From Carya illinoinensis (taxonomy: Eukaryota > Streptophyta > Magnoliopsida > Fagales > Juglandaceae), in contig NC_056764.1 in assembly GCF_018687715.1 (NCBI RefSeq), positions 17,598,501 to 17,662,500 of the forward strand: a stretch of 64,000 nt of DNA, read 5' to 3'. Below, in pieces: positions 1-64,000 of this stretch; position 1 is the first letter of the stretch, and every line of letters starts with the position of its first letter. A model generated the notes under the pieces. That model had not been told where the DNA came from, did no database searches, and was given only the letters and a program-made list of their open reading frames with translations. A program made the translations under genes and the position numbers.

Positions 1-1277
1 TGTTGATATTTGCTTGTCCCTGCATAAAAGCCTGTAATGTTTCCTCAAGGGTTTTCTTATGTGGAGGCACATAAGGACCAGAAGAAGATGGCCCTTGAGG
101 ATTTTGATTTTGATTGGACTCATTCCTCCGACTAAAATTGGGGTGATTTCTCCATCCAGGATTATATGTTTCTGAATAAGGAGAAGAAAATGGTCTCCTA
201 TAGGAATTCATGACATTTGCTTGTTCGTGCAACACCTCTTTAAAAGCAGGGATTGTTGGACAATCCTAAGTTAGGTGTCCACTAATCTCACAAATGCCAC
301 AATTTTCTTCTTCTTTTTCACTGGCCTTAACCGGATTTACCTTTCTAACCTCCATGGCTTCGACTTTTCTTGTCAGACTTGCTATCCTAGCATTCACATC
401 ATCATTTCCTTTAAGAACATACATACCTTCTTGAGACATGGCACCGAATTTGGGCTTATTTGACCGATCAGAATGATCTGTTATCCCAAGATTGGGCATT
501 TTCAGCTAACTGGTCAAAATAGTCTCAAGCGTCATCAGGATCTTTATTTAGAAAATCACCGTTACACATCATTTCTACAAACTAACGCATTTGAGATGTT
601 AAACCTTCATAGAAGAAACTAATGGTGCGCCAAGTCTCATAACCATGATGTGGGCAAGTTAGCAACAATTCTTTAAAACGTTCCCAACACTGAAAAAATG
701 TTTCATTTTCCTTTTGAGAAAAATTTATAATATTTCTACGAAGAGTGTTGGTCCTATGAGTAGGAAAAAACTTTTTTAGAAATTCCCTTTGCATTTCTTG
801 CCATGTGCCAATAGATCTTGGTCTCAAGGAGTTCAACCAATTCTTAGCTTTTTCTTTCAAAGAGAATGGAAACAACTTTAATCTAACAACATCATCATTG
901 ATAGTTTGGTTTTGTAAAGTTGCACAAACTTCTTCAAATTTTTTTAGATGCAAATAAGGACTTTCTGAATCCAAGCCATGAAACTTGGGAAGTAATTGGA
1001 TTACTCCTGGTTTTAAATCAAAATTTCCCATATTCGTAGGAAAAATCATGCAAGATGGAGTACTTGTCCTTGTAGGCTGCAAATATTCACGCAAAGTTCT
1101 CATTAGCGGATTATTTTGTGCCTCTTCATTTTCTTGTTCGTCATGAACACTACGATTGTCAGCCATGGTATTAGAATGAGAATTTTTAGAATCACCTGAC
1201 AAAGTATCAACCAATTCTTTTAAAACAATTTCCTCTCTTCTCAATCTACCTGTTTGATCACGTTGCCACGAGATCAT
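1..1277 (-). pseudogene. EL1 Gag pseudogene (Ty3/gypsy, Athila/Tat-like), cut by window edge
   Basis: This is the capsid and nucleocapsid part of a retrotransposon Gag, which would package element RNA in cytoplasmic particles. Positions 582-1277 encode the N-terminal region and the retrotransposon gag domain, including the segment KLFPFSLKEKAKNWLNSL, typical of this family. A frameshift between about 500 and 580 moves the reading frame. Positions 266-499 then carry a zinc knuckle that begins CGIC and reaches its His, but an in-frame stop falls just before the last Cys. Below 266 the frame continues with a Pro/Asn-rich linker (SETYNPGWRNHPNF) to the window edge. The closest relatives here are the Gags of EL11 and EL13. 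The broken knuckle and frameshift make it non-functional. Protease and pol, if present, lie to the left outside the window. Confidence 0.85.
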
Positions 1278-1537
1278 TCATCATAGAAGATCGAGTACAT
1301 TCAAAAAGTAAAAACAAAATGCAAAACAAGCAAGAAAGTAAAAGAAAAAATTTTTGGAACGAGATTACCAAATGGTATGAATATGGAAGCAATGTTACAT
1401 GCTCTATTTTCTGTAAAAAAATCGTACCTGCAAAAAGAATATGAAAAACAATTAGCAAAAGATTACTAAAAATTTTTTTCTTCTTTTCTAAAAAAAACAA
1501 TTATCACACGTTGCAATTAAAAATTTAGTACAGTTTT

Positions 1538-2951
1538 ACCTGCAAGTATACAGGTGTTGTAGTATCTTACAGGATCGAATCCACAGGGATTGACTTTTGT
1601 GATAAAGGAAACAAATTCAGACAATGAAACGAAATTACTAAAAGAAACGTACAATCGAATATAAAGATATGGAGAAAGACTAAGGTTTCGAGGATCCGTT
1701 TAATAATTTATGATATTGTTTCCGATCGATTTACTTCAATTAAACTAGAATAATGATTCCGTTTAATTGGAAGATTTAGCATTTAAGATCAAGAAAAATA
1801 GTCGCTTATGATTGAGTGTGAACGATTGATGATTAAAACATTTATAAATCTATTTGAATACCACAGGGATTCCTCAAGCATTCACTGTATTCGGAAATCA
1901 CAATGAATCAAGACGAGTATATAGATAATCAAAATATCCAATAATAAAATCTTTCAATCGATCAAGCTCGTAGAATAAATTTTACGTGGATCCGGAAACA
2001 ATATTTAAATCATTAAATTTCACCTCTAACCTTAGTATGAAAATTTAGCCAACCATTTTCATCACAAGCGCTATAGAAATTAAATAAACATACTCCATGA
2101 TAAAACTAAAATACAATACAAACTAACAATGAAAACAACTTAGATCATAAAATAAAAGAGAAAATTGTGCGAAAAGAACTTCCCTCACGGAAAATGTAGA
2201 AATCCAAACGAAAAGAAAATCATTCCATGTTGTGTTTTCCTTGCATCTCGCTCCAACGGAAAAATATAACTTTCAGTCATTCTCGGCATGAAAAATGCCC
2301 CTTCGGTGCCCTTTCTTTCCCTCTCGATACCAGTCCATCCAGCAGCTCCCCAAACGTCAAGTTTCCCTCTTTCACGTGAACCCAGTCTATTTTTTTTTAC
2401 ATAAACCTGCTGTCCAGCTGCTCTCACAAAAGCTCCAGTTCACCTCAGCTGCAGTCCGAAGCTCCTACGTGATCCCTTCCATGTCTCTGTTGCGTCCAAA
2501 AGCTAGCCAAAAACCCCAGACGAAAAGAACCTCAGCCCAGCGTCAAAACGTGAAGTTCTCTTTGCCGTCCAATCCGTAACTCTCCTCACGGAAAACCTTT
2601 TCGCCAAAAACCTCCCTTTCCCTTCTCGTTCAGCGTCAAAAACACCCACAAGCCTCTATTTTTTTTTTGGCTCTACGTCTCACTCTCTCTTTGTTTCACC
2701 TGGTTCATTTTCGCTCACAAAACCACAGTATCTCTCTCCGTCTCCTCTCTGCTGGCTTGCTCTCCAAACCGAACTCAAAGTTCAACCTGCAAAAAGGAAA
2801 CAAACAAACTGCAGAATACATCCAAAAACAGTTCTATGTTAGCCCCTTCTTCCGAGCTCCTCCTCCTTTTCTTTCGGCCTTCTTTTTTCTCTTTGTTTGA
2901 TTTCTGTCTGAAGCTCCCCCTGCTCTCCGCAGTTCTCTATATTTTTTCTCT

Positions 2952-2983
<32 letters not shown>

Positions 2984-4017
2984 CCGTAAGCTTCCTCCAA
3001 CGTAAACTCCTTCCGCAAACCTCCTTATCAGCAAGGAAAATAATCTTTAAAAAGCTAAACTCCAAATGTCTACGTCTCTCTCATAAGAGCTTTTCAACCT
3101 TTTCAACCCACCAACCCACCGAAAATTCAAACTGGAAAAGCTCCCATCTAAACCTTACGTTCACACTCCACTTTTTACAGCTAGCCGCTTCCTGAAGCCC
3201 ACAAGACGCCACACCACTCAAATGTAGAGCCCCTGGAAAATAAAGAAATAATCCACCGACTTCTCTCTTCAATTCAATCAAGCACCGATTTCCTCTCCTC
3301 TATCAACGTAAAAAGCCAAACAATCAATTAGCTGCACCAACCATCAAAACCAACCAAATAACCGCCTCAAGAAGACGCCAAACGTGAAGACTTTTTCTTT
3401 CCGTATACCTCCAGCTCCATTTCCTTCTGTCCTTCACTTCTTTTTATAGCAAAAATAAATAGCCGAACAACCCCATTCACATTCAATCGGTTTCTTGCAT
3501 TCACATTTTCTCTTTCTAGTCTTGCACCCACCGGTTGCCTTTCTTCACTTCCCTTCAATCACGGCACCTCTCTTTCTTTACACACCAACCAACTAATATT
3601 CAACTCATGCACCGATTCTTCAATTTAATCAAGCACCTCTTTTCTCTCATCACTCCTACACATCTCCCTTGATTGAAAAATTAAACACGGCACTTCTCTA
3701 CTCACCCACTCTCCTATCTCTTCTCTCCGTCCACTTTAGCTGCACCAACCTTCATTCTTTTTTTATTTTTTTATTTTTTTAGCCCACATGCCTTCACGTT
3801 TCAGCTCCCTTTTTAGACTTTAATGTTGCACCTCCAAAAATTCTCAAGCCTCCGCGAGTTTCGTTCAACCATGAAGATCACATGCATCTTGAATAATCAA
3901 AGGAAGAAAATAACCACTGATTCTTTATTTTGTGTTTTCTTTTTCAGCTGCCAAGTCCTTCCTTCCTCTCAACTAGTATGCATTTTTGATCAAAAGTTCC
4001 AACCGGATCTTATTTGA
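1538..4017 (-). mobile_element. EL1 5' LTR-like region (boundaries unresolved)
   Basis: This stretch lies upstream of the EL1 gag on the minus strand, where a 5' LTR and leader belong. Near 1540-1600 it has the motif GATCGAATCCACAGGGATTG, which resembles the LTR 3' end of EL13 and EL10 (GATTCCACAGGGA). From about 2280 to 3800 it is pyrimidine-rich on the plus strand, with a T homopolymer of over 30 bases at about 2957-2984. I see no convincing coding sequence; the many small reading frames here look spurious. I could not find a matching second copy in the window, nor a clear primer-binding site around 1500-1540, so both ends are estimates. The right end may be an insertion boundary inside the 3' LTR of EL2. 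Confidence 0.5.
2957..2984. repeat. Poly-T tract in the EL1 LTR-like region
   Basis: This is a near-pure run of T on the plus strand with CT-rich flanks. It explains the lysine-only and phenylalanine-only reading frames seen here on the two strands. Confidence 0.8.
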
Positions 4018-4283
4018 ATTTTATTTAAACTGAAAATAAGAAGAAAGAAATAACACTCAAAAAATAAATTATCAAAAACAGACTATATATGTGAGGAAAT
4101 ATTGTCCCATTAAATCATAGTTATAAAATTAAGTATAAACATGATATCAATCAATTAAAAATCACAACTCGTATTTATGCTTATTTACTATTTTTTCATC
4201 TAAAACCAATAATAGTGTCATGAAGAATTTAAAATACATTGGTTTTAAATAGCTAAAACATACAATATTTCAGCTCAATCTCA
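4018..4283 (-). mobile_element. EL2 3' LTR remnant
   Basis: On the minus strand this begins near TG(A/T)GATTGAGCTGAAATATT and matches the start of the EL2 5' LTR at 18423 for about 265 bp (compare CAATATTTCAGCTCAATC at 4263-4280 with GTAATATTTCAGCTCAATC at about 18402-18420). Beyond 4017 the match is lost, so the rest of this LTR is deleted or displaced by EL1. The integrase C-terminal coding sequence runs almost directly into it, with no obvious polypurine tract between. Confidence 0.6.
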
Positions 4284-5634
4284 TTGAAAGTAAAGCTATT
4301 TCCATTCTTTGGATTGATAATATCTATTGCCCCGTGAGGATGAACCTCATTTACAGTGTATGGCTCACTCCATCAGGATTTCAGCTTTCCGGGAAAAAAA
4401 TGTAATTTTGAATTATAGAGAAGAACTTTTTGATCAAGGACAAGATATTTGTCATGGATCTTCTTGTCATGTAATACCTTCGTTCACTCCTTTGCCAAGT
4501 GAGAATTGTCGTAAGCCTCACTCCTTACTTCATCAAACTCCAAAATCTGTAATTTTCTTAAATCTCTTGGCAGCATCAAGTAAAAAGTTAATTTGCTTAA
4601 TAGCCCATAAAGCACGATGTTGAATCTCAATAGGTAAATGACAAGCTGGACCATAAACCAATCTATAAGGTGACATCCCTAAGTTAGTTTTGAATGCAGT
4701 CCTATAAGTCCAGAAAGCATCAACCAGTTTTTCAGACCAGTCATTCTGAGTGGGACTAACAGTTTTTTCAAGAATAAGTTTGATCTCTCTATTGGCCAAC
4801 TCAACTTGACCATTAGTCTGGGGGTGATATGGAGTAGAGATTTTGTGGGTCACTCCATATTTATGCATAAGTTTTTGAAAATGTTTATTGCAAAAATGTG
4901 AACCCCCATCACTAATAATTGCCTTGGGCATGCGTAAACATGCAAACAATTCTTTCAAGGTATGGCCTCTACCCATTTTGAAACATAATTCACAACAACT
5001 AAAATATAAGAATTTCCAAATGAATTTGGGAATGGTCACATAAAGTCAATCCCCAACAATCAAATATCTCAAGTATAAGAATAGGGGAAAGGGGCATCAT
5101 GTTACGTGCTGTAATTTTTCCAAGTTTCTGACAAGGCTCACATGCTTCGCAAAAAGACTCCACATCTCTAAAAATAGTAAGCCAGTAGAGTCCACTTTGC
5201 AAAATTTTGGCAACATTTTTCTTAGCTGCAAAATGGCCTCCACAAGCCCCAGTATGACAAAAGTGAAAAACAGAGGTAAACTCATCATTAGGAATACATC
5301 AATGCACCAACTGATCAACACAATACTTAAAAAGATAAGGAGTGTCGAAGTAATAAAATCGTACCTATGCAAGGAACTTACGTTTGTCCTAAGCTATCCA
5401 ATGCTCTGGCATCGGGTATGTGACAAGGTAATTCACAACGTTTGCGAACCATGGAGCGCGCGACATTGCAAAAAGATGCTTATCAGGAAAATCTTCATTC
5501 AAGGGAGGAATAGATATAGATACATCAGGTAGCTGCAGTCGTGACAAGTGATCAGCTACCACATTCTCAACTCCCTTCTTATCCCAAATAGTGATGTCAA
5601 ATTCTTGGAGCAAAAGAATCCAACGAATCAACAA
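4284..5634 (-). pseudogene. EL2 integrase and RNase H tail, frameshifted
   Basis: Integrase would insert element cDNA into nuclear DNA. Positions 5389-5634 hold the RNase H end and the connection (VVADHLSRL). Positions 4999-5202 carry the zinc-binding CEACEPCQKLG segment. Positions 4533-5039 hold the catalytic core with [10 protein letters not shown] (second catalytic Asp) and [17 protein letters not shown] (catalytic Glu). The expected first-Asp segment near 5040 is scrambled. Below 4533 the C-terminal domain can still be read through stops (FFPGKLKS, then HPHGAIDIINPKNGNSF) to about 4290. At least three frames are used, so several indels separate the pieces. Confidence 0.85.
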
Positions 5635-6197
5635 ATTCTTGCCTTAGCATCCTTCTTTGCCAACAAATAGTTAAGAGCAGAATGGTCAGTAAAAATGATA
5701 ACATGAGACCCAATAATGTAAGAACAAAATTTATCTAAGACAAACATAACAGCTAATAACTCTTTCTTGCTGGTGGTGTAATTTTTCTGTGCATCATTCA
5801 AAGTTCGACTTGCATAATAAATTATCAAAGGCTTATTGTCCACTCTTTGGCAAAGAACATCACCAAGAGTGAAATCACTAGCGTTGATCATAATCTCAAA
5901 AGGCCAGTCCCATTGAGGAGTTTGCATAGTAGGTGCAACTATTAAGTGTTCCTTCAAGGTCTCAAAAGCATGCTGACACTCATCAGTCCAAACAAAAGTA
6001 GTATCATTTTGCAACAAAGTACATAGTAGTTTTGCAATACTACTAAAGCCTTGAATGAAACGCCAATAGAAGCTAGCATGACTAAGAAAAGAAAGAATAT
6101 CCTTCCCCGTCTTAGGGATAGGTAGTTGAGATATTAATTCTATCTTGGCCCTGTCAACCTCTATACCACGTTCAGAAACTAAATGGTACCAAACCAC
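5628..6197 (-). pseudogene. EL2 RNase H domain
   Basis: This domain would degrade the RNA strand of the RNA:DNA hybrid during reverse transcription. It starts in the RT connection (KTGKDILSFLSHASFYWRF, in place of the usual LGHAGFYRRF). It then contains INASDFTLGDVLCQ with the first catalytic Asp, KELLAVMFVLDKF with the catalytic Glu, and FTDHSALNYLL with a catalytic Asp. The 190-codon frame is open, but it is out of frame with the RT to its right and ends at 5628 before the integrase. It overlaps the end of the RT frame slightly because of the frameshift near 6180. Confidence 0.85.
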
Positions 6198-6951
6198 CAG
6201 TGACCATAAACTGACATTTCTCCCAACTCAACAATAAATTCTTTTCCTCACATCTTTTCAACACAGTAGCAAGGTTTTTTAAACAGACATCAAAATATTT
6301 GCCAAACATAGAAAAATCATCCATAAAAACCTCACACATATCATTAAGCATATCAGAAAAAATGCTCATCATACAATGCTGAAAAGTAGCAGGTGCATTA
6401 TATAAACCAAATGACATCCTTCTAAAGGCAAAAGTACTGAAGGGACAAGTGAAGGTGGTCTTCTCTGAATCCTCTAGTGCTATAGCAATTTGATAATAAC
6501 CAGAAAAGCCATACAAAACACAATAAAAAGCATTACCCGCTATTTTTTCTAAAATCTGATCTAGGAAAAGTAATGGGAAGTGATCTTTTCAACTGACCGA
6601 ATTCAACTTTTGGTAGTCAATACACATTCTTTAGCCCGTTACCTTCCTAGTCTGGATCAACTCACCATTAGCATTTTCAATAACAGTTAAACTAGATTTT
6701 TTTTGTAGTACCTGTGTCGGACTTACCCACTTGTTGTTGTAGATAGGATAGATGATGCCTACAGCTAACAATTTTAGCACTTCATTCTTCACCACCTCCT
6801 TCATGGTAGGATTCAACTTTCGCTATACATTACGAACTGGTCTCGCATCTCCTTCTAGAAAAATGTTGTGGGTACAAATTGAAGGGTCAATACCTTTGAT
6901 GTTTGCAATAGTCCAGCCTATCACTCATCAATGATATCTCAGCACTGTTAA
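6172..6951 (-). pseudogene. EL2 reverse transcriptase
   Basis: This is the RNA-directed DNA polymerase. Positions 6631-6816 hold the N-terminal fingers (MNPTMKEVVKNEVLKLL, then GIIYPIYNNKWVSPTQV). Positions 6517-6630 read in the same frame through two stops (RMCIDYQKLN). Positions 6172-6516 hold the palm: TFAFRRMSFGLYNAPATFQ and the catalytic FMDDFSMFG. The region from 6816 to 6951 is a decayed pre-RT linker that ends at the EL3 insertion point. The matching upstream part lies across EL3 at 14509-14706. Confidence 0.88.
6947..6951. other. EL3 target-site duplication, left copy (GTTAA)
   Basis: GTTAA directly precedes the TG of the left EL3 LTR and is repeated exactly after the right LTR at 14504-14508. 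This proves that EL3 inserted as one unit into EL2. Confidence 0.9.
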
Positions 6952-9076
6952 TGTGATGACCCGCTTTTACGTGTATTTTCACTGAAGGGTTGTTTTTAAT
7001 TTAATTAATATAGTGGTTTATTTATTTTAAATTATTGTGTTTTAAATTGGTTTTTAATTTGTTTGATGTTGTGTCTAATTTATTTAGTCGTTTTACGATT
7101 TTTAATCTCATTTTCGGCGGATCTGTTTTGGTTTCCGGAGTGAGGACTGGACCTCATTTCTTTTCTCTTTTTCCCTTTTATCTTTTTTCTCTTTTCTTTC
7201 TTTTTCTTTTTCTTTTCTCTTTTTCCCTTTTCTCTTTTTTCCCTTTTCTTTCTTTTTCTTTTTCTTTTTCTTTCTTTTTCCCTCCCCTTTCCAGTGCGTT
7301 TTCCCCCTCCCCCATGCGTTTCTCTCTCTCTCCTCTCCTTCATGCTGAACACTCCAACCACCCAGACCCACTGCCGCCGGCCACCATACGGAACACCACC
7401 ACCACCAATCTCTTCCCCTTCCTCCGGTGAACCACCCCACAAATTTCCACCGCCAACAGAGCTGCCGTTTAGCCGAAAAACCATCATCAAGCCGCATGGT
7501 TTTAGCCCCGATTTGCCGCCGTCGCTCCACCTCCAGCCACCACCTCTTCACCACTTCATCACCGACTCCTTGCCGTCCTAACCCACCCATTTCCGGCCTC
7601 AATACGTCACCGGAACAGTTCCCACGAGATAGCTTTCCAATTTGGGTATTTTGGCCTTCCTCCGCCGTTTTCGCCGCCACCCACGGCCAAACTCCACTTC
7701 CCTTAACTTCATAAACATCCCTAGACCATTCCCTATCAATCTCGAGCTTTGGTTTGTCCCTGTTCAAAAGTGGATATTTTACAACCCACGGCCACAGTGA
7801 AATTTCACTGTTACGTTGCTTTTCTTCCGCCGTTTGCAACGCCGCAAGCTTTCAAAAAATACCATATAGCACTGTAAGTATTTTCTAAACTATACTTTTA
7901 GACTTAAATATATTTTGCTCATACAATAAATATTTGTTGTTGGTTGGCTGATTCCGGACTGAGTTCGAGGGTCGGATGGTTTGAGGATGGAGTGCTTGGT
8001 TTTGGTTGTTTGTGATTGCTTGGTTATTTGAGCCATGAGGCGTGCGTTTCATATTGCATACATGTGCATTTTAATTAAATTGAGAAAATTCCGTTTTATT
8101 GGCGTAAATGGATTTTGGGAGCGTGTGTCTCACGAGCCCAAGCCGGGATGGGTTATTATCTCGGTGGAACTCCTCTGGTCACTGGGGAGTGGATAATACT
8201 GAGTGACGTTCCTGAGTTGTCGCAGGGCGACGATCGAATCGCACGATACGGTAACGCTGTCGTGTCGACTCCGTGGTCCCTAGAGTGGCGGGGACTAGAG
8301 GATGGCCTGGCCAGGTATGCGCTGGGCGCGAGTCTGGGTATCGCTCTTTTAGGTGTCACATGCGTAGTCGTTACCTGCGGTGTGGCACAGAGCCAGGGTG
8401 TGCGGATGATCCCTAAGGGAGATCATGATGCATGCATAATTGGATTGTTTTTATGGTTTTCGGATGCGGGCCATTTTCTGGGAAAATGGCGAGGTTTGGC
8501 TTGAGGCTTTTGATCTATTTTCTGGGAAAATGGTGGTTTGGACCATTATCTGGGATAATGGCGAGGCTTGGTTTTAAGCATTATGTTTTTGTGGGCCAAA
8601 TGGGTTTTTGGTGTGCGTGGAAAAAATGGTTTTACGGGACATGTGCATTGGTTTTTCTTTCATACATATTGTTTGAGTCTTATATATTTTTATCTAGTGG
8701 TGTTTGGATTTTACTTACCTGTGGCGCCATTTTTGGTTCCGTAGATTTTGGTGCAGGGTTCGAGGAAGAGGAGGAGGCTGAGCCCGAGGATGCGGCTCCG
8801 CCAGAGTTCTAAGTTAAAGTTTAAGCTTTGTTGTTTGGTTTAAAAATATATTTGTGTTTTGTAATATTTCTTTACGTATGTTTTAAACAGCTTTGTATTA
8901 AATTAAAAAAAATTTTGATACTTAGTTATTGACTTTGCTATTCGCTGCGTGTTTCTCGTGCACATTTGTTGCTTATGCACACACTTGGCACTCGTCGATA
9001 GGGTGGTGACCCGTGATGTCATCATCCGGATGTCTCAATTTTTTCGTGCCAGGCGTGGGGATTTGGGGGCGGCACA
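6952..9076 (+). mobile_element. EL3 5' LTR
   Basis: It starts TGTGATGACCCGCTTTTACG and ends GGGGGCGGCACA. It contains a CT-rich block (about 7160-7300), a proline-codon-rich block (7310-7720) and a GC-richer block (about 8130-8420). None of these shows a convincing gene; the reading frames on both strands reflect low complexity. The same three blocks recur in the right LTR. Confidence 0.93.
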
Positions 9077-9078
9077 GG

Positions 9079-9090
9079 TGGTATCAGAGT
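9079..9090 (+). promoter_or_regulatory. EL3 primer-binding site (initiator tRNA-Met)
   Basis: TGGTATCAGAGT lies 2 bp after the LTR end. It matches the 3' end complement of plant initiator tRNA-Met (TGGTATCAGAGC) except for the last base. It would prime minus-strand cDNA synthesis. Confidence 0.9.
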
Positions 9091-9352
9091 GGTTTGGCTC
9101 TGGGTAAAACCACATGTCGTACCAGAATGTTTTTAAAGTTGTGTTTTAAAAATTATGTTAAGTAAAGTTGCTATTTGATTTGTTTTATTTTTTTGAACTT
9201 GTTTGCTTGTTTTTATTTATTTAGTTATGTTATTGCATGCTGGTTTCTTTTGTTTCTTGCTATGAGGTGTTGGTTTTGGTTTTTTTGGTTTTATGTTGGT
9301 TTTATCTGTTTTTCTTAAAGGGGGTCAAAGGTTGTGTTGTGGCAGGAAAAAA

Positions 9353-10587
9353 ATGGTGAGACCAAGGAAATCTACTCAGGAGCCACGGGACGATACATTG
9401 AGAGATGACTCCATAGCCCAAGCAATACGACAGATGACGGAGTTCATGCAGCAGAATTTTAGGCCACAGCAGGTAGGGCCTTGGCCACAAACAAGGAGGA
9501 TCTTGGCCACAACAAGGGGGTCCTTGGCCACAACAAGGGGGTCCCTGGCCACAACAAGGAGGGCCTGGTCCACAACAAGGAGGGCTTTGGCCACAACCAG
9601 GAGGTCCTTGGCCACATCAGAGAGGGCCTTGGCTATACCCAGGAGGGCCTAGTGGTATGGTGCAAGCTGGATGCACTTATGAGCACTTTCTGGCGCATAG
9701 AACTCCACACTTCACTGGAGAAGAGGATCCACTTCAAGTTGGAAAGTGGATCAAAGACTTGGAAAGAACTTTTGAGGTGTGTGGTTGCACCGAGGCGCAA
9801 CAAGTACTCTACGCCAGCTATCTGTTGCAACACAATGCTTTTGATTGGTGGGATACCAAGAGGGTAATGCTAGAATCAGAATTGGGATCTTTCGCTGCTG
9901 TGACCTGGCAGCGCTTCAAGAAAGAGTTTAATGATCGCTTCTTTCCCGCTTCTGTAAGGAAGCAAAAGGCAAGAGAGTTCTCAAGTTTGGTCCAAGGGAG
10001 CATGACAGTGGAACAGTATGCCCAAAGATTTATAGAACTTGGGCGATTTGCTCCCCACCTTATCACCACAGAGGAAATGCGAGCTGAGCATTTCCAGGAG
10101 GGACTACGCCCTGATATACGCCGTATGGTGGTCAGTCACTGGATATCCACTTTTCAGGACTTAGTGGATGTGGCCACCCTTGTGGAGCGAGAGAATAATC
10201 TGAGTATGGGCTCCCCTCCAGGACATAAGAGGCGGAGTTTTTCTGGTGAAGGAAGCAGCTCGGGTTCACCTCAGAAATTTGTTCAGCGGACCGGAACTTG
10301 ACCGCAAGCATCCTCAGGTGTTTGTATGGGAGGACGTGTGCCATTTTGCGGAGTTTGTAATAGAGCCCACGTGGGTGAGTGCCCTTTTGGTGGGGCTCAA
10401 TGCTATAATCGTGGCCAGCAGGGTCACTTTGCCCGTGAGTGTCCGAGGCCAATTCAAGGAAGCCGTAGAGGTAGACGCGGTGGAAGAACAAATTCAAGAC
10501 AAGCAGTGCAAGCCCAAGTTTATGCTGTCACACCCGGAGATGTGGATGATCAGGCACCAACGACCCATGATGCTAGAGTAATTACAG
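9353..10587 (+). pseudogene. EL3 Gag with Gly-Pro-Gln-Gln repeat and damaged zinc knuckle
   Basis: I start at ATG 9353 (MVRPRKSTQEP), the first start after the leader. About 40 codons in, a one-base insertion near 9490 shifts the frame. The intended frame then encodes about eight imperfect repeats of GPWPQQGG (9470-9655). The capsid domain follows (9657 on: CTYEHFLAHRTPHFTGEEDP, then EFSSLVQGSMTVEQYAQRF). A TGA stop at about 10299 comes after a Ser/Gly-rich linker, and the same frame resumes with CGVCNRAHVGECP and the knuckle CYNRGQQGHFAREC. The second Cys of the CX2CX4HX4C knuckle is Arg here. The frame ends at a possible splice donor at 10588. Confidence 0.88.
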
Positions 10588-10683
10588 GTATGGATTTAAT
10601 TTAATTTTATGTTGGATTTGATTTTTGGTGTGCTTTGATTTCTTTGTGTATTTGGATTTCATGGGTTTATGTGTTTGGTTCAG
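10588..10683 (+). other. Possible 96-nt intron between EL3 gag and protease
   Basis: This segment begins GTATGG and ends TTTGGTTCAG, is T-rich, and contains in-frame stops. Flanking coding sequence is continuous if it is removed: the gag-end codons for VIT, then a Gly split across the junction, then RVRLYEFYACTLFDSGAS. Its length is a multiple of three. If retained, translation stops after Gag; if spliced, Gag would be joined to protease-RT. This reading is inference from splice-like ends and frame only. Confidence 0.45.
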
Positions 10684-11234
10684 GGAGAGTCCGTTTATAT
10701 GAGTTTTATGCTTGCACTTTGTTTGATTCGGGTGCTTCACAGTCATTTGTATCTTCCACATTTGCGCGGATGTGTAATTTGGTCACGGAACCTTTGCTGA
10801 AGTCAATGGTAGTGGCTCTACCCAATGGTGAAATGGTGTGGTGTTCCAAAGTTGCTTTGGGATGCCCATTAAATTTTGAATGAAGGTTCTTGGATGCTGA
10901 TTTGGTGGTGTTTAAGCTGTTGGATTTTGATATCATCCTCGAGATGGATTGGCTATACTGATATTCTGCAAGTATTAATTGTAGAAGTCGGATAATTAGC
11001 TTTCAGCTTCCAGCTGGTGATTGTCTGGAATTTACGGGAAGTAAGCTAAAAGAAAAGCCGGTGATTATATCAGCAATTCAAGCAAGAAGAGAGATTGCAT
11101 GGGGAGCGGAAGCATTCTTAGTCCAGATGGTGTCCATGCCATCTGAGAAGAGGTCTTTGGTAGACATTCCAGTTGTGGAAGAATTCCCCGATGTATTTGT
11201 GGATGACTTGCCTGGACTACCCCCTATTTGAGAA
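10684..11234 (+). pseudogene. EL3 protease and linker to RT
   Basis: This is a retroviral-type aspartic protease that would cut the polyprotein. The active site is LFDSGASQSFVS at about 10713-10750, followed by MVVALPNGEMV. A stop at 10881 and another near 10960 interrupt the second half, where the usual D(I/V)ILGMDWL segment reads DIILEMDWLY. The linker to RT includes EEFPDVFVDDLPGLPPI and a stop at about 11229, in place of the conserved Arg. Confidence 0.85.
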
Positions 11235-12156
11235 ATGGAGTTTGTTATAGACTTGGAACCTGGAGCGGCTCCTGTACATAAAGCTCCTTACCGCATGGCA
11301 CCGGCTGAATTAAAAGAGTTGAAGATTCAGTTGCAAGAGCTGGTAGATAAGGGGACGTTCATTCAGCCTAGTACTTCGCCGTGGGGTGCGCCAGTGCTGT
11401 TTGTTAAAAAGAAAGATGGAACCCTCTGTATGTGCATTGATTATCGGGAATTAAATAAGGTGACCATCAAAAATAAATATCCTCTCCCACGGATCGATGA
11501 TTTGTTTGATCAGCTTCAAGGAGCAGCTGTGTTCTCGAAGATAGATTTGAGGTCGGGATACTACCAGTTGAAGATAAGGAACAAGGATGTGCCCAAAACT
11601 GCTTTCAAGTCGAGATATGGGCATTATGAATTTAAGGTGATGCCGTTTGGATTAGCCAATGCCCCTGTTGCTTTCATGGATTTAATGAATCGAGTATTTT
11701 GACCTTATCTGGATTCCTTTGTGGTAGTATTCATTGACGACATTCTGATTTATTCCCGAGATGTTGAAGAGCATGTGTATCATCTTTGTGAAATTGAGAG
11801 AACACCAGTTGTATGCCAAGCTTAGCAAGTGTGAATTCTGGTTGGAGGAAGTCAGATTTCTTGAGCATGTGATTTCCCGAGACGGAGTGGCTGTTGATCC
11901 TAATAAGGTGGAAGCCATTTTGTCATGGCAGCGTTCGACTACAGTGTGCGAGATCCGGAGTTTCTTGGGACTTGCCAGATATTATCGAAGATTTGTGGAG
12001 GGATTTGCTCGCCTATCCGGACCTCTCACAGCTTTGACTCAGAAGAATGCATAATTTGTTTGGTCAGATAAGTGTGAGAGAAGCTTCCAAGAATTGAAAA
12101 ACAAGTTGACAACTGCACCAGTGTTAGCGTTCCCAGAACCGCATAAGCCATTCGTA
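11235..12156 (+). pseudogene. EL3 reverse transcriptase, ending in a truncated RNase H
   Basis: The polymerase begins [20 protein letters not shown] and includes [46 protein letters not shown] and [12 protein letters not shown]. The catalytic FIDDILIYS lies at about 11732-11758. A stop at 11701 and a frameshift near 11760 split it. The thumb and connection follow in a new frame ([34 protein letters not shown]). The RNase H start, APVLAFPEPHKPFVV, is present but breaks off at about 12156, before its first catalytic Asp. Confidence 0.9.
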
Positions 12157-12291
12157 GTCTCTTGGGAGCAACAGTTGAGGTCCAAGACGATACCTTTGGT
12201 TAAGGTAGCATGGGGAGATCCGTTAGCTCAATATTTCTCTTGGGAGCGAGTGGCCGATATGAGGGAGCAGTACCCATACTTGTTTGAGTAA
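12157..12291 (+). pseudogene. EL3 Pol C-terminal tail joined to truncated RNase H
   Basis: The frame from 12094 passes without a break from the RNase H start into SWEQQLRSKTIPLVKVAWGD and then DMREQYPYLFE, ending at a stop near 12291. This second part is the usual C-terminus of plant chromovirus Pol, at the chromodomain end. The RNase H core, all of integrase and most of the chromodomain are therefore deleted at about 12156-12160. The junction is in frame. Confidence 0.8.
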
Positions 12292-12400
12292 AAGACGGTA
12301 CATCTCTTAATCTTGGTCACATGTGGTTTTATGTGGAATCATGTGGTTTGTTTCAAGTTGGTGTTTGATCTTGCAAATTTCGAGGATGAAATTTGTTTTT

Positions 12401-12412
12401 AAGGGGGGAGGA
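12401..12412 (+). promoter_or_regulatory. EL3 polypurine tract
   Basis: AAGGGGGGAGGA directly precedes the TG of the 3' LTR. This is the expected primer for plus-strand DNA synthesis. Confidence 0.9.
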
Positions 12413-14503
12413 TGTGATGACCCGCTTTTACGTGTATTTTCACTGAAGGGTTGTTTTTAATTTAATTAATATAGTGGTTTATTTATTTTAAATTATTGTG
12501 TTTTAAATTGGTTTTTAATTTATTTGATGTTGTATTTAATTTATTTAGTCGTTTTACGATTTTTAATCTCGTTTTCGGCAGATCTGTTTTGGTTTCCGGA
12601 GTGAGGATTGTACCTCATTTCTTTCCTCCATCTTTTCTTTTCTCTTTTCCCCTTTTCTCTTTTTTCTCTTTTCTTTCTTTTTCTTTTTCTTTCTTTTTCC
12701 CTCCCCTTTCCCGTGCGTTTTCCCCCTCCCCGTGCGTTTCTCTCTCTCTCCTCTCCTTCACGCCAAACGTTCCAACCACCCAGACCCACCGCCGCCGGCC
12801 ACCGTGTGCAACACTACCACCACCAATCTCTTCCCCTCCCTCCGGTGAACCACCCCACAAATTTCCACCGCCAACGGAGTCGCCGTTTAGCCGAAAAACC
12901 ATCATCAAGCCGCACAGTTTTAGCCCCGATTTGCCGCCGTTGCTCCACCTCCAGCCACCACCTCTTCACCACTTCATCACTGACTCATTGCTGTCCTAAC
13001 CCACCCGTTTCCGGCCTCAATAAGTCACCGGAACAGTTCCCACAAGCTAGCTTTCCAATTTGGGTATTTTGGCCTTCCTCCGCCGTTTTCGCCGCCACCC
13101 ACGGCCAAACTTCACTTCCCTTAGCTTCATAAACATCCCTAGACCATTCCCTATCAATCTCGAGCTTTGGTTTGCCCCCGTTCAAAAGTGAGTATTTTAC
13201 AACCCACGGCCACAATGAAATTTCACTGTTACGTTGCTTTTCTTCCGTCGTTTGCAACGTCGCAAGCTTTCAAAAAATACCATATAGCGCTGTAAGTATT
13301 TTCTAAACCCTACTTTTAGATTTAAATATATTTTGCTCATACAATAAATATTTTCTGTTGGTTGGCTGATTCTGGATTGAGTCCGATGACTTTAGGGGTT
13401 GGATGGTTTGAGGACGGAGTGCTTGGTTTTTGTTGTTTGTGATTGCTTGGTTATTTGAGCCATGAGGCGTGCGTTACATAATACATACATGTGCATTTTA
13501 ATTAAATTGAGAAAATTCCATTTTATTGGCATAAATGGATTTTGGGAGTGTGTGTCTCACGAGCCCAAGCCGGGATGGGTTATTATCTCGGTGGAACTCC
13601 TCTGGTCACTCGGGAGTGGATAATACTGAGTGACGTCTCCTGGGTTGTCGCAGGGCAACGACCAGATCGCACGATACGGTAACGCTGTCGTGTCGACTCC
13701 GTGGTCCCTAGAGTGGCGGGGACTAGAGGATGGCCTGACCAGGTACGCGCTGGGCGCGAGTCTGGGCATCGCTCGTTTAGGTGTCACATGCGTAGTCGTT
13801 ACTTGCAGTGTGGCACAGAGCCAGGGTGTGTGGATGATCCCTAGGGGAGATCATGGTGCATGCATAATTGGATCGTTTTTATGGTTTTCGGATGCGGGCC
13901 ATTTTCTGGAAAAATGGCGAGGTTTGGCATGAGGCTTTTGATCCATTTTCTGGGAAAATGGTGGTTTGGGCCATTATTTGGGATAATGGCAAGACTTGGT
14001 TTTAAGCGTTATGTTTTTGTGGGCCAAATGGGTTTTTGGCGTGCGTGGAAAAAATAGTTTTACGGGACATGTGCATTGTTTTTTCTTTCATGCATATTGT
14101 TTGAGTTTTATATATTTTTCTAGTGGTGTTTGGATTTTACTTACCTGCGTTACCATTTTTGGTTCCGTAGATTTTGATGCAGGGTTCGAGGAAGAGGAGG
14201 AGGCTGAGCCCGAGGATGCGGCTCCGCTGGAGTTCTGAGTTAAAGTTTAAGCTTTGTTGTTTGGTTTAAAAATATATTTGTGTTTTGTAATATTTCTTTA
14301 CGTATGTTTTAAACAGCTTTGTATTAAATTAAAAAAAAATTCTGGTACTTATTTATTGACTTTGCTATTTGCTGCGTGTTTCTCGTGCACATTCATTGCT
14401 TATGTACAGACTTGGCACTCGTTGATAGGGTGGTGACCCATGATATCATCATCTGGACGTCTCGATTTCCCTGTGCCAGGCGTGGGGATTTGGGGGCTTC
14501 ACA
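12413..14503 (+). mobile_element. EL3 3' LTR
   Basis: It begins TGTGATGACCCGCTTTTACG and ends GGGGGCTTCACA. It matches the left LTR along its whole length, apart from small differences such as a shorter CT-rich block. GTTAA follows at 14504-14508. Confidence 0.93.
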
Positions 14504-14508
14504 GTTAA

Positions 14509-15298
14509 TAATTATGCTTCCTACTTCGAATGAGAACAAATGACCACTGGAAATGTATCCTCAATTAGGTCTAGAAAAACATACTTCAAGTTCTCGGGTA
14601 GTGGCTTCAACTCTAGTATTGGGATTTCTTCTTCTGATGATTTCATGACTCCTGGTAAATCAAGAAGTTCAAAGACTAGCCTTTGCCAATTACTCGTGTA
14701 ACTCACATATGATAACTGAAGATGTCTATGTCAACTACCCATTTGATTCTATCAACTCTAATAACATAGGAATTGTCTCAAAAGGAGCTTCAGACTACTC
14801 AAGAAAACCATCCTCAGATGCACTCTCAGAATCAAAAACTGATAACAGCTCTGAAATGTCAAAATCATACATCATATCAACAACATGCACATCAGAATCG
14901 TCGCATCCACTAGGCATCTTGCAAGCACTGAACACATTCATCTCCAATGTCATATTCCCGAAAGTGAGTTTTAGTACTCCATTTCGACAATTGATAAGTG
15001 CATTCGAAGTAGCAAGGAATGGACGTCCAAAGATGATAGGCACATGGTGAATAGTGGATACTGACTACTGCATGTCAAGAACTACAAAATCCATTGGGTA
15101 ATAAAATTTGTCCACCTGGACCAGCACATCTTCAACTATACCCCTCGACACTTTAACTGATCTGTCAGCCAACTGTAACATGATGGAAGTCCTTTTTAAC
15201 TCACCCAATCCCAATTGCTCATACACTGAGAATGGTAACAAGTTCACACTACTTCCCAGATCAAGTTGAGCTCTCACAATGCGTGACTCACCAATCAT
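14509..15298 (-). pseudogene. EL2 aspartic protease and pre-RT linker
   Basis: On the minus strand, 15065-15298 includes AQLDLGSSVNLLPFSVYEQL. It is the protease active-site motif in the LDLG(A/S)SVN form typical of Athila/Tat elements. The stretch VEDVLVQVDKFYYPMDFVVLD follows. Positions 14795-15043 hold the second half (IIFGRPFLATSNALINCRNG). Positions 14521-14706 hold the linker with EEEIPILELKPLPENLKYVFL, which normally runs into RT. EL3 interrupts the element just after this. Confidence 0.85.
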
Positions 15299-17251
15299 AA
15301 TGGAAATGTGGGGAGAGCCGGGATCTCAAAACTTCTGAGGAGTCTGACTCAATATTAGTGCACTAACTTACTCTGTTAGGAAGGCTCTCTTCTTCACATT
15401 CAACTTCCTCTTCACTGTGCACATGTCCTTCAAAACTTTTGCATATGAAGGCACTTGTTGTATGGCATCCAAGAGTGGAATATTGATCTTTACTTGCTTG
15501 AAAATCTCCTGAATCTCAGTATGGGATAGGGAACCACAGGTTGGTACCCCTAACTAGTTTTAGCCTTTCCACTCATAGGCTTCTTTGACTCTAGCCTCAC
15601 TTCCTTTGGTTCTTTCTCAGCGTCATCAATCTATGTTACATCTTCAAGTTTAGAACCAACTACCTGTCTATCCATGATCATCTCAGGTTGGGGAACTTCC
15701 TTCCCACTTCTTAAAGTAAGAACGGTCTTCGTTGTCTGAATAACGTCTCTCAAGACACTATGCACTTTCTGTTATTGTTGCCTTTATACTTGAGGATTAG
15801 GCTAAGGTTGTGCTGAAAATTTTTGATTTTCTGGAGTGCTCATCTTATTAATAGTGCCACACAACTCATTTATGGCCTGAGTGTTCTGATTGTTTGTGGT
15901 GGCCTGAATCTGCATGAATTGCTAAAGTGTATTGTCTATCTGTGCCATACTGTCGTCTAGAGACTTCTTTGTAGATGATTGAGTTTGAGAACTCTGTGCA
16001 ACTACATGAGGTTGAAATCCAGGAGGTGCTACAAAAGGATAGCTCTAAGAACTCTGATATGGCTAGTACTGGTGCTGAGGAGCACTCTGATGAAATGGTT
16101 GCTGAGAAGAAGGTGGAGATCGGCCACACTGATCATTTTTCCATGAGAAATTTGGGTGATTCCTCTACCTCGGATTATATGTGTTGAAAAAGGCTGATTA
16201 TGTGCTCTGTTAACCCAGTTAGCTTATTGCATCTACTCAAACCCACTTTCTTGAAATACTGGCATAATTGAGCAGTCTTGGGTCTTATGGTTTGAATCAG
16301 CGCATATAGAGCATGCCTCTACTACTTTCACAGACATCACTTTTTCCATTTCCATGACCTCCAGTCTTCTAGTTAATGCAGCTACTCGGGCTTGAACATC
16401 AGTGTCCTCCTTAAGTTCATATTTTCCCTCTGCAGAAATAGCCCTTAGTGGCTGTGCTGTTAACAGCACTCGATCAGTCCCAGTGTTCCATTATTGTGCG
16501 CTCTCAGCAAGATAGTAAAAAAATGATAGTGATTCATCTGGTTCCTTGCTAAAGAATTCTCCATTACACATCATTTGAACAAATTGCTTGCATTCTGGAG
16601 TGAAACCAGTGTAAAAATAGCTCACCAACCTCTAAGATTTGAAACCATAATGTAGACCAATGTTTACCAAATTTTTAAATTTTTCCCAACTAGCCTAAAA
16701 AGTCTCATTAGGTTTCTGATTGAATTGGCTGATTTGCTCTTGAAAAAACTGAGTTCTCTGAAAAGGAAAAAAATTTGTAAGAATTCACGTTGCATATCAG
16801 ACCAACTAGAGATAGAATTAGGCCTCAAATAATTAAACCAAATTTTTGCTTTATCCTTTAAAGAAAAAGGAAATAAATGAAGTCAAATAAATTCATTAGT
16901 GATGGCCCTAGTAATAAAAGTAGTGCAAGCCAACTCAAAATCTGTCAGATGCTGGTAGGGTCTCTCAAAATCCATCACGTGGAACTGAGGTATCACTGAC
17001 ATCATACCATGCTTAATAGAAAAATTAGGTGAATCATTGGGTAAAACAATACATAAAGGTACAGTGGTACGAGTTGGTTGTAAATAATCCTTAAGAGTAC
17101 GTGGTGCAGGTGCAACCATATTTTGTTCAATTTCAATATCCTCGCTCATAGAAGAGACAGAAGAGCTATCTATCTCTGAATTGTGTATACTACTCTCAAT
17201 GCTCGATATAACTCTAAGCAACCTATTTGAACTGTCTCTCACCCATGACAT
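15299..17251 (-). pseudogene. EL2 Gag pseudogene
   Basis: The N-terminal part is open at 16883-17251 (starts MSWVRDSSNRLLR; contains TLKDYLQPTRTTVPLCIVLP). Between 16480 and 16880 the capsid domain is readable only through stops. Positions 16233-16469 carry an intact CX2CX4HX4C knuckle, CSICADSNHKTQDC. From 15299 to 16232 the linker is Gln/Ser-rich and broken, and it leads into the protease. Confidence 0.8.
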
Positions 17252-17380
17252 GAAACATCAGTCTAAATAGCATATATATGGTTCAAGCGACTATGTGGTA
17301 GATGGCAAATGAAATTTGTAATCAGAGATAAGATAGTGAAAAATAAAAAATAACGAGTTTAAATTTAAATTAGACAACTA

Positions 17381-17398
17381 TCCCTAGCAATGGCGCCA
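17381..17398 (-). promoter_or_regulatory. EL2 primer-binding site (tRNA-Asp-like)
   Basis: On the minus strand TGGCGCCATTGCTAGGGA lies just after the 5' LTR. It differs at three positions from the complement of the plant tRNA-Asp 3' end, TGGCGCCGTTGCCGGGGA. Confidence 0.75.
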
Positions 17399-17404
17399 AA
17401 AACT

Positions 17405-18423
17405 TGACTCACTCAAAAATGAGTAGCACAGAGGTTATCCCAAGTGCAGGAGGATGTTGTGTAATAATTAGAAATAAAATTCCTAGATCGTCTCCTCGGG
17501 GAAAGTTGTTTAAATCTAAACTCATATAAAATGGTGAAAAATTTCACAAATAAAAGTAGTGGTATGTACAATGAATGGAAGGGTGCAACGGAAATAAAAA
17601 AGGCACTAGTCATAGACTAGATTCATACTTTTAGATTTTTTTTAGTGTCTAAATGGAACGTAAAAGACTAATGTAAAACATCATAAACTTCAAATTCAAA
17701 TTAAATAAAAAATAGAGAATAAAAAGAGCAAGCTAAATTAACGAAGATAGAGATTGAAAGTAGTGGAGGAGGCTAGACTGTAGCTGCCTCAGGAGTTCTT
17801 CAAAGGCGCTGTAGTTCCTCGATGACAATAGTGTGTGGCATGAGTGAATTAATGCCCCGAAAGAGAGAAACTTTCATCCAAATAGTTGTGCGGCACTCCA
17901 TGAGTTTTTAATGAAAAGCCGCCTCCAAGAGAAAAAGTAAAGTTTTTTTGTAGGTCAAAGTCTCCTTCTCATCCAGTAGTGAGCGGCTCCAGCAAGAATT
18001 ATATCTTATGGCGTGAATTCAATTCATTGGCTCAAAAGTAGCCTTCGGTCAAAGTCCCAATCTGAATAAAAATAAATCCCTTCTGTGAATTGAATCTCCC
18101 AAAAAGTAATATATATGTTGCCGTGCCCTTTTTAATTACCTTTTCATTTCTTAGCATATATAAAAAAAAATAAAAATAAAAATTAGAAATAAGATAAAAT
18201 AAAATAAAAATAAAGAATAGAATATCAAAAGTATGTTATGCATGTAAAGGAACATTATCAATTTAAATCACAAGTTATAATATTAAGCAAAAATCATGTT
18301 ATTTATCAATTTAAATCACAACTCAGATTTATGTATCTTAATCATTTTTCCATCTAAAACTAATAATAATGTAATGAACGAATTAAAATATATAAAAATA
18401 TGTAATATTTCAGCTCAATCACA
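17405..18423 (-). mobile_element. EL2 5' LTR
   Basis: It is bounded on the left by TGACTC next to the primer-binding site and on the right by the homology end shared with 4283. It is about 1.02 kb. It is AT-rich at the minus-strand start and includes a GATCGTCTCC block near its 3' end. No gene is evident in it. Confidence 0.65.
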
Positions 18424-20768
18424 AGAGAACTACAGTTTATATAGTTTTGTTGTTATATATGCCATGGCATGTTATGTCATTATATGTTTATCTATTATAC
18501 AAATTATTCTGTCGTGAAATACATATCTTTTACATAATATATTCTGTCACATGTTACTATCTATTGCAAGTGTATCATATTACGTATGCCATATGTTACA
18601 TGTATGTCATGTCATGTAATATTCCTTGTCACATGTATACCATGTTATGAAATATTGTCTGTCACATGTTATGAATTGTTATCTATTACATGTATGTCAT
18701 ATTTTGAGTTGTTGTCTATTACATATATGTCATGTTATGGAATATTATCTGTTATATGTATGCCATGTTATGAAATGTTTTCTGTTATGTTTATGTTTCA
18801 AAGTATGTCATATATGTTGTCTTACATTTCATGTCATGTTACGCTACGTCTGGACTTCTATCATTTATTTATGTCAGGTTTCGTCTCAAATACAGTTTGT
18901 GTATCTTGAGATCAGTCATGTCAAATTATTCATGTCAATCTCGACCTTAAGTGCTAGGATGGGGTAATATCCTAGTATAACTCCCTTGTTCACATTGGAG
19001 TGTCTACATAAGTGTGAAATTTCCTGGGTTGCAATCAACACGTTGCGAATGGGGCCTAACTAATTGGTCATCGCAGCATGCTAGGCACTAATGCCAATAG
19101 AGCTATGTTTTATTTTACGTGTGTCCACAACAATTGTGGCACAAACAATTTACGAGGCCATAACAATTGTGGAGCATGAAGTATGGGGCCACAACAACTG
19201 TGGAATAGATACTACATGAGACACGGCAATTGATACACATAGACTACATGGGGCCACAACAACTTTGGAGTATGTATTAAGGTACTCACAACTGATGTAG
19301 ATACCTTTATTGTGATGCGGTAATCGACAGGGACACGCAGCTAAAGGGGACCGTGTAGCACTTGTGTAGTCACTTTATTAGTTAAGTATATTGAACAAGA
19401 TTCTAAGTTCATGTATTTCACATTCAATTTATGTTATGAGTTATGTCATGTTCAAGTTCACGTTCATGTCAAGCTTCAAGTTCATGTTCATGCTATGTTT
19501 CAAGTCCAAGTCACGTCAAGTCAAGTCTCAATTTTAGTTCAAGTTACATCAGCTCATGGCATGATGTGTCAAGTTACGTTATACTTATTACTTTATACCA
19601 TGTTATGTCAAGTTATGTTATGATTACTATTGAATTTGATTTTGCATTCATGCTTTTACTGCCATGCATGCATCATTAACTTGTGTGGGAGTTTCTTGTT
19701 AACTTGTTGAGATTTGTAATCAAATTTTATTGTGGTAGTCCCAACTAAGATTCCCCTTGAATGGTAGGCAATGTGTCAGGGTCAGACTAGAGAGCGGACA
19801 CAGGCAAACTGGAGGAGGTTGAGTAGACGCCACAGATGTGACATGGAGCCTACAGCCTCTATAGTTAGGTTTTTGGATAGTATTTTGGTCTTGTTGGTCA
19901 AGTTACACAAGTTACTCAAGGAACTGGCCCAATAGTGTATTTTGGTAATGTAGATATGGAGCCCTGTCTCCCATGTTTTTTAGATTACTGTCTTTTAAGA
20001 CTTGTACTGATGTGAAGCCCAATCGACTTGCTTTGAGACCCAACAAAAATATTGGAAAAACAAACCCAAGAAAGCCAAACTCAAGTCTATGGATGGAGAA
20101 TCTAGACCCGCTGAGAACTCATTTCAAGAACCTAGATTATATTAAAATCTAGACCCATACAAGGCCTTGGCCAAAATACAAGGCCTTCCCAAAAATCCTA
20201 GTTCATTAGAAATAAGATGTGTGGGCTGGACATCCCCAAGCCCAATTATTCTAAATTAATTCATATGACTAATAAAATAAGCCATTTTAATGAAATAAAT
20301 AAGTCCATGGCCTTCAATAACAATAGGCGCAAGTCGTGTCTTCCATAGCGTATCACATAGATGAAAACTGGATCTTCTTCTCTCAAGCCTATCTTGAATA
20401 TTGGGCTATTACTAGATTCGACCCAAGTGGATTGCACCAATCCTTGCATTGCTTCCTTACTCTTCGTAGCTCTTAATTTTTTAATTGATCCTTAAGACTT
20501 GGTCCACCTTGGGGCCCATCACGTATTGTAATCATGATGTTTATTTTGTTAAGTATGCATGGATTACGTTTTAACTATTTGGGATATTATACGTTTGGTG
20601 CATAGTATTGCTAAAAAAAATTTATCTGTTGTGAATATTACATAATGTTAGATGAATGTTAAGAATACTACATCTTTATGTCATGAACGGGGGGCAGGTA
20701 ACCTTGTGTTGTATGTCTTGACGCTTCAGATGTTCGTTCAATCCCAAGTGAAATATGGGGGCATCACA
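18424..20768 (+). mobile_element. EL4: chromovirus-type LTR, 5' end missing, with nested EL5
   Basis: The right end GGGGGCATCACA and the block GGTAATATCCTAGTATAACT (about 18963) parallel the EL3 LTR (GGGTTATTATCTCGGTGGAA and GGGGGCTTCACA). The left start is lost at the EL2 border. It contains degenerate short tandem units: ATGTCATGTTATG-type units at about 18480-18800, a CCACAACAACTGTGG-type repeat at 19090-19270, and TCAAGTTCATG-type units at 19440-19560. EL5 sits inside it. No open gene is supported. Confidence 0.6.
20008..20521 (-). mobile_element. EL5: solo LTR, same family as EL17
   Basis: Both ends match the EL17 LTR: left TGATGTGAAGCCCAATCGAC against TGATATGAACCCCAATCAAC, right GGGGCCCATCA against AGGGCCCATCA. 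It is shorter by about 300 bp because of an internal gap after the AAATCTAGACCC block. The flanks TGTAC and CGTAT could be a target duplication (CGTAC) changed by one C-to-T transition on each side, but this is a weak call. Confidence 0.65.
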
Positions 20769-21539
20769 TTATCTACATAATTAAACAAAGCCTTATACTT
20801 CATTATATGGGATATTTGCATCGATTTAGAGTACACATGTATTACAATATAGGTTCAAAACCTTACCTTACATCATATAAGAAAGTCTGTCAGAATTTTC
20901 TTTTAGGAGAGTTCAGAATATGCAATGGGTTAGAACTTTGGAAAAATCTAGTTGCAAGCATAACTGCGTACTAATATGTGCACCAACTTCAGTTGTAGTA
21001 ATACATATCCTAAGGTTGGAAAACTCCTGCCCTCAGTAGACTTTGATTGCTGACTAATACAAAGGTGGCCCGTGCTCACTTTTGTCCAGGGTGACAATAT
21101 TGATTGGGCCAATTTGTGATTGCCAACGCTAAGACGAAGTGACCTCCACTCCACCAAATACGATGGTCTTTCTCTCTCTAGCTAATAAACCAGTTGAAAG
21201 CCCCCATCTCTATCTCTCTCTTGACAATAAACACTTTCGCAATAAATTATCTCCAACTCAACACTGTCTCAATCCTAGTTAACTCTCATACTCTCTCTCT
21301 CTCTCTCTCCAATCTCTATCACTCCGCTTCCATGAGAAAGACATAAGCTTCTATCTTTCTCATTCTAAACACTTTGTTAAATGTCTGAACCATTAAATGA
21401 AATCGAGAATTTGATATCAAGCTAAACAAGACTGTTTGAAGCTCCCTTTTTGATCGATCAAACAGAAATATAAGAGTATTCATGTGAATATCCTTGAGAT
21501 GCTATGCATTAAGGTAGGAACTTTCCTGCCTTTACCAAT
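20769..21539. other. Unassigned stretch with a (TC)n tract
   Basis: I see no recognisable domain here. A minus-strand frame at 20948-21157 codes for 69 residues, but I do not recognise it and it may be chance. A (TC)n microsatellite lies at about 21291-21309, preceded by CTCTCT-rich sequence from 21170. Confidence 0.4.
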
Positions 21540-21559
21540 CGAGACGCATCTCGATGTGG

Positions 21560-22789
21560 TTTCACTTCGAACAAAAACAAATACCATATTTGAATTTATG
21601 TTTGAATGGACCCAACTTTGAACGAAGATCGAATGGTTGCTCGAATAGTCGTTTGAAGGATATTTTCATATATTCAAACATAAATTACCTTCAACCAATT
21701 ACTTAAGATTTAATATAGAAAATCAATCTAATATAATATAGAATAAACTATACAATATTCTACATTAATTATATGATTACTATACTATTCGTGTTGTATA
21801 TGTTGTATAAATATATACTATATATCTATTATATACTATAAAATGTATATATACCATGTATAATACGTAATATATATAGTAAGTATTATATATACAATAT
21901 GTATATATATTACATAGTATACATTAATTAGTTGAATGAGGTTTATAGTATGTAAGTACATCATAGATATATATAGTAGGTAGTAGAATAGAGTATGTGT
22001 AGTGTATATACTCAGTGGAACATAGTTTGTAGTATATGTAGTATGTAGTATATATACTATGTAGACTATGTAGTATATACTATTGAGTACTATGTAGGAG
22101 CATGTGGTGTAGTAGAGGCAAAGCGTGGCTATGATGGTTTTCGGTGCAGGGTTGTAGCAACGTGAAGGGTTGGGTGGCTTGGGAAGCACTTCTGTGCATG
22201 GTGAGGTCCCTTGGAGGGCTTGCTGTTGGTTTCCAACAGGTTGGGTTGCTGGATGTGAAATAGCATGTTGTGTTTGCTTTCCTATAGTTATGAGGCTGAG
22301 GGGTTGAGCAGTGGGCCGTTGGTTAATTTGTGTAGGCCACGGGCTGTTGTGAACTTGGGTGGGTGGAGGAATAGTACATAAGGAGGGGCTTGGGTTGTTG
22401 AGCAAAATATGTCGTGCAAGAAAAAATCAAGGGAGGAAAAACTTATAGGCAACATTAAAAGGTGAGGGAGCGTGGTTGTTGCATCGTGCTTGCTGCCTTC
22501 GTGGGTGGTGGCTGGTTATGAAAATTTGAGGGCAACAAGACTAATTTGATATTAGGGAGAGAGATACAAGGATGTGGGAGAGTAGTTGTTGAGAGAAATG
22601 AGGAAGTGGGTAATGGAAAGGAAAACTGTTGAGGAAAGGAAAAGGGAAAGGAAACTGTCGGGAGTGGGGGAGAGAAGAGAGGGAGAAAAATAAAAATAAA
22701 AATAAACCCACTTATTAGAAATGGCACCATTTTCCTCAACTACTAGGTTTCTCTATGGGCTTGGGCCATGATTGGGATAGAGTGTTACA
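21560..22789 (-). mobile_element. EL6: LTR fragment, minus strand
   Basis: On the minus strand it starts TGTAACACTCTATCCCAATC at 22789. It then has a pyrimidine-rich block (about 22600-22700), as in other chromovirus LTRs of this window. The inner part (21780-22100) is a degenerate TATA/GTATAT microsatellite. The left limit is uncertain. The TTTGAATG and TCGAATG motifs at 21590-21665 also occur at 26270-26750 next to another such LTR. No gene is supported; the long open frame near 22455-22739 is low-complexity. Confidence 0.5.
21780..22100. repeat. AT-rich TATA/GTATAT microsatellite region
   Basis: It consists of dense imperfect TATAC and GTATA units on an AT-rich background inside EL6. Confidence 0.7.
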
Positions 22790-22987
22790 GAAAGCTACAC
22801 ATTTCTTCAGGATAATTCTTCATTCGTTCTTTGTAAGACTGGAATCTTGTATAAACTTACTATTATCAGTCTTACAACTTTAAAAGACTACTAATCATAA
22901 CTCTGTATTGGCTTCTTGTCTTGTAGATGTACAAATGGAGAATTATTTTAAAGAAATGTATAGTTTTCATTGTTACTTCATTACACA
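22790..22987. mobile_element. MITE copy 1
   Basis: This is a short palindromic element with no coding capacity. The left arm AAGCTACACATTTCTTC and AATTCTTCATTCG are the inverse of the right arm AATGGAGAATTA and GAAATGTATAG. Its outer left tip seems replaced by the start of EL6, because GTTACTTCA occurs only on the right. It is closely related to copy 2, 13 bp away. Confidence 0.65.
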
Positions 22988-23000
22988 GGGGCCTCAAAAG

Positions 23001-23225
23001 GTGAAGTAATAATGAAAGCCACACAATTCTTGAGGATAAAACTCCATTCATTCTCTACAAGACTTGAATCTTATTTATCCTTATTATTACCCATCTTATA
23101 GCATTACAAGATGGCTAATAACATTACAAGATGGCTAATAATAAGTTTATACCATCTTCCTATCTTGGAGACGTTCGAATGGAGAATTATCTGGAAGAAA
23201 TGTGTCGCCTTCATTGTTACTTCAC
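23001..23225. mobile_element. MITE copy 2
   Basis: It starts GTGAAGTAATAATGAAAGCC and ends CATTGTTACTTCAC, giving terminal inverted repeats of about 50 bp with a few mismatches. The centre holds a short direct repeat (CATTACAAGATGGCTAATAA, twice). I could not settle a target duplication or a superfamily. Confidence 0.7.
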
Positions 23226-23522
23226 TAAATAGTCTCTTGGACCTCGACAAATATAGTAACAATGAGTGGACAATATCTAAAGTTCAAGAAGTGATGGCTT
23301 GAAAATTTTAGCATATGAATGTTTAGATTGATTTTTTAAATAACTTGAATGGACATAGACACATCATTTTAAGAATAACTAAAATTCTATCAGAAAGAAC
23401 ACAACTTTCTCCACAATAATGAGGACCTAGTATACCAGGTAATGCATTATCTCATTATATTAATTCCATTTTTTTTATTTGTTATCCCATCAATCTAATT
23501 TTGCTTCTAATTGTAGGAGTCT
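23226..23522. other. Unassigned stretch
   Basis: This is about 300 bp of AT-rich sequence without a convincing reading frame, repeat or RNA gene. It may be a remnant of the sequence into which the MITEs and LTRs inserted. Confidence 0.4.
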
Positions 23523-25190
23523 TGCTACGACACCCCTAGCCCACTCTTCGGATTTTATGGTGTTTGAATGAGTTGAACCTAACATTCTAGCAGTATGCAA
23601 TAAAAATTACAGCGGAAATATTATTTTCTATCTACTTTAGCATGGTGGCAAAAATAAATAAGACACATAGTACCAATGAGTGCAAATACCCCAAAAGCTT
23701 TTTATAGCACATGCACTTCCAAAAATGTTATGTATTCAAAAGACTCCCAAAAGATGTAGAGTTTTATAAAATTCCCAAAACATGGGACCATTCCCAAAGA
23801 TTGTCTATTCCTCAAAAGATTTAAGTCTTCATGGCCTCTTAGGCTTTGCTTTCTCCTCTAAGAACTAGCCCTTGCCACTGTTCCTAAGTCGCTTTAACTC
23901 AACAACGAGTTTAAGTATTTTAGTAATAGTCTAATCAATGGTCTCTAACTGTTCCTAGATGGAGAGCTCAGAAGAGCTCACTTCGATCTTGGGCACTATC
24001 CTATCCAAAGGGAGTGCTACCCTCTTTTGCTTCGCCATCTGGTTTTTGTGCACAGTGAGATTTCAAGAAATTTCAGTAAGTAAATAGTCAACATACCATA
24101 GATATCACAATCATATAAAGGCAAACCACAAACAAAAGCATGGACATGTACTTTGATGTAAAACCTTGACATATGCAACATAGACTTTCTCATAAAACAT
24201 GTTCATATCATACAATATCATACCATTTCCTTATCATTTGATAACATGTCATATTGAGATCACATCTCATCATTTCATGTTCATATCATAACATATTGTA
24301 GCATATCATGGCATAACATATCATGTCATATCGTATATCATGACATATCATAATGTATCATATCATAGAGCTCAAATGCCTTATTCATATCACATATTTC
24401 ACATGATTGGATACCTCAAGACTCCCTTACACACCATGTGCTCCTTGCTAGTTACTACATCAACCAACGATCCACTTGATCGAGGTGACTACACCATAAT
24501 CATTAACATATTCCTTTACTGTAGTTCGCTTATTTCACCTTCACCGCATTACAACAACTAGCTTTAGATGCAACCTCGCTATGGTATCCTTTTATAGGAA
24601 TCATTCGAGACTCGTTGACAGTACTTTATCGACCTAGAGGTCTCCACTCAACTTTAAACACTCCAGAGTGGGCAGGGAGTTCCACTAGGGCATTTCCCTG
24701 TCCTAGCATTTGGAGTCGTGATAAAATATACTTGACTCAAAAGATCATGGACCCAAATGCATGTAAATTGGACTCTTGATGAAGCACTAATCTTATGCAT
24801 ACAATAAGCCAAAGCCAAATTACATAACTTGAACAGTGGCATGCATCTTTGAACATAGCTTTAGAATACTAGAAGATGCAAACAATGATGAATTCATGCA
24901 AACATAATTGATTCATTCCCTAAAATGTCGAAATAGATTTTGATAACCCAAAATGGTATCTTGGGCGATTCATCTTGGCCTTCCAAGATATGCATTTTCA
25001 TTATCCCAACTCATAAACACATGGTCCCATTTAATCTTACATCCAAACGAACATACAAAACCAATATACAAGTTAAAACAAACTCTTAAGTACCATATTC
25101 GCAATCCTTCTTAATCAAGTTTAAAATACACAACCATAGTTTTGAGACCCACGACCATAGTTTAAAATACACTGTTACCTCTTGCACTTC
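23523..25190 (-). mobile_element. EL7: decayed chromovirus-type LTR, minus strand
   Basis: The left end TGCTACGACACCCCTAGCCC is the inverse of an LTR 3' end of the kind seen in EL3 and EL4. Inside, GCAGTATGCAATAAA and CAGTGAGATTTCAAGAAAT also occur in EL8, so the two are copies of one family. A run of ATCATATCA-type short repeats lies at 24190-24370. The right limit is approximate. No gene is supported. Confidence 0.5.
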
Positions 25191-25199
25191 ATTGACCTT

Positions 25200-25581
25200 T
25201 CGAAATTATATTTCATCACTGTTAGTTGTGCCGGACTTTGAGCCCGATGAGTATGGGGGTTGGGTTGGATTTAAGGAATGGTTTGTTTATTGAGATGAAT
25301 TATGCTTGCGTGTATTATGTTGTGTTTTGGTGTCCTCATATTTTTATTGCATTATGGCATGAACTATTAGTTTTTACTTTACTTTCGTTGGATAACTGCA
25401 TAATATTTGAAATAATTTTATTTTGATTTGCGTGTATTTAAACTTCTAGTACTTAGTTGACTAAATTTATATTACTAGCTGCAACTTGCAAAGCACATAT
25501 CCTTGGGATGTGTGACCGGGGTTGTCATCATCCCAAGGTCCCGATTCTTGCATTTCAATACATGAGAGTCGGGGTGTCACA
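25200..25581 (+). mobile_element. Chromovirus-type LTR 3' fragment, plus strand
   Basis: It ends GTCGGGGTGTCACA and contains GTTGTCATCATCCC, in the same relative place as GATGTCATCATCCGG in the EL3 LTR. It is a truncated LTR end with no internal region attached. Confidence 0.45.
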
Positions 25582-26746
25582 GGTTTTGAGCAAATTTTGG
25601 GCTTTTTCCTTGAGTTTTGGGTCTCAATTCAACCTCTAAAATAATTCAAATTGTCCCACAAATTTCTCGGCCCATTAAAAAAAAAAAAAACAGATTTCAC
25701 CTAATTAAAAAATATTTAATGATTTTAACCAAATTAGCAAGTCCAATAAAAAAATATTCGATATCTGCCAAAAATAAAATTTGAGCCCATAGTCCATTAA
25801 AACAAATACTCATTAATCTCAAGTGGGCTTTTCATCCGTACAAGCCCAAAACTTTTAGAACACGGCTTGGTGCTGGACTTGGGTGTTACATCCAAATCCA
25901 ACCAAAAAAAAAAAAAAAAGGCCTAAAGAACTCTTCCAACACCTAGCCAATAGCGATATTAAATAAATAATATCCAAAAGAATTTGGAACGGGAACTTAG
26001 CACAAATTTGGGATGTCACGCTTGCCAATAGATAAGGTTTGAAGGTCCACCATGGAGATGTGGTTGCAAATGCAATAAGAAGAGAACTATGGAGGGAGTT
26101 AGCCACTCAAAGTGAAGAAATGCTTCAAGAAATGCAAATGATGATTTTCCAATATTTTATGCTGCCAATTCCATTTCACACATTTTGTAATTTTTTTAAT
26201 ATTTTGTATGATGACCTAACTTAGAGTTTGATTATATATAGTCTCATAACATTTTCACGCACAATTTTTGGACTACATATTATGTTTGAATTTCACATTT
26301 ACTACCTACTGTTCAAATGGAACTTTAATTGTTTGAATGTGCATACTATTTTATGTTTAGAACAGGTTTTTGAACAGTATAGCGTTAACATAGAATGTTC
26401 AAACGATTAGGATAATGGTTTGAATTACAAGTCATCATCCCATTCAAACGCGTAACTTTTATATTCGGACAAACCCACTTTTATTCAAACATAAATATTT
26501 TTACCAAAATAAAGTTTAAACCATAACATAGATTGTTCAAACCACATTCGGACGGGTACAACAAAGCATTTGAATGCTAATTACTCCTATTAGAACAACA
26601 ATAGCGTTATCAGATTATGTTTGAATGAAAATCCAATACGTCTGAACCATTTACGGTCACATCGTTCAAACGATTATAACCCTTATTTGAATGTCATTCA
26701 AATTAGGAACTTTCTTATTCGAATAATTCGAGTTACCATTCAAACT
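25582..26746. other. Unassigned AT-rich stretch with TTTGAA motif cluster
   Basis: I find no gene here. Two A-runs lie at about 25678-25690 and 25903-25919, the second after a CTTGGGTGTTACATCC segment that may be another LTR end. From about 26270 to 26746 the 6-mer TTTGAA or its inverse TTCAAA occurs repeatedly, often as TTTGAATG or ATTCAAAC. Confidence 0.45.
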
Positions 26747-28090
26747 TGTGGCACCCCCAACCCTTAGTTGGGATTTGGTAGTGAATGAGATGCTAGGACA
26801 TGTAACACAAGGTTACACACCCCCGTTCATGACAGATAATATACAATGCTATTAGATATTCAAGCAGTATGCAATAAACGTTCAGCAAAAACAGTAAAAA
26901 TGTAAAGAGATCTAAGCAATGCATAGTACATGGTACACAAAAAAAAAAAAAAATTCCCAACTTTGTCACATCATTGTCATCACTAATCAAAGAGAGTTTT
27001 CAAAACATAATGAGTCTGTATTTCCCAAAACACAGGACCAAATATTTATTAGAATGTATCAAGTTCCATAAACATTTCCCCTTATGGGAAACGGGTCCCA
27101 ATGCTAGTCATCTCTCCTTTTTTTTTTTTTTAATAGCAGTTCATCCTTCACTCGCTTCTCCAAAGCCTGGTCCTTATCCCTATTATTGAGGCATCAGAAC
27201 TCCTCAATAAATTGGAGGATCTTAGAGATCTCTTGATCTATAGCCTCTAGGTGCTCCAAAATAGTAGGCTCTAGCCTATTGATGCCCATCTTAGGCACGA
27301 TCCTCTCCGGAGGATGTGCCATTCTCTTCATCTTGGTCAAAGGCTTCACCTTCTATGCCTGTAACAACTTCTACCATTTCGGGATAAGAATGATAGTGGA
27401 AAAATTGCAACAGTGAGATTTCAAGAAATCTTAGTAAATAATCACACAACATACCACAGTTAACACAAGCATACAAGAGGTATATCTTGCAATGCATGCA
27501 TGAACATGTACATAACTCATGATTGAGAGTGAGCTATGACTCATGCATTGACCACTTTTAAAACTTGTACTAAAGACTTAGCGTTTTCAAAAAAATATAC
27601 TTTCATCATCATTCATATCATAGTTAATCATGTGATCTGGAACATATTATATCTTCCACTTCTGATATGTAATTGAGGCAATTCAAGATGCATTAGAAAA
27701 CTAACTCGATGGGATACATTTGTTCCAGAAATAGTCATTCTCTAATTCTACCATTTACTAAGAAAACAAAGGCCTGCAATATGCACATGGAAATCTGGAG
27801 TATTACCCTACCCAAGTTTTCACATGATTTTCTTTCCATATTGGGGATAGCTCGTGAAAAAGTGAAGAAAATAGAGAGTCAAGGGGTAGAAAAAAAAAAA
27901 AAAAAAAGAACCCTTCTTTTTTTGGGAGAGAGGAGGCTAGAGTTTGGAGAATCTCATCTGCAAGAAAAAGAATTATTCTTCTTTCGAATGGAGAGCTAAT
28001 TCCTTGGTGAAGTTAGAGATGAACTTGCTTGAATGATGATTTCAATTTTATCGAATTCATGTAATAAACTTTCTTGTTGATACAATTTTT
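26747..28090 (-). mobile_element. EL8: decayed chromovirus-type LTR, minus strand
   Basis: On the minus strand the 3' end includes CATGAACGGGGGTGTGTAACC and CCTTGTGTTACATGTC and ends GTTGGGGGTGCCACA. EL4 has CATGAACGGGGGGCAGGTAA and CCTTGTGTTGTATGTC at the same distance from its end. CAGTGAGATTTCAAGAAAT is shared with EL7. A poly-A/GA-rich block lies at 27890-27960. The right limit is approximate. No gene is supported. Confidence 0.5.
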
Positions 28091-28134
28091 TTTTTATCAT
28101 GTCTTATTAGTCTTCCTTGTATTTCGATAATTTT

Positions 28135-28516
28135 ACAACCAATACTGAGGCAAACCAAGGAGTTGGACATGCTATACATGTGGGAATGGAGTTGATTATA
28201 CACGTGAGAATGGAGCTGAATTTACAGAAGACCCTTTGTTAATTCCTCGTGGCCCAATTACAAGATTTAGAGCCTAACGTTCCAAGGAAGCACTAAATTG
28301 ACTAATCCAGGAGAATTGGGCTGATTCTAAAACGATCAAGATGGGCTCAAATAATAATCAAGGCGTAGTCCATATTATCAAAGCAATTGAAGTGGCTAAT
28401 TAGCATGAAAAACGTGACCAATATGGTCTGACCATTAAAGAGTGTGAACTTTTGAGTTTCAAGGATATTAAATAGCGGAATTTGTTGATGGTCTTGGCTA
28501 GTTATGTTAAATACAT
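28135..28516 (+). pseudogene. EL9 plus arm: chromovirus Pol 3' end and 3' UTR
   Basis: On the plus strand this encodes, with stops, the C-terminal tail GPITRFRA, then the KEALN-type segment, followed by a 3' UTR (TTGAGTTTCAAGGATATTAA). The same sequence lies in inverse orientation at 29085-29415. It ends at 28516 against a poly-T run. Confidence 0.65.
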
Positions 28517-28640
28517 TGAATCTAGTATTTTTTTTTTTTTTTTTTTGCTTTTGCTTTTGCTCCTTTTTTTGTAACTGCACCAAGGAATAGAAAATTAAAG
28601 AAAAAAGGAAAATAAAAGATCGTCAAACTTGCCTGAACCG

Positions 28641-28653
28641 GGCTTTGATATTA
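28641..28653 (-). promoter_or_regulatory. Degenerate Met-type primer-binding site
   Basis: On the minus strand TAATATCAAAGCC corresponds to TGGTATCAGAGCC with three changes. It lies 2 bp beyond the end of the LTR at 28656, as expected for a primer site. Confidence 0.55.
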
Positions 28654-28655
28654 AA

Positions 28656-29075
28656 TGATATGAACTCCACCAACAATTGTGATGAAACCCTATAACAATG
28701 ATGGTTTGGAACCCCAAGATCGTGTAGACAAGAATTGTTGAGCCTTGACCCATCACCTAACTAGATGAGAATCAAGACTACGAAGGATTGAAATGACACA
28801 CCAAGAAACCTAAGAATCTCCCAAGAATCAAGGTGATAAGTTGGTTGTTTGAACGCTACCAAATTAACTTGATAAGTTCAGGAGTTCTTTCAAGAACAAA
28901 GACGAACACAAGACCTCACAATGATAATAAGTTCATATAGCCCATGCTATATACTTGGAACAACCCTCCAAAAATAGGAAAAGTCAGAACTCAGCTTTAA
29001 AAGCAACACAAGCATCAATATAAACAAGTCTCCACGTTTTTAGGCCTCTTGGACTTCTAAAGGCAGCCAAAAATA
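28656..29075 (-). mobile_element. EL9 LTR, minus strand
   Basis: Its minus-strand 3' end reads GGTGGAGTTCATATCA, like GATTGGGGTTCATATCA in EL17. It is followed by the degenerate primer site and a short leader (28520-28640). The other side runs into the Pol 3' end at 29085-29415, so the LTR links one internal region to the start of another. The right limit is approximate. Confidence 0.55.
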
Positions 29076-29084
29076 ACTAAATGA

Positions 29085-29415
29085 CTAGATTCAATGCATT
29101 TAACATAACCAGCCAAGAGCATCAGCAAATTTCCCTATTTAATATCCTTGAAACTCACAAGTTCACACTCTTTAATGGTAAGACCATGCTGGTCACGTTT
29201 TTGCATGCTAATTAGCCTCTTCAATTGCTTTGATGACATGGACTAAGCCTTGATTATTATTTGAGCCCATCTTGGTCTTTTTAGAATCAGCCCAATTCTC
29301 TTGGATTAGCCCATTTAGTGCTTCCTTGAAACGTTTGGCTCTAAGTCTTGTGATTGGGCCACTAGGAAGTGACAAAGGGTCTTGTGCAAATTTAGCTCTA
29401 TTCCACGTGTATGAT
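29085..29415 (-). pseudogene. EL9 minus arm: chromovirus Pol C-terminus
   Basis: The minus-strand frame includes LPSGPITRLRAKRFKEALNG, then LIQENWADSKKT, a tail typical of plant Ty3/gypsy chromovirus Pol proteins. The 3' UTR follows toward 29085. The upstream part was split off by the EL10 solo LTR and continues at 31743 to about 31900, where GAGCTGGACATGC lines up with GAGTTGGACATGC of the plus arm. Confidence 0.7.
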
Positions 29416-31742
29416 TGACTCGTGGTCGAATGTGCTTCCAAGTGTAGAAGTGTCAAGTTGTATCAAGGATAAGTCCAGGATCGTATTCCATAGGGACAAA
29501 GGGTTATCAAAGCGTATATGAGATTTTTGAGTAACAAATGAATCAAGTATGAGAGATGAAAATAAAATTCAAATGCAATGCAAGAAGATAATCGAAGTTG
29601 AAATTAGAGTTTCTAAAACAAACAAATTAACGAACACTTTGGGTTGGGTATGAGACTCTCTTTATTTCGGATTCTAGATAATTTTCTCGATTAACAATCC
29701 AATCAAGGCATTGCTAATCAGAAGATACAAATTTAAACTCAAGTTTTGCAATATTTTCCTAATAGATTCTCTACTTTACTAGTCAAACACACATTAACAA
29801 ACAATTGAGAGAGGCCTTGATAGTTTTCAAGATTTTGTTGTGCCTTACGTCAACAACAAAACAAGAGCAAAAGCCGCAATCTATTTTCAATTTAAATCTG
29901 ACTAGTAACATAGTAAAATCAACAATTAACAACAAAATATTGCATTGATCTAGAATCCAAAACAAATCAAGCTTCGTTCCACAACCCAAGCTTCAAAAAT
30001 TAGCTACACATGATGTTTCTAGCGATAAAAATAAATCTAAGTTGAGTCATGACAAAATCTGAGAAAATATCCGAATGAGATAAATCCTAAAGATGTTGCC
30101 ACTGCCCGCAGGAGAACAATCACTAAAATAAAAACTGAAACGTATATTGCAGAAAATAGAATGAAGAGCAACCTAGAAAAATAAAGCGAAGAAGCAGCCG
30201 AATAAAAATAAAGATACCCTCTGAAATGAAAATGAAATAAAAATAAAACTGCTGCAACACCGAATGAAAATGAAAGAAAGTAATAAACTCCAAATAAAAC
30301 TACTGCACCGAATGAAAATGAAAGAAAATAAAAATCTAAGCTAAGCTACTCTACGAAAAGAAAGAAAGAAAAAGCTAAGAACTAATCAGAAAACTAACAA
30401 CTCCAAAAACTAAGCTAGGTTCTGCTGTAGCTGAATGTAAAAATGAAAGAAACAATGAAAACAAAGCTTAGCTACTAAATCAAAAGAAAAGAAAATAAAA
30501 TAACACTTAAAGCTCAAAACAAACTGTTGTAGCCGAATGAAAGACCAAAAGAAAACAGCAGAAAATTTGCTGCTAGCGTCCAAAACAGAAAGCAAGAATG
30601 AAAAAAATAAAACCAACCCCAGCCCCTTCAGTAAAACGAAAAGAAAAAGAATAAGAACTCAGCTCCCCTCTAGTCTAAACGAAAAGTAAAGTAATAATGT
30701 ATGAAAACACAAAAACTAGCTGCCCCTTACATGAACGAACCAGCCGTATAAAAACAGGTTGAAAAATAAAGAGCCAAAGGTCAGCCCGTCTGTCTGTGTG
30801 ATCCCATGTGATCTCCTGCTGCTGCTTTCCGTGTAGCTGTCTTCAACGTGATCTTCATGTGTGCATTTATCTCCTGCTGCACGTGTATTGCATGTGTGAG
30901 TGTTCTGCAACATGCAGGTTGTGTGCTGTCCGAATGCTTTCTGTATGTTTACTGGTCTGCATGTTTACTGCATGTGTGTTGCACTTTTCTGCATGTGTGA
31001 ACTGGTCCGAATGATGCTGCATGTGCTAAGTCCATTTCTTCTCCTGTTGCTCTGCATCTGCATATGTGCATGTGTGCATGTTGGTCTGCATGTGTTCGAA
31101 TGGTCTGCATGTGCATTGTGTTCTGCAACATGCAGGTTGTGTGCTGTCCGAATGCTTTCTTTGCACTTTTTTGCATGTGTGAGTCTTCTTCTCTTGCTGT
31201 AGTAGCTGCTACACATGTGAGTTTTCTGCAAGTGTTGTGTTTGTATGAGTGCTGTCTGAGTGATCTGTATGTGCATTGTGTGAGTCCACTGCATGGTCCG
31301 AATGGTCTGCATGTGCATTGTGTGAGTCCACTGCATGGTCCGAATGGTTGCATGTGCATTGTGTGAGTCCATTGCATGGTCCGAATGGTTGCATGTTTAC
31401 ATTTTTCTGCATGTGTGCATGTGATCCTGCATGTGTCCGAATGAGTGCATTTGATCTCTATTAGATGAGATTCCATAAAACTATAGTTAACTTCTCTATT
31501 TTCTCATAGGTCCCATTCTTTTTTTTTTCTTTCCATAAATGCCCTACAATATATAAATGAATTGATATTATAGTTTAAGTATTTCAAGGGCAAATATGAG
31601 ACTTTGATGTGCAAAAATATTGGCATCAATTAATTTGACATTCAATATTAGAATTTGATGCATAATTAAGTGTTTAATTCTTATTTGATAAAATAAATCA
31701 CTCATTTAAACAACTTAATTATGCAATTCCAACCCTTTATCA
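29416..31742 (-). mobile_element. EL10: solo LTR of the EL15 family
   Basis: This aligns end to end with the EL15 LTR (for example GTGCTTCCAAGTGTAGAAGT near both left ends, and similar AACTTAAT(T/C)ATGCA at the right). Neither a primer-binding site nor a polypurine tract adjoins it. The flanks are ATGAT (29411-29415) and ATCAT (31743-31747), a 4-of-5 match to a target duplication. It splits the EL9 minus arm, whose two halves rejoin sensibly. The 30800-31450 part is rich in TGCATGTG and CCGAATGG units; the long reading frames there on both strands come from this repetition. Confidence 0.8.
31275..31400. repeat. 42-bp tandem repeat, three copies, in EL10
   Basis: Units of about 42 bp are built on CTGCATGGTCCGAATGGT and GCATGTGCATTGTGTGAG. 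Three successive copies differ by few bases and a small deletion. Confidence 0.75.
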
Positions 31743-31993
31743 ATCATCAGCATGTCCAGCTCGTTGGTTTGCATCAAATACTTTTCATAGATTTAGTCGT
31801 GCTTTCTCTATGGGATTGTTGAGGTGTTCATGATCTAGTTGTTGATCTTATCAATGTGATTCTCTCCTACAGTATTGCTATTAAATATATTATCGTCTTT
31901 GAATCTAAGTCTAATTGCAACAATCTTCATGTGGAATTGACACCCCAATCTATTTTGCAACAATCGCGTTATTCTTTGAGCATAATCAAATTT

Positions 31994-32011
31994 TGGTGCC
32001 ATTGCCGGGGA
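31994..32011 (+). promoter_or_regulatory. EL11 primer-binding site (tRNA-Asp)
   Basis: TGGTGCCATTGCCGGGGA differs at two positions from the tRNA-Asp complement. Before it, CGTTATTCTTTGAG matches the LTR 3' end of EL13 (GCGTTATTCTTTGGGAGT, minus strand). Confidence 0.85.
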
Positions 32012-32249
32012 GATGGTTCAAGAATGCATTCAAAGAATAGGTTTGCTGAATTTGAGTATCCAATGAATTTGATATGAATGAATTATCAAGTTCAAGTAAG
32101 GGATTCTCGATGCTTCATTGGTAATAATTCTTGTCAAACCTTTTCATTATTACGTTTTGGCTCTTCAGTTTATTTCGTTTAAAAAATGATTCATCTTACA
32201 TTGCTCCTTTGATTTTTGTTCTCTTAAATTTTTTGTTTCTTCTAGTGCT

Positions 32250-32325
32250 TCTACCATCTCCCTGTGGAATCAACATCCGAATCTATATTACATCAATCAC
32301 ATTATTCTTTAAGCTTAATCAAATT
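32250..32325 (+). repeat. Second diverged copy of the LTR 3' end in the EL11 leader
   Basis: The stretch CCCTGTGGAATCAACATCCG, then CACATTATTCTTTAAGCTTA, repeats the sequence at 31930-31990 about 330 bp downstream, without a primer site after it. It looks like an old tandem duplication within the leader. Confidence 0.5.
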
Positions 32326-32438
32326 TGACACACCAAATGAATAGGTTTGTTGAAGTTGACACACCAAATGACGTAAACTTGTTCCTTTCTTTTAATTTTA
32401 GATTTAGTTTTTTTTTTCCCTTCTCTTTCAATGTTTGC

Positions 32439-33368
32439 ATGCATAGATATAGAGACGAGTTAGGTAGATTTGCAAGGAGACTTGAAGTAGACACTAATAC
32501 TCTCTTTGATAATCTGTTTGACACACCATCTAATTTTGATACACATTCTATTTCATCATTTTCTTCATCTAACATGAGTTTGCACGAAGATCAACCAAGG
32601 ACTCTACATGAGTAGCTTTACCCTACACGCATAGCAACATCATTATGCATTATATTTCCACCTAATAGTTCTCCAATAGATTTCAAACCAAGTGTGATAC
32701 AACTTCTCCCTACCTTTTCATGGTTTGGAAAGAGGAAATCCATATGTGCATATTAGGGAGTTTGAAGAGGCTGTTGCTACATTTCATGCTTAACTTGGCA
32801 CTATAGGTGCTATTCGACTTAAGTTCTTTCCCTTCTCACTAAAGGATAAGGCAAAAAGTTGGATTTATTTATTGAGACCACAGTCGATTGGGTCATGGGA
32901 TGAGATGACCCAAATTTTTTTCAATAAATACTTTCCTCATTGTAAGATGAATGCTTTGGAAAGACAAATCTCAACTTTTACACAAAAGGATAATGAGACT
33001 TTGTATCAAGCATGGGAATGTTTTAAAGAGTTGCTTGACTTGTGTCCCCATCTTGGTTATGAAAGCTGGAATCTAGTTAACTATTTTTACGAAGGTCTTA
33101 CTCCTATAGAGCATCAATTTGTTGAAATGATGTGTAATGGTGAGTTTTTATAGAAGGATCTCGATGAGGCAATAGAGTATTTAAATGAACTTGCAGAAAA
33201 AACTCACACTTGGACAGGACCAAATGCTTTTGACAGTACCAATCGAGCATGCTCTAATCAAACTCATTATAGTGGAGGTATCATCATCTCAGAGAAGAAG
33301 ATAACTTGAAAGCAAGGATAGAGAGCCTAACTAGAGAATTAGAGGCATTAAAGATGAAGGAAACTATG
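32439..33368 (+). pseudogene. EL11 Gag, N-terminal part
   Basis: I start at ATG 32439 (MHRYRDELGRFARRLEVD), which matches MHRFRDALGRFAWRP of EL13. The capsid domain continues with stops and a frameshift near 32720-32790. It reopens at 32872-33153 (RPQSIGSWDEMTQIFFNKYF, QISTFTQKDNETLYQAWECF). Another stop is at 33151. The last codons before the EL12 insertion are from the coiled segment ESLTRELEALKMKETM. The downstream half is at 53993-54516. Confidence 0.85.
33364..33368. other. EL12 target-site duplication, left copy (CTATG)
   Basis: CTATG precedes the TGTGATATCC start of EL12 and is repeated at 53993-53997 after its TTACA end. The ATG inside it is an in-frame codon of the EL11 gag on both sides. 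Confidence 0.9.
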
Positions 33369-33413
33369 TGTGATATCCGTCCTTCTTTCTTCTTCCTCTT
33401 TATGAGTCTCGAT

Positions 33414-33603
33414 CTATGTGTCAAACTTCGGTGTACGTGTCGAGCCTCGTTCTACATGTCTAGCATTCATCAACGTGCTGAGCCTCGACCTACGTGCTGA
33501 GCCTCGATCTACGTGCTGAGCTTCAGTCTACGTGTTGAGTCTCGTTCTACGTGTCGAGCTTCGATCTACGTGCTGAGCCTTATCCTAAGTGTTGTACCTC
33601 GAT
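33414..33603 (+). repeat. 19-bp minisatellite, 10 copies, in EL12
   Basis: There are ten head-to-tail units of about 19 bp based on CTACGTGCTGAGCCTCGAT, covering 190 bp, with base changes but near-constant length. EL16 has only one recognisable unit at the matching place. Confidence 0.85.
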
Positions 33604-33689
33604 GGCGTATTTCGAAAGTTATCCAACGGATTTCGAAGTAAGATAGATATTTTAATACTTACGGATATTTCAAATATTATGAAAATATC

Positions 33690-35055
33690 TGATTACGCCC
33701 AAAGAATAACGCTGTAATTGTAGCACAACTTTGGGGTGTCGATTCCACAGGGAGACAAATTAAAAAAATAGTAAAGGGAACAAAGAAACTAAAGAAAAAT
33801 ATTAAATAGGAAATGGAGAACAAAGATTAATTTTAAATGTAAATTAAAATGAAGCAAAGTGATTAACGGAAAAAGTACTCAAATTTGACAAACAGTAGAG
33901 TGTCGGGAATCCCTTGCACAAATCCGGTATTTGAATTATTCTTAATTCATTGGATAACTCAATTAGGAACTCAATTTATGAAATTCTCAATCGGAAGGTA
34001 TAGATTTATAGACCAAAATTAAATCAAATTTAACCCTTTGAAAAAACATTCACCACTTTTAAAATACGTAAATTACTACACCTATTGAGAAAATCCAAAG
34101 ATGACAATATACTCAGGGAGCGATATTGCAGCAAAAAACTAAATCAATATAGATAAATAATTGATCCAAATATAATCGAAGAACTAATCCGTTCAATAGA
34201 AAAAGCAAGACTGAATCCATAAACAGAATAAATTCTATGATTATTCGGAGAAGAAAACATCAACGATGAATTGAGAACGATAAAAAAAAAAAAAAGAAAA
34301 AAAAAGAGTTTTAGCAATTGAAAATAAAATGCATGAATTAAAAATAAATTAGAAATACCATCTAATGTGCAAGTTCATCCTTAACCCTACTTGAGAATTT
34401 AGTTACCCATAAATATACTGGACAACAAAAATTTCCAGAGAAAACTGAAGCGAACGGTGGCCATGGAAGTGATTTTATCCTCTCTTCAGATCTGCCTTTC
34501 TTCCATTTCGTACTAATGGTATACTTATATAGGGTAGGAAAGAAACCCTAATGTCCTCTTAATTTCCGCATAAAAAAATCGCCTAAATTTTAGAACTTAT
34601 CTTGGTAGCCACGTATGGCCTTCAGGAGTTCGAATTTGGAAATCCTTATTAGAGAAAAAGTTATAGCCCTTTAAGATAGCTTTCCAATGCATCAAGAATC
34701 ATAGAAATCCGATATATGAGTAAAAAGATACAGTCAAAAGACTAAAATATGTCCAGACCATCTCCTAGCGAATTTCGGATTTGGACTTCTTGTGGTTTCA
34801 TTTTGTGATTTTTTTCTTTTTCTTTTCTTCCAAATTACTCTCAAACCCCATCAGTGTCCTCCTTTGAATTTGACTGGGCTTGACTTGCTCTTTTATAAAC
34901 TCTGAAATTAAACATAAAAAAAACTGCTTAGGAGTATCCCAACGTAAATAGAAATTCAATTAAAGAATACACATTAATTCCTATAATTTTTATTCACATT
35001 TTAGTATTTTAGTCCAATAATAGGGTATTTAGAGTGCACTTTCGCACACTCATCA
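33690..35055 (-). mobile_element. EL13 3' LTR
   Basis: On the minus strand it starts TGATGAGTGTGCGAAAGTGC and ends GGGCGTAATCA. Compared with the 5' LTR it has small differences, including an A-rich expansion near 34283-34308 and a short insert near 34600. Confidence 0.92.
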
Positions 35056-35068
35056 CACCCCCCAACTT
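35056..35068 (-). promoter_or_regulatory. EL13 polypurine tract
   Basis: On the minus strand TTGGGGGGTG directly precedes the TGATGAG start of the 3' LTR. EL15 has the same tract at 46615-46624. Confidence 0.85.
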
Positions 35069-36841
35069 ACTCATTGCTAGTCCCTAGCAATTTTCATGTC
35101 AAAACGACAAAAGAGATAAAAAACAAAATCACACATAAAGGCCATCAAGTCACACTTTCCAAATTCACGTATCAAAACAATCTAAGGAATCCAATAGCCT
35201 ATCAAGATCAATCCACCTATAGCAATTCACAGAGTATGTGTGTGTTCTCCAAGCCATAATCATCTTACTACTAACCTTGATACATGCAACATCAAGAACA
35301 TCTCAAGCAAAATGTTCAACTTCATAACTCACGGGTATAATAGTGTTTCGTGTAAGGGCTCTCTCTATGGAGTTGACAATGGGTGTATACACACTCTCAT
35401 GAAAAATTAGGCAATTATGTACAAGGAACAAACAAACATTGATCTTATGATAGGAACACTAACAAATGAGATTTCCACCAGTCTTTCCAACAGCTTACTT
35501 AGGATCAAAACGGTCAACACAAAAGGTTGTAATGTGGCTTGGTTTCGGGGCTATATGAAAAAAAAGGATGAAAGGGATTCAAAAATTTCCAAGTACATAC
35601 AAAGGAAATTTTATTAAATATCTCAATAGACCACAGTTCTCACTTGATGTGCTCTCCAACTTTTCATATCATCAAATAATAATGTTTTTCCTTCTTCTTC
35701 CTTTTTTTTTCAACAATTTGATGGACAAACACATGCCACTTTTGCATTCTTTCCATCTCTACCAACTTTTTTTTTTAGCTCACTCAGTTGAACACTTTGC
35801 AATTTGTACTCTTCTCTTTTTTCTGTCGTCTTCTTCTTTTTTTTTTTTTTTAATTTGAAAATGATAAAATTAAAGAAAGAAAATACAAATTCCACACCTA
35901 GTATACACTTGGAAATAAAAAGGGTAAGAAAAACTGTGTATAGGTTATACTCCAATGTGGAGAGGCATGGATGATATGGGCATATCAAAAGAAAAAGCTA
36001 CATGTGTTTATTACCTCAAAGTTGGCTACTGGGGGTCTATGATGGAAATGGATAGCTTGAAAGGCTCAAACGTTAATCCTAAATTGACCTTCGTCATATC
36101 CCAAGTATATCCACCATTGTACCATAAACCATGTAATGATATTCTCAAAAGAAGTGCCCAATTCAACAGATCAATGAACGCTTATCACAATTTACTGCAT
36201 TTGTATCCTCTCAATTCTCTCCAAACTCACATGAATACTTAAGCAAAAGAGTTCTCTAGCTACATGTGTCAAACCACCTTCTTACCACAAAACTTGGATA
36301 AGTGCATTAAGAGTTCTGTGAATTCTTCAGCAAAAATGATTATGGTGGGTTTGGTGAATTCACGAAGATGGCTATGAATGAGAATGAGTACACATGTGAA
36401 AATGATGCATGTGTTATGCAAATTAAAAAAAAATATGCCACAGAGTTTCAACAAGCATTTTAAATACTGAATTTGCACCACCACCCCCAACTTAAATGAA
36501 ACATTATCCTCCATGTTTAAAAATCAAAATTAGATGGGGAGTAACTAAAAATGGTAGAATACACCTGATGAGTGACGAACGTAGCTCGCTAAGCACCAAA
36601 GATGGTAACCTGAAATGACGAAATGAAATTATCCTACAATAAAAAACAAAGAAAAAAAACAGCAAACAAAAAGGAAAAGAAAGAAAATAAAAGAAAACAA
36701 AAATAAAACAAAGCAAAACAAAATAAATAAATAAAAACATACTTGGGTGGTGTGGTCAAGGTTGATAGACTGGATCCATAAGTGAAATGTCTTCCACTTT
36801 CGAAACTTGCCTATCAATTAACACTTTAAGGCATTGACCAT
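35069..36841 (-). other. EL13 long 3' untranslated region
   Basis: About 1.8 kb lies between the pol remnant and the polypurine tract. I see no protein domain here, and no env-like frame. It carries a second G-rich tract at about 36480-36497 (minus strand AAGTTGGGGGTGG). There are CT-rich runs at 35690-35850 and an AAAC/AAAT-rich run at 36640-36735. A comparable region with a similar tract occurs in EL11. Confidence 0.6.
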
Positions 36842-37132
36842 TTATTTTAAAGATCCAACCATCCTCAGATCCTCAGGATCTTCTATTTCTACTGCCCCAT
36901 TTACAAAAACATTATTCACTACAAAGGGGTCAGTCCACCTAAACCGAAGTTTTCCTTGGTGTTTGTGAAATCCAAAATTATATAAGTATATTCGGTCATT
37001 AGGTTTAAATCTCTTCCTAAGAATATTTTTATCATGAAACGTTTTCATTTTAACCTTATAGACTTTAGACTTAGGCAAAGGTTTCAATTTAACTCTTAGT
37101 GCTTTCATACTTACAGGAATCTTTTTCCACAT
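36842..37132 (-). pseudogene. EL13 pre-RT linker fused in frame to integrase C-terminus
   Basis: This 96-codon open frame starts with the linker normally found before RT (ALRVKLKPLPKS, residues 11-22). It changes at about residue 22-24 to the end of integrase (VYKVKMKTFHDKNILRKRF, then GKLRFRWTDPFVVNNVFVNG). The junction is near 37060-37070. RT, RNase H and the integrase catalytic core are deleted. The frame is kept through the junction and on to near the normal Pol end. Confidence 0.8.
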
Positions 37133-39580
37133 TTCTTAGGAAACTCCTCAAATTTCTGTTGCCAAGCTTGTGTGCCATAATCCTGAGTTTTATAAAAAAA
37201 AAAAAGCACAAATATCAATAACATCAGATGAATCACTAATAGTATCAAACTCAGAATTCACAAGGGGATATTCAAGGGGATCAAAATTATGAGTTGTGAG
37301 AACTCCCTTGTCTATAAGTGCGTCAATCATGTACGTTTGGTGGCACTCATCATCTGTTGGCTATTTCTCAATATGGAAAATGTTGACCTCCATGGTCATG
37401 TTTCCAAAAGATAGCTTCATCAACCCATTCTTGCAATTTATAAGTGCATTAGCCGTAGTAAGGAAAGGTCTACCTAATATGAGAGGAACCTTAGAGTTTG
37501 ACTCAACAACTGATTAAGTGTCCAAAATTAAGAAATCAACAGGATAATAAAACTTGTCAATTTGGATCAAAACATCCTCAACTATCCCTCTCGGTTTCTT
37601 AACTAAACGATCAGCCAACTGAAGTACAATAGAAGTAGGCTTAATTTCACACAAACCAAGCTACAAATAAATGGAATAAGGCATCAAATTAACACTAACT
37701 CCTAGATCTAGCAAGGCTTGCCCAAACTCATGATTTCCAATATTACATGCAATGGTTGGACAACCAGGATCCTTGTTCTTAGGAGGAATTCGCTGTTCAG
37801 TTAGAGCAATAACTTGCTCTGTCAGAAATGTTGTATTCTTAACATGGTGCTTCCTCTTAACTATACACAAATCTTTAAGAACTTTTGCGTAAGTAGGAAC
37901 TTGTTTAATAACATGCAAAAGATGAAGGTTAATCTTTACCTGCTTGAGGTTCTCCAAGATTTCATTACTAGAATCCAAAGTTCGCATACCAGATTTTAAA
38001 GCTTGAGGAAATGGTACCTTAATTCGACTCTTGATTGCGTTGGCTTCCTTGGGGAACTCGGTACTATCATTGCTTTGTTCCTCTTCAACATCCTTTGGTT
38101 TATCAATTGTTTGGATGTGTAAGAACTTACCACTTCTTGTCACAATGGCATTGACTTCTTTCAAATTTTTTTGTGCCATATGTTGACCTTGGGGTGTGGA
38201 CTGAGCTTGAGAAGGAAACTTGCCACGCTCATTCACACTCAAGGCGCTCATTATCTTGGATATATGACTTTTTATCTCTTTGTTTTCTTCAACAACCTGC
38301 ATAATCAAAGATTCAAACTTTTGATTAGTTTTACTCTGTGCCTCAATAAAAGCATGTAAAGTATCTTCTAAGGGGCTCCTAGAAGATGAATGTGCAGGAT
38401 ATGATCTAGAGGGTTGTGCAGGCTGCTGGTTTTCAGATTTCCAACTAAAATTGGGGTGATTACGCCACCCAGGATTGTAGGTATCAGAGAAAGGTGCAAT
38501 AGGCTTCATGTACATACCTGAGGCATTACATTGTTCCTCATACATCCCTCTCATCTCAGCAAATGTGGGACACTCTTGGGCAAGGTGATCTATCCCACCA
38601 CACACAAAACATGGTCCAAAAGACTCTGCATGATTAGCCACGTGTATTGGCTTTAAGTCTTTATTCTTCAACACCTCTAGCTCCCTAGTGAGTATCTCAA
38701 CCTTAGCCTTTAGGTTATCCCCTTCCCTGAGATGGTAAATTCCACTACCATATAGGTTTCCTGTAGGTCATGATCTATTTGTGCTCTCAGTAGCACTAGG
38801 TCCAGTCCAAGTGTGAGCTTTTTCAGCAAGCTCATTAAGGTATTTTATGGCATCATCAGGATCTTTCTGCAAAAACTCACCATTACACATCATCTCCACA
38901 AATTGACGCTCTCTAGGTGTAAGTCCCTCATAAAAATAGCTCACTAAGCGCCAATTCTCATACCCATGGTGAGGACACATACTCAATAGCTCCTTAAATC
39001 TCTCCCAAGACTGATACAAAGTCTCACTGTCCTTTTGGACAAAGGTGGAGATTTGCCTTTTTAAAGCATTGGTCTTATGTTGGGGAAAGTATTTATTAAA
39101 GAAGACCTGAGTCATCTCATTCCATGATCTAATAGATCATGGTCTCAATGAGTATAGTCATCTCTTAGCTCTATCCTTCAAAGAGAAAGGAAAGAACTTA
39201 AGTCTCACAATGTCATCAGTTGCATTTTGACTATGAAAAGTCGCAACTACTTCTTCAAACTCCCTAATGTGCACATATGGATTTTCATTTTCCAAGCCAT
39301 GAAAAGTAGGGAGTAACTGTATCATCCCTGTTTTAAAATCCAATTGGAGAATATTAGCTGGAAACATGATGCATGATGGTGTGGCTATGCGTGTAGGGTG
39401 GAGGTAATCCTGAAGGGTCCTAGTGGGTTGATCTTCGTGTTCACTCATTTTCTCAGAATTAGAAGAATTATCAAACAAATGATCAAAAAAATTAAACTCT
39501 GACTCTAACACAGGTCTCCAAGCAAACCGACCTAAGGCGTCTCTAAACCTGTGCATGCACGGTAGAGAAAAACGCAACAC
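37133..39580 (-). pseudogene. EL13 Gag-protease
   Basis: The Gag probably starts at the internal Met of MHRFRDALGRFAWRP (about 39556). The capsid domain includes LHPTRIATPSCIMFP, FPFSLKDRAKR and MTQVFFNKYFPQHKTNALKR. Three TGA stops interrupt one frame: two at about 39125-39160 and one at 38766. The knuckle is CFVCGGIDHLAQEC (CX2CX4HX4C, intact). The linker includes TYNPGWRNHPNFSWK and RSPLEDTLHAFIEAQ. Protease begins with ALLDLGVSVNLMPYSIYL, then a stop at 37661, and runs with further stops to about 37133 (LGRPFLTTANALINCKNG). It is the best preserved Gag of this branch in the window. Confidence 0.88.
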
Positions 39581-39702
39581 TAAAAAAACTACAAAAAGAA
39601 AAAGAAAATAAAATAAAGATGCAGCAAGCTAAAAGAGCGAACGAAATAACCGCCTTTACAAACTATTGAAATGAAAAACTATCTCACAATTCTTCTACCA
39701 TC

Positions 39703-39720
39703 TCCCCGGCAACGGTGCCA
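39703..39720 (-). promoter_or_regulatory. EL13 primer-binding site (tRNA-Asp)
   Basis: On the minus strand TGGCACCGTTGCCGGGGA follows the 5' LTR after a 6-base spacer. It matches the tRNA-Asp 3' complement at 17 of 18 positions. Confidence 0.9.
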
Positions 39721-39726
39721 GAATTT

Positions 39727-41062
39727 GAGTACTCCCAAAGAATAACGCAGTAGTTGTAGCACAACTTTGGGGTGTCGATTCCACAGGAAGAAAAATTAAA
39801 AGAATAGCAAGGGGAACAAATAAACTAAAGAAAAAATTAAATAAGAAATAGAGAACAAAGATTAATTTTAAATGTAAATTAAAGTGAAGCAAAGTGATTA
39901 ACGGAAAAAGTACTCAAATTTGACAAACAGTAGAGCGTCGGGAATCCCTTGCACAAATCCGGTATTTTAATTATTCTTAATTCATTGGATAACTCAATTA
40001 GGAACTCAATTTACGAAATTCCCAATCGGAAGGTATAGATTTATAAACCAAAATTAAATCAAATTTAACCCTTTGCAAAAACATTCATCACTTTTAAAAT
40101 ACGTAAATTACTACCCCTATTGAGAAAATCCAAAGACGACAATATACTCAGGGAGCAATATTACAACAAAAAACTAAATCAATATAGATAAATAATTGAT
40201 CCAAACATAATTAAAGAACTAATCCATTCAATAGAAAAAGCATGATTGAAGCCATAAACAAAATAAATTCTATGATTATTCAGAGAAGAAAACATCAACG
40301 ATGAATTGAGAATGATAAAACAAAAGAGTTTTAGCAATTGAAAACAAAATACATGAATTAAAAATAAATTAGAAATACCATCTAATGTGCAAGTTCATCT
40401 ATAACCCTACTTGAGAATTTAGTTACCCATAAATATACTAGACAACAAAAATCTCCAGAGAAAACTGAAGCGAACGGTGGCCATGGAAGTGATTTTCTCC
40501 TCTCTTCAGATCTGCCTCTTGTGCCTCCTCCCTTCCATTTCGTACTAATGATATACTTATATAGGGTAGGAAAGAAACCCTAATGTCCTCTTGATTTCCG
40601 CATAAAAAAATCGCCTAAATTTTAGGACTTGGAGTTCGAATTGGGAAATCCTTATTAGAGACAAAGTTATATCCCTTTAAGATAGCTTTCCAATGCATCA
40701 AGAATTGCAGCAATTTGATATGTGAGTAAAAAGATACAGTTAAAAGACTAAAGTATGTCCAGACTGTCTCCTAGCGAATTTTGGACTTGTACTTTTTGTA
40801 GTTTCATTTTATGATTTTTTTTCTTTTTCTTTTCTTCCAAATTGCTCTCAAACCCCATGAATGTCCTCCTTTGAATTTGACTGGACTTGACTTGCTCTTT
40901 TATAAATTTTGAAATTAAACATAAAAAAAACTGCTTAGGAGTATCCCAACGTAAATAGAAATTCAATTAAAGAATGCACATTAATTCCTATGATTTCTAT
41001 TCACATTTTAGCATTTTAGTCTAATAATAGGGTATTTAGAGTGCACTTTCGCACACTCATCA
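39727..41062 (-). mobile_element. EL13 5' LTR
   Basis: It is the partner of 33690-35055. On the minus strand it runs from TGATGAGTGTGCGAAAGTGC to GGGAGTACTCA. ATATC follows at 41063-41067. Confidence 0.92.
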
Positions 41063-41067
41063 ATATC

Positions 41068-43290
41068 TATAGAAGATATTTTCAGTATTATTAGATAAGC
41101 TTGTTTATAATGTAGCACAATTGTAATATTTTAATGAACTCTAAAAATATTATAATTGTGGATAAATATTTATATTAAATATTTTAGTTTTTTTAAAATA
41201 TGAAGAGGTCTAATTTTATGTTGAAAACTCTTATTTAATTTAAATGGTTTATCCTCTTTGAGTAATTAACGATCTTTATCATTTTAAATAATGATAAAGA
41301 TATATTATTTTATAAACTTTAATTTGTAAAATAATATTCTATCTAAATTTCGCTCAGTATTTTATCTAAGTGTTTTATTTCAAATAAAACAATTATGTGT
41401 TTTCAAATCAGTGTTTAAACTCATCGTTAGATTGTTTTGAGGATCCCGAAGTGAAGAACTTAGATTAAATACCCAGACCCCTCTCTTTTCATCCTTATTT
41501 TTTCTCTTTTTCCTTTTCTTCTTTCTCTCTCTTCTCTCTCTTTCCAAGCCCCTCTCTTTGGTTCCTCCACCGTGCATGTGCTTCAAGTTCCCAGCTGGCG
41601 CCACCTCCAGCCGCCGTGCCCCACCTCCCACACCGGCATGATCTTGCCCTACTGGCGACCAATACCTCATCGGTGGTGAGCTTTATCGGCAGCCACTCCT
41701 CCCTCTTTCTCCTCCCAAGTAAATGGGTTTTACACCCATTTTCTACTCCTTGAGCCACCATACACGGCCAAAATGACCACCAAGCACCACCAATGGATTC
41801 ACCACGTCATGGGCTTCCTCCCCATGTCCTTCTTTCCCTCTAACTCTCTCTTTTGCTCCGATGGTTCTCCATAGCTAGAGTTTCGGTTGCACCACCGTAC
41901 GCTGCCGTACATGGCTACCCATGATGTTTCACCACCACGACCTCGTTCCTCTCATCACCACGACCTCTCCCAACAAATTTCATGGCCAACAGAGCTGTAC
42001 ACAGCTCTCACTCTCTGTCACTCTCCAAGTTCAAGTGGCCGATCCACCATCGTGAACTACCGTATGGCCACCACCTTGCCACCACAGCTCCACCACATCT
42101 TCCTCTACCTCCCCCTAGCTTTCCATGAAGTTCTATGGCCTTTATCCACCCCAAGTAAGCTCCCACCTTTTCGGATTTACTGTTCACAGCATGATGCCGC
42201 CACCATTGACCACCACGAGGCCATCATGAGCCTTTCCAAGACCACACCTAGCTATTCTTAGCCCAAACCACCACTTTACATGGTGGACAACCAACGTACA
42301 CGGTGTTACCACCACATACGCTCCTCTGAAGCTTAATCGTGACGAGTAGCAAGCGACGCACGGGTTATCTTGTCTATGGTATAACCCTCTATCTCTAATT
42401 ATTTACATTTAAAGTAGTTGATTGGTTGGATTATAGATTGTGTAGTTAGTATTTGTGGAGTTCACTGCATAGTTGTGAAGTGAAGTGCAGTTGTGAAGTG
42501 TTGAGCTTGATTGTGTAGCATTGTGGACTGTGCTGTGAAGTATGGGCGTGAGATGGATGCTGTAGTTGTAATATGGAGTAAAGTGTGAAGAGAGTACGTG
42601 TGGAAGTACTTTGTGTAGTGCAGCGATGCATCGTGTGACGTGCGCTATAGTGATGTGTGGTGTAGAATGAAGGGAGTACGCGTGAAGTGTACTCCATGTT
42701 GTATGGCGATGAAACATGGCGTCGTGATAATAAGTGTCGTAGCGAAAGGAGTACGTGTGCCACGTACTCCATGTCACGTAGTGATGCACTGTGAGACGTT
42801 TATCATAGTTATGTTTGTTGTAGTGTGGATGGAAGGGAGTTCACGTGAGTGTACTCTGTGCTAGGTTGTGATACACCGGATGGCGTGTCATGAAGGGTTA
42901 GATGGTGTAGCAGAGAAGCATGGAGTGTATTGTGTAACATCGGGAAACTATGTAACAGTGTCCCGAAGCAATGGTGAGGTGGTTGTAGTCCAAGGTAATG
43001 GATGTTGCCTTGAGACTGACGTGTGGCTGAAAGTAAGTGTGAAGCAGTGAAAAGGTATCAGAGACCGTAGCGGAAGCACGATGGACCTCGTGCTGCTATT
43101 CAAGAATTTGTCTTGAGCTGCATAATGTGACAAAGGCGCATTTATGGATGCAGTCCTCTTGTTATGTGACCGGAACTATATAACAGTGTCCTGAAGCAAT
43201 GGTCATATGGCCTGTAGTCCGAGGTAACGGGTGTCACCTTGTGGTTGACTATGGCTAAGAGTATAAAGAAGGGGTGGAAAAGTATCAGAG
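41068..43290 (+). mobile_element. EL12 middle part: AT-rich, CT-rich and tandemly repeated blocks
   Basis: Positions 41068-41460 match EL16 at about 56730-57100 (for example GATATTTTCAGT and AGATTAAATACCC in both). A CT-rich block lies at 41480-41560. Positions 41560-42400 code for His/Pro-rich frames, which I regard as non-coding because similar blocks occur in the EL3 LTRs. From 42450 to 43290 there are diverged tandem units: one built on GGAGTACGYGTG at about 42660-42850, and a 230-bp duplication built on AACAGTGTCC(C/T)GAAGCAATGG at 42953 and 43182. Confidence 0.65.
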
Positions 43291-44047
43291 TGTGATACCC
43301 CGTTTTTACGTGTATTTTCACTGAAGGAGTATTTTAATTTAATTAATATATTGGTCCTTTTATTTTAAATTATTACATTTTAATTGGTTTTATTTTAATT
43401 TGATGTGGTGTTTAATTTATTTTAGTCATTTTATGGTTTTTAAAATTGTTTTTGTCGGATTAGTTTTTGGACTCCGGAGGTGAGGACTGGACCTCATTTT
43501 CTTTCTCCATCTTTTCTTTTCTCTTTTTCTTTTTTCCCTTTTTCCTTTTTTCTTTCTTTTCTTCTTTCTTTCTTTTCTTCTTCTTCCTTTCCTTTCCTCC
43601 CGCGCGCAGCTCTTCTCTCCCTCTCTCTGTCGCCGATTGCTTCGGCCACCTAGACCACTGTCATCCGGCCGACGTAGCTGACACCGCCCCCATAGGAGCC
43701 AGAGTGTGCAGATGATCCCTAGGGGAGATCATGGTGCATGCAATAATTGGATCGGGTTTTTGATTTTGGATATAGGCCATTTTCTAGGAAAATGGTGAGG
43801 TTATGTTTGAGGCTTTGTGATCCATTTTTGGGGAAAATGGTGGTTTCTTGTTTTGGGCCATTATCTGGGATAATGGCAAGGACTAGTTTTAAAGGTTACG
43901 TTTTGGGCCAAAATGAGATTTTGGCGTGCGTGGAAAAATGTGGTTTTATGGGTTATGTGCATTTGCATTCTTTCATGCATATTGTTCGAGTTTAATATGT
44001 TTTTATCTTGTGGTGTTTGGATCTTTACTTACCTACGGCACCATTTT
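43291..44047 (+). mobile_element. EL14: partial LTR of the EL3 family
   Basis: It starts TGTGATACCCCGTTTTTACG and follows the EL3 LTR through the CT-rich block to about 43700. It then jumps to the GAGATCATGGTGCATGCA block and follows the EL3 LTR to TTTACTTACCTACGGCACCA. At 44047 it stops, and satellite sequence begins. The LTR 3' end (GGGGGC..CACA) is absent, so no duplication can be identified. Confidence 0.8.
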
Positions 44048-44498
44048 GGAATGACTTTCCTTGTATTGAAATGTGGTGTATCAAGTCTAATCATCTAATT
44101 CACTCAAAGAACAATGCAAAACAAAACAACAAGAGTAATAAAGCCTATATAAAAAAGGAGAGAAAGAATTAAAATTGAAATTTAGTTTGAAAGATGGTTT
44201 AAAGATGATTAACCACATGTAAGTTGATGAATGCCCTTAACTCCAGTTACGAGCCTAACCAAGGTTAGATAAGGGGCGTATGGCACAACTTGGGCAAGAG
44301 GGAAACCAATGGTATGGCATCTGCGGGCTAAAATTTGAAGAATGAAAGAAAAAACAGGTTTCTTAGAGTCAATTAGTCCAACGCTAGAACAGAGTTAGGA
44401 CGGTAAAGGGGGGATGTATTTGATGAGATTTCCCGTGAGAAAACGGTGTAAACGGCATAGGCTATAGTCCGATTCGTTGCAATGCGCAAAGGGGTGCC

Positions 44499-46614
44499 TG
44501 ACTCAGTTTCGAATGTGCTTCCAAGTGTAGAAGTGTCAAATTGTATTAAGGATAAGTCCAGAATCGTATTCCACAGGGACAATGGGTTATCAAAGCGTAT
44601 AGGAGATTTGTGAGTAACAAATGAATCAAGTATGAGTGATGAAAATAAAATTCAAATGCAATGAAAAAAAAAAAAGATAATCGAAGTTAAAATAAAAGTT
44701 TCTTAAGAAAAACAAATTAACGAACACTTGGGTTGGGTATGAGACTCTCTTTATTTCGGATTCTAGATAATTTTCTCGATTAACAATCCAATCAAGGCAT
44801 TGCTAATCGGAAGATACAAATTTAAGCTTAAGTTTTGCAATATTTTCCTAATGGATTTTCTATTTTACTAGCCGAACACACATTAACAAACAATCGAGAG
44901 AAGCCTTGATAATTTTCAAACTTTTGTTGTGCCTTACGTCAACAACAAAATAAGAGCAAGAGCTTCAATCTATTTTCAATTTAAATCCAACTAGTAATAT
45001 AGTGAAATCAACAATCAATCACAAAATATTGCATCAAACTAGAACCTAAAATAAATTAAATCTCATTCCACAACCCAAGTTTAAGAAATTAGTTGCACAT
45101 GATATTTCTAGCAATAAAAATTAATCTAAGTTGAACCATGATAAAATCTAAGAGAAAATTTCCAAACAAAATAAATCCTAGAGATGCTGCCACTGCCCGT
45201 AGGAAAACAGACACTAAGCTGAAAACTGAAATATAAATTGAGAAAATAAAATGAAGAACAAACCTCCAAAGAAATGAAGAAACAACCGAATGGAACTTAA
45301 AAGAAAGGTCTTAAGAGAAATAAAATAAAATAAAAAACAATCAACACTGCTGTCCAACCAACTGGAAATAAACCAAGATCACCGATCAAATAAACAAAAA
45401 AAAACTGAAAGAAAGAATTAAAACTCTGCTGCAGCTCTATGAAACCGAAAAGAAAAGAGAGAAAATAAAACTCTCAAAACTGCCTAACGTCCCAACGAAA
45501 AGCAAGAAAAAAAACTTCAAGCTAAGCTACTCCACTGTCTTAAACGAAAAAAGAAAGAAAGAAGGTCTACCTCTGTAGCCGAATGAATATGCAAGAAACA
45601 ATGAAACAAGTTTAAGCTACTGCTGTAGCCGAATGAAAATGAAAAAAAAAAAACAATGAAAACTAAATAAAACTGGCTGCCCAGCGTCTGAAAACTAACA
45701 ACTCCAAAACTAAAATGAAAGATGAGTCCTTGGTCTGGAAAACTCCTCCAGCCCGAACCCCCTTGAAATGAAGCAACAAGCAAGATAAATAAACTGCCCC
45801 CGTTTGAAACGAAAAAGGAAAGAAAGAAAAAAATAACTCCAAAAGCTACTCTGCTGTTGCTGCACGTTCATCTGTGAGTTCCAGCATCTTGCTGTCTTCA
45901 ACTTCCTTCCATCTCTCAGCTTCACATGCCAAAAGCTTCCAGCAGCACATAACTGATCTGCTGCACGTCCAGCTGCTGCATGTGTGCATGGGAATGCTTT
46001 GTTGGTCTGAATGATGCTGTCTGCTGTAACGTCCAAGTGATCTGCATGTGTCCGAATGCTTTCTGCACTTTTCTGCATGTGTGCATGTGTGAGTCCACTG
46101 CATGGTTGCATTTTCTGCATGTGTGTTGTGTCCAACGTGATGATGCTTGTGTGCTCCTGCTGTTGGCTGTCCGAGTGCCTTTCTGCTGCTGTGTTCCTGC
46201 TGCATGTGTGCTGTCCATGTGGTCCGAATGGTCTGCATTGTTTGCATGTGCATTGTGCTTTTCCTTGCTGCAGCAGCTGCTGCAGATCCGAGTGAGTGGG
46301 TGTGCTTTTAGCTTGTGTGAGTTTGTGTTGCAACGTGCTGTCCAAGTGGTCCGAATGGTCTGCATTGTTTGCTGTGTGCATTTTTCTGCATGTGTATTGC
46401 CCAAACTACCCTTGTTATGAGAGGAATAAAAAATGGAATATTTATTGTCATGTGAAGTTATTGTATTATAAATCTTTTTAAGTACAAAAATACCAGAATT
46501 TATCAATTGACTCAAGTATTGTGATCTATTGCATAATTAAGTACTTAAATCATTTTTTTATTAAACAATTTATTCACTTAAGTAACTTAATCATGCAGTT
46601 TGAGCGCTTCATCA
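44499..46614 (-). mobile_element. EL15 3' LTR
   Basis: On the minus strand it starts TGATGAAGCGC after the tract GTTGGGGGGTG (46615-46625) and ends GCACATTCGAAACTGAGTCA. It contains A-rich blocks (45290-45700) and TGCATGTG/CCGAATGG-rich repeats (45960-46390) like EL10. The overlapping frames in this repeat block are not credible genes. Confidence 0.88.
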
Positions 46615-47192
46615 CACCCCCCAACTAGCTTTTTGCTAGAGTCTTAGCAAATAAAGTGAATGAATTCATGTGAAGGTGAGTTTTCCAACTACAATTCCAA
46701 AAGAAGTTCGAGGATCACATGCCATGAAATAACTTGTTGAGTTTAAGAACACTGGAGATAGATTAATATGAATTTTGTATCAACTGAGAGATTTATACAC
46801 CATTTAGTTAATCAACCAAGGGAATTACATGTAACAAAGCTTGCTTTCTTTCAAGTGCATGGAAATGGGGTTAGAATTCCAAGATCGACTACCAAGAGAC
46901 ATTAACAGTTTGAATCACAACAACCAATCTGAGAAAACCACATGGTCTTACTCTAATTCAAAACCATTGTAGTGGCGGCTTTCACGCTATTACACTTTGA
47001 AAGGCGCCTACTTCTTCTTCTTTTTTTTTTTTTGTAAGGGCCCCGTTAATAGGCAGCCTTTTCCACTACACAAATGTAATTTTTATTTATTTATTTATTT
47101 TTTTATGTTTTTAGATTTCCTAGTGGGGGAATTGGACCTATGAATGTGCGCCTATCCACACTTTTACAAGTCAGCCCTTACCACTAGTCAGC

Positions 47193-47637
47193 CCTTTCTG
47201 CTGCTGTGTTCCTGCTGCATGTGTGCTGTCCATGTGGTCCGAATCGTCTGCATTGTTTGCATGTGCATTGTGCTTTTCCTTGCTGCAGCAGCTGCTGCAG
47301 ATCCGAGTGAGTGGGTGTGCTTTTAGCATGTGTGAGTTTGTGTTGCAACGTGCTGTCCAAGTGGTCCGAATGGTCTGCATTGTTTGCTGTTTTGCTGTGT
47401 GCATTTTTCTGCATGTGTATTGCCCAAACTACCCTTGTTATGAGAGGAATAAAAAATGGAATATTTATTGTCATGTGAAGTTATTGTATTATAAATCTTT
47501 TTAAGCACAAAAATACCAGAATTTATCAATTGACTCAAGTATTGTGATCTATTGCATAATTAAGAACTTAAATTATTTTTTTATTAAACAATTTATTCAC
47601 TTAAGTAACTTAATCATGCAGTTTTAGCGCTTCATCA
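47193..47637 (-). mobile_element. EL15 truncated 5' LTR
   Basis: It matches 46178-46614 almost perfectly. The break at about 47193 lies in the sequence CCTTTCTG, shared by both sides of the junction with GTCAGCCCTT repeated just before it. This suggests a microhomology-mediated deletion. Confidence 0.85.
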
Positions 47638-50600
47638 GTGCCACTAGTTCGCGATTGGCGGTGACTTTGGTGTTGGAATGACTTTCCTTGTATTGAAATG
47701 TGGTGGATCCAAGTCCAATATTCTATTCCGCTCTAAGAATGATTGGAAACAACAATAAAAGTATTAATGTCCATATAAAAATGGTGGGAAAGAATTAAGA
47801 AGGAAATCAATCTATAAACATAGTTTAGAGATGACTAATCACTTGTAAGTTGATTAATGACTTAAATTCCGGTTACAAGCTTCACCAAAGCTAGATAAGG
47901 GGAGTATGGCACGTCTTGGGCTTGAGGGAAACCTATCGTATGGCAGCTGTGGCTTACAATTGGAGGAATGAAGGACAAAAAGGGTTTCTTTGAGTCAATT
48001 CGTCCATTGCAAGAATTGTGTTTCGACAGTTAAGGTGGGATGCATTTGCTACTATTTTACTTAAGAAAATGGTGTAAACGGCATAGGGTCGAGTCGGATT
48101 AGCTGCAATGCACATCGAGGGGCACCTAGGTGGTGATTGGCAGTGACCCGGGCGTTGGAATGAATTTTCTTGTATTGAAATGTGGTGTATCAAGTCTAAT
48201 CGTCTAATTCACTCAAAAAACGATGCAAAACAAAACAATAAGAGTAATAAAGCCCATATAAAAAAGGAAAGAAAGAATTAAAATTGAAATTTAGATTCGA
48301 AGATGGTTTAAAGATGATTAACCACTTGTAAGGCGATGAATGCCCTTAACTCCAGTTACGAGCTTAACCAAGGCTAGATAAGGGGCGTATGGCACATCTT
48401 GGCCATGAGGGAAACCAATGGTATGGCATATGTGGGCTAAAATTTGAAGATTGCAAGAAAAGCCAGGTTTCTTAGGTCAATTGATCCAATGCTAGAACTG
48501 AGTTACGACGGTAAATGTGGGATGTATTTGATGAGATTTTCCATGAGAAAACGGTGTAAACGGCATAGGCTATAGTCCGATTCATTGCAATGCACAAAGG
48601 GGTGCACCTAGCTCACGATTCGCGGGGACTTTGGCATTGGAAACACTTTCCTTGCATTGAAATGTGGTGGATCCAAGTCCAATATTCTATTCCGCTCTAA
48701 GAATGATGGGAAAAAACAATAAAATTATTAATGTCCATATAACAATGGTGGGAAAGAATTAAAAAGGAAATCAATCTATAAACATGGTTAGAGATGACTA
48801 ATCGCTTGTAAGTTGATTAATGACCTTAACTTCGGTTACAAGCTTAACCAAAGCAAGATAAGGGGAGTATGGCACGTCTTGGGCTTGAGGGAAACCGATC
48901 GTATGGCATCTGTGGATTACAATTGGAAGAATGAAGGAAAAGAAGGCTTTGTTTGAGTCAATTCATCCAATGCTCTAACTGAATTTCGACGGTTATGGTG
49001 GGATGCATTTGCTGAGATTTCCGTTGAGAAAATGGTGTAAATGCTATAGGGTACATTCCGATTAGTTGCAATGCACATCGAGGGCCTCCTAGGTGGCAAT
49101 TGGCAGTGATCTCGGCGTTGGAATGACTTTCCTTGTATTGAAATGTGGTGTATCAAGTCTAATCATCTAATTCACTCAAAGAACGATGCAAAACAAAACA
49201 ATAAGAGTAATAAAGCCCATATAAAAAAGGAAAGAAAGAATTAAAATTGAAATTTAGATTGGAAGATGGTTTAAAGATGATTAACCACATGTAAGTTGAT
49301 GAATGCCCTTAACTCCAGTTACGAGCTTAACCAAGGTTAGATAAGGGGCGTATGGCACAACTTGGGCAAGAGGGAAACCAATGGTATGGCATCTGCGGGC
49401 TAATATTTGAAGAATGAAAGAAAAGACAGGTTTCTTAGAGTCAATTAGTCCAACGCTAGAACAGAGTTACGACGGTAAAGGGGGGATGTATTTGGTGAGA
49501 TTTCCCGTGAGAAAACGGTGTAAATGGCATAGGCTATAGTCCGATTCGTTGCAATGAGCAAAGGGGTGCCACTAGTTCACGATTGGCGGTGACTTTGGTG
49601 TTGGAATGACTTTCCCTGTTTTGAAATGTGGTGGATCCAAGTCCAATATTCTATTCCGCTCTAAGAATGATTGGAAACACCAATAAAAGTATTAATGTCC
49701 ATATAAAAATGGTGGGAAAGAATTAACAAGGAAATCAATCTATAAACATGGTTTTGAGGTGACTAATCACTTGTAAGTTGATTAATGAGTTGAATTCCGG
49801 TTTCAAGCTTAACAAAGCAAGATAAGGGGAGTATGGCACGTCTTGGGCTTGAGGGAAACCGATCGTATGGGAGCTGTGGTTTACGATTGGAGGAATGAAC
49901 GACAAAAAGGGTTTCTTTGAGGCAATTCGTCCATTGCAAGAATTGCGTTTCGACGGTTAAGGTGGGATGCATTTGCTACTATTTTACTTAAGAAAATGGT
50001 GTAAACGGTATAAGGTAGAGTCCAACTAGCTGCAATGCACATCAAGGGGCACCTAGGTGGTGATTGGCAGTGACCTGGGCGTTGGAATGAATTTCCTTGT
50101 TTTGAAATGTGGTGTATCTAGTCTAATCGTCTAATTCACTCAGAAAACGATGCAAAACAAAACAATAAGAGTAATAAAGCCTATACAAAAAAGGAGAGAA
50201 AGAATTAAACTTGAAATTTAGTTTGGAAGATGGTTTAAAGGTGATTAACCACTTGTAAGTTGATGAATGCCCTTAACTCCAGTTACGAGCTTAACCAAGG
50301 CTACATAAGGGGTGTATGGCACATCTTGGCCATGAGGGAAACCAATGGTATGGCATCTACGGGCTAAAATTCTAAGAATGAAAGAAAAGATAGGTTTCTT
50401 AGAGTTAATTGATCCAATGCTAGAACTGAGTTACGACGGTAAATGTGGGACGTATTTGATGAGATTTCACGTGGGAAAACAGTGTAAACGGCACAGGCTA
50501 TAGTCCGATTCGTTGCAATGCGCAAAGGGGTGCCTCTAGTTCGTGATTGGCGGTGACTTTGGCGTTGGAATGACTTTCCTGGTATTGAAATGTGGTGGAT

Positions 50601-53359
50601 CCAAGTCCAATTTTCAATTGCGCCGTAAGAATAATGGGAAACAACAATAAAAGTATTAACGTCCATATTAAAATGGTGGGAATGACTTAAGAAGGAAATC
50701 AATCCATAAAACATGGTTTAGAGATGACTAATCACTTGTAAGTTGATTAATGACCTGAGTTCCGGTTACAAACTTAACCAAAGCAAGATAAGGGGAGTAT
50801 GGCACGTCTTGGGCTTGAGGAAAACCGATCGTATGGCAGCTGTGGTTTACAATTGGAAGAACGAAGGACAAAAAGGGTTTCGTTGAGTCAATTCGTCCGT
50901 TGCAAGAATTGCATTTCGACGGTTAAGGTGGGATGCATTGGCTACTATTTTACTTAAGAAAATGGTGTAAACGGCGTAGGGTAGAGTTTGATTAGCTGCA
51001 ATGCACATCGAGGGCACCTAGGTGGCGATTGGCAGTGACCTGGACGTTGGAATGACTTTCCCTGTATTGAAATGCAGTGTATCAAGTCTAATCGTCTAAT
51101 TCACTCAAAGAACGATGCAAAACAAAACAATAAGAGTAATAACGCCCATATAAAAAGGGAGATAAAGAATTGAAATTGAAATTTAGTTTGGAAGATGTTT
51201 TAAAGATGATTAACCACTTGTAAGTCGATCAATGCCCTTAACTCCAGTTACGAGCTTAACCAAGGCTACATAAGGGGCGTATGGCACATCTTGGCCATGA
51301 GGGAAACCACTGGTATGGCATCTGCGTGCTAAAATTTGAAGAATGAAAGAAAAGACAGGTTTCTTAGAGTCAATTGATCCAATGCTAGAACTGAGTTACG
51401 ACGGTAAATGCGGGATGTATTTGATGAGATTTCCCGTGAGAAAACGGTGTAAACGGCATAGGCTATAGTCCGATTCGTTGCAATGCGCAAAGGAGTGCCT
51501 CTAGTTCGCGATTGGCGGTGACTTTGGTGTTGGAATGACTTTCCTTGTATTGAAATGTGGTGGATCCAAGTCCAATATTCTATTCCGCTCTAAGAATGAT
51601 TGGAAACAACAATAAAAGTATTAATGTCCATATAAAAACGGTGGGAAAGAATTAAAAAGGAAATCAATCTATAAACATGGTTGAGAGATGACTAATCGCT
51701 TGTAAGTTGATTAATGACCTTAACTTCGGTTACAAGCTTAACCAAAGCAAGATAAGGGGAGTATGGCACATCTTGGGCTTGAGGGAAACCGATCGTATGA
51801 CATCTGTGGATTACAATTGGGAAGAATGAAGGAAAAGAAGCCTTTGTTTGAGTCAATTCATCTAATGCTAGAACTGAATTTCGACGGCTATGGTGGGATG
51901 CATTTTCTGAGATTTCCGTTGAGAAAATGGTGTAAAAGCTATAGGGTACATTCCGATTAGTTGCAATGCACATCGAGGGGCATCTAGGTGGCGATTGGCA
52001 GTGATCTCAGCGTTGGAATGACTTTCGTTGTATTGAAATGTGGTGTATCAAGTCTAATCATCTAATTCACTCAAAGAACGATGCAAAACAAAACAATAAG
52101 AGCAATAAAGCCTATATAAAAAAGGAGAGAAATAATTAAAATTGAAATTTAGTTTGAAAGATGGTTTAAAGATGATTAACCACTTTTAAGTTGATGAATG
52201 CCCTTAACTCCAGTTACGAGCTTAACCAAGGCTAGATAAGGGGCGTATGGCACAACTCGGGCAAGAGGAGAAACAATGGTATGGCATCTGTGAGCTAAAA
52301 TTTGAAGAATGAAAGAAAAGACAGGTTTCTTAGAGTCAATTAGTCCAATGCTAGAATAGAGTTACGACGGTAAAGGGGGGATGTATTTGATTAGATTTCC
52401 CTTGAGAAAACGGTGTAAACGGCATAGGCTATAGTCCAATTCATTGCAATGCGCAAAAGGGTGCCTCTAGTTCGCGATTGGCGGTGACTTTGGTGTTGGA
52501 ATGACTTTCCTTGTATTGAAATCTGGTGGATCCAAGTCCAATATTCTATTCCACTCTAAGAATGATTGGAAACAACAATAAAAGTATTAATGTCCACATA
52601 AAAACGGTGGGAAAGAATTAAGAAGGAAATCAATCTATAAACATGGTTTAGAGATGACTAATCACTTGTAAGTTGATTAATGACTTGAATTCCAGTTACA
52701 AGCTTAACCAAAGCAAGATAAGGGGAGTATGGCACGTCTTGGGCTTGAGGGAAACCTATCGTATGGCAGCTGTGGCTTACAATTGGAGGAATGAAGGACA
52801 AAAAGGGTTTCTTTGAGTCAATTCGTCCATTGCAAGAATTGCATTTCAACAGTTAAGGTGGGATGCATTTGCTACTATTTTACTTAAGAAAATGGTGTAA
52901 ACGGCATAGGGTCGAGTCGGATTAGCTGCAATGCACATCGAGGGGCACCTAGGTGGCGATTGGCAGTGACCTGGGCGTTGGAATGAATTTCCTTGTATTG
53001 AAATGTGGTGTATCAGGTCTAATCGTCTAATTCAATCAAACAACGATGCAAAACAAAACAATAAGACTAATAAAGCCCATATAAAAAAGGAGAGAAAGAA
53101 TTAAAATTGAAATTTAGTTTGGAAGATGGTTTAAAGATGATTAACCACTCGTAAGGCGATGAATGCCCTTAACTCCAGTTATGAGCTTAACCAAGGCTAG
53201 ATAAGGGGCATATGGCACATCTTGGCCATGAGGGAAACCAATGGTATGGCATTTGTGGCCTAAGACTCTAAGAATGAAAGAAAAGACAGGTTTCTTAAGG
53301 TGAATTGATATTTATGAATGAATGGAATGCATGAATGTAAGTAAGATAGGATGAATGCA

Positions 53360-53443
53360 TGCATGTATGTGTGTGTATGTATGTACGTACGTATGTATGT
53401 ATGTATGTATGTATGTATGTATGTATGTATGTATGTATGTATG
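53360..53443. repeat. (ATGT)n microsatellite
   Basis: It is a run of ATGT units with some ACGT and GTGT variants at the end of the satellite array. A minus-strand Tyr-Ile-His-Thr frame across it is an artefact of the repeat. Confidence 0.9.
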
Positions 53444-53992
53444 CATGAACGTATGTAAAAGAACGAATGCATGAAAAGATTCTTTAAGCATTGAAGGCAG
53501 CGATGTGTGGGGAACTGTTTTAAAGAAGAAAGCATGTTTTAAAGAAAAACCCTACCTCGCAACGTTTTAAAATGAAAAGAAAGACGTATGCATGCTAAGT
53601 ACGATATGTATTTATGGAATGATAACTGCATGACTGAAAAGCTATGTTATTATATTTTTGACTATATGAAGTAATGCTTACAAGTCATTTACTCATTTTA
53701 GTTTTTATATGTGCCCTCCCAGGCACAAGATGAGCATGATAGATTAGGACAGGCACAGCCCAAGGGGAAGAGCACGAAGGCCTAGGCAAGATGTTTTATA
53801 TGGGAAAATTTATTTACGAAATGTAATGTTTTCAGCTGAAATCTTTAATTAAGAAAAATGAATTTTATCTATGACATGAAGTCTTTTATATCCTGGCATG
53901 AATGAAAAAGGAATTGAAAAGGAATCGTAATTCTCATCAATTTTTTTTAAAAATCGATATGAAAAGGACCCACCATAAGGACGGGCGTTACA
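53444..53992 (+). mobile_element. EL12 3' end
   Basis: About 550 bp of AT-rich sequence ends GGACGGGCGTTACA and abuts the CTATG duplication. It contains CCCTCCCAGGCACAAGATGA but no coding domain. Confidence 0.7.
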
Positions 53993-54516
53993 CTATGGCA
54001 GCTTGTATTATTCCCCAAGCTGATGTCTCTGAACTTTGTTTTGTTTGTCAGGGAGTAGATTATCTTGCACAAGATTGGCCAACACTTTCTAAGATGAGAG
54101 GAGTCTATGAGAAACATTTCAATTCTATCGGCATGTATAAAACACCCTTTTCACCCTACTCAAATACATACAATCCTAGTGGGAGAAATCACCCAAACCT
54201 CAATAGGAAATCACCCAACCCTGTACAATCACAACCATCAAGGAATTACTCTACACATCATGCATCTCCCTCTTCTAGGAACCCCTTAGAAGATACTTTG
54301 AATGCTTTTATTGAGGCACAAGGTAAAACTAATCAAAAGTTTGAGTCTTTGATTATGCAGGTTGTTGAGGAAAATATGGAGATAAAGAGTTGTGTATCCA
54401 AGTTGATAACTTCTTTAAGTGTGAATGAGCGTAGCAAGTTCCCTTCTCAAGTTCAACCCACTCCCCAAGGTCAACATATGGCTCAAGAAAATTTGAAAGA
54501 GGTCAATGCCATTGTG
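53993..54516 (+). pseudogene. EL11 Gag, C-terminal part
   Basis: This continues the gag split at 33368 in the same frame. The knuckle-like segment is CFVCQGVDYLAQDWP: the CX2C pair is present, but His is Tyr and the last Cys is Trp compared with EL13 (CFVCGGIDHLAQEC). The linker includes SPYSNTYNPSGRNHPN and RNPLEDTLNAFIEAQGK, and ends NLKEVNAIVT. At about 54516 it is cut and joined to integrase in another frame. Confidence 0.85.
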
Positions 54517-55714
54517 ACATGTTTTATTGGGATGATCCTTACTTATTTAAATATTGCCTGGACCAAATTATGAGACATTGTATTCCTAACGATGAGATAG
54601 TAAGTGTTCTTAACTTCTGTCATTCACATGCATGTGTAGGCCATTTTTCTATCAAAAAGACTGCTGCAAAAAGTTTGCAATGTGAATTTTATTGGCCTAC
54701 CTTGTTTAGGGACACTAACAATTTTTGTCTTTCATGTGAGAGATGTCAAAAGTTAGGTGCTTTATCTAGTCATAATATGATGCCTCTAAACCCAAGTTTG
54801 ACTATTAAAGTATTTGATTGTTAAGGTATAGATTTTATGGGACCATTCCCTCTTTCTTTTGGCTACCTTTATATTCTTCTGGCTGTTGACAATGCGTCTA
54901 AGTGGGTTGAAGCTGTACCATGCAGAAGCAATGATCATGCTACTGTGGTAAAATTTTTGGAAGAAAATATTTTATCTCGATTTGGTACACCACGGGTGAA
55001 CATTAGTGATCAAGGCACCCACTTTTGTAATCGTTCTTTTGCATTGATGCGTAGGTATGGTGTGGTATACAAGGTTTCTATGGCATACCACCCACAGACC
55101 AATGGACAAATAGAGCTTACAAACAGGGAAATCAAACAAATTTTGGAGAAAACAGTTAATCTCGATTGCAAGGATTGGTCCTTACGCCTATTTGATGCAC
55201 TTTGGGCATAACGTACAGCTTTTAAATCTCCCATTGGAATGTCCCTTTATCAATTTTTTTTTGGAAAACTTTTTCATTTACCTACAGAACTAGAACATAA
55301 GGCTTACTGGGATATCAAGGCTCTTAACTTTCATTTAAGTGAGGCAGGTAAGCAAACAAAACTTTAGTTAACAGAGTTGGAAGAGTTAAGGAACGATGCC
55401 TATGACAACTCTAGAATCTATAAGGAGAAGATGAAAGCTTTCCATACTAGACGTATTGTGAGAAAACAATTGAGCCTCACCAGCGGGTCAACTTGTATGA
55501 CTCTAGGCTACATCTCCATCCAGGTAAGCTACGGTCTAGTTGGACCAGTCCCTTTATCATGAAACATGTTTTTGAGAATGGAGTTATAGAGGTTGAAGTT
55601 CCAAAGGATGGGCGTCTATTTAAGGTCAATGGACAGCATTTGAAGCCACTTGTGGAGCCCTTGAATCCTGCAAAGGATAACACTCTTCTTGTAGACCATG
55701 TTTATGAGACTTAG
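54517..55714 (+). pseudogene. EL11 integrase
   Basis: Its zinc domain shows His, His, Cys, Cys in FCHSHACVGHFS and CLSCERCQKLG. The catalytic core starts after one stop (54822) with GIDFMGPFPLSFGYLYI (first Asp). ISDQGTHFCNRS holds the second Asp and PQTNGQIELTNREI the Glu. A stop at 55209 precedes RTAFKSPIGMS. The C-terminal domain is split by a frameshift near 55470, but its end is open to a stop at 55714 (HPGKLRSSWTSPFIM, KVNGQHLKPLVEP). All three catalytic acidic residues survive although the protein does not. Confidence 0.88.
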
Positions 55715-56569
55715 TACCATTGCATGCACCTTTGTAGTTAGTTAGCTTCTCTATTTTTCTATATTTTTAATTTTGTTCTATTTTTTCTTTCTTTCTTTCT
55801 TTCTTTCTTTGTTCTGTTTTTGCTTTTGTTTTTGCAGCAATGAGCTCCTTGAGTTGTTTCAAAAATTGCCCTTCACTTCCCAAGTGATATTTTTCTTACT
55901 TCATCTCTATGACCTTATGTTTCCTATTTTTTCCATTAAGGAAAATGTCAGCTTTTGGTTGGGGGTGGAACATACCCAAGTGCTTAGTTTTCACATGACT
56001 ATAACTTTGACATTTGGACTAGATTTCAATGTATGCAGTTGAGTCTATTCTTGTACCTTAGTTCTCTATTGAGATACTCTCATAATTCTCTTTGAGCACA
56101 AACTACGCCTTTGTGGTAAGATGAATGTTAAACATGTACAATTAGTGGACACCCTTGAACATTAGTTGCAACTTCCACATGAGTGACTATGAGGGATATT
56201 CCTTAAGTGAAGTTCATTGCTTAAATCATGTTCTCTCCCTTTTGACTTCTTTGATTATTGAGAATGTCATTACATGGTTTGTGGCAAGTTGTTTGATTAT
56301 ACTTACGAGATGATGAAGGTCAATTCAGGATGAATGTTTCAGCCTTTCAAGCTATCCCATGTTTTATCCATTAGAAACCATTTTGAACCCAAGTAAAAAC
56401 GAGAAATTAGCCTTTCTTTTGTAAACTCATGTTTCCCTCATCCCCTCCACATTGGAGTTGAGCCTAAATTGTTATCTCTTTCATACCTTTTACCTTTAAA
56501 GTATGTTCTAGTGATGTTAAATGTTGATCTGAAAAACAAAAGGAAGCCAAGGAAAGGGATGTACTTTTA
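55715..56569 (+). other. EL11 3' untranslated region
   Basis: No coding domain is seen. It contains a TTTC microsatellite at about 55786-55809 and a G-rich tract TTTTGGTTGGGGGTGGAA near 55952-55969, which corresponds to that of EL13. The expected 3' LTR is absent. Confidence 0.55.
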
Positions 56570-57576
56570 ATATCACGTCCCTTCTCTCTCTTATGGTCAC
56601 GAGTTTAGTTTTGTGTGTTGAACTTCGAGGGCTTGTTTTTAAATATATCAAGTGATTTCTAAAGTAAGCCTAATGTTTTAAAGCCTTGAATATTTTAAAT
56701 GTCCTAGAAATATTTTATATGGGATATTTTCAGTGTTATTGGACCAAGTCTGATTTTAAATAAGACAATTATAATATTTTTGAAGAGCTCCAAAAGTATT
56801 ATAATTGTGAAAAATTAATTTAATTAAATAATTTTAGTTATTTAAAAATATTATGAGATTTAAATTATGTTGAAAACTTTAAATTTATTTAAATGGTTTA
56901 TTCTCTTAAAAATAATTAGCAAAACTTCATCATCTAATTAAGGATGAAGATTATATTATATAAACTAAAGTTTAATTAAATAATATTCTACCTTAATTCT
57001 TCTCAGTGTTTTAAGTTAAATAAATGTTTACGCATATTCAAATTAGTTTTTTAATTCTCCACCATTAGATCGTTTTGGAGATCCTTAGGATAGTGCCTAG
57101 ATTAAATACCCAAGTCCTTCCCCTTTTCCCTTACTCTTCCCTTTCCCTCTCCCTCAGCTTGCACGAGCAGCAGCCCTCCTCTCCATGGAGACGGTGAGAG
57201 GTAGAAGACAGGGAATCAGAACCTGAGGACAAGGAGGATGCAGAAGAAGAAGATGAGGCGACCATTGGCACAAACAAGAGAGTGTGACGTAGGGAGAGGC
57301 AAAAAAAAGTTAACTTTGTTCGTGTTTGTTTTACCCCTAAAAGAGCTTTACATACTGGATAATCGGCTTCGACCGGTGGCACGGTGCCCACGTCCAAAAC
57401 ATTCCCTTATTTTAGACACCAAAAACAAAGCGTGAGCCATGCCTTGCCACAGTTAGACCATGACTCCAACGCCACTTAGCACCACCCCCAGTCACAGCCA
57501 GCCAACTCTTTACCTTACGGTGAGTTTTCTCTTCCCGTGACACTGTTATCTCTCTGTCGGTGTTCTCTCTCACAAT
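56570..57576 (+). mobile_element. EL16: second LTR of the EL12 family, truncated
   Basis: Its order of blocks matches EL12: start near TATCACGTCCCTTCTC, one TGTGTTGAACTTCGAGG unit, GATATTTTCAGTGTTATTGG, then AGATTAAATACCC at about 57101-57113 and a CT-rich block. It ends at about 57576, next to AT-rich sequence. The frames at 57131-57435 on both strands are low-confidence and I do not call a gene. Confidence 0.65.
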
Positions 57577-57922
57577 CAGTAGCGGAGCCGCGTTGGGGCA
57601 AGGGGGCCATGCCCCCCCCCCCCCCCCAAATAAATTTGAATATATATATATTATATGTTAATTTTTTTAATTTAATAAAATAATATTAATTTATCATGTG
57701 TTAGCCCCACCTCTAAATATTATTTTGGCCCCTATATAAAATTTAATCTGATATAAGAATGAAATAAATAAAACACATCTCATATAAAATAAAATACATA
57801 TTTTTATTATAAATAAAATTTTAAAAAAATCTAAATATAATTGGTAGTATTTTTAACCTCTTTCCATTTTCTAAAGCATTTCAATCTCCAAGTTATGATT
57901 TACGGCAATCTGCCAGACTGCC
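57577..57922. mobile_element. AT-rich insert with hAT-like end and C homopolymer
   Basis: The sequence CAGTAGCGGAGCCGCGTTGG resembles the terminal motif of plant hAT-type elements (CAGTGGCGGAGCC), and is followed by GGGGGCCATGCCCC with a C run of about 16 at 57612-57628. The right end was not found, so the assignment is tentative. Confidence 0.3.
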
Positions 57923-58747
57923 TGATATGAACCCCAATCAACTCGCTTTGAGACCCGACAACAATATTGGAAAAAAAATCCAAGAAAGCCAAACTCAAAT
58001 CAATGGATAGAAAATCTAGACCCATTGAGAACGCGTTTCAAGAACCTAGATTATATTAAAATCTAGACCCGTTGAAGAACCTGTCTCAAGAACCCAGATT
58101 ACAAGGAGGAACGCCACAAAGGTTGTGATTTACGTTTGATAAGTTCAAAAGTTCAAATAAGAACAAGAGGAGTAAACTCAACTTACCAATAAAAATTCAA
58201 TAATATCTAACATTCTCAAATATGGCTACAAGTGGTTTAAATAAACAATCCTAAAAAAACCTTAAGTGAATAGTGACGCGGGTATTGTAGTGTGAAAAGT
58301 GCTACACTACAGTAACTTCTAAAACTCTAGTTCAAATAAAACAATAACTTTTCAAATACGCCTTTGGCCAAATGCAAGGCCTTCCCAAAAACTCTAGTTC
58401 AATAGAAATAAGACATATGTGTGGGCTAGACATCCCCAAATCCAATTATTCTAAATTAATTCCTATGACTAATCAAATAAGCTCTTTTAATGAAATAAAC
58501 AAGTCCAATGCCTTGAATAACAATAGGTCCAAGTCATGTCTTCCATAGCTTGTTGTATCACATGAATGAAATTAGATTTTTCTTCCTTTAAGCCCATCTT
58601 GAATGTTGGGCTCTTGCTAGACACGTCCCAAGTGGATTACACCAATCTTGCATTACTTCCTCTCTCCTCCTAGGTCTCAATCCTGTTATTGCCCCTTCTG
58701 GAATTTGTAAAGGATCTCTAAGGCTCAGTCCACCTTAGGGCCCATCA
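57923..58747 (-). mobile_element. EL17 3' LTR
   Basis: On the minus strand it starts TGATGGGCCCTAAGGTGGAC and ends GATTGGGGTTCATATCA. It is 825 bp; EL5 is a shorter relative. Confidence 0.85.
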
Positions 58748-58762
58748 TTCCCCCTCTCCTCA
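58748..58762 (-). promoter_or_regulatory. EL17 polypurine tract
   Basis: On the minus strand GAGGAGAGGGGGAA directly precedes the LTR. It lies within the last Pol codons (DSRSNPFEERGND), so coding and tract overlap. Confidence 0.85.
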
Positions 58763-59715
58763 AAAGGATTCGACCTCGAATCTCCTCCACCTGCATCAAA
58801 GGGAAAAAGATCAGTAATTTTGAAAATAGCATAGATATGATACTTACCTAGAAGATCCACTTGATATGAATTGTCATTAATTTTCTCAAGATTTTAGAAA
58901 ATTCTATCCAAGCTACTTCTATCATCAACAAGCAAAAGCATCTAAGCTAAAGAAGTAAGTTGATTAAAATCATAAACAACTTCAAATGGAGAATAAGAAA
59001 TAGTAGTATGCATAGTCCTATTATATGCAAACTCTAATAATGGCAAATGATACTTTAACAAACGGTCATACAACAAGTCAATGAAAGATAAATGATACTC
59101 TCATAAACATTTATGAATCACATTTAAAGCCTTCCTCACACCAAAATGACAACTCTGATTATATGCAACCTCAATGAATGGCAAATAATATTCCCACAAA
59201 CATTCATACAACATGTCAATGAATGGCAAATGATACTGCCATAAACGTTCATACAACACATCAATGAATGGCAAATGATACGTCCAAAAGTGCTCATGTA
59301 ACACGTCTAAAATCTTCAGCACACCCAAGTTACCCAACAAACTACCTTCATGTCTATCACACACAAGCAACTCATACATAAAACTAGTAGTCACACAAAG
59401 TATTTTCTCTCTAAACAAGCACCAATCTAGTCTATATAAATGAGCAAACAATGCTTTCTCACATACTCCATACACACTAGCCAAGCCATCATCATTAACA
59501 AACAATTTTTTATCATATTCAAGTCTCAATAACTTTGCATCTATAATGATGACAAGGACATACCTTCCTGCTAAAGCATCAACCACAAAAGTTTCCTTAC
59601 CTTGTGTGTAATTGATTACATAAGAAAAGGTCTCAATGAATTGCACCCACTTGGCATGCATTCTATTCAACTTACCTTATCCTTTCAAGTGCATCAATAA
59701 CTCATGTTCTTCAAA
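58763..59715 (-). pseudogene. EL17 RNase H end and integrase remnant with tandem duplication
   Basis: Positions 59101-59670 read AKWVQFIETFSYVINYTQGK, a segment at the RNase H to integrase border (usual form VVADALSRR; here VVDALAGRY). They continue to LLGNLGVLKILDVLHEHF of the integrase zinc region. The catalytic core is mostly missing. Instead, about 15-residue units such as YHLPFIDVLYERLWQ recur four to five times between 59040 and 59290. The integrase end follows (LEFAYNRTMHTTISYSPFEV) with stops. Confidence 0.75.
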
Positions 59716-60855
59716 GAAAGGTCGGGTAGGGATTGTTGCATCTGGCACAAAATCAATATAATGCTCTATCTCTCTAATAGGTGGTAGTCCACTAAACACA
59801 CTGCTAGGAATCACGACCTTATATCCCTACAACAAAGAGATAACAATACTAGGCAAAAATTCTTTAAATTCATTAGTATTAAAATTCGCCTTAGCATAAA
59901 AACTCACTTCTCTATTTGTTTTTCTCACTTTCTTCACTCTTGCTTTTCTTTCCACTCTCATTTTTCTTTTCACTCTCATTTTTTCTTTCACTCTCTTTTT
60001 CCTTTTCACTCTCTTTTCTTTCACTCTCATTTTTTGAATTTTCAGCCTCACAATTTTTTTCTTCCTCAATCTCACTTTCACTCTTTCTTTTTTTATCAGT
60101 CTTACTTTCTCTCATTCTTTGTTGATCAACCTCACTTTTCAACTTCAGTTGGTCCTCAAGGACATGTGTTGGAGTTAAATAAGCAAATTTGATTATTTTT
60201 CCATCATTTTCAAAATTGTACATGTTCATGAACCCATCATGGATCACTCTCCTATCACACTGCCATGGTCTCGCCAACAAAATATGGTCAGCATGCATAG
60301 GCACTACATCACAAAGCACATCATCTTTGTACTTCCCAATTGAAAAAGAAACTAATACTTGCTTATTTACCTTTACCTCTCCACAATCATTCAACTACTT
60401 TAACTTGTATGGTCTATGGTGTTTTAAAGTAAGTAAATTCAATTTCTCAAATAAAGTAGTGCTAGCCACATTAGTACAACTTCCTCCATCAATGATCATA
60501 CTACATACCTTGCTATTGATGTGGCATCTAGTATGGAAAATGTTCTCTCTCTGCTGCTCTGTATCATCCATCTTACTTTGTGTATTGAGAGCACGCCTGA
60601 CAACAAGAGACTCACTATACTTCTTAATCTTATGATCATGTTCAATACTAGGCTCACATCTCCTCCTATCTCTCCCACTTTGCAGATTTCTAATCAATGC
60701 ACATCGTTGATCCATCATATCTCTCACTTCCCCAACGTCAAATTTAACCTTTCAAACTTTTGTTGCATGGACTCCAACACAAAGAATGAATTGTCAGCCA
60801 TCCCCTTCAGTGTTAAGTCACTATTATGAGACATTGTAATGTGCTGCACAAAAGG
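59716..60855 (-). pseudogene. EL17 gag end, aspartic protease and linker
   Basis: Protease is at 60395-60727 (CSMIIDGGSCTNVASTTLFEKL; the active-site triad reads DGG). After a stop at 60394 it continues as NDCGEVKVNKQVLVSFSIG, then HADHILLARPWQCDRRVIHDG. Next come about 60 residues of Lys/Glu/Ser repeats (SEKEKESERKNESEKKNE), then the pre-RT linker VFSGLPPIREIEHYIDFVPD. At about 59716, after ATIPTRP, RT is missing and the frame meets the RNase H end (EEHELLMHLKG). Confidence 0.8.
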
Positions 60856-60868
60856 AATGTTACTGGTA

Positions 60869-61043
60869 AAAACTAGGGGTGTGCATCAGGATTCGGAGCC
60901 GAATATCTGCCCAAAACTGGATCCTAATTCGGATTTCTAAATCCGGGCAGTTATCAATCCGGATTCAATCTGGGCGGATAACCAGATTGGATACGGATAT
61001 CCGGATTTTTTTTTTTAGGCGTCAGTCCCCTCTCCCTTAATCC
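60869..61043. repeat. Repeat starting AGGGGTGTGCATC
   Basis: This stretch carries CGGATTC/GGATCC/ATCCGG-type short repeats (about 60888-61005). Sequences of this kind are common at the ends of plant non-autonomous transposons, but I could not find a second end. It directly precedes the GRAS-like fragment. Confidence 0.4.
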
Positions 61044-61497
61044 ATGGACGCTCACCAACCAAATTCTGTTGAGCCAGGGTTTCAGTTTCCCAACTTGGAG
61101 CATCAATCGACCTGGTTTAGGTTTCCGGATTTTGGAGGTGGTGAGAGTGGTGAGTTCGACTCCGACGAGTGGATGGACAACTTAATGGGCGGTGGGGATT
61201 CAACGGATAGTTCCGATCCTTTTGCCACCCAACCCAGTCGACTCAGTGTCGCGTGTGGTCCTCCATCCTACCTCAACTGATTCGTCTTCCCAGATACTCA
61301 GAAGAGTCCTACTCCTTTCGACCTCAACCCATTCGTCTTCCTAGATACTCAGATCTCAACCGATTCGTCTTCCCAGATTCGTCTTCCCAAATACTCAAAT
61401 TCGTGGACACCAGCTCCATCCGACCTCAACCGTCGTCATCTCCATCGGCGATAATTAAGGACGCCAAGCCGCCGAACACTTCACTTCACTACAAAAC
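61044..61497 (+). pseudogene. GRAS/SCARECROW-LIKE-like gene fragment
   Basis: The frame 61044-61280 starts MDAHQPNSVEPGFQFPNLEH and includes GEFDSDEWMDNLMGGGDSTD, then SSDPFATQPSRLSV. I recall similar wording in the N-terminal region of SCARECROW-LIKE 4/7-type GRAS transcription factors, but I could not check this. After a stop at 61278 the meaning continues in other frames (QKSPTPFDLNPFVF at about 61300; IIKDAKPPN at about 61452). There is a local duplication around TTCGTCTTCCCAGATACTCA. No GRAS domain proper is present. EL18 begins at 61498. It is either a captured gene piece or a degraded gene. Confidence 0.45.
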
Positions 61498-62729
61498 TGC
61501 AAGTGCACAGTATCGTAGTTTTATAGTAAAGTAATAAGAAGAGTATCGTCCTCAGGGATTGGTACCTTACTCTTGCCAAATACCAAAATTATACTAATCT
61601 CAATTTTATCTAGAGGAATTGCTAAGGTTTTTGTAGTTGCAAATAAAACTAGATCAACTCAAAGAGAAATAAGCAAAGAAAATAAAACTGACGTTCAAAG
61701 ATCAAATTCAATGGGGAAGAAAACTTCTAGGAAATCGATTTCATCTAATTCTTCACTATGCTTTTCTCATCCAGCTAATTTAACTTAAACCACTTTTATC
61801 TATTAGCAAATCTCTAATTCATCCAAAAGCCTCTTTCGATAGTCAATTAGAATTGGCTCTTGGTTATCAATTCACACAAGACTATGCAAATTCAATAATC
61901 AAGAACGTAATAAGATCAATGATTTAATTACTACATAGGTTCATACAAGTCTTTCGATCTCTATACTTACCTATGCTGAAATATCCAAGATCTACCCTAT
62001 GATTCCCTCTTTCGACAGCAAATCACAAGATTACTTATCATCTAATCAATGGCCAGTTAATTAGAAGCAATAAATTCAGAATAAATCAGATAAACAAAGA
62101 GAGAATTGCATTAAATTAGCATAGACAATCAAGCATAGTTCAGAAATAGGTTACATCGTTTTCCTAGAATGAAGAAAATTTAGCTCAAGCTATAAATGGA
62201 ATTCAACATAAACGAATTCACCATAATTGTTCTGAGAAGATGGGAAGAAGAAAATAAACACTGAAAAATCCTCCTTGCAGCCTCAACTCGTCGTCAAAAG
62301 CTCAAGGGAACGATTCAACGCTTTTCTCTCGTCCGTGCTCGTGTATGATTCCAACGTACGTGCAATAATTGGAATTCCCTCTCCAAAAATAGATGATCTG
62401 AATCCCTCTAGCTATGTTTTTCTCTCCCAAGAAGTGTTCTCCAGTCAAAACTCGCAGCCCTAGAGTGAAAAATTGCTTTTATATGGTGTCACGGCGGAAA
62501 ACCTAAAATCTGTCAAAATACGATGTTCGCTCGAGCGTCCGACTCTGCCTGATTTCACTCGAGCGGCCAATATCTCTGCTCGAGCGATCTTTGGTTTCCA
62601 GCAACTCGCTCGAGCTCCCTGTCGAGCAGCAGTCGAGCGTTTGAATCTGCCTAAATTCGCTCGAGCGGCCAAAAGCCTCCGCTCGTGCGAACTTGTGAAT
62701 TCTGCAATATGAAATTTTGCAAGTCATCA
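61498..62729 (-). mobile_element. EL18 3' LTR
   Basis: On the minus strand it starts TGATGACTTGCAAAATTTCA and ends ATACTGTGCACTTGCA, with CCCTGAGGACGATACTCTTC near the end. That end is typical of the Tat/Athila branch. At 62520-62695 it has repeated GCTCGAGCG/CTCGAGCGG motifs. No gene is evident in the LTR. Confidence 0.85.
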
Positions 62730-62745
62730 AATACCCCCAAACTTA
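62730..62745 (-). promoter_or_regulatory. EL18 polypurine tract
   Basis: On the minus strand AAGTTTGGGGGTATT directly precedes the LTR start TGATGAC. Confidence 0.75.
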
Positions 62746-63391
62746 CAACTTTGTTTGACCTCAAACAAAAAGAAAAACAAATGATAGTTTAGGCAATATC
62801 AACTCGACCCCAAAGAGAAGTATCATCACTCACCAAGCTTTTATGAATTTAGATTTCATCTCTAGTATCTTACTCTTTTAACATCAAAAATAACAAGAAA
62901 ATCAATCAAACATTTTGCAATTTGTCAAGCAAGAGTTAGGCGTTTACTTCAACCTAAAGCTAAGACCTTGAGTGTGTGTGTGATATAGTCAATTTAACCT
63001 CAAACCACCTGCAAACTCAGATAAAAGTAGAACAACCAAAATCAGAAGAATTCTCTTAAAACTTAACCCCATAAGTCCAATTTTCAGAAATCCTCTCCAC
63101 TAATGTAGTCAACACCAAAATCAAAGATCAAAAGGTCTTTATTAAGGTTGTAATGATAGGCCACAGGGTGAGGGTTAAGAAAGAACTGGATATGGAAAAT
63201 CAAAACAAACTGGGAAAATACTTAGTGAAAAGAACACTAAAAGAGATTTCCACATGATTCAAATCATAGCTCTTTCTTGGCAATATACTCATACTTGTGG
63301 CATTATTATTGCTGTAATCACTTATGCAATACCAAAAATTTCCTTGACAAAATTTGAGGTAATTCACATTCCGCTTGGCGACTTCTTTTTC

Positions 63392-63424
<33 letters not shown>

Positions 63425-64000
63425 CAATCACTTCCTTTCTTCTTCTTCTTTTTCTTTGATCAAACAGAGCAAACATAATACGGTTCATCATGAAACCAAT
63501 TTTTCTCTTTTAAATGTAACTCTCCGCCAAAGTATTTTCTCAAACTATCAAAGGTAGATTCATTGTTTTTCAGGCTTAGAGCTGGCATGGTTTATGTAGT
63601 TCAAAGAATAAATAAAGGCTCATGAAGGCTCAAGGGGGTTGATTATGGAAACACACCATGTAATGATGGCATGATATTTAGGACAGCTGGGAAAGCTTTT
63701 TGGTTATGCCAAAGAAATGCCTAGATCATTTCTCTAATATTTGGTCTCAACTAGGATTTCGCCTCAAGGACCCATCAACGGATTCTAGAGCAAAGCAAAA
63801 TCGAACCTCCCTCTTTCAATTAATTCAACTTCTTCTCTTCATAAGCAAAATGGAATAAGAGAAAAACGACTATGTGCTCAATTGTGTTCAAGGTCAAAGA
63901 TTTAAACCAAAGTACCCACAAAACTTCACTTGACATAAAAGAAATTTTTGAAAATTTTAGTCAAAACCATCTTCAATCACAAATTTCAGAGTCATAGAGA
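62746..64000 (-). other. EL18 3' untranslated region, running off the window
   Basis: I find no coding domain in this stretch. It has a TTTTC microsatellite and T run at about 63389-63425. Pol, gag and the 5' LTR of EL18 should lie to the right, beyond the window. Confidence 0.55.

Follow-up and report, generated by a model that had tools for sequence, protein, structure and literature searches.

The tandem array at 44047–53307 of the window (by which we mean the whole 64-kb stretch of DNA analysed here) is built from two alternating monomer types, A and B, and the 965-bp AB dimer is its amplified unit, making it a dimeric higher-order repeat. We read the array, with a probability of about 0.7, as a short relic of a plant satellite-type repeat organised in this dimeric unit. 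"Satellite" implies abundant, long arrays and is a term that we infer, since a single array is seen and a larger genomic family is not evidenced.

Thirteen monomers of 481–483 bp fill the array, running B A B A B A B A B A B A B. All 13 monomer positions given in an earlier note on this DNA fall in one monomer phase, and the strict alternation of B and A that it described is borne out along the array. The last monomer, a B, is truncated, with ~329 bp remaining. The array is laid out as follows, where p and q denote subtypes of A, and a and b subtypes of B.

44047–53307, no strand assigned: tandem array, 12.7 copies, ~6.1 kb once the insert is left out
44047–44498, forward strand: monomer 1 (B, subtype a), its 5' 452 bp (483 bp in the empty site)
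47643–47673, forward strand: remaining 31 bp of monomer 1
47674–48637, forward strand: dimer 1, A (p) 47674–48155 and B (b) 48156–48637
48638–49601, forward strand: dimer 2, A (q) 48638–49118 and B (a) 49119–49601
49602–50565, forward strand: dimer 3, A (p) 49602–50082 and B (b) 50083–50565
50566–51530, forward strand: dimer 4, A (p) 50566–51047 and B (b) 51048–51530
51531–52496, forward strand: dimer 5, A (q) 51531–52013 and B (a) 52014–52496
52497–53307, forward strand: dimer 6, A (p) 52497–52978 and B (b) 52979–53307, the B cut short

Self-comparison of the p and b consensus sequences revealed no sub-repeats within the monomer, such as three ~160-bp units. A search of the remaining window with two of the dimers gave no match at E 0.01, leaving the array as the sole copy within the window.

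Aligned over shared columns, A and B monomers are 72.7–78.2% identical (42 pairs), A monomers among themselves 86.2–97.1% and B monomers 89.4–97.1%. In the uninterrupted part of the array a tandem-repeat finder (TRF), with the period ceiling set at 2000 bp, returned a period of 964–965 bp with 89% matches and a score of 9265, against 75% and 6283 for a period of 483 bp; over the full array minus the insert the scores were 10043 and 6939, respectively. Because of these identity classes and the TRF preference for 964–965 bp over 483 bp, we conclude firmly that the 965-bp AB dimer is the unit of amplification. A published test for higher-order repeats looks for a longer period with higher identity and TRF score and for monomer variants that cluster apart (PMC4053949, in its available part). 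On each of these three counts the array behaves as a higher-order repeat: dimers are 88.8–95.6% identical to each other, well above the values for A against B; the longer period scores higher over the same coordinates; and A and B form separate groups in the tree, the split being recovered in 200/200 bootstraps and with a FastTree support of 1.000. The earlier proposal of a higher-order repeat is therefore upheld at the level of the AB dimer, including by the tandem-repeat finder that it had named as a check. It had also held that A and B as alike as p–p or b–b pairs would speak against it, and in the monomer identity matrix the latter stand far above the A–B range, at 90.6–97.1% and 90.6–93.3%.

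Within each monomer type the copies fall into subtypes. The short strings by which the earlier note had told them apart occur in the monomers to which it assigned them (a in 3/3, b in 4/4, p in 4/4 and q in 2/2, the last two for both strings) and nowhere else on the forward strand of the window. The four subtypes are real groups, those of A strong, those of B softer, and b the least firm. Between p and q there are 31 fixed sites, whereas the next-best two-against-four split of the A copies has 5, and p and q each form a group in 200/200 bootstraps. Between a and b there are 9 fixed sites; a is recovered in 193/200 bootstraps and b in 143/200, and b separates with a support of 0.789 in the unrooted FastTree tree. 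The a–b identities (89.4–93.0%) overlap those within b, a b copy being no closer to another b than to an a. Competing splits of B have as many or more fixed sites (12 for monomers 3 and 13, 9 for monomers 7 and 13), counts that are inflated by the truncation of monomer 13; the grouping of monomers 3 and 13, which lies inside b, appears in 123/200 bootstraps.

The earlier note had further proposed that the subtypes are linked, forming pb and qa dimers arranged in blocks. All 6 A–B pairs of the array are compatible with this, each p preceding a b and each q an a, and the p–a or q–b pair that would have contradicted it occurs in 0/6. However, given four p, two q, four b and two a, a perfect match arises by chance with a probability of 1/15. 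Mantel comparison of distances among A copies with those among the following B copies gave r 0.40, a value reached by 77/720 permutations, and the opposite B–A frame gave r 0.47, reached by 50/720. Since the chance value and both Mantel results are of this order, we regard the linkage as suggestive at most: the pairs agree with it, but six pairs do not demonstrate blocks of linked dimers, and identity at a lag of three dimers is no higher than between same-type dimers elsewhere. A three-dimer unit of 2.9 kb could also produce the dimer order P Q P P Q P, but the identities lend it no support. Same-type dimers at lag 3 are 92.1–95.2% (A) and 91.5–94.0% (B) identical, against 90.6–97.1% and 90.6–93.3% at the other lags (1, 2 and 5), and the first and last dimers are the most alike of all (95.6%).

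The regular spacing of 481–483 bp claimed earlier holds elsewhere in the array; it breaks down between the first two monomers (44051 to 47678 in the earlier numbering), which lie 3627 bp apart. This gap is accounted for by an LTR-retrotransposon insert and its 5-bp target duplication.

44499–47637, probably minus strand: LTR-retrotransposon derivative in monomer 1, 3139 bp, with an LTR at 44499–46614, a remnant (46615 to ~47192) and part of a second LTR (~47193 to 47637)
44494–44498, no strand assigned: target-site duplication GTGCC, left
47638–47642, no strand assigned: target-site duplication GTGCC, right

The insert starts with TGACTCAG and ends with CTTCATCA, thus having TG...CA termini. 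It derives from an LTR retrotransposon and carries deletions; a polypurine-tract-like run of G beside the LTR suggests that it lies on the minus strand. A more diverged relative is present at ~29426–31742 (best piece 86.0% over 835 bp). With the insert removed, the distance from the start of monomer 1 (44047) to that of monomer 2 (47674) falls to 483 bp, in phase with the rest, and the array therefore predates the insertion. Divergence between the two LTR pieces amounts to 6 substitutions in 437 sites (1.4%), less than the closest pair of dimers (4.4%) or the closest pairs of monomers (2.9%). Under a common clock the last exchanges among array copies would thus precede the insertion, a comparison that rests on those 437 sites and assumes equal rates and the absence of gene conversion. 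Neighbouring dimers are 89.0–91.6% identical, and mean dimer identity by lag is 89.8, 90.7, 93.2, 89.5 and 95.6% for lags 1 to 5 (the last from one pair). Identity thus does not decay over distance, and nothing points to recent homogenisation at a local scale.

The window looks like retrotransposon-rich plant DNA, holding pieces of gag, integrase and reverse transcriptase, and the array sits in it as a fragment between such elements. A protein search with the gag-like ORF at 37661–38767 gave 893 matches; among the 120 listed, the best E-value belonged to Olea (63% identity over 100% of the query), the highest identities among named matches to Carya (87%, over 47% of the query) and Juglans (81% and 79%, over 57%, others being lower), with further relatives in Morus and elsewhere. 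The features flanking the array are as follows.

43291–44046, forward strand: left flank, truncated LTR with an internal deletion, of the family of the pair 6951–9077 / 12412–14504
53351–53457, forward strand: (ATGT)n microsatellite of 27 copies, starting 44 bp past the right array edge
54825–55211, forward strand: part of an integrase (rve) from a degenerate retrotransposon on the right-hand side

The left-flank LTR ends where the array begins, at a point equivalent to ~8733 in the intact copy, and TTTTGG stands at the junction, close to both partners. On the right, the stretch up to ~53990 looks by eye like the end of another LTR, and from ~54037 the sequence resembles the gag-like ORF region 38138–38611 (76.8%).

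Such surroundings raise the possibility, which we regard as unlikely, that the array represents expanded tandem repeats of a retrotransposon, inside an LTR or untranslated region, as in the Ogre elements of Lathyrus sativus. Satellites of retrotransposon origin are documented (PMC7004042, in its available part), the left array edge lies inside an LTR of the 6951–9077 family and retrotransposon coding remnants occur to the right. However, the fuller LTRs at 6951–9077 and 12412–14504 carry no monomer, the remaining ~350 bp of the left-flank LTR are not found to the right of the array, and the DNA between the right array edge and ~54037 resembles nothing else in the window (pieces of at least 60 bp, E 1e-8).

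The earlier note also remarked that higher-order repeats of this kind are known from centromeric satellites. For many plants and animals, higher-order repeats, dimers included, are indeed reported among candidate centromere repeats (PMC4053949, available part), yet it is very improbable that the array lies within or at the margin of a live centromeric satellite organised in higher-order units. The hint finds no support in the window, where the array amounts to only ~6.1 kb set among degenerate retrotransposons, its best pair of dimers reaches 95.6% while adjacent ones are as dissimilar as noted above, monomer 13 is truncated and monomer 1 is broken by a retrotransposon. If the DNA comes from a walnut relative, at which the gag-like matches permit no more than a guess, the centromeres published for that group are described as clusters of a 12.5-kb Gypsy element, with satellite DNA making up 0.03% of the assemblies (PMC6431679, available part). 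We give equally little credence to the wider proposal that the 965-bp unit represents a satellite spread across the genome and so far undescribed, whose pb and qa dimers are co-inherited and which marks (peri)centromeres, whether ancient or present, of a woody eudicot lineage that may be close to the walnut family. About as improbable is an entirely local origin, by tandem duplication of a unique 965-bp stretch that has no relatives in the rest of the genome. It would fit the lack of a further copy within the window, but divergence at two levels (A/B and p/q) and the interspersed subtypes suggest, if not decisively, a longer history than a single local expansion.

A coding or RNA function for the array was also considered and rejected. 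Its sole ORF of at least 110 aa (117 aa, 50364–50717, minus strand) had no Pfam match in a scan that covered 10 of the 54 listed ORFs of the window, and Rfam at the gathering threshold gave no match inside the array. The array probably has no present function beyond that of heterochromatin-type repeat DNA. One exact pattern each searched in bacterial and archaeal genome contigs and in viral contigs gave 0 matches, as expected for plant DNA and with no bearing on plants. The available literature on satellites, higher-order repeats, Juglans and Fagales, which is searchable as text and not by sequence, does not name the repeat.

For the relic of a dimeric satellite-type repeat that we favour, we infer the following order of events, mode of amplification and loss of homogenisation. 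An ancestral ~482-bp monomer would have duplicated, and the two copies would have diverged to ~76% identity before the AB pair was amplified as a unit, for which unequal exchange and a rolling-circle type of copying are possible routes. The A copies, and less clearly the B copies, would then have split into the interspersed subtypes p/q and a/b. Alternatively, p and q could stem from exchange between A and B, though a run test showed no conversion tract from B into q: q equals B with p differing at 24 of 47 sites, and the longest run, of 5, does not exceed chance, a share of 0.564 of 10000 permutations reaching it. Copying probably slowed or stopped thereafter, with homogenisation being lost, since the dimers have drifted by 4–11% and neighbours are no more alike than distant copies. 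Later a retrotransposon would have entered monomer 1, and the array ends may have been lost via rearrangement.

The array is ordinary in kind, two-part repeats being common, and it raises no new question. Its sequence may represent an unnamed satellite family, of use as a repeat-library entry or a cytogenetic marker, and it may serve as a small case of the decay of a tandem array, with dimer amplification, divergence, retrotransposon entry and truncation in order.

In the higher-order repeats of primate alpha satellite, diverged monomers stand in fixed order within a larger, more alike unit. The array shares this ordering of diverged monomers in a more alike larger unit; unlike alpha satellite, it has no larger homogenised unit and no exact CENP-B-box-like string (two exact patterns of the motif were absent from the forward strand of the window). 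As with the retrotransposon-derived satellites of Lathyrus sativus, we see a short tandem array amid retrotransposon-rich DNA. In that species two of the analysed satellites form long arrays and the other nine go back to tandem arrays within LTR elements, lying downstream of the Ogre gag-pol in a fixed arrangement (PMC7004042, available part), whereas here comparison with two fuller LTRs showed no fixed element position. A close likeness in organisation is to AB dimeric higher-order repeats such as that of Sorghum bicolor, one example from the 76 of 171 species in which higher-order repeats are reported. The 482-bp monomer is longer than the 171–175 bp monomers named in the available part of that work, and the array is short with copies 4–11% diverged, but in both cases two monomer variants alternate and are amplified as a unit, A and B cluster apart in the tree, and the longer period is the higher in TRF score and identity (PMC4053949).

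Three Rfam matches reach the gathering threshold across the whole window, all of them to snoR71 (RF00097):

640-743, + strand: snoR71 match, antisense within ORF 582-1277 (-)
32951-33059, - strand: snoR71 match, antisense within ORF 32794-33153 (+)
38961-39068, + strand: snoR71 match, antisense within ORF 38768-39136 (-)

In every case (3/3) the match is enclosed by a gag-type open frame, always on the opposite strand. Pfam Retrotrans_gag is matched by ORFs 582-1277 (-) and 38768-39136 (-), while ORF 32794-33153 (+) is probably of gag type judging from the surrounding DNA, which is 75% identical to the 38768-39136 region. What the snoR71 model is matching here seems to be antisense gag.

A gag is also encoded, together with a partial reverse transcriptase, by one retrotransposon of the window:

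6951-14504: LTR element (LTR pair 6951-9077 / 12412-14504)

Its LTRs share 91.7% identity and its internal part is short (only ~3.3 kb), with a primer-site-like TGGTATCAGAG at 9079. A tandem repeat at 9462-9650 (21-bp unit, 9 copies, 80%) overlaps the gag-matching open frame.

Other repeats were observed around the tandem array and elsewhere. Immediately left of the truncated LTR that flanks the array (43291-44046) lies a direct repeat of ~118 bp (42946-43063 vs 43174-43290, 76%), and near the array's right edge an (ATGT)n microsatellite of 27 copies occupies 53351-53457. The LTR inserted in the array (44499-47637 element) has diverged kin at 29426-31742, which carries its own 41-bp tandem repeat (31269-31396, 3.1 copies, 97%).
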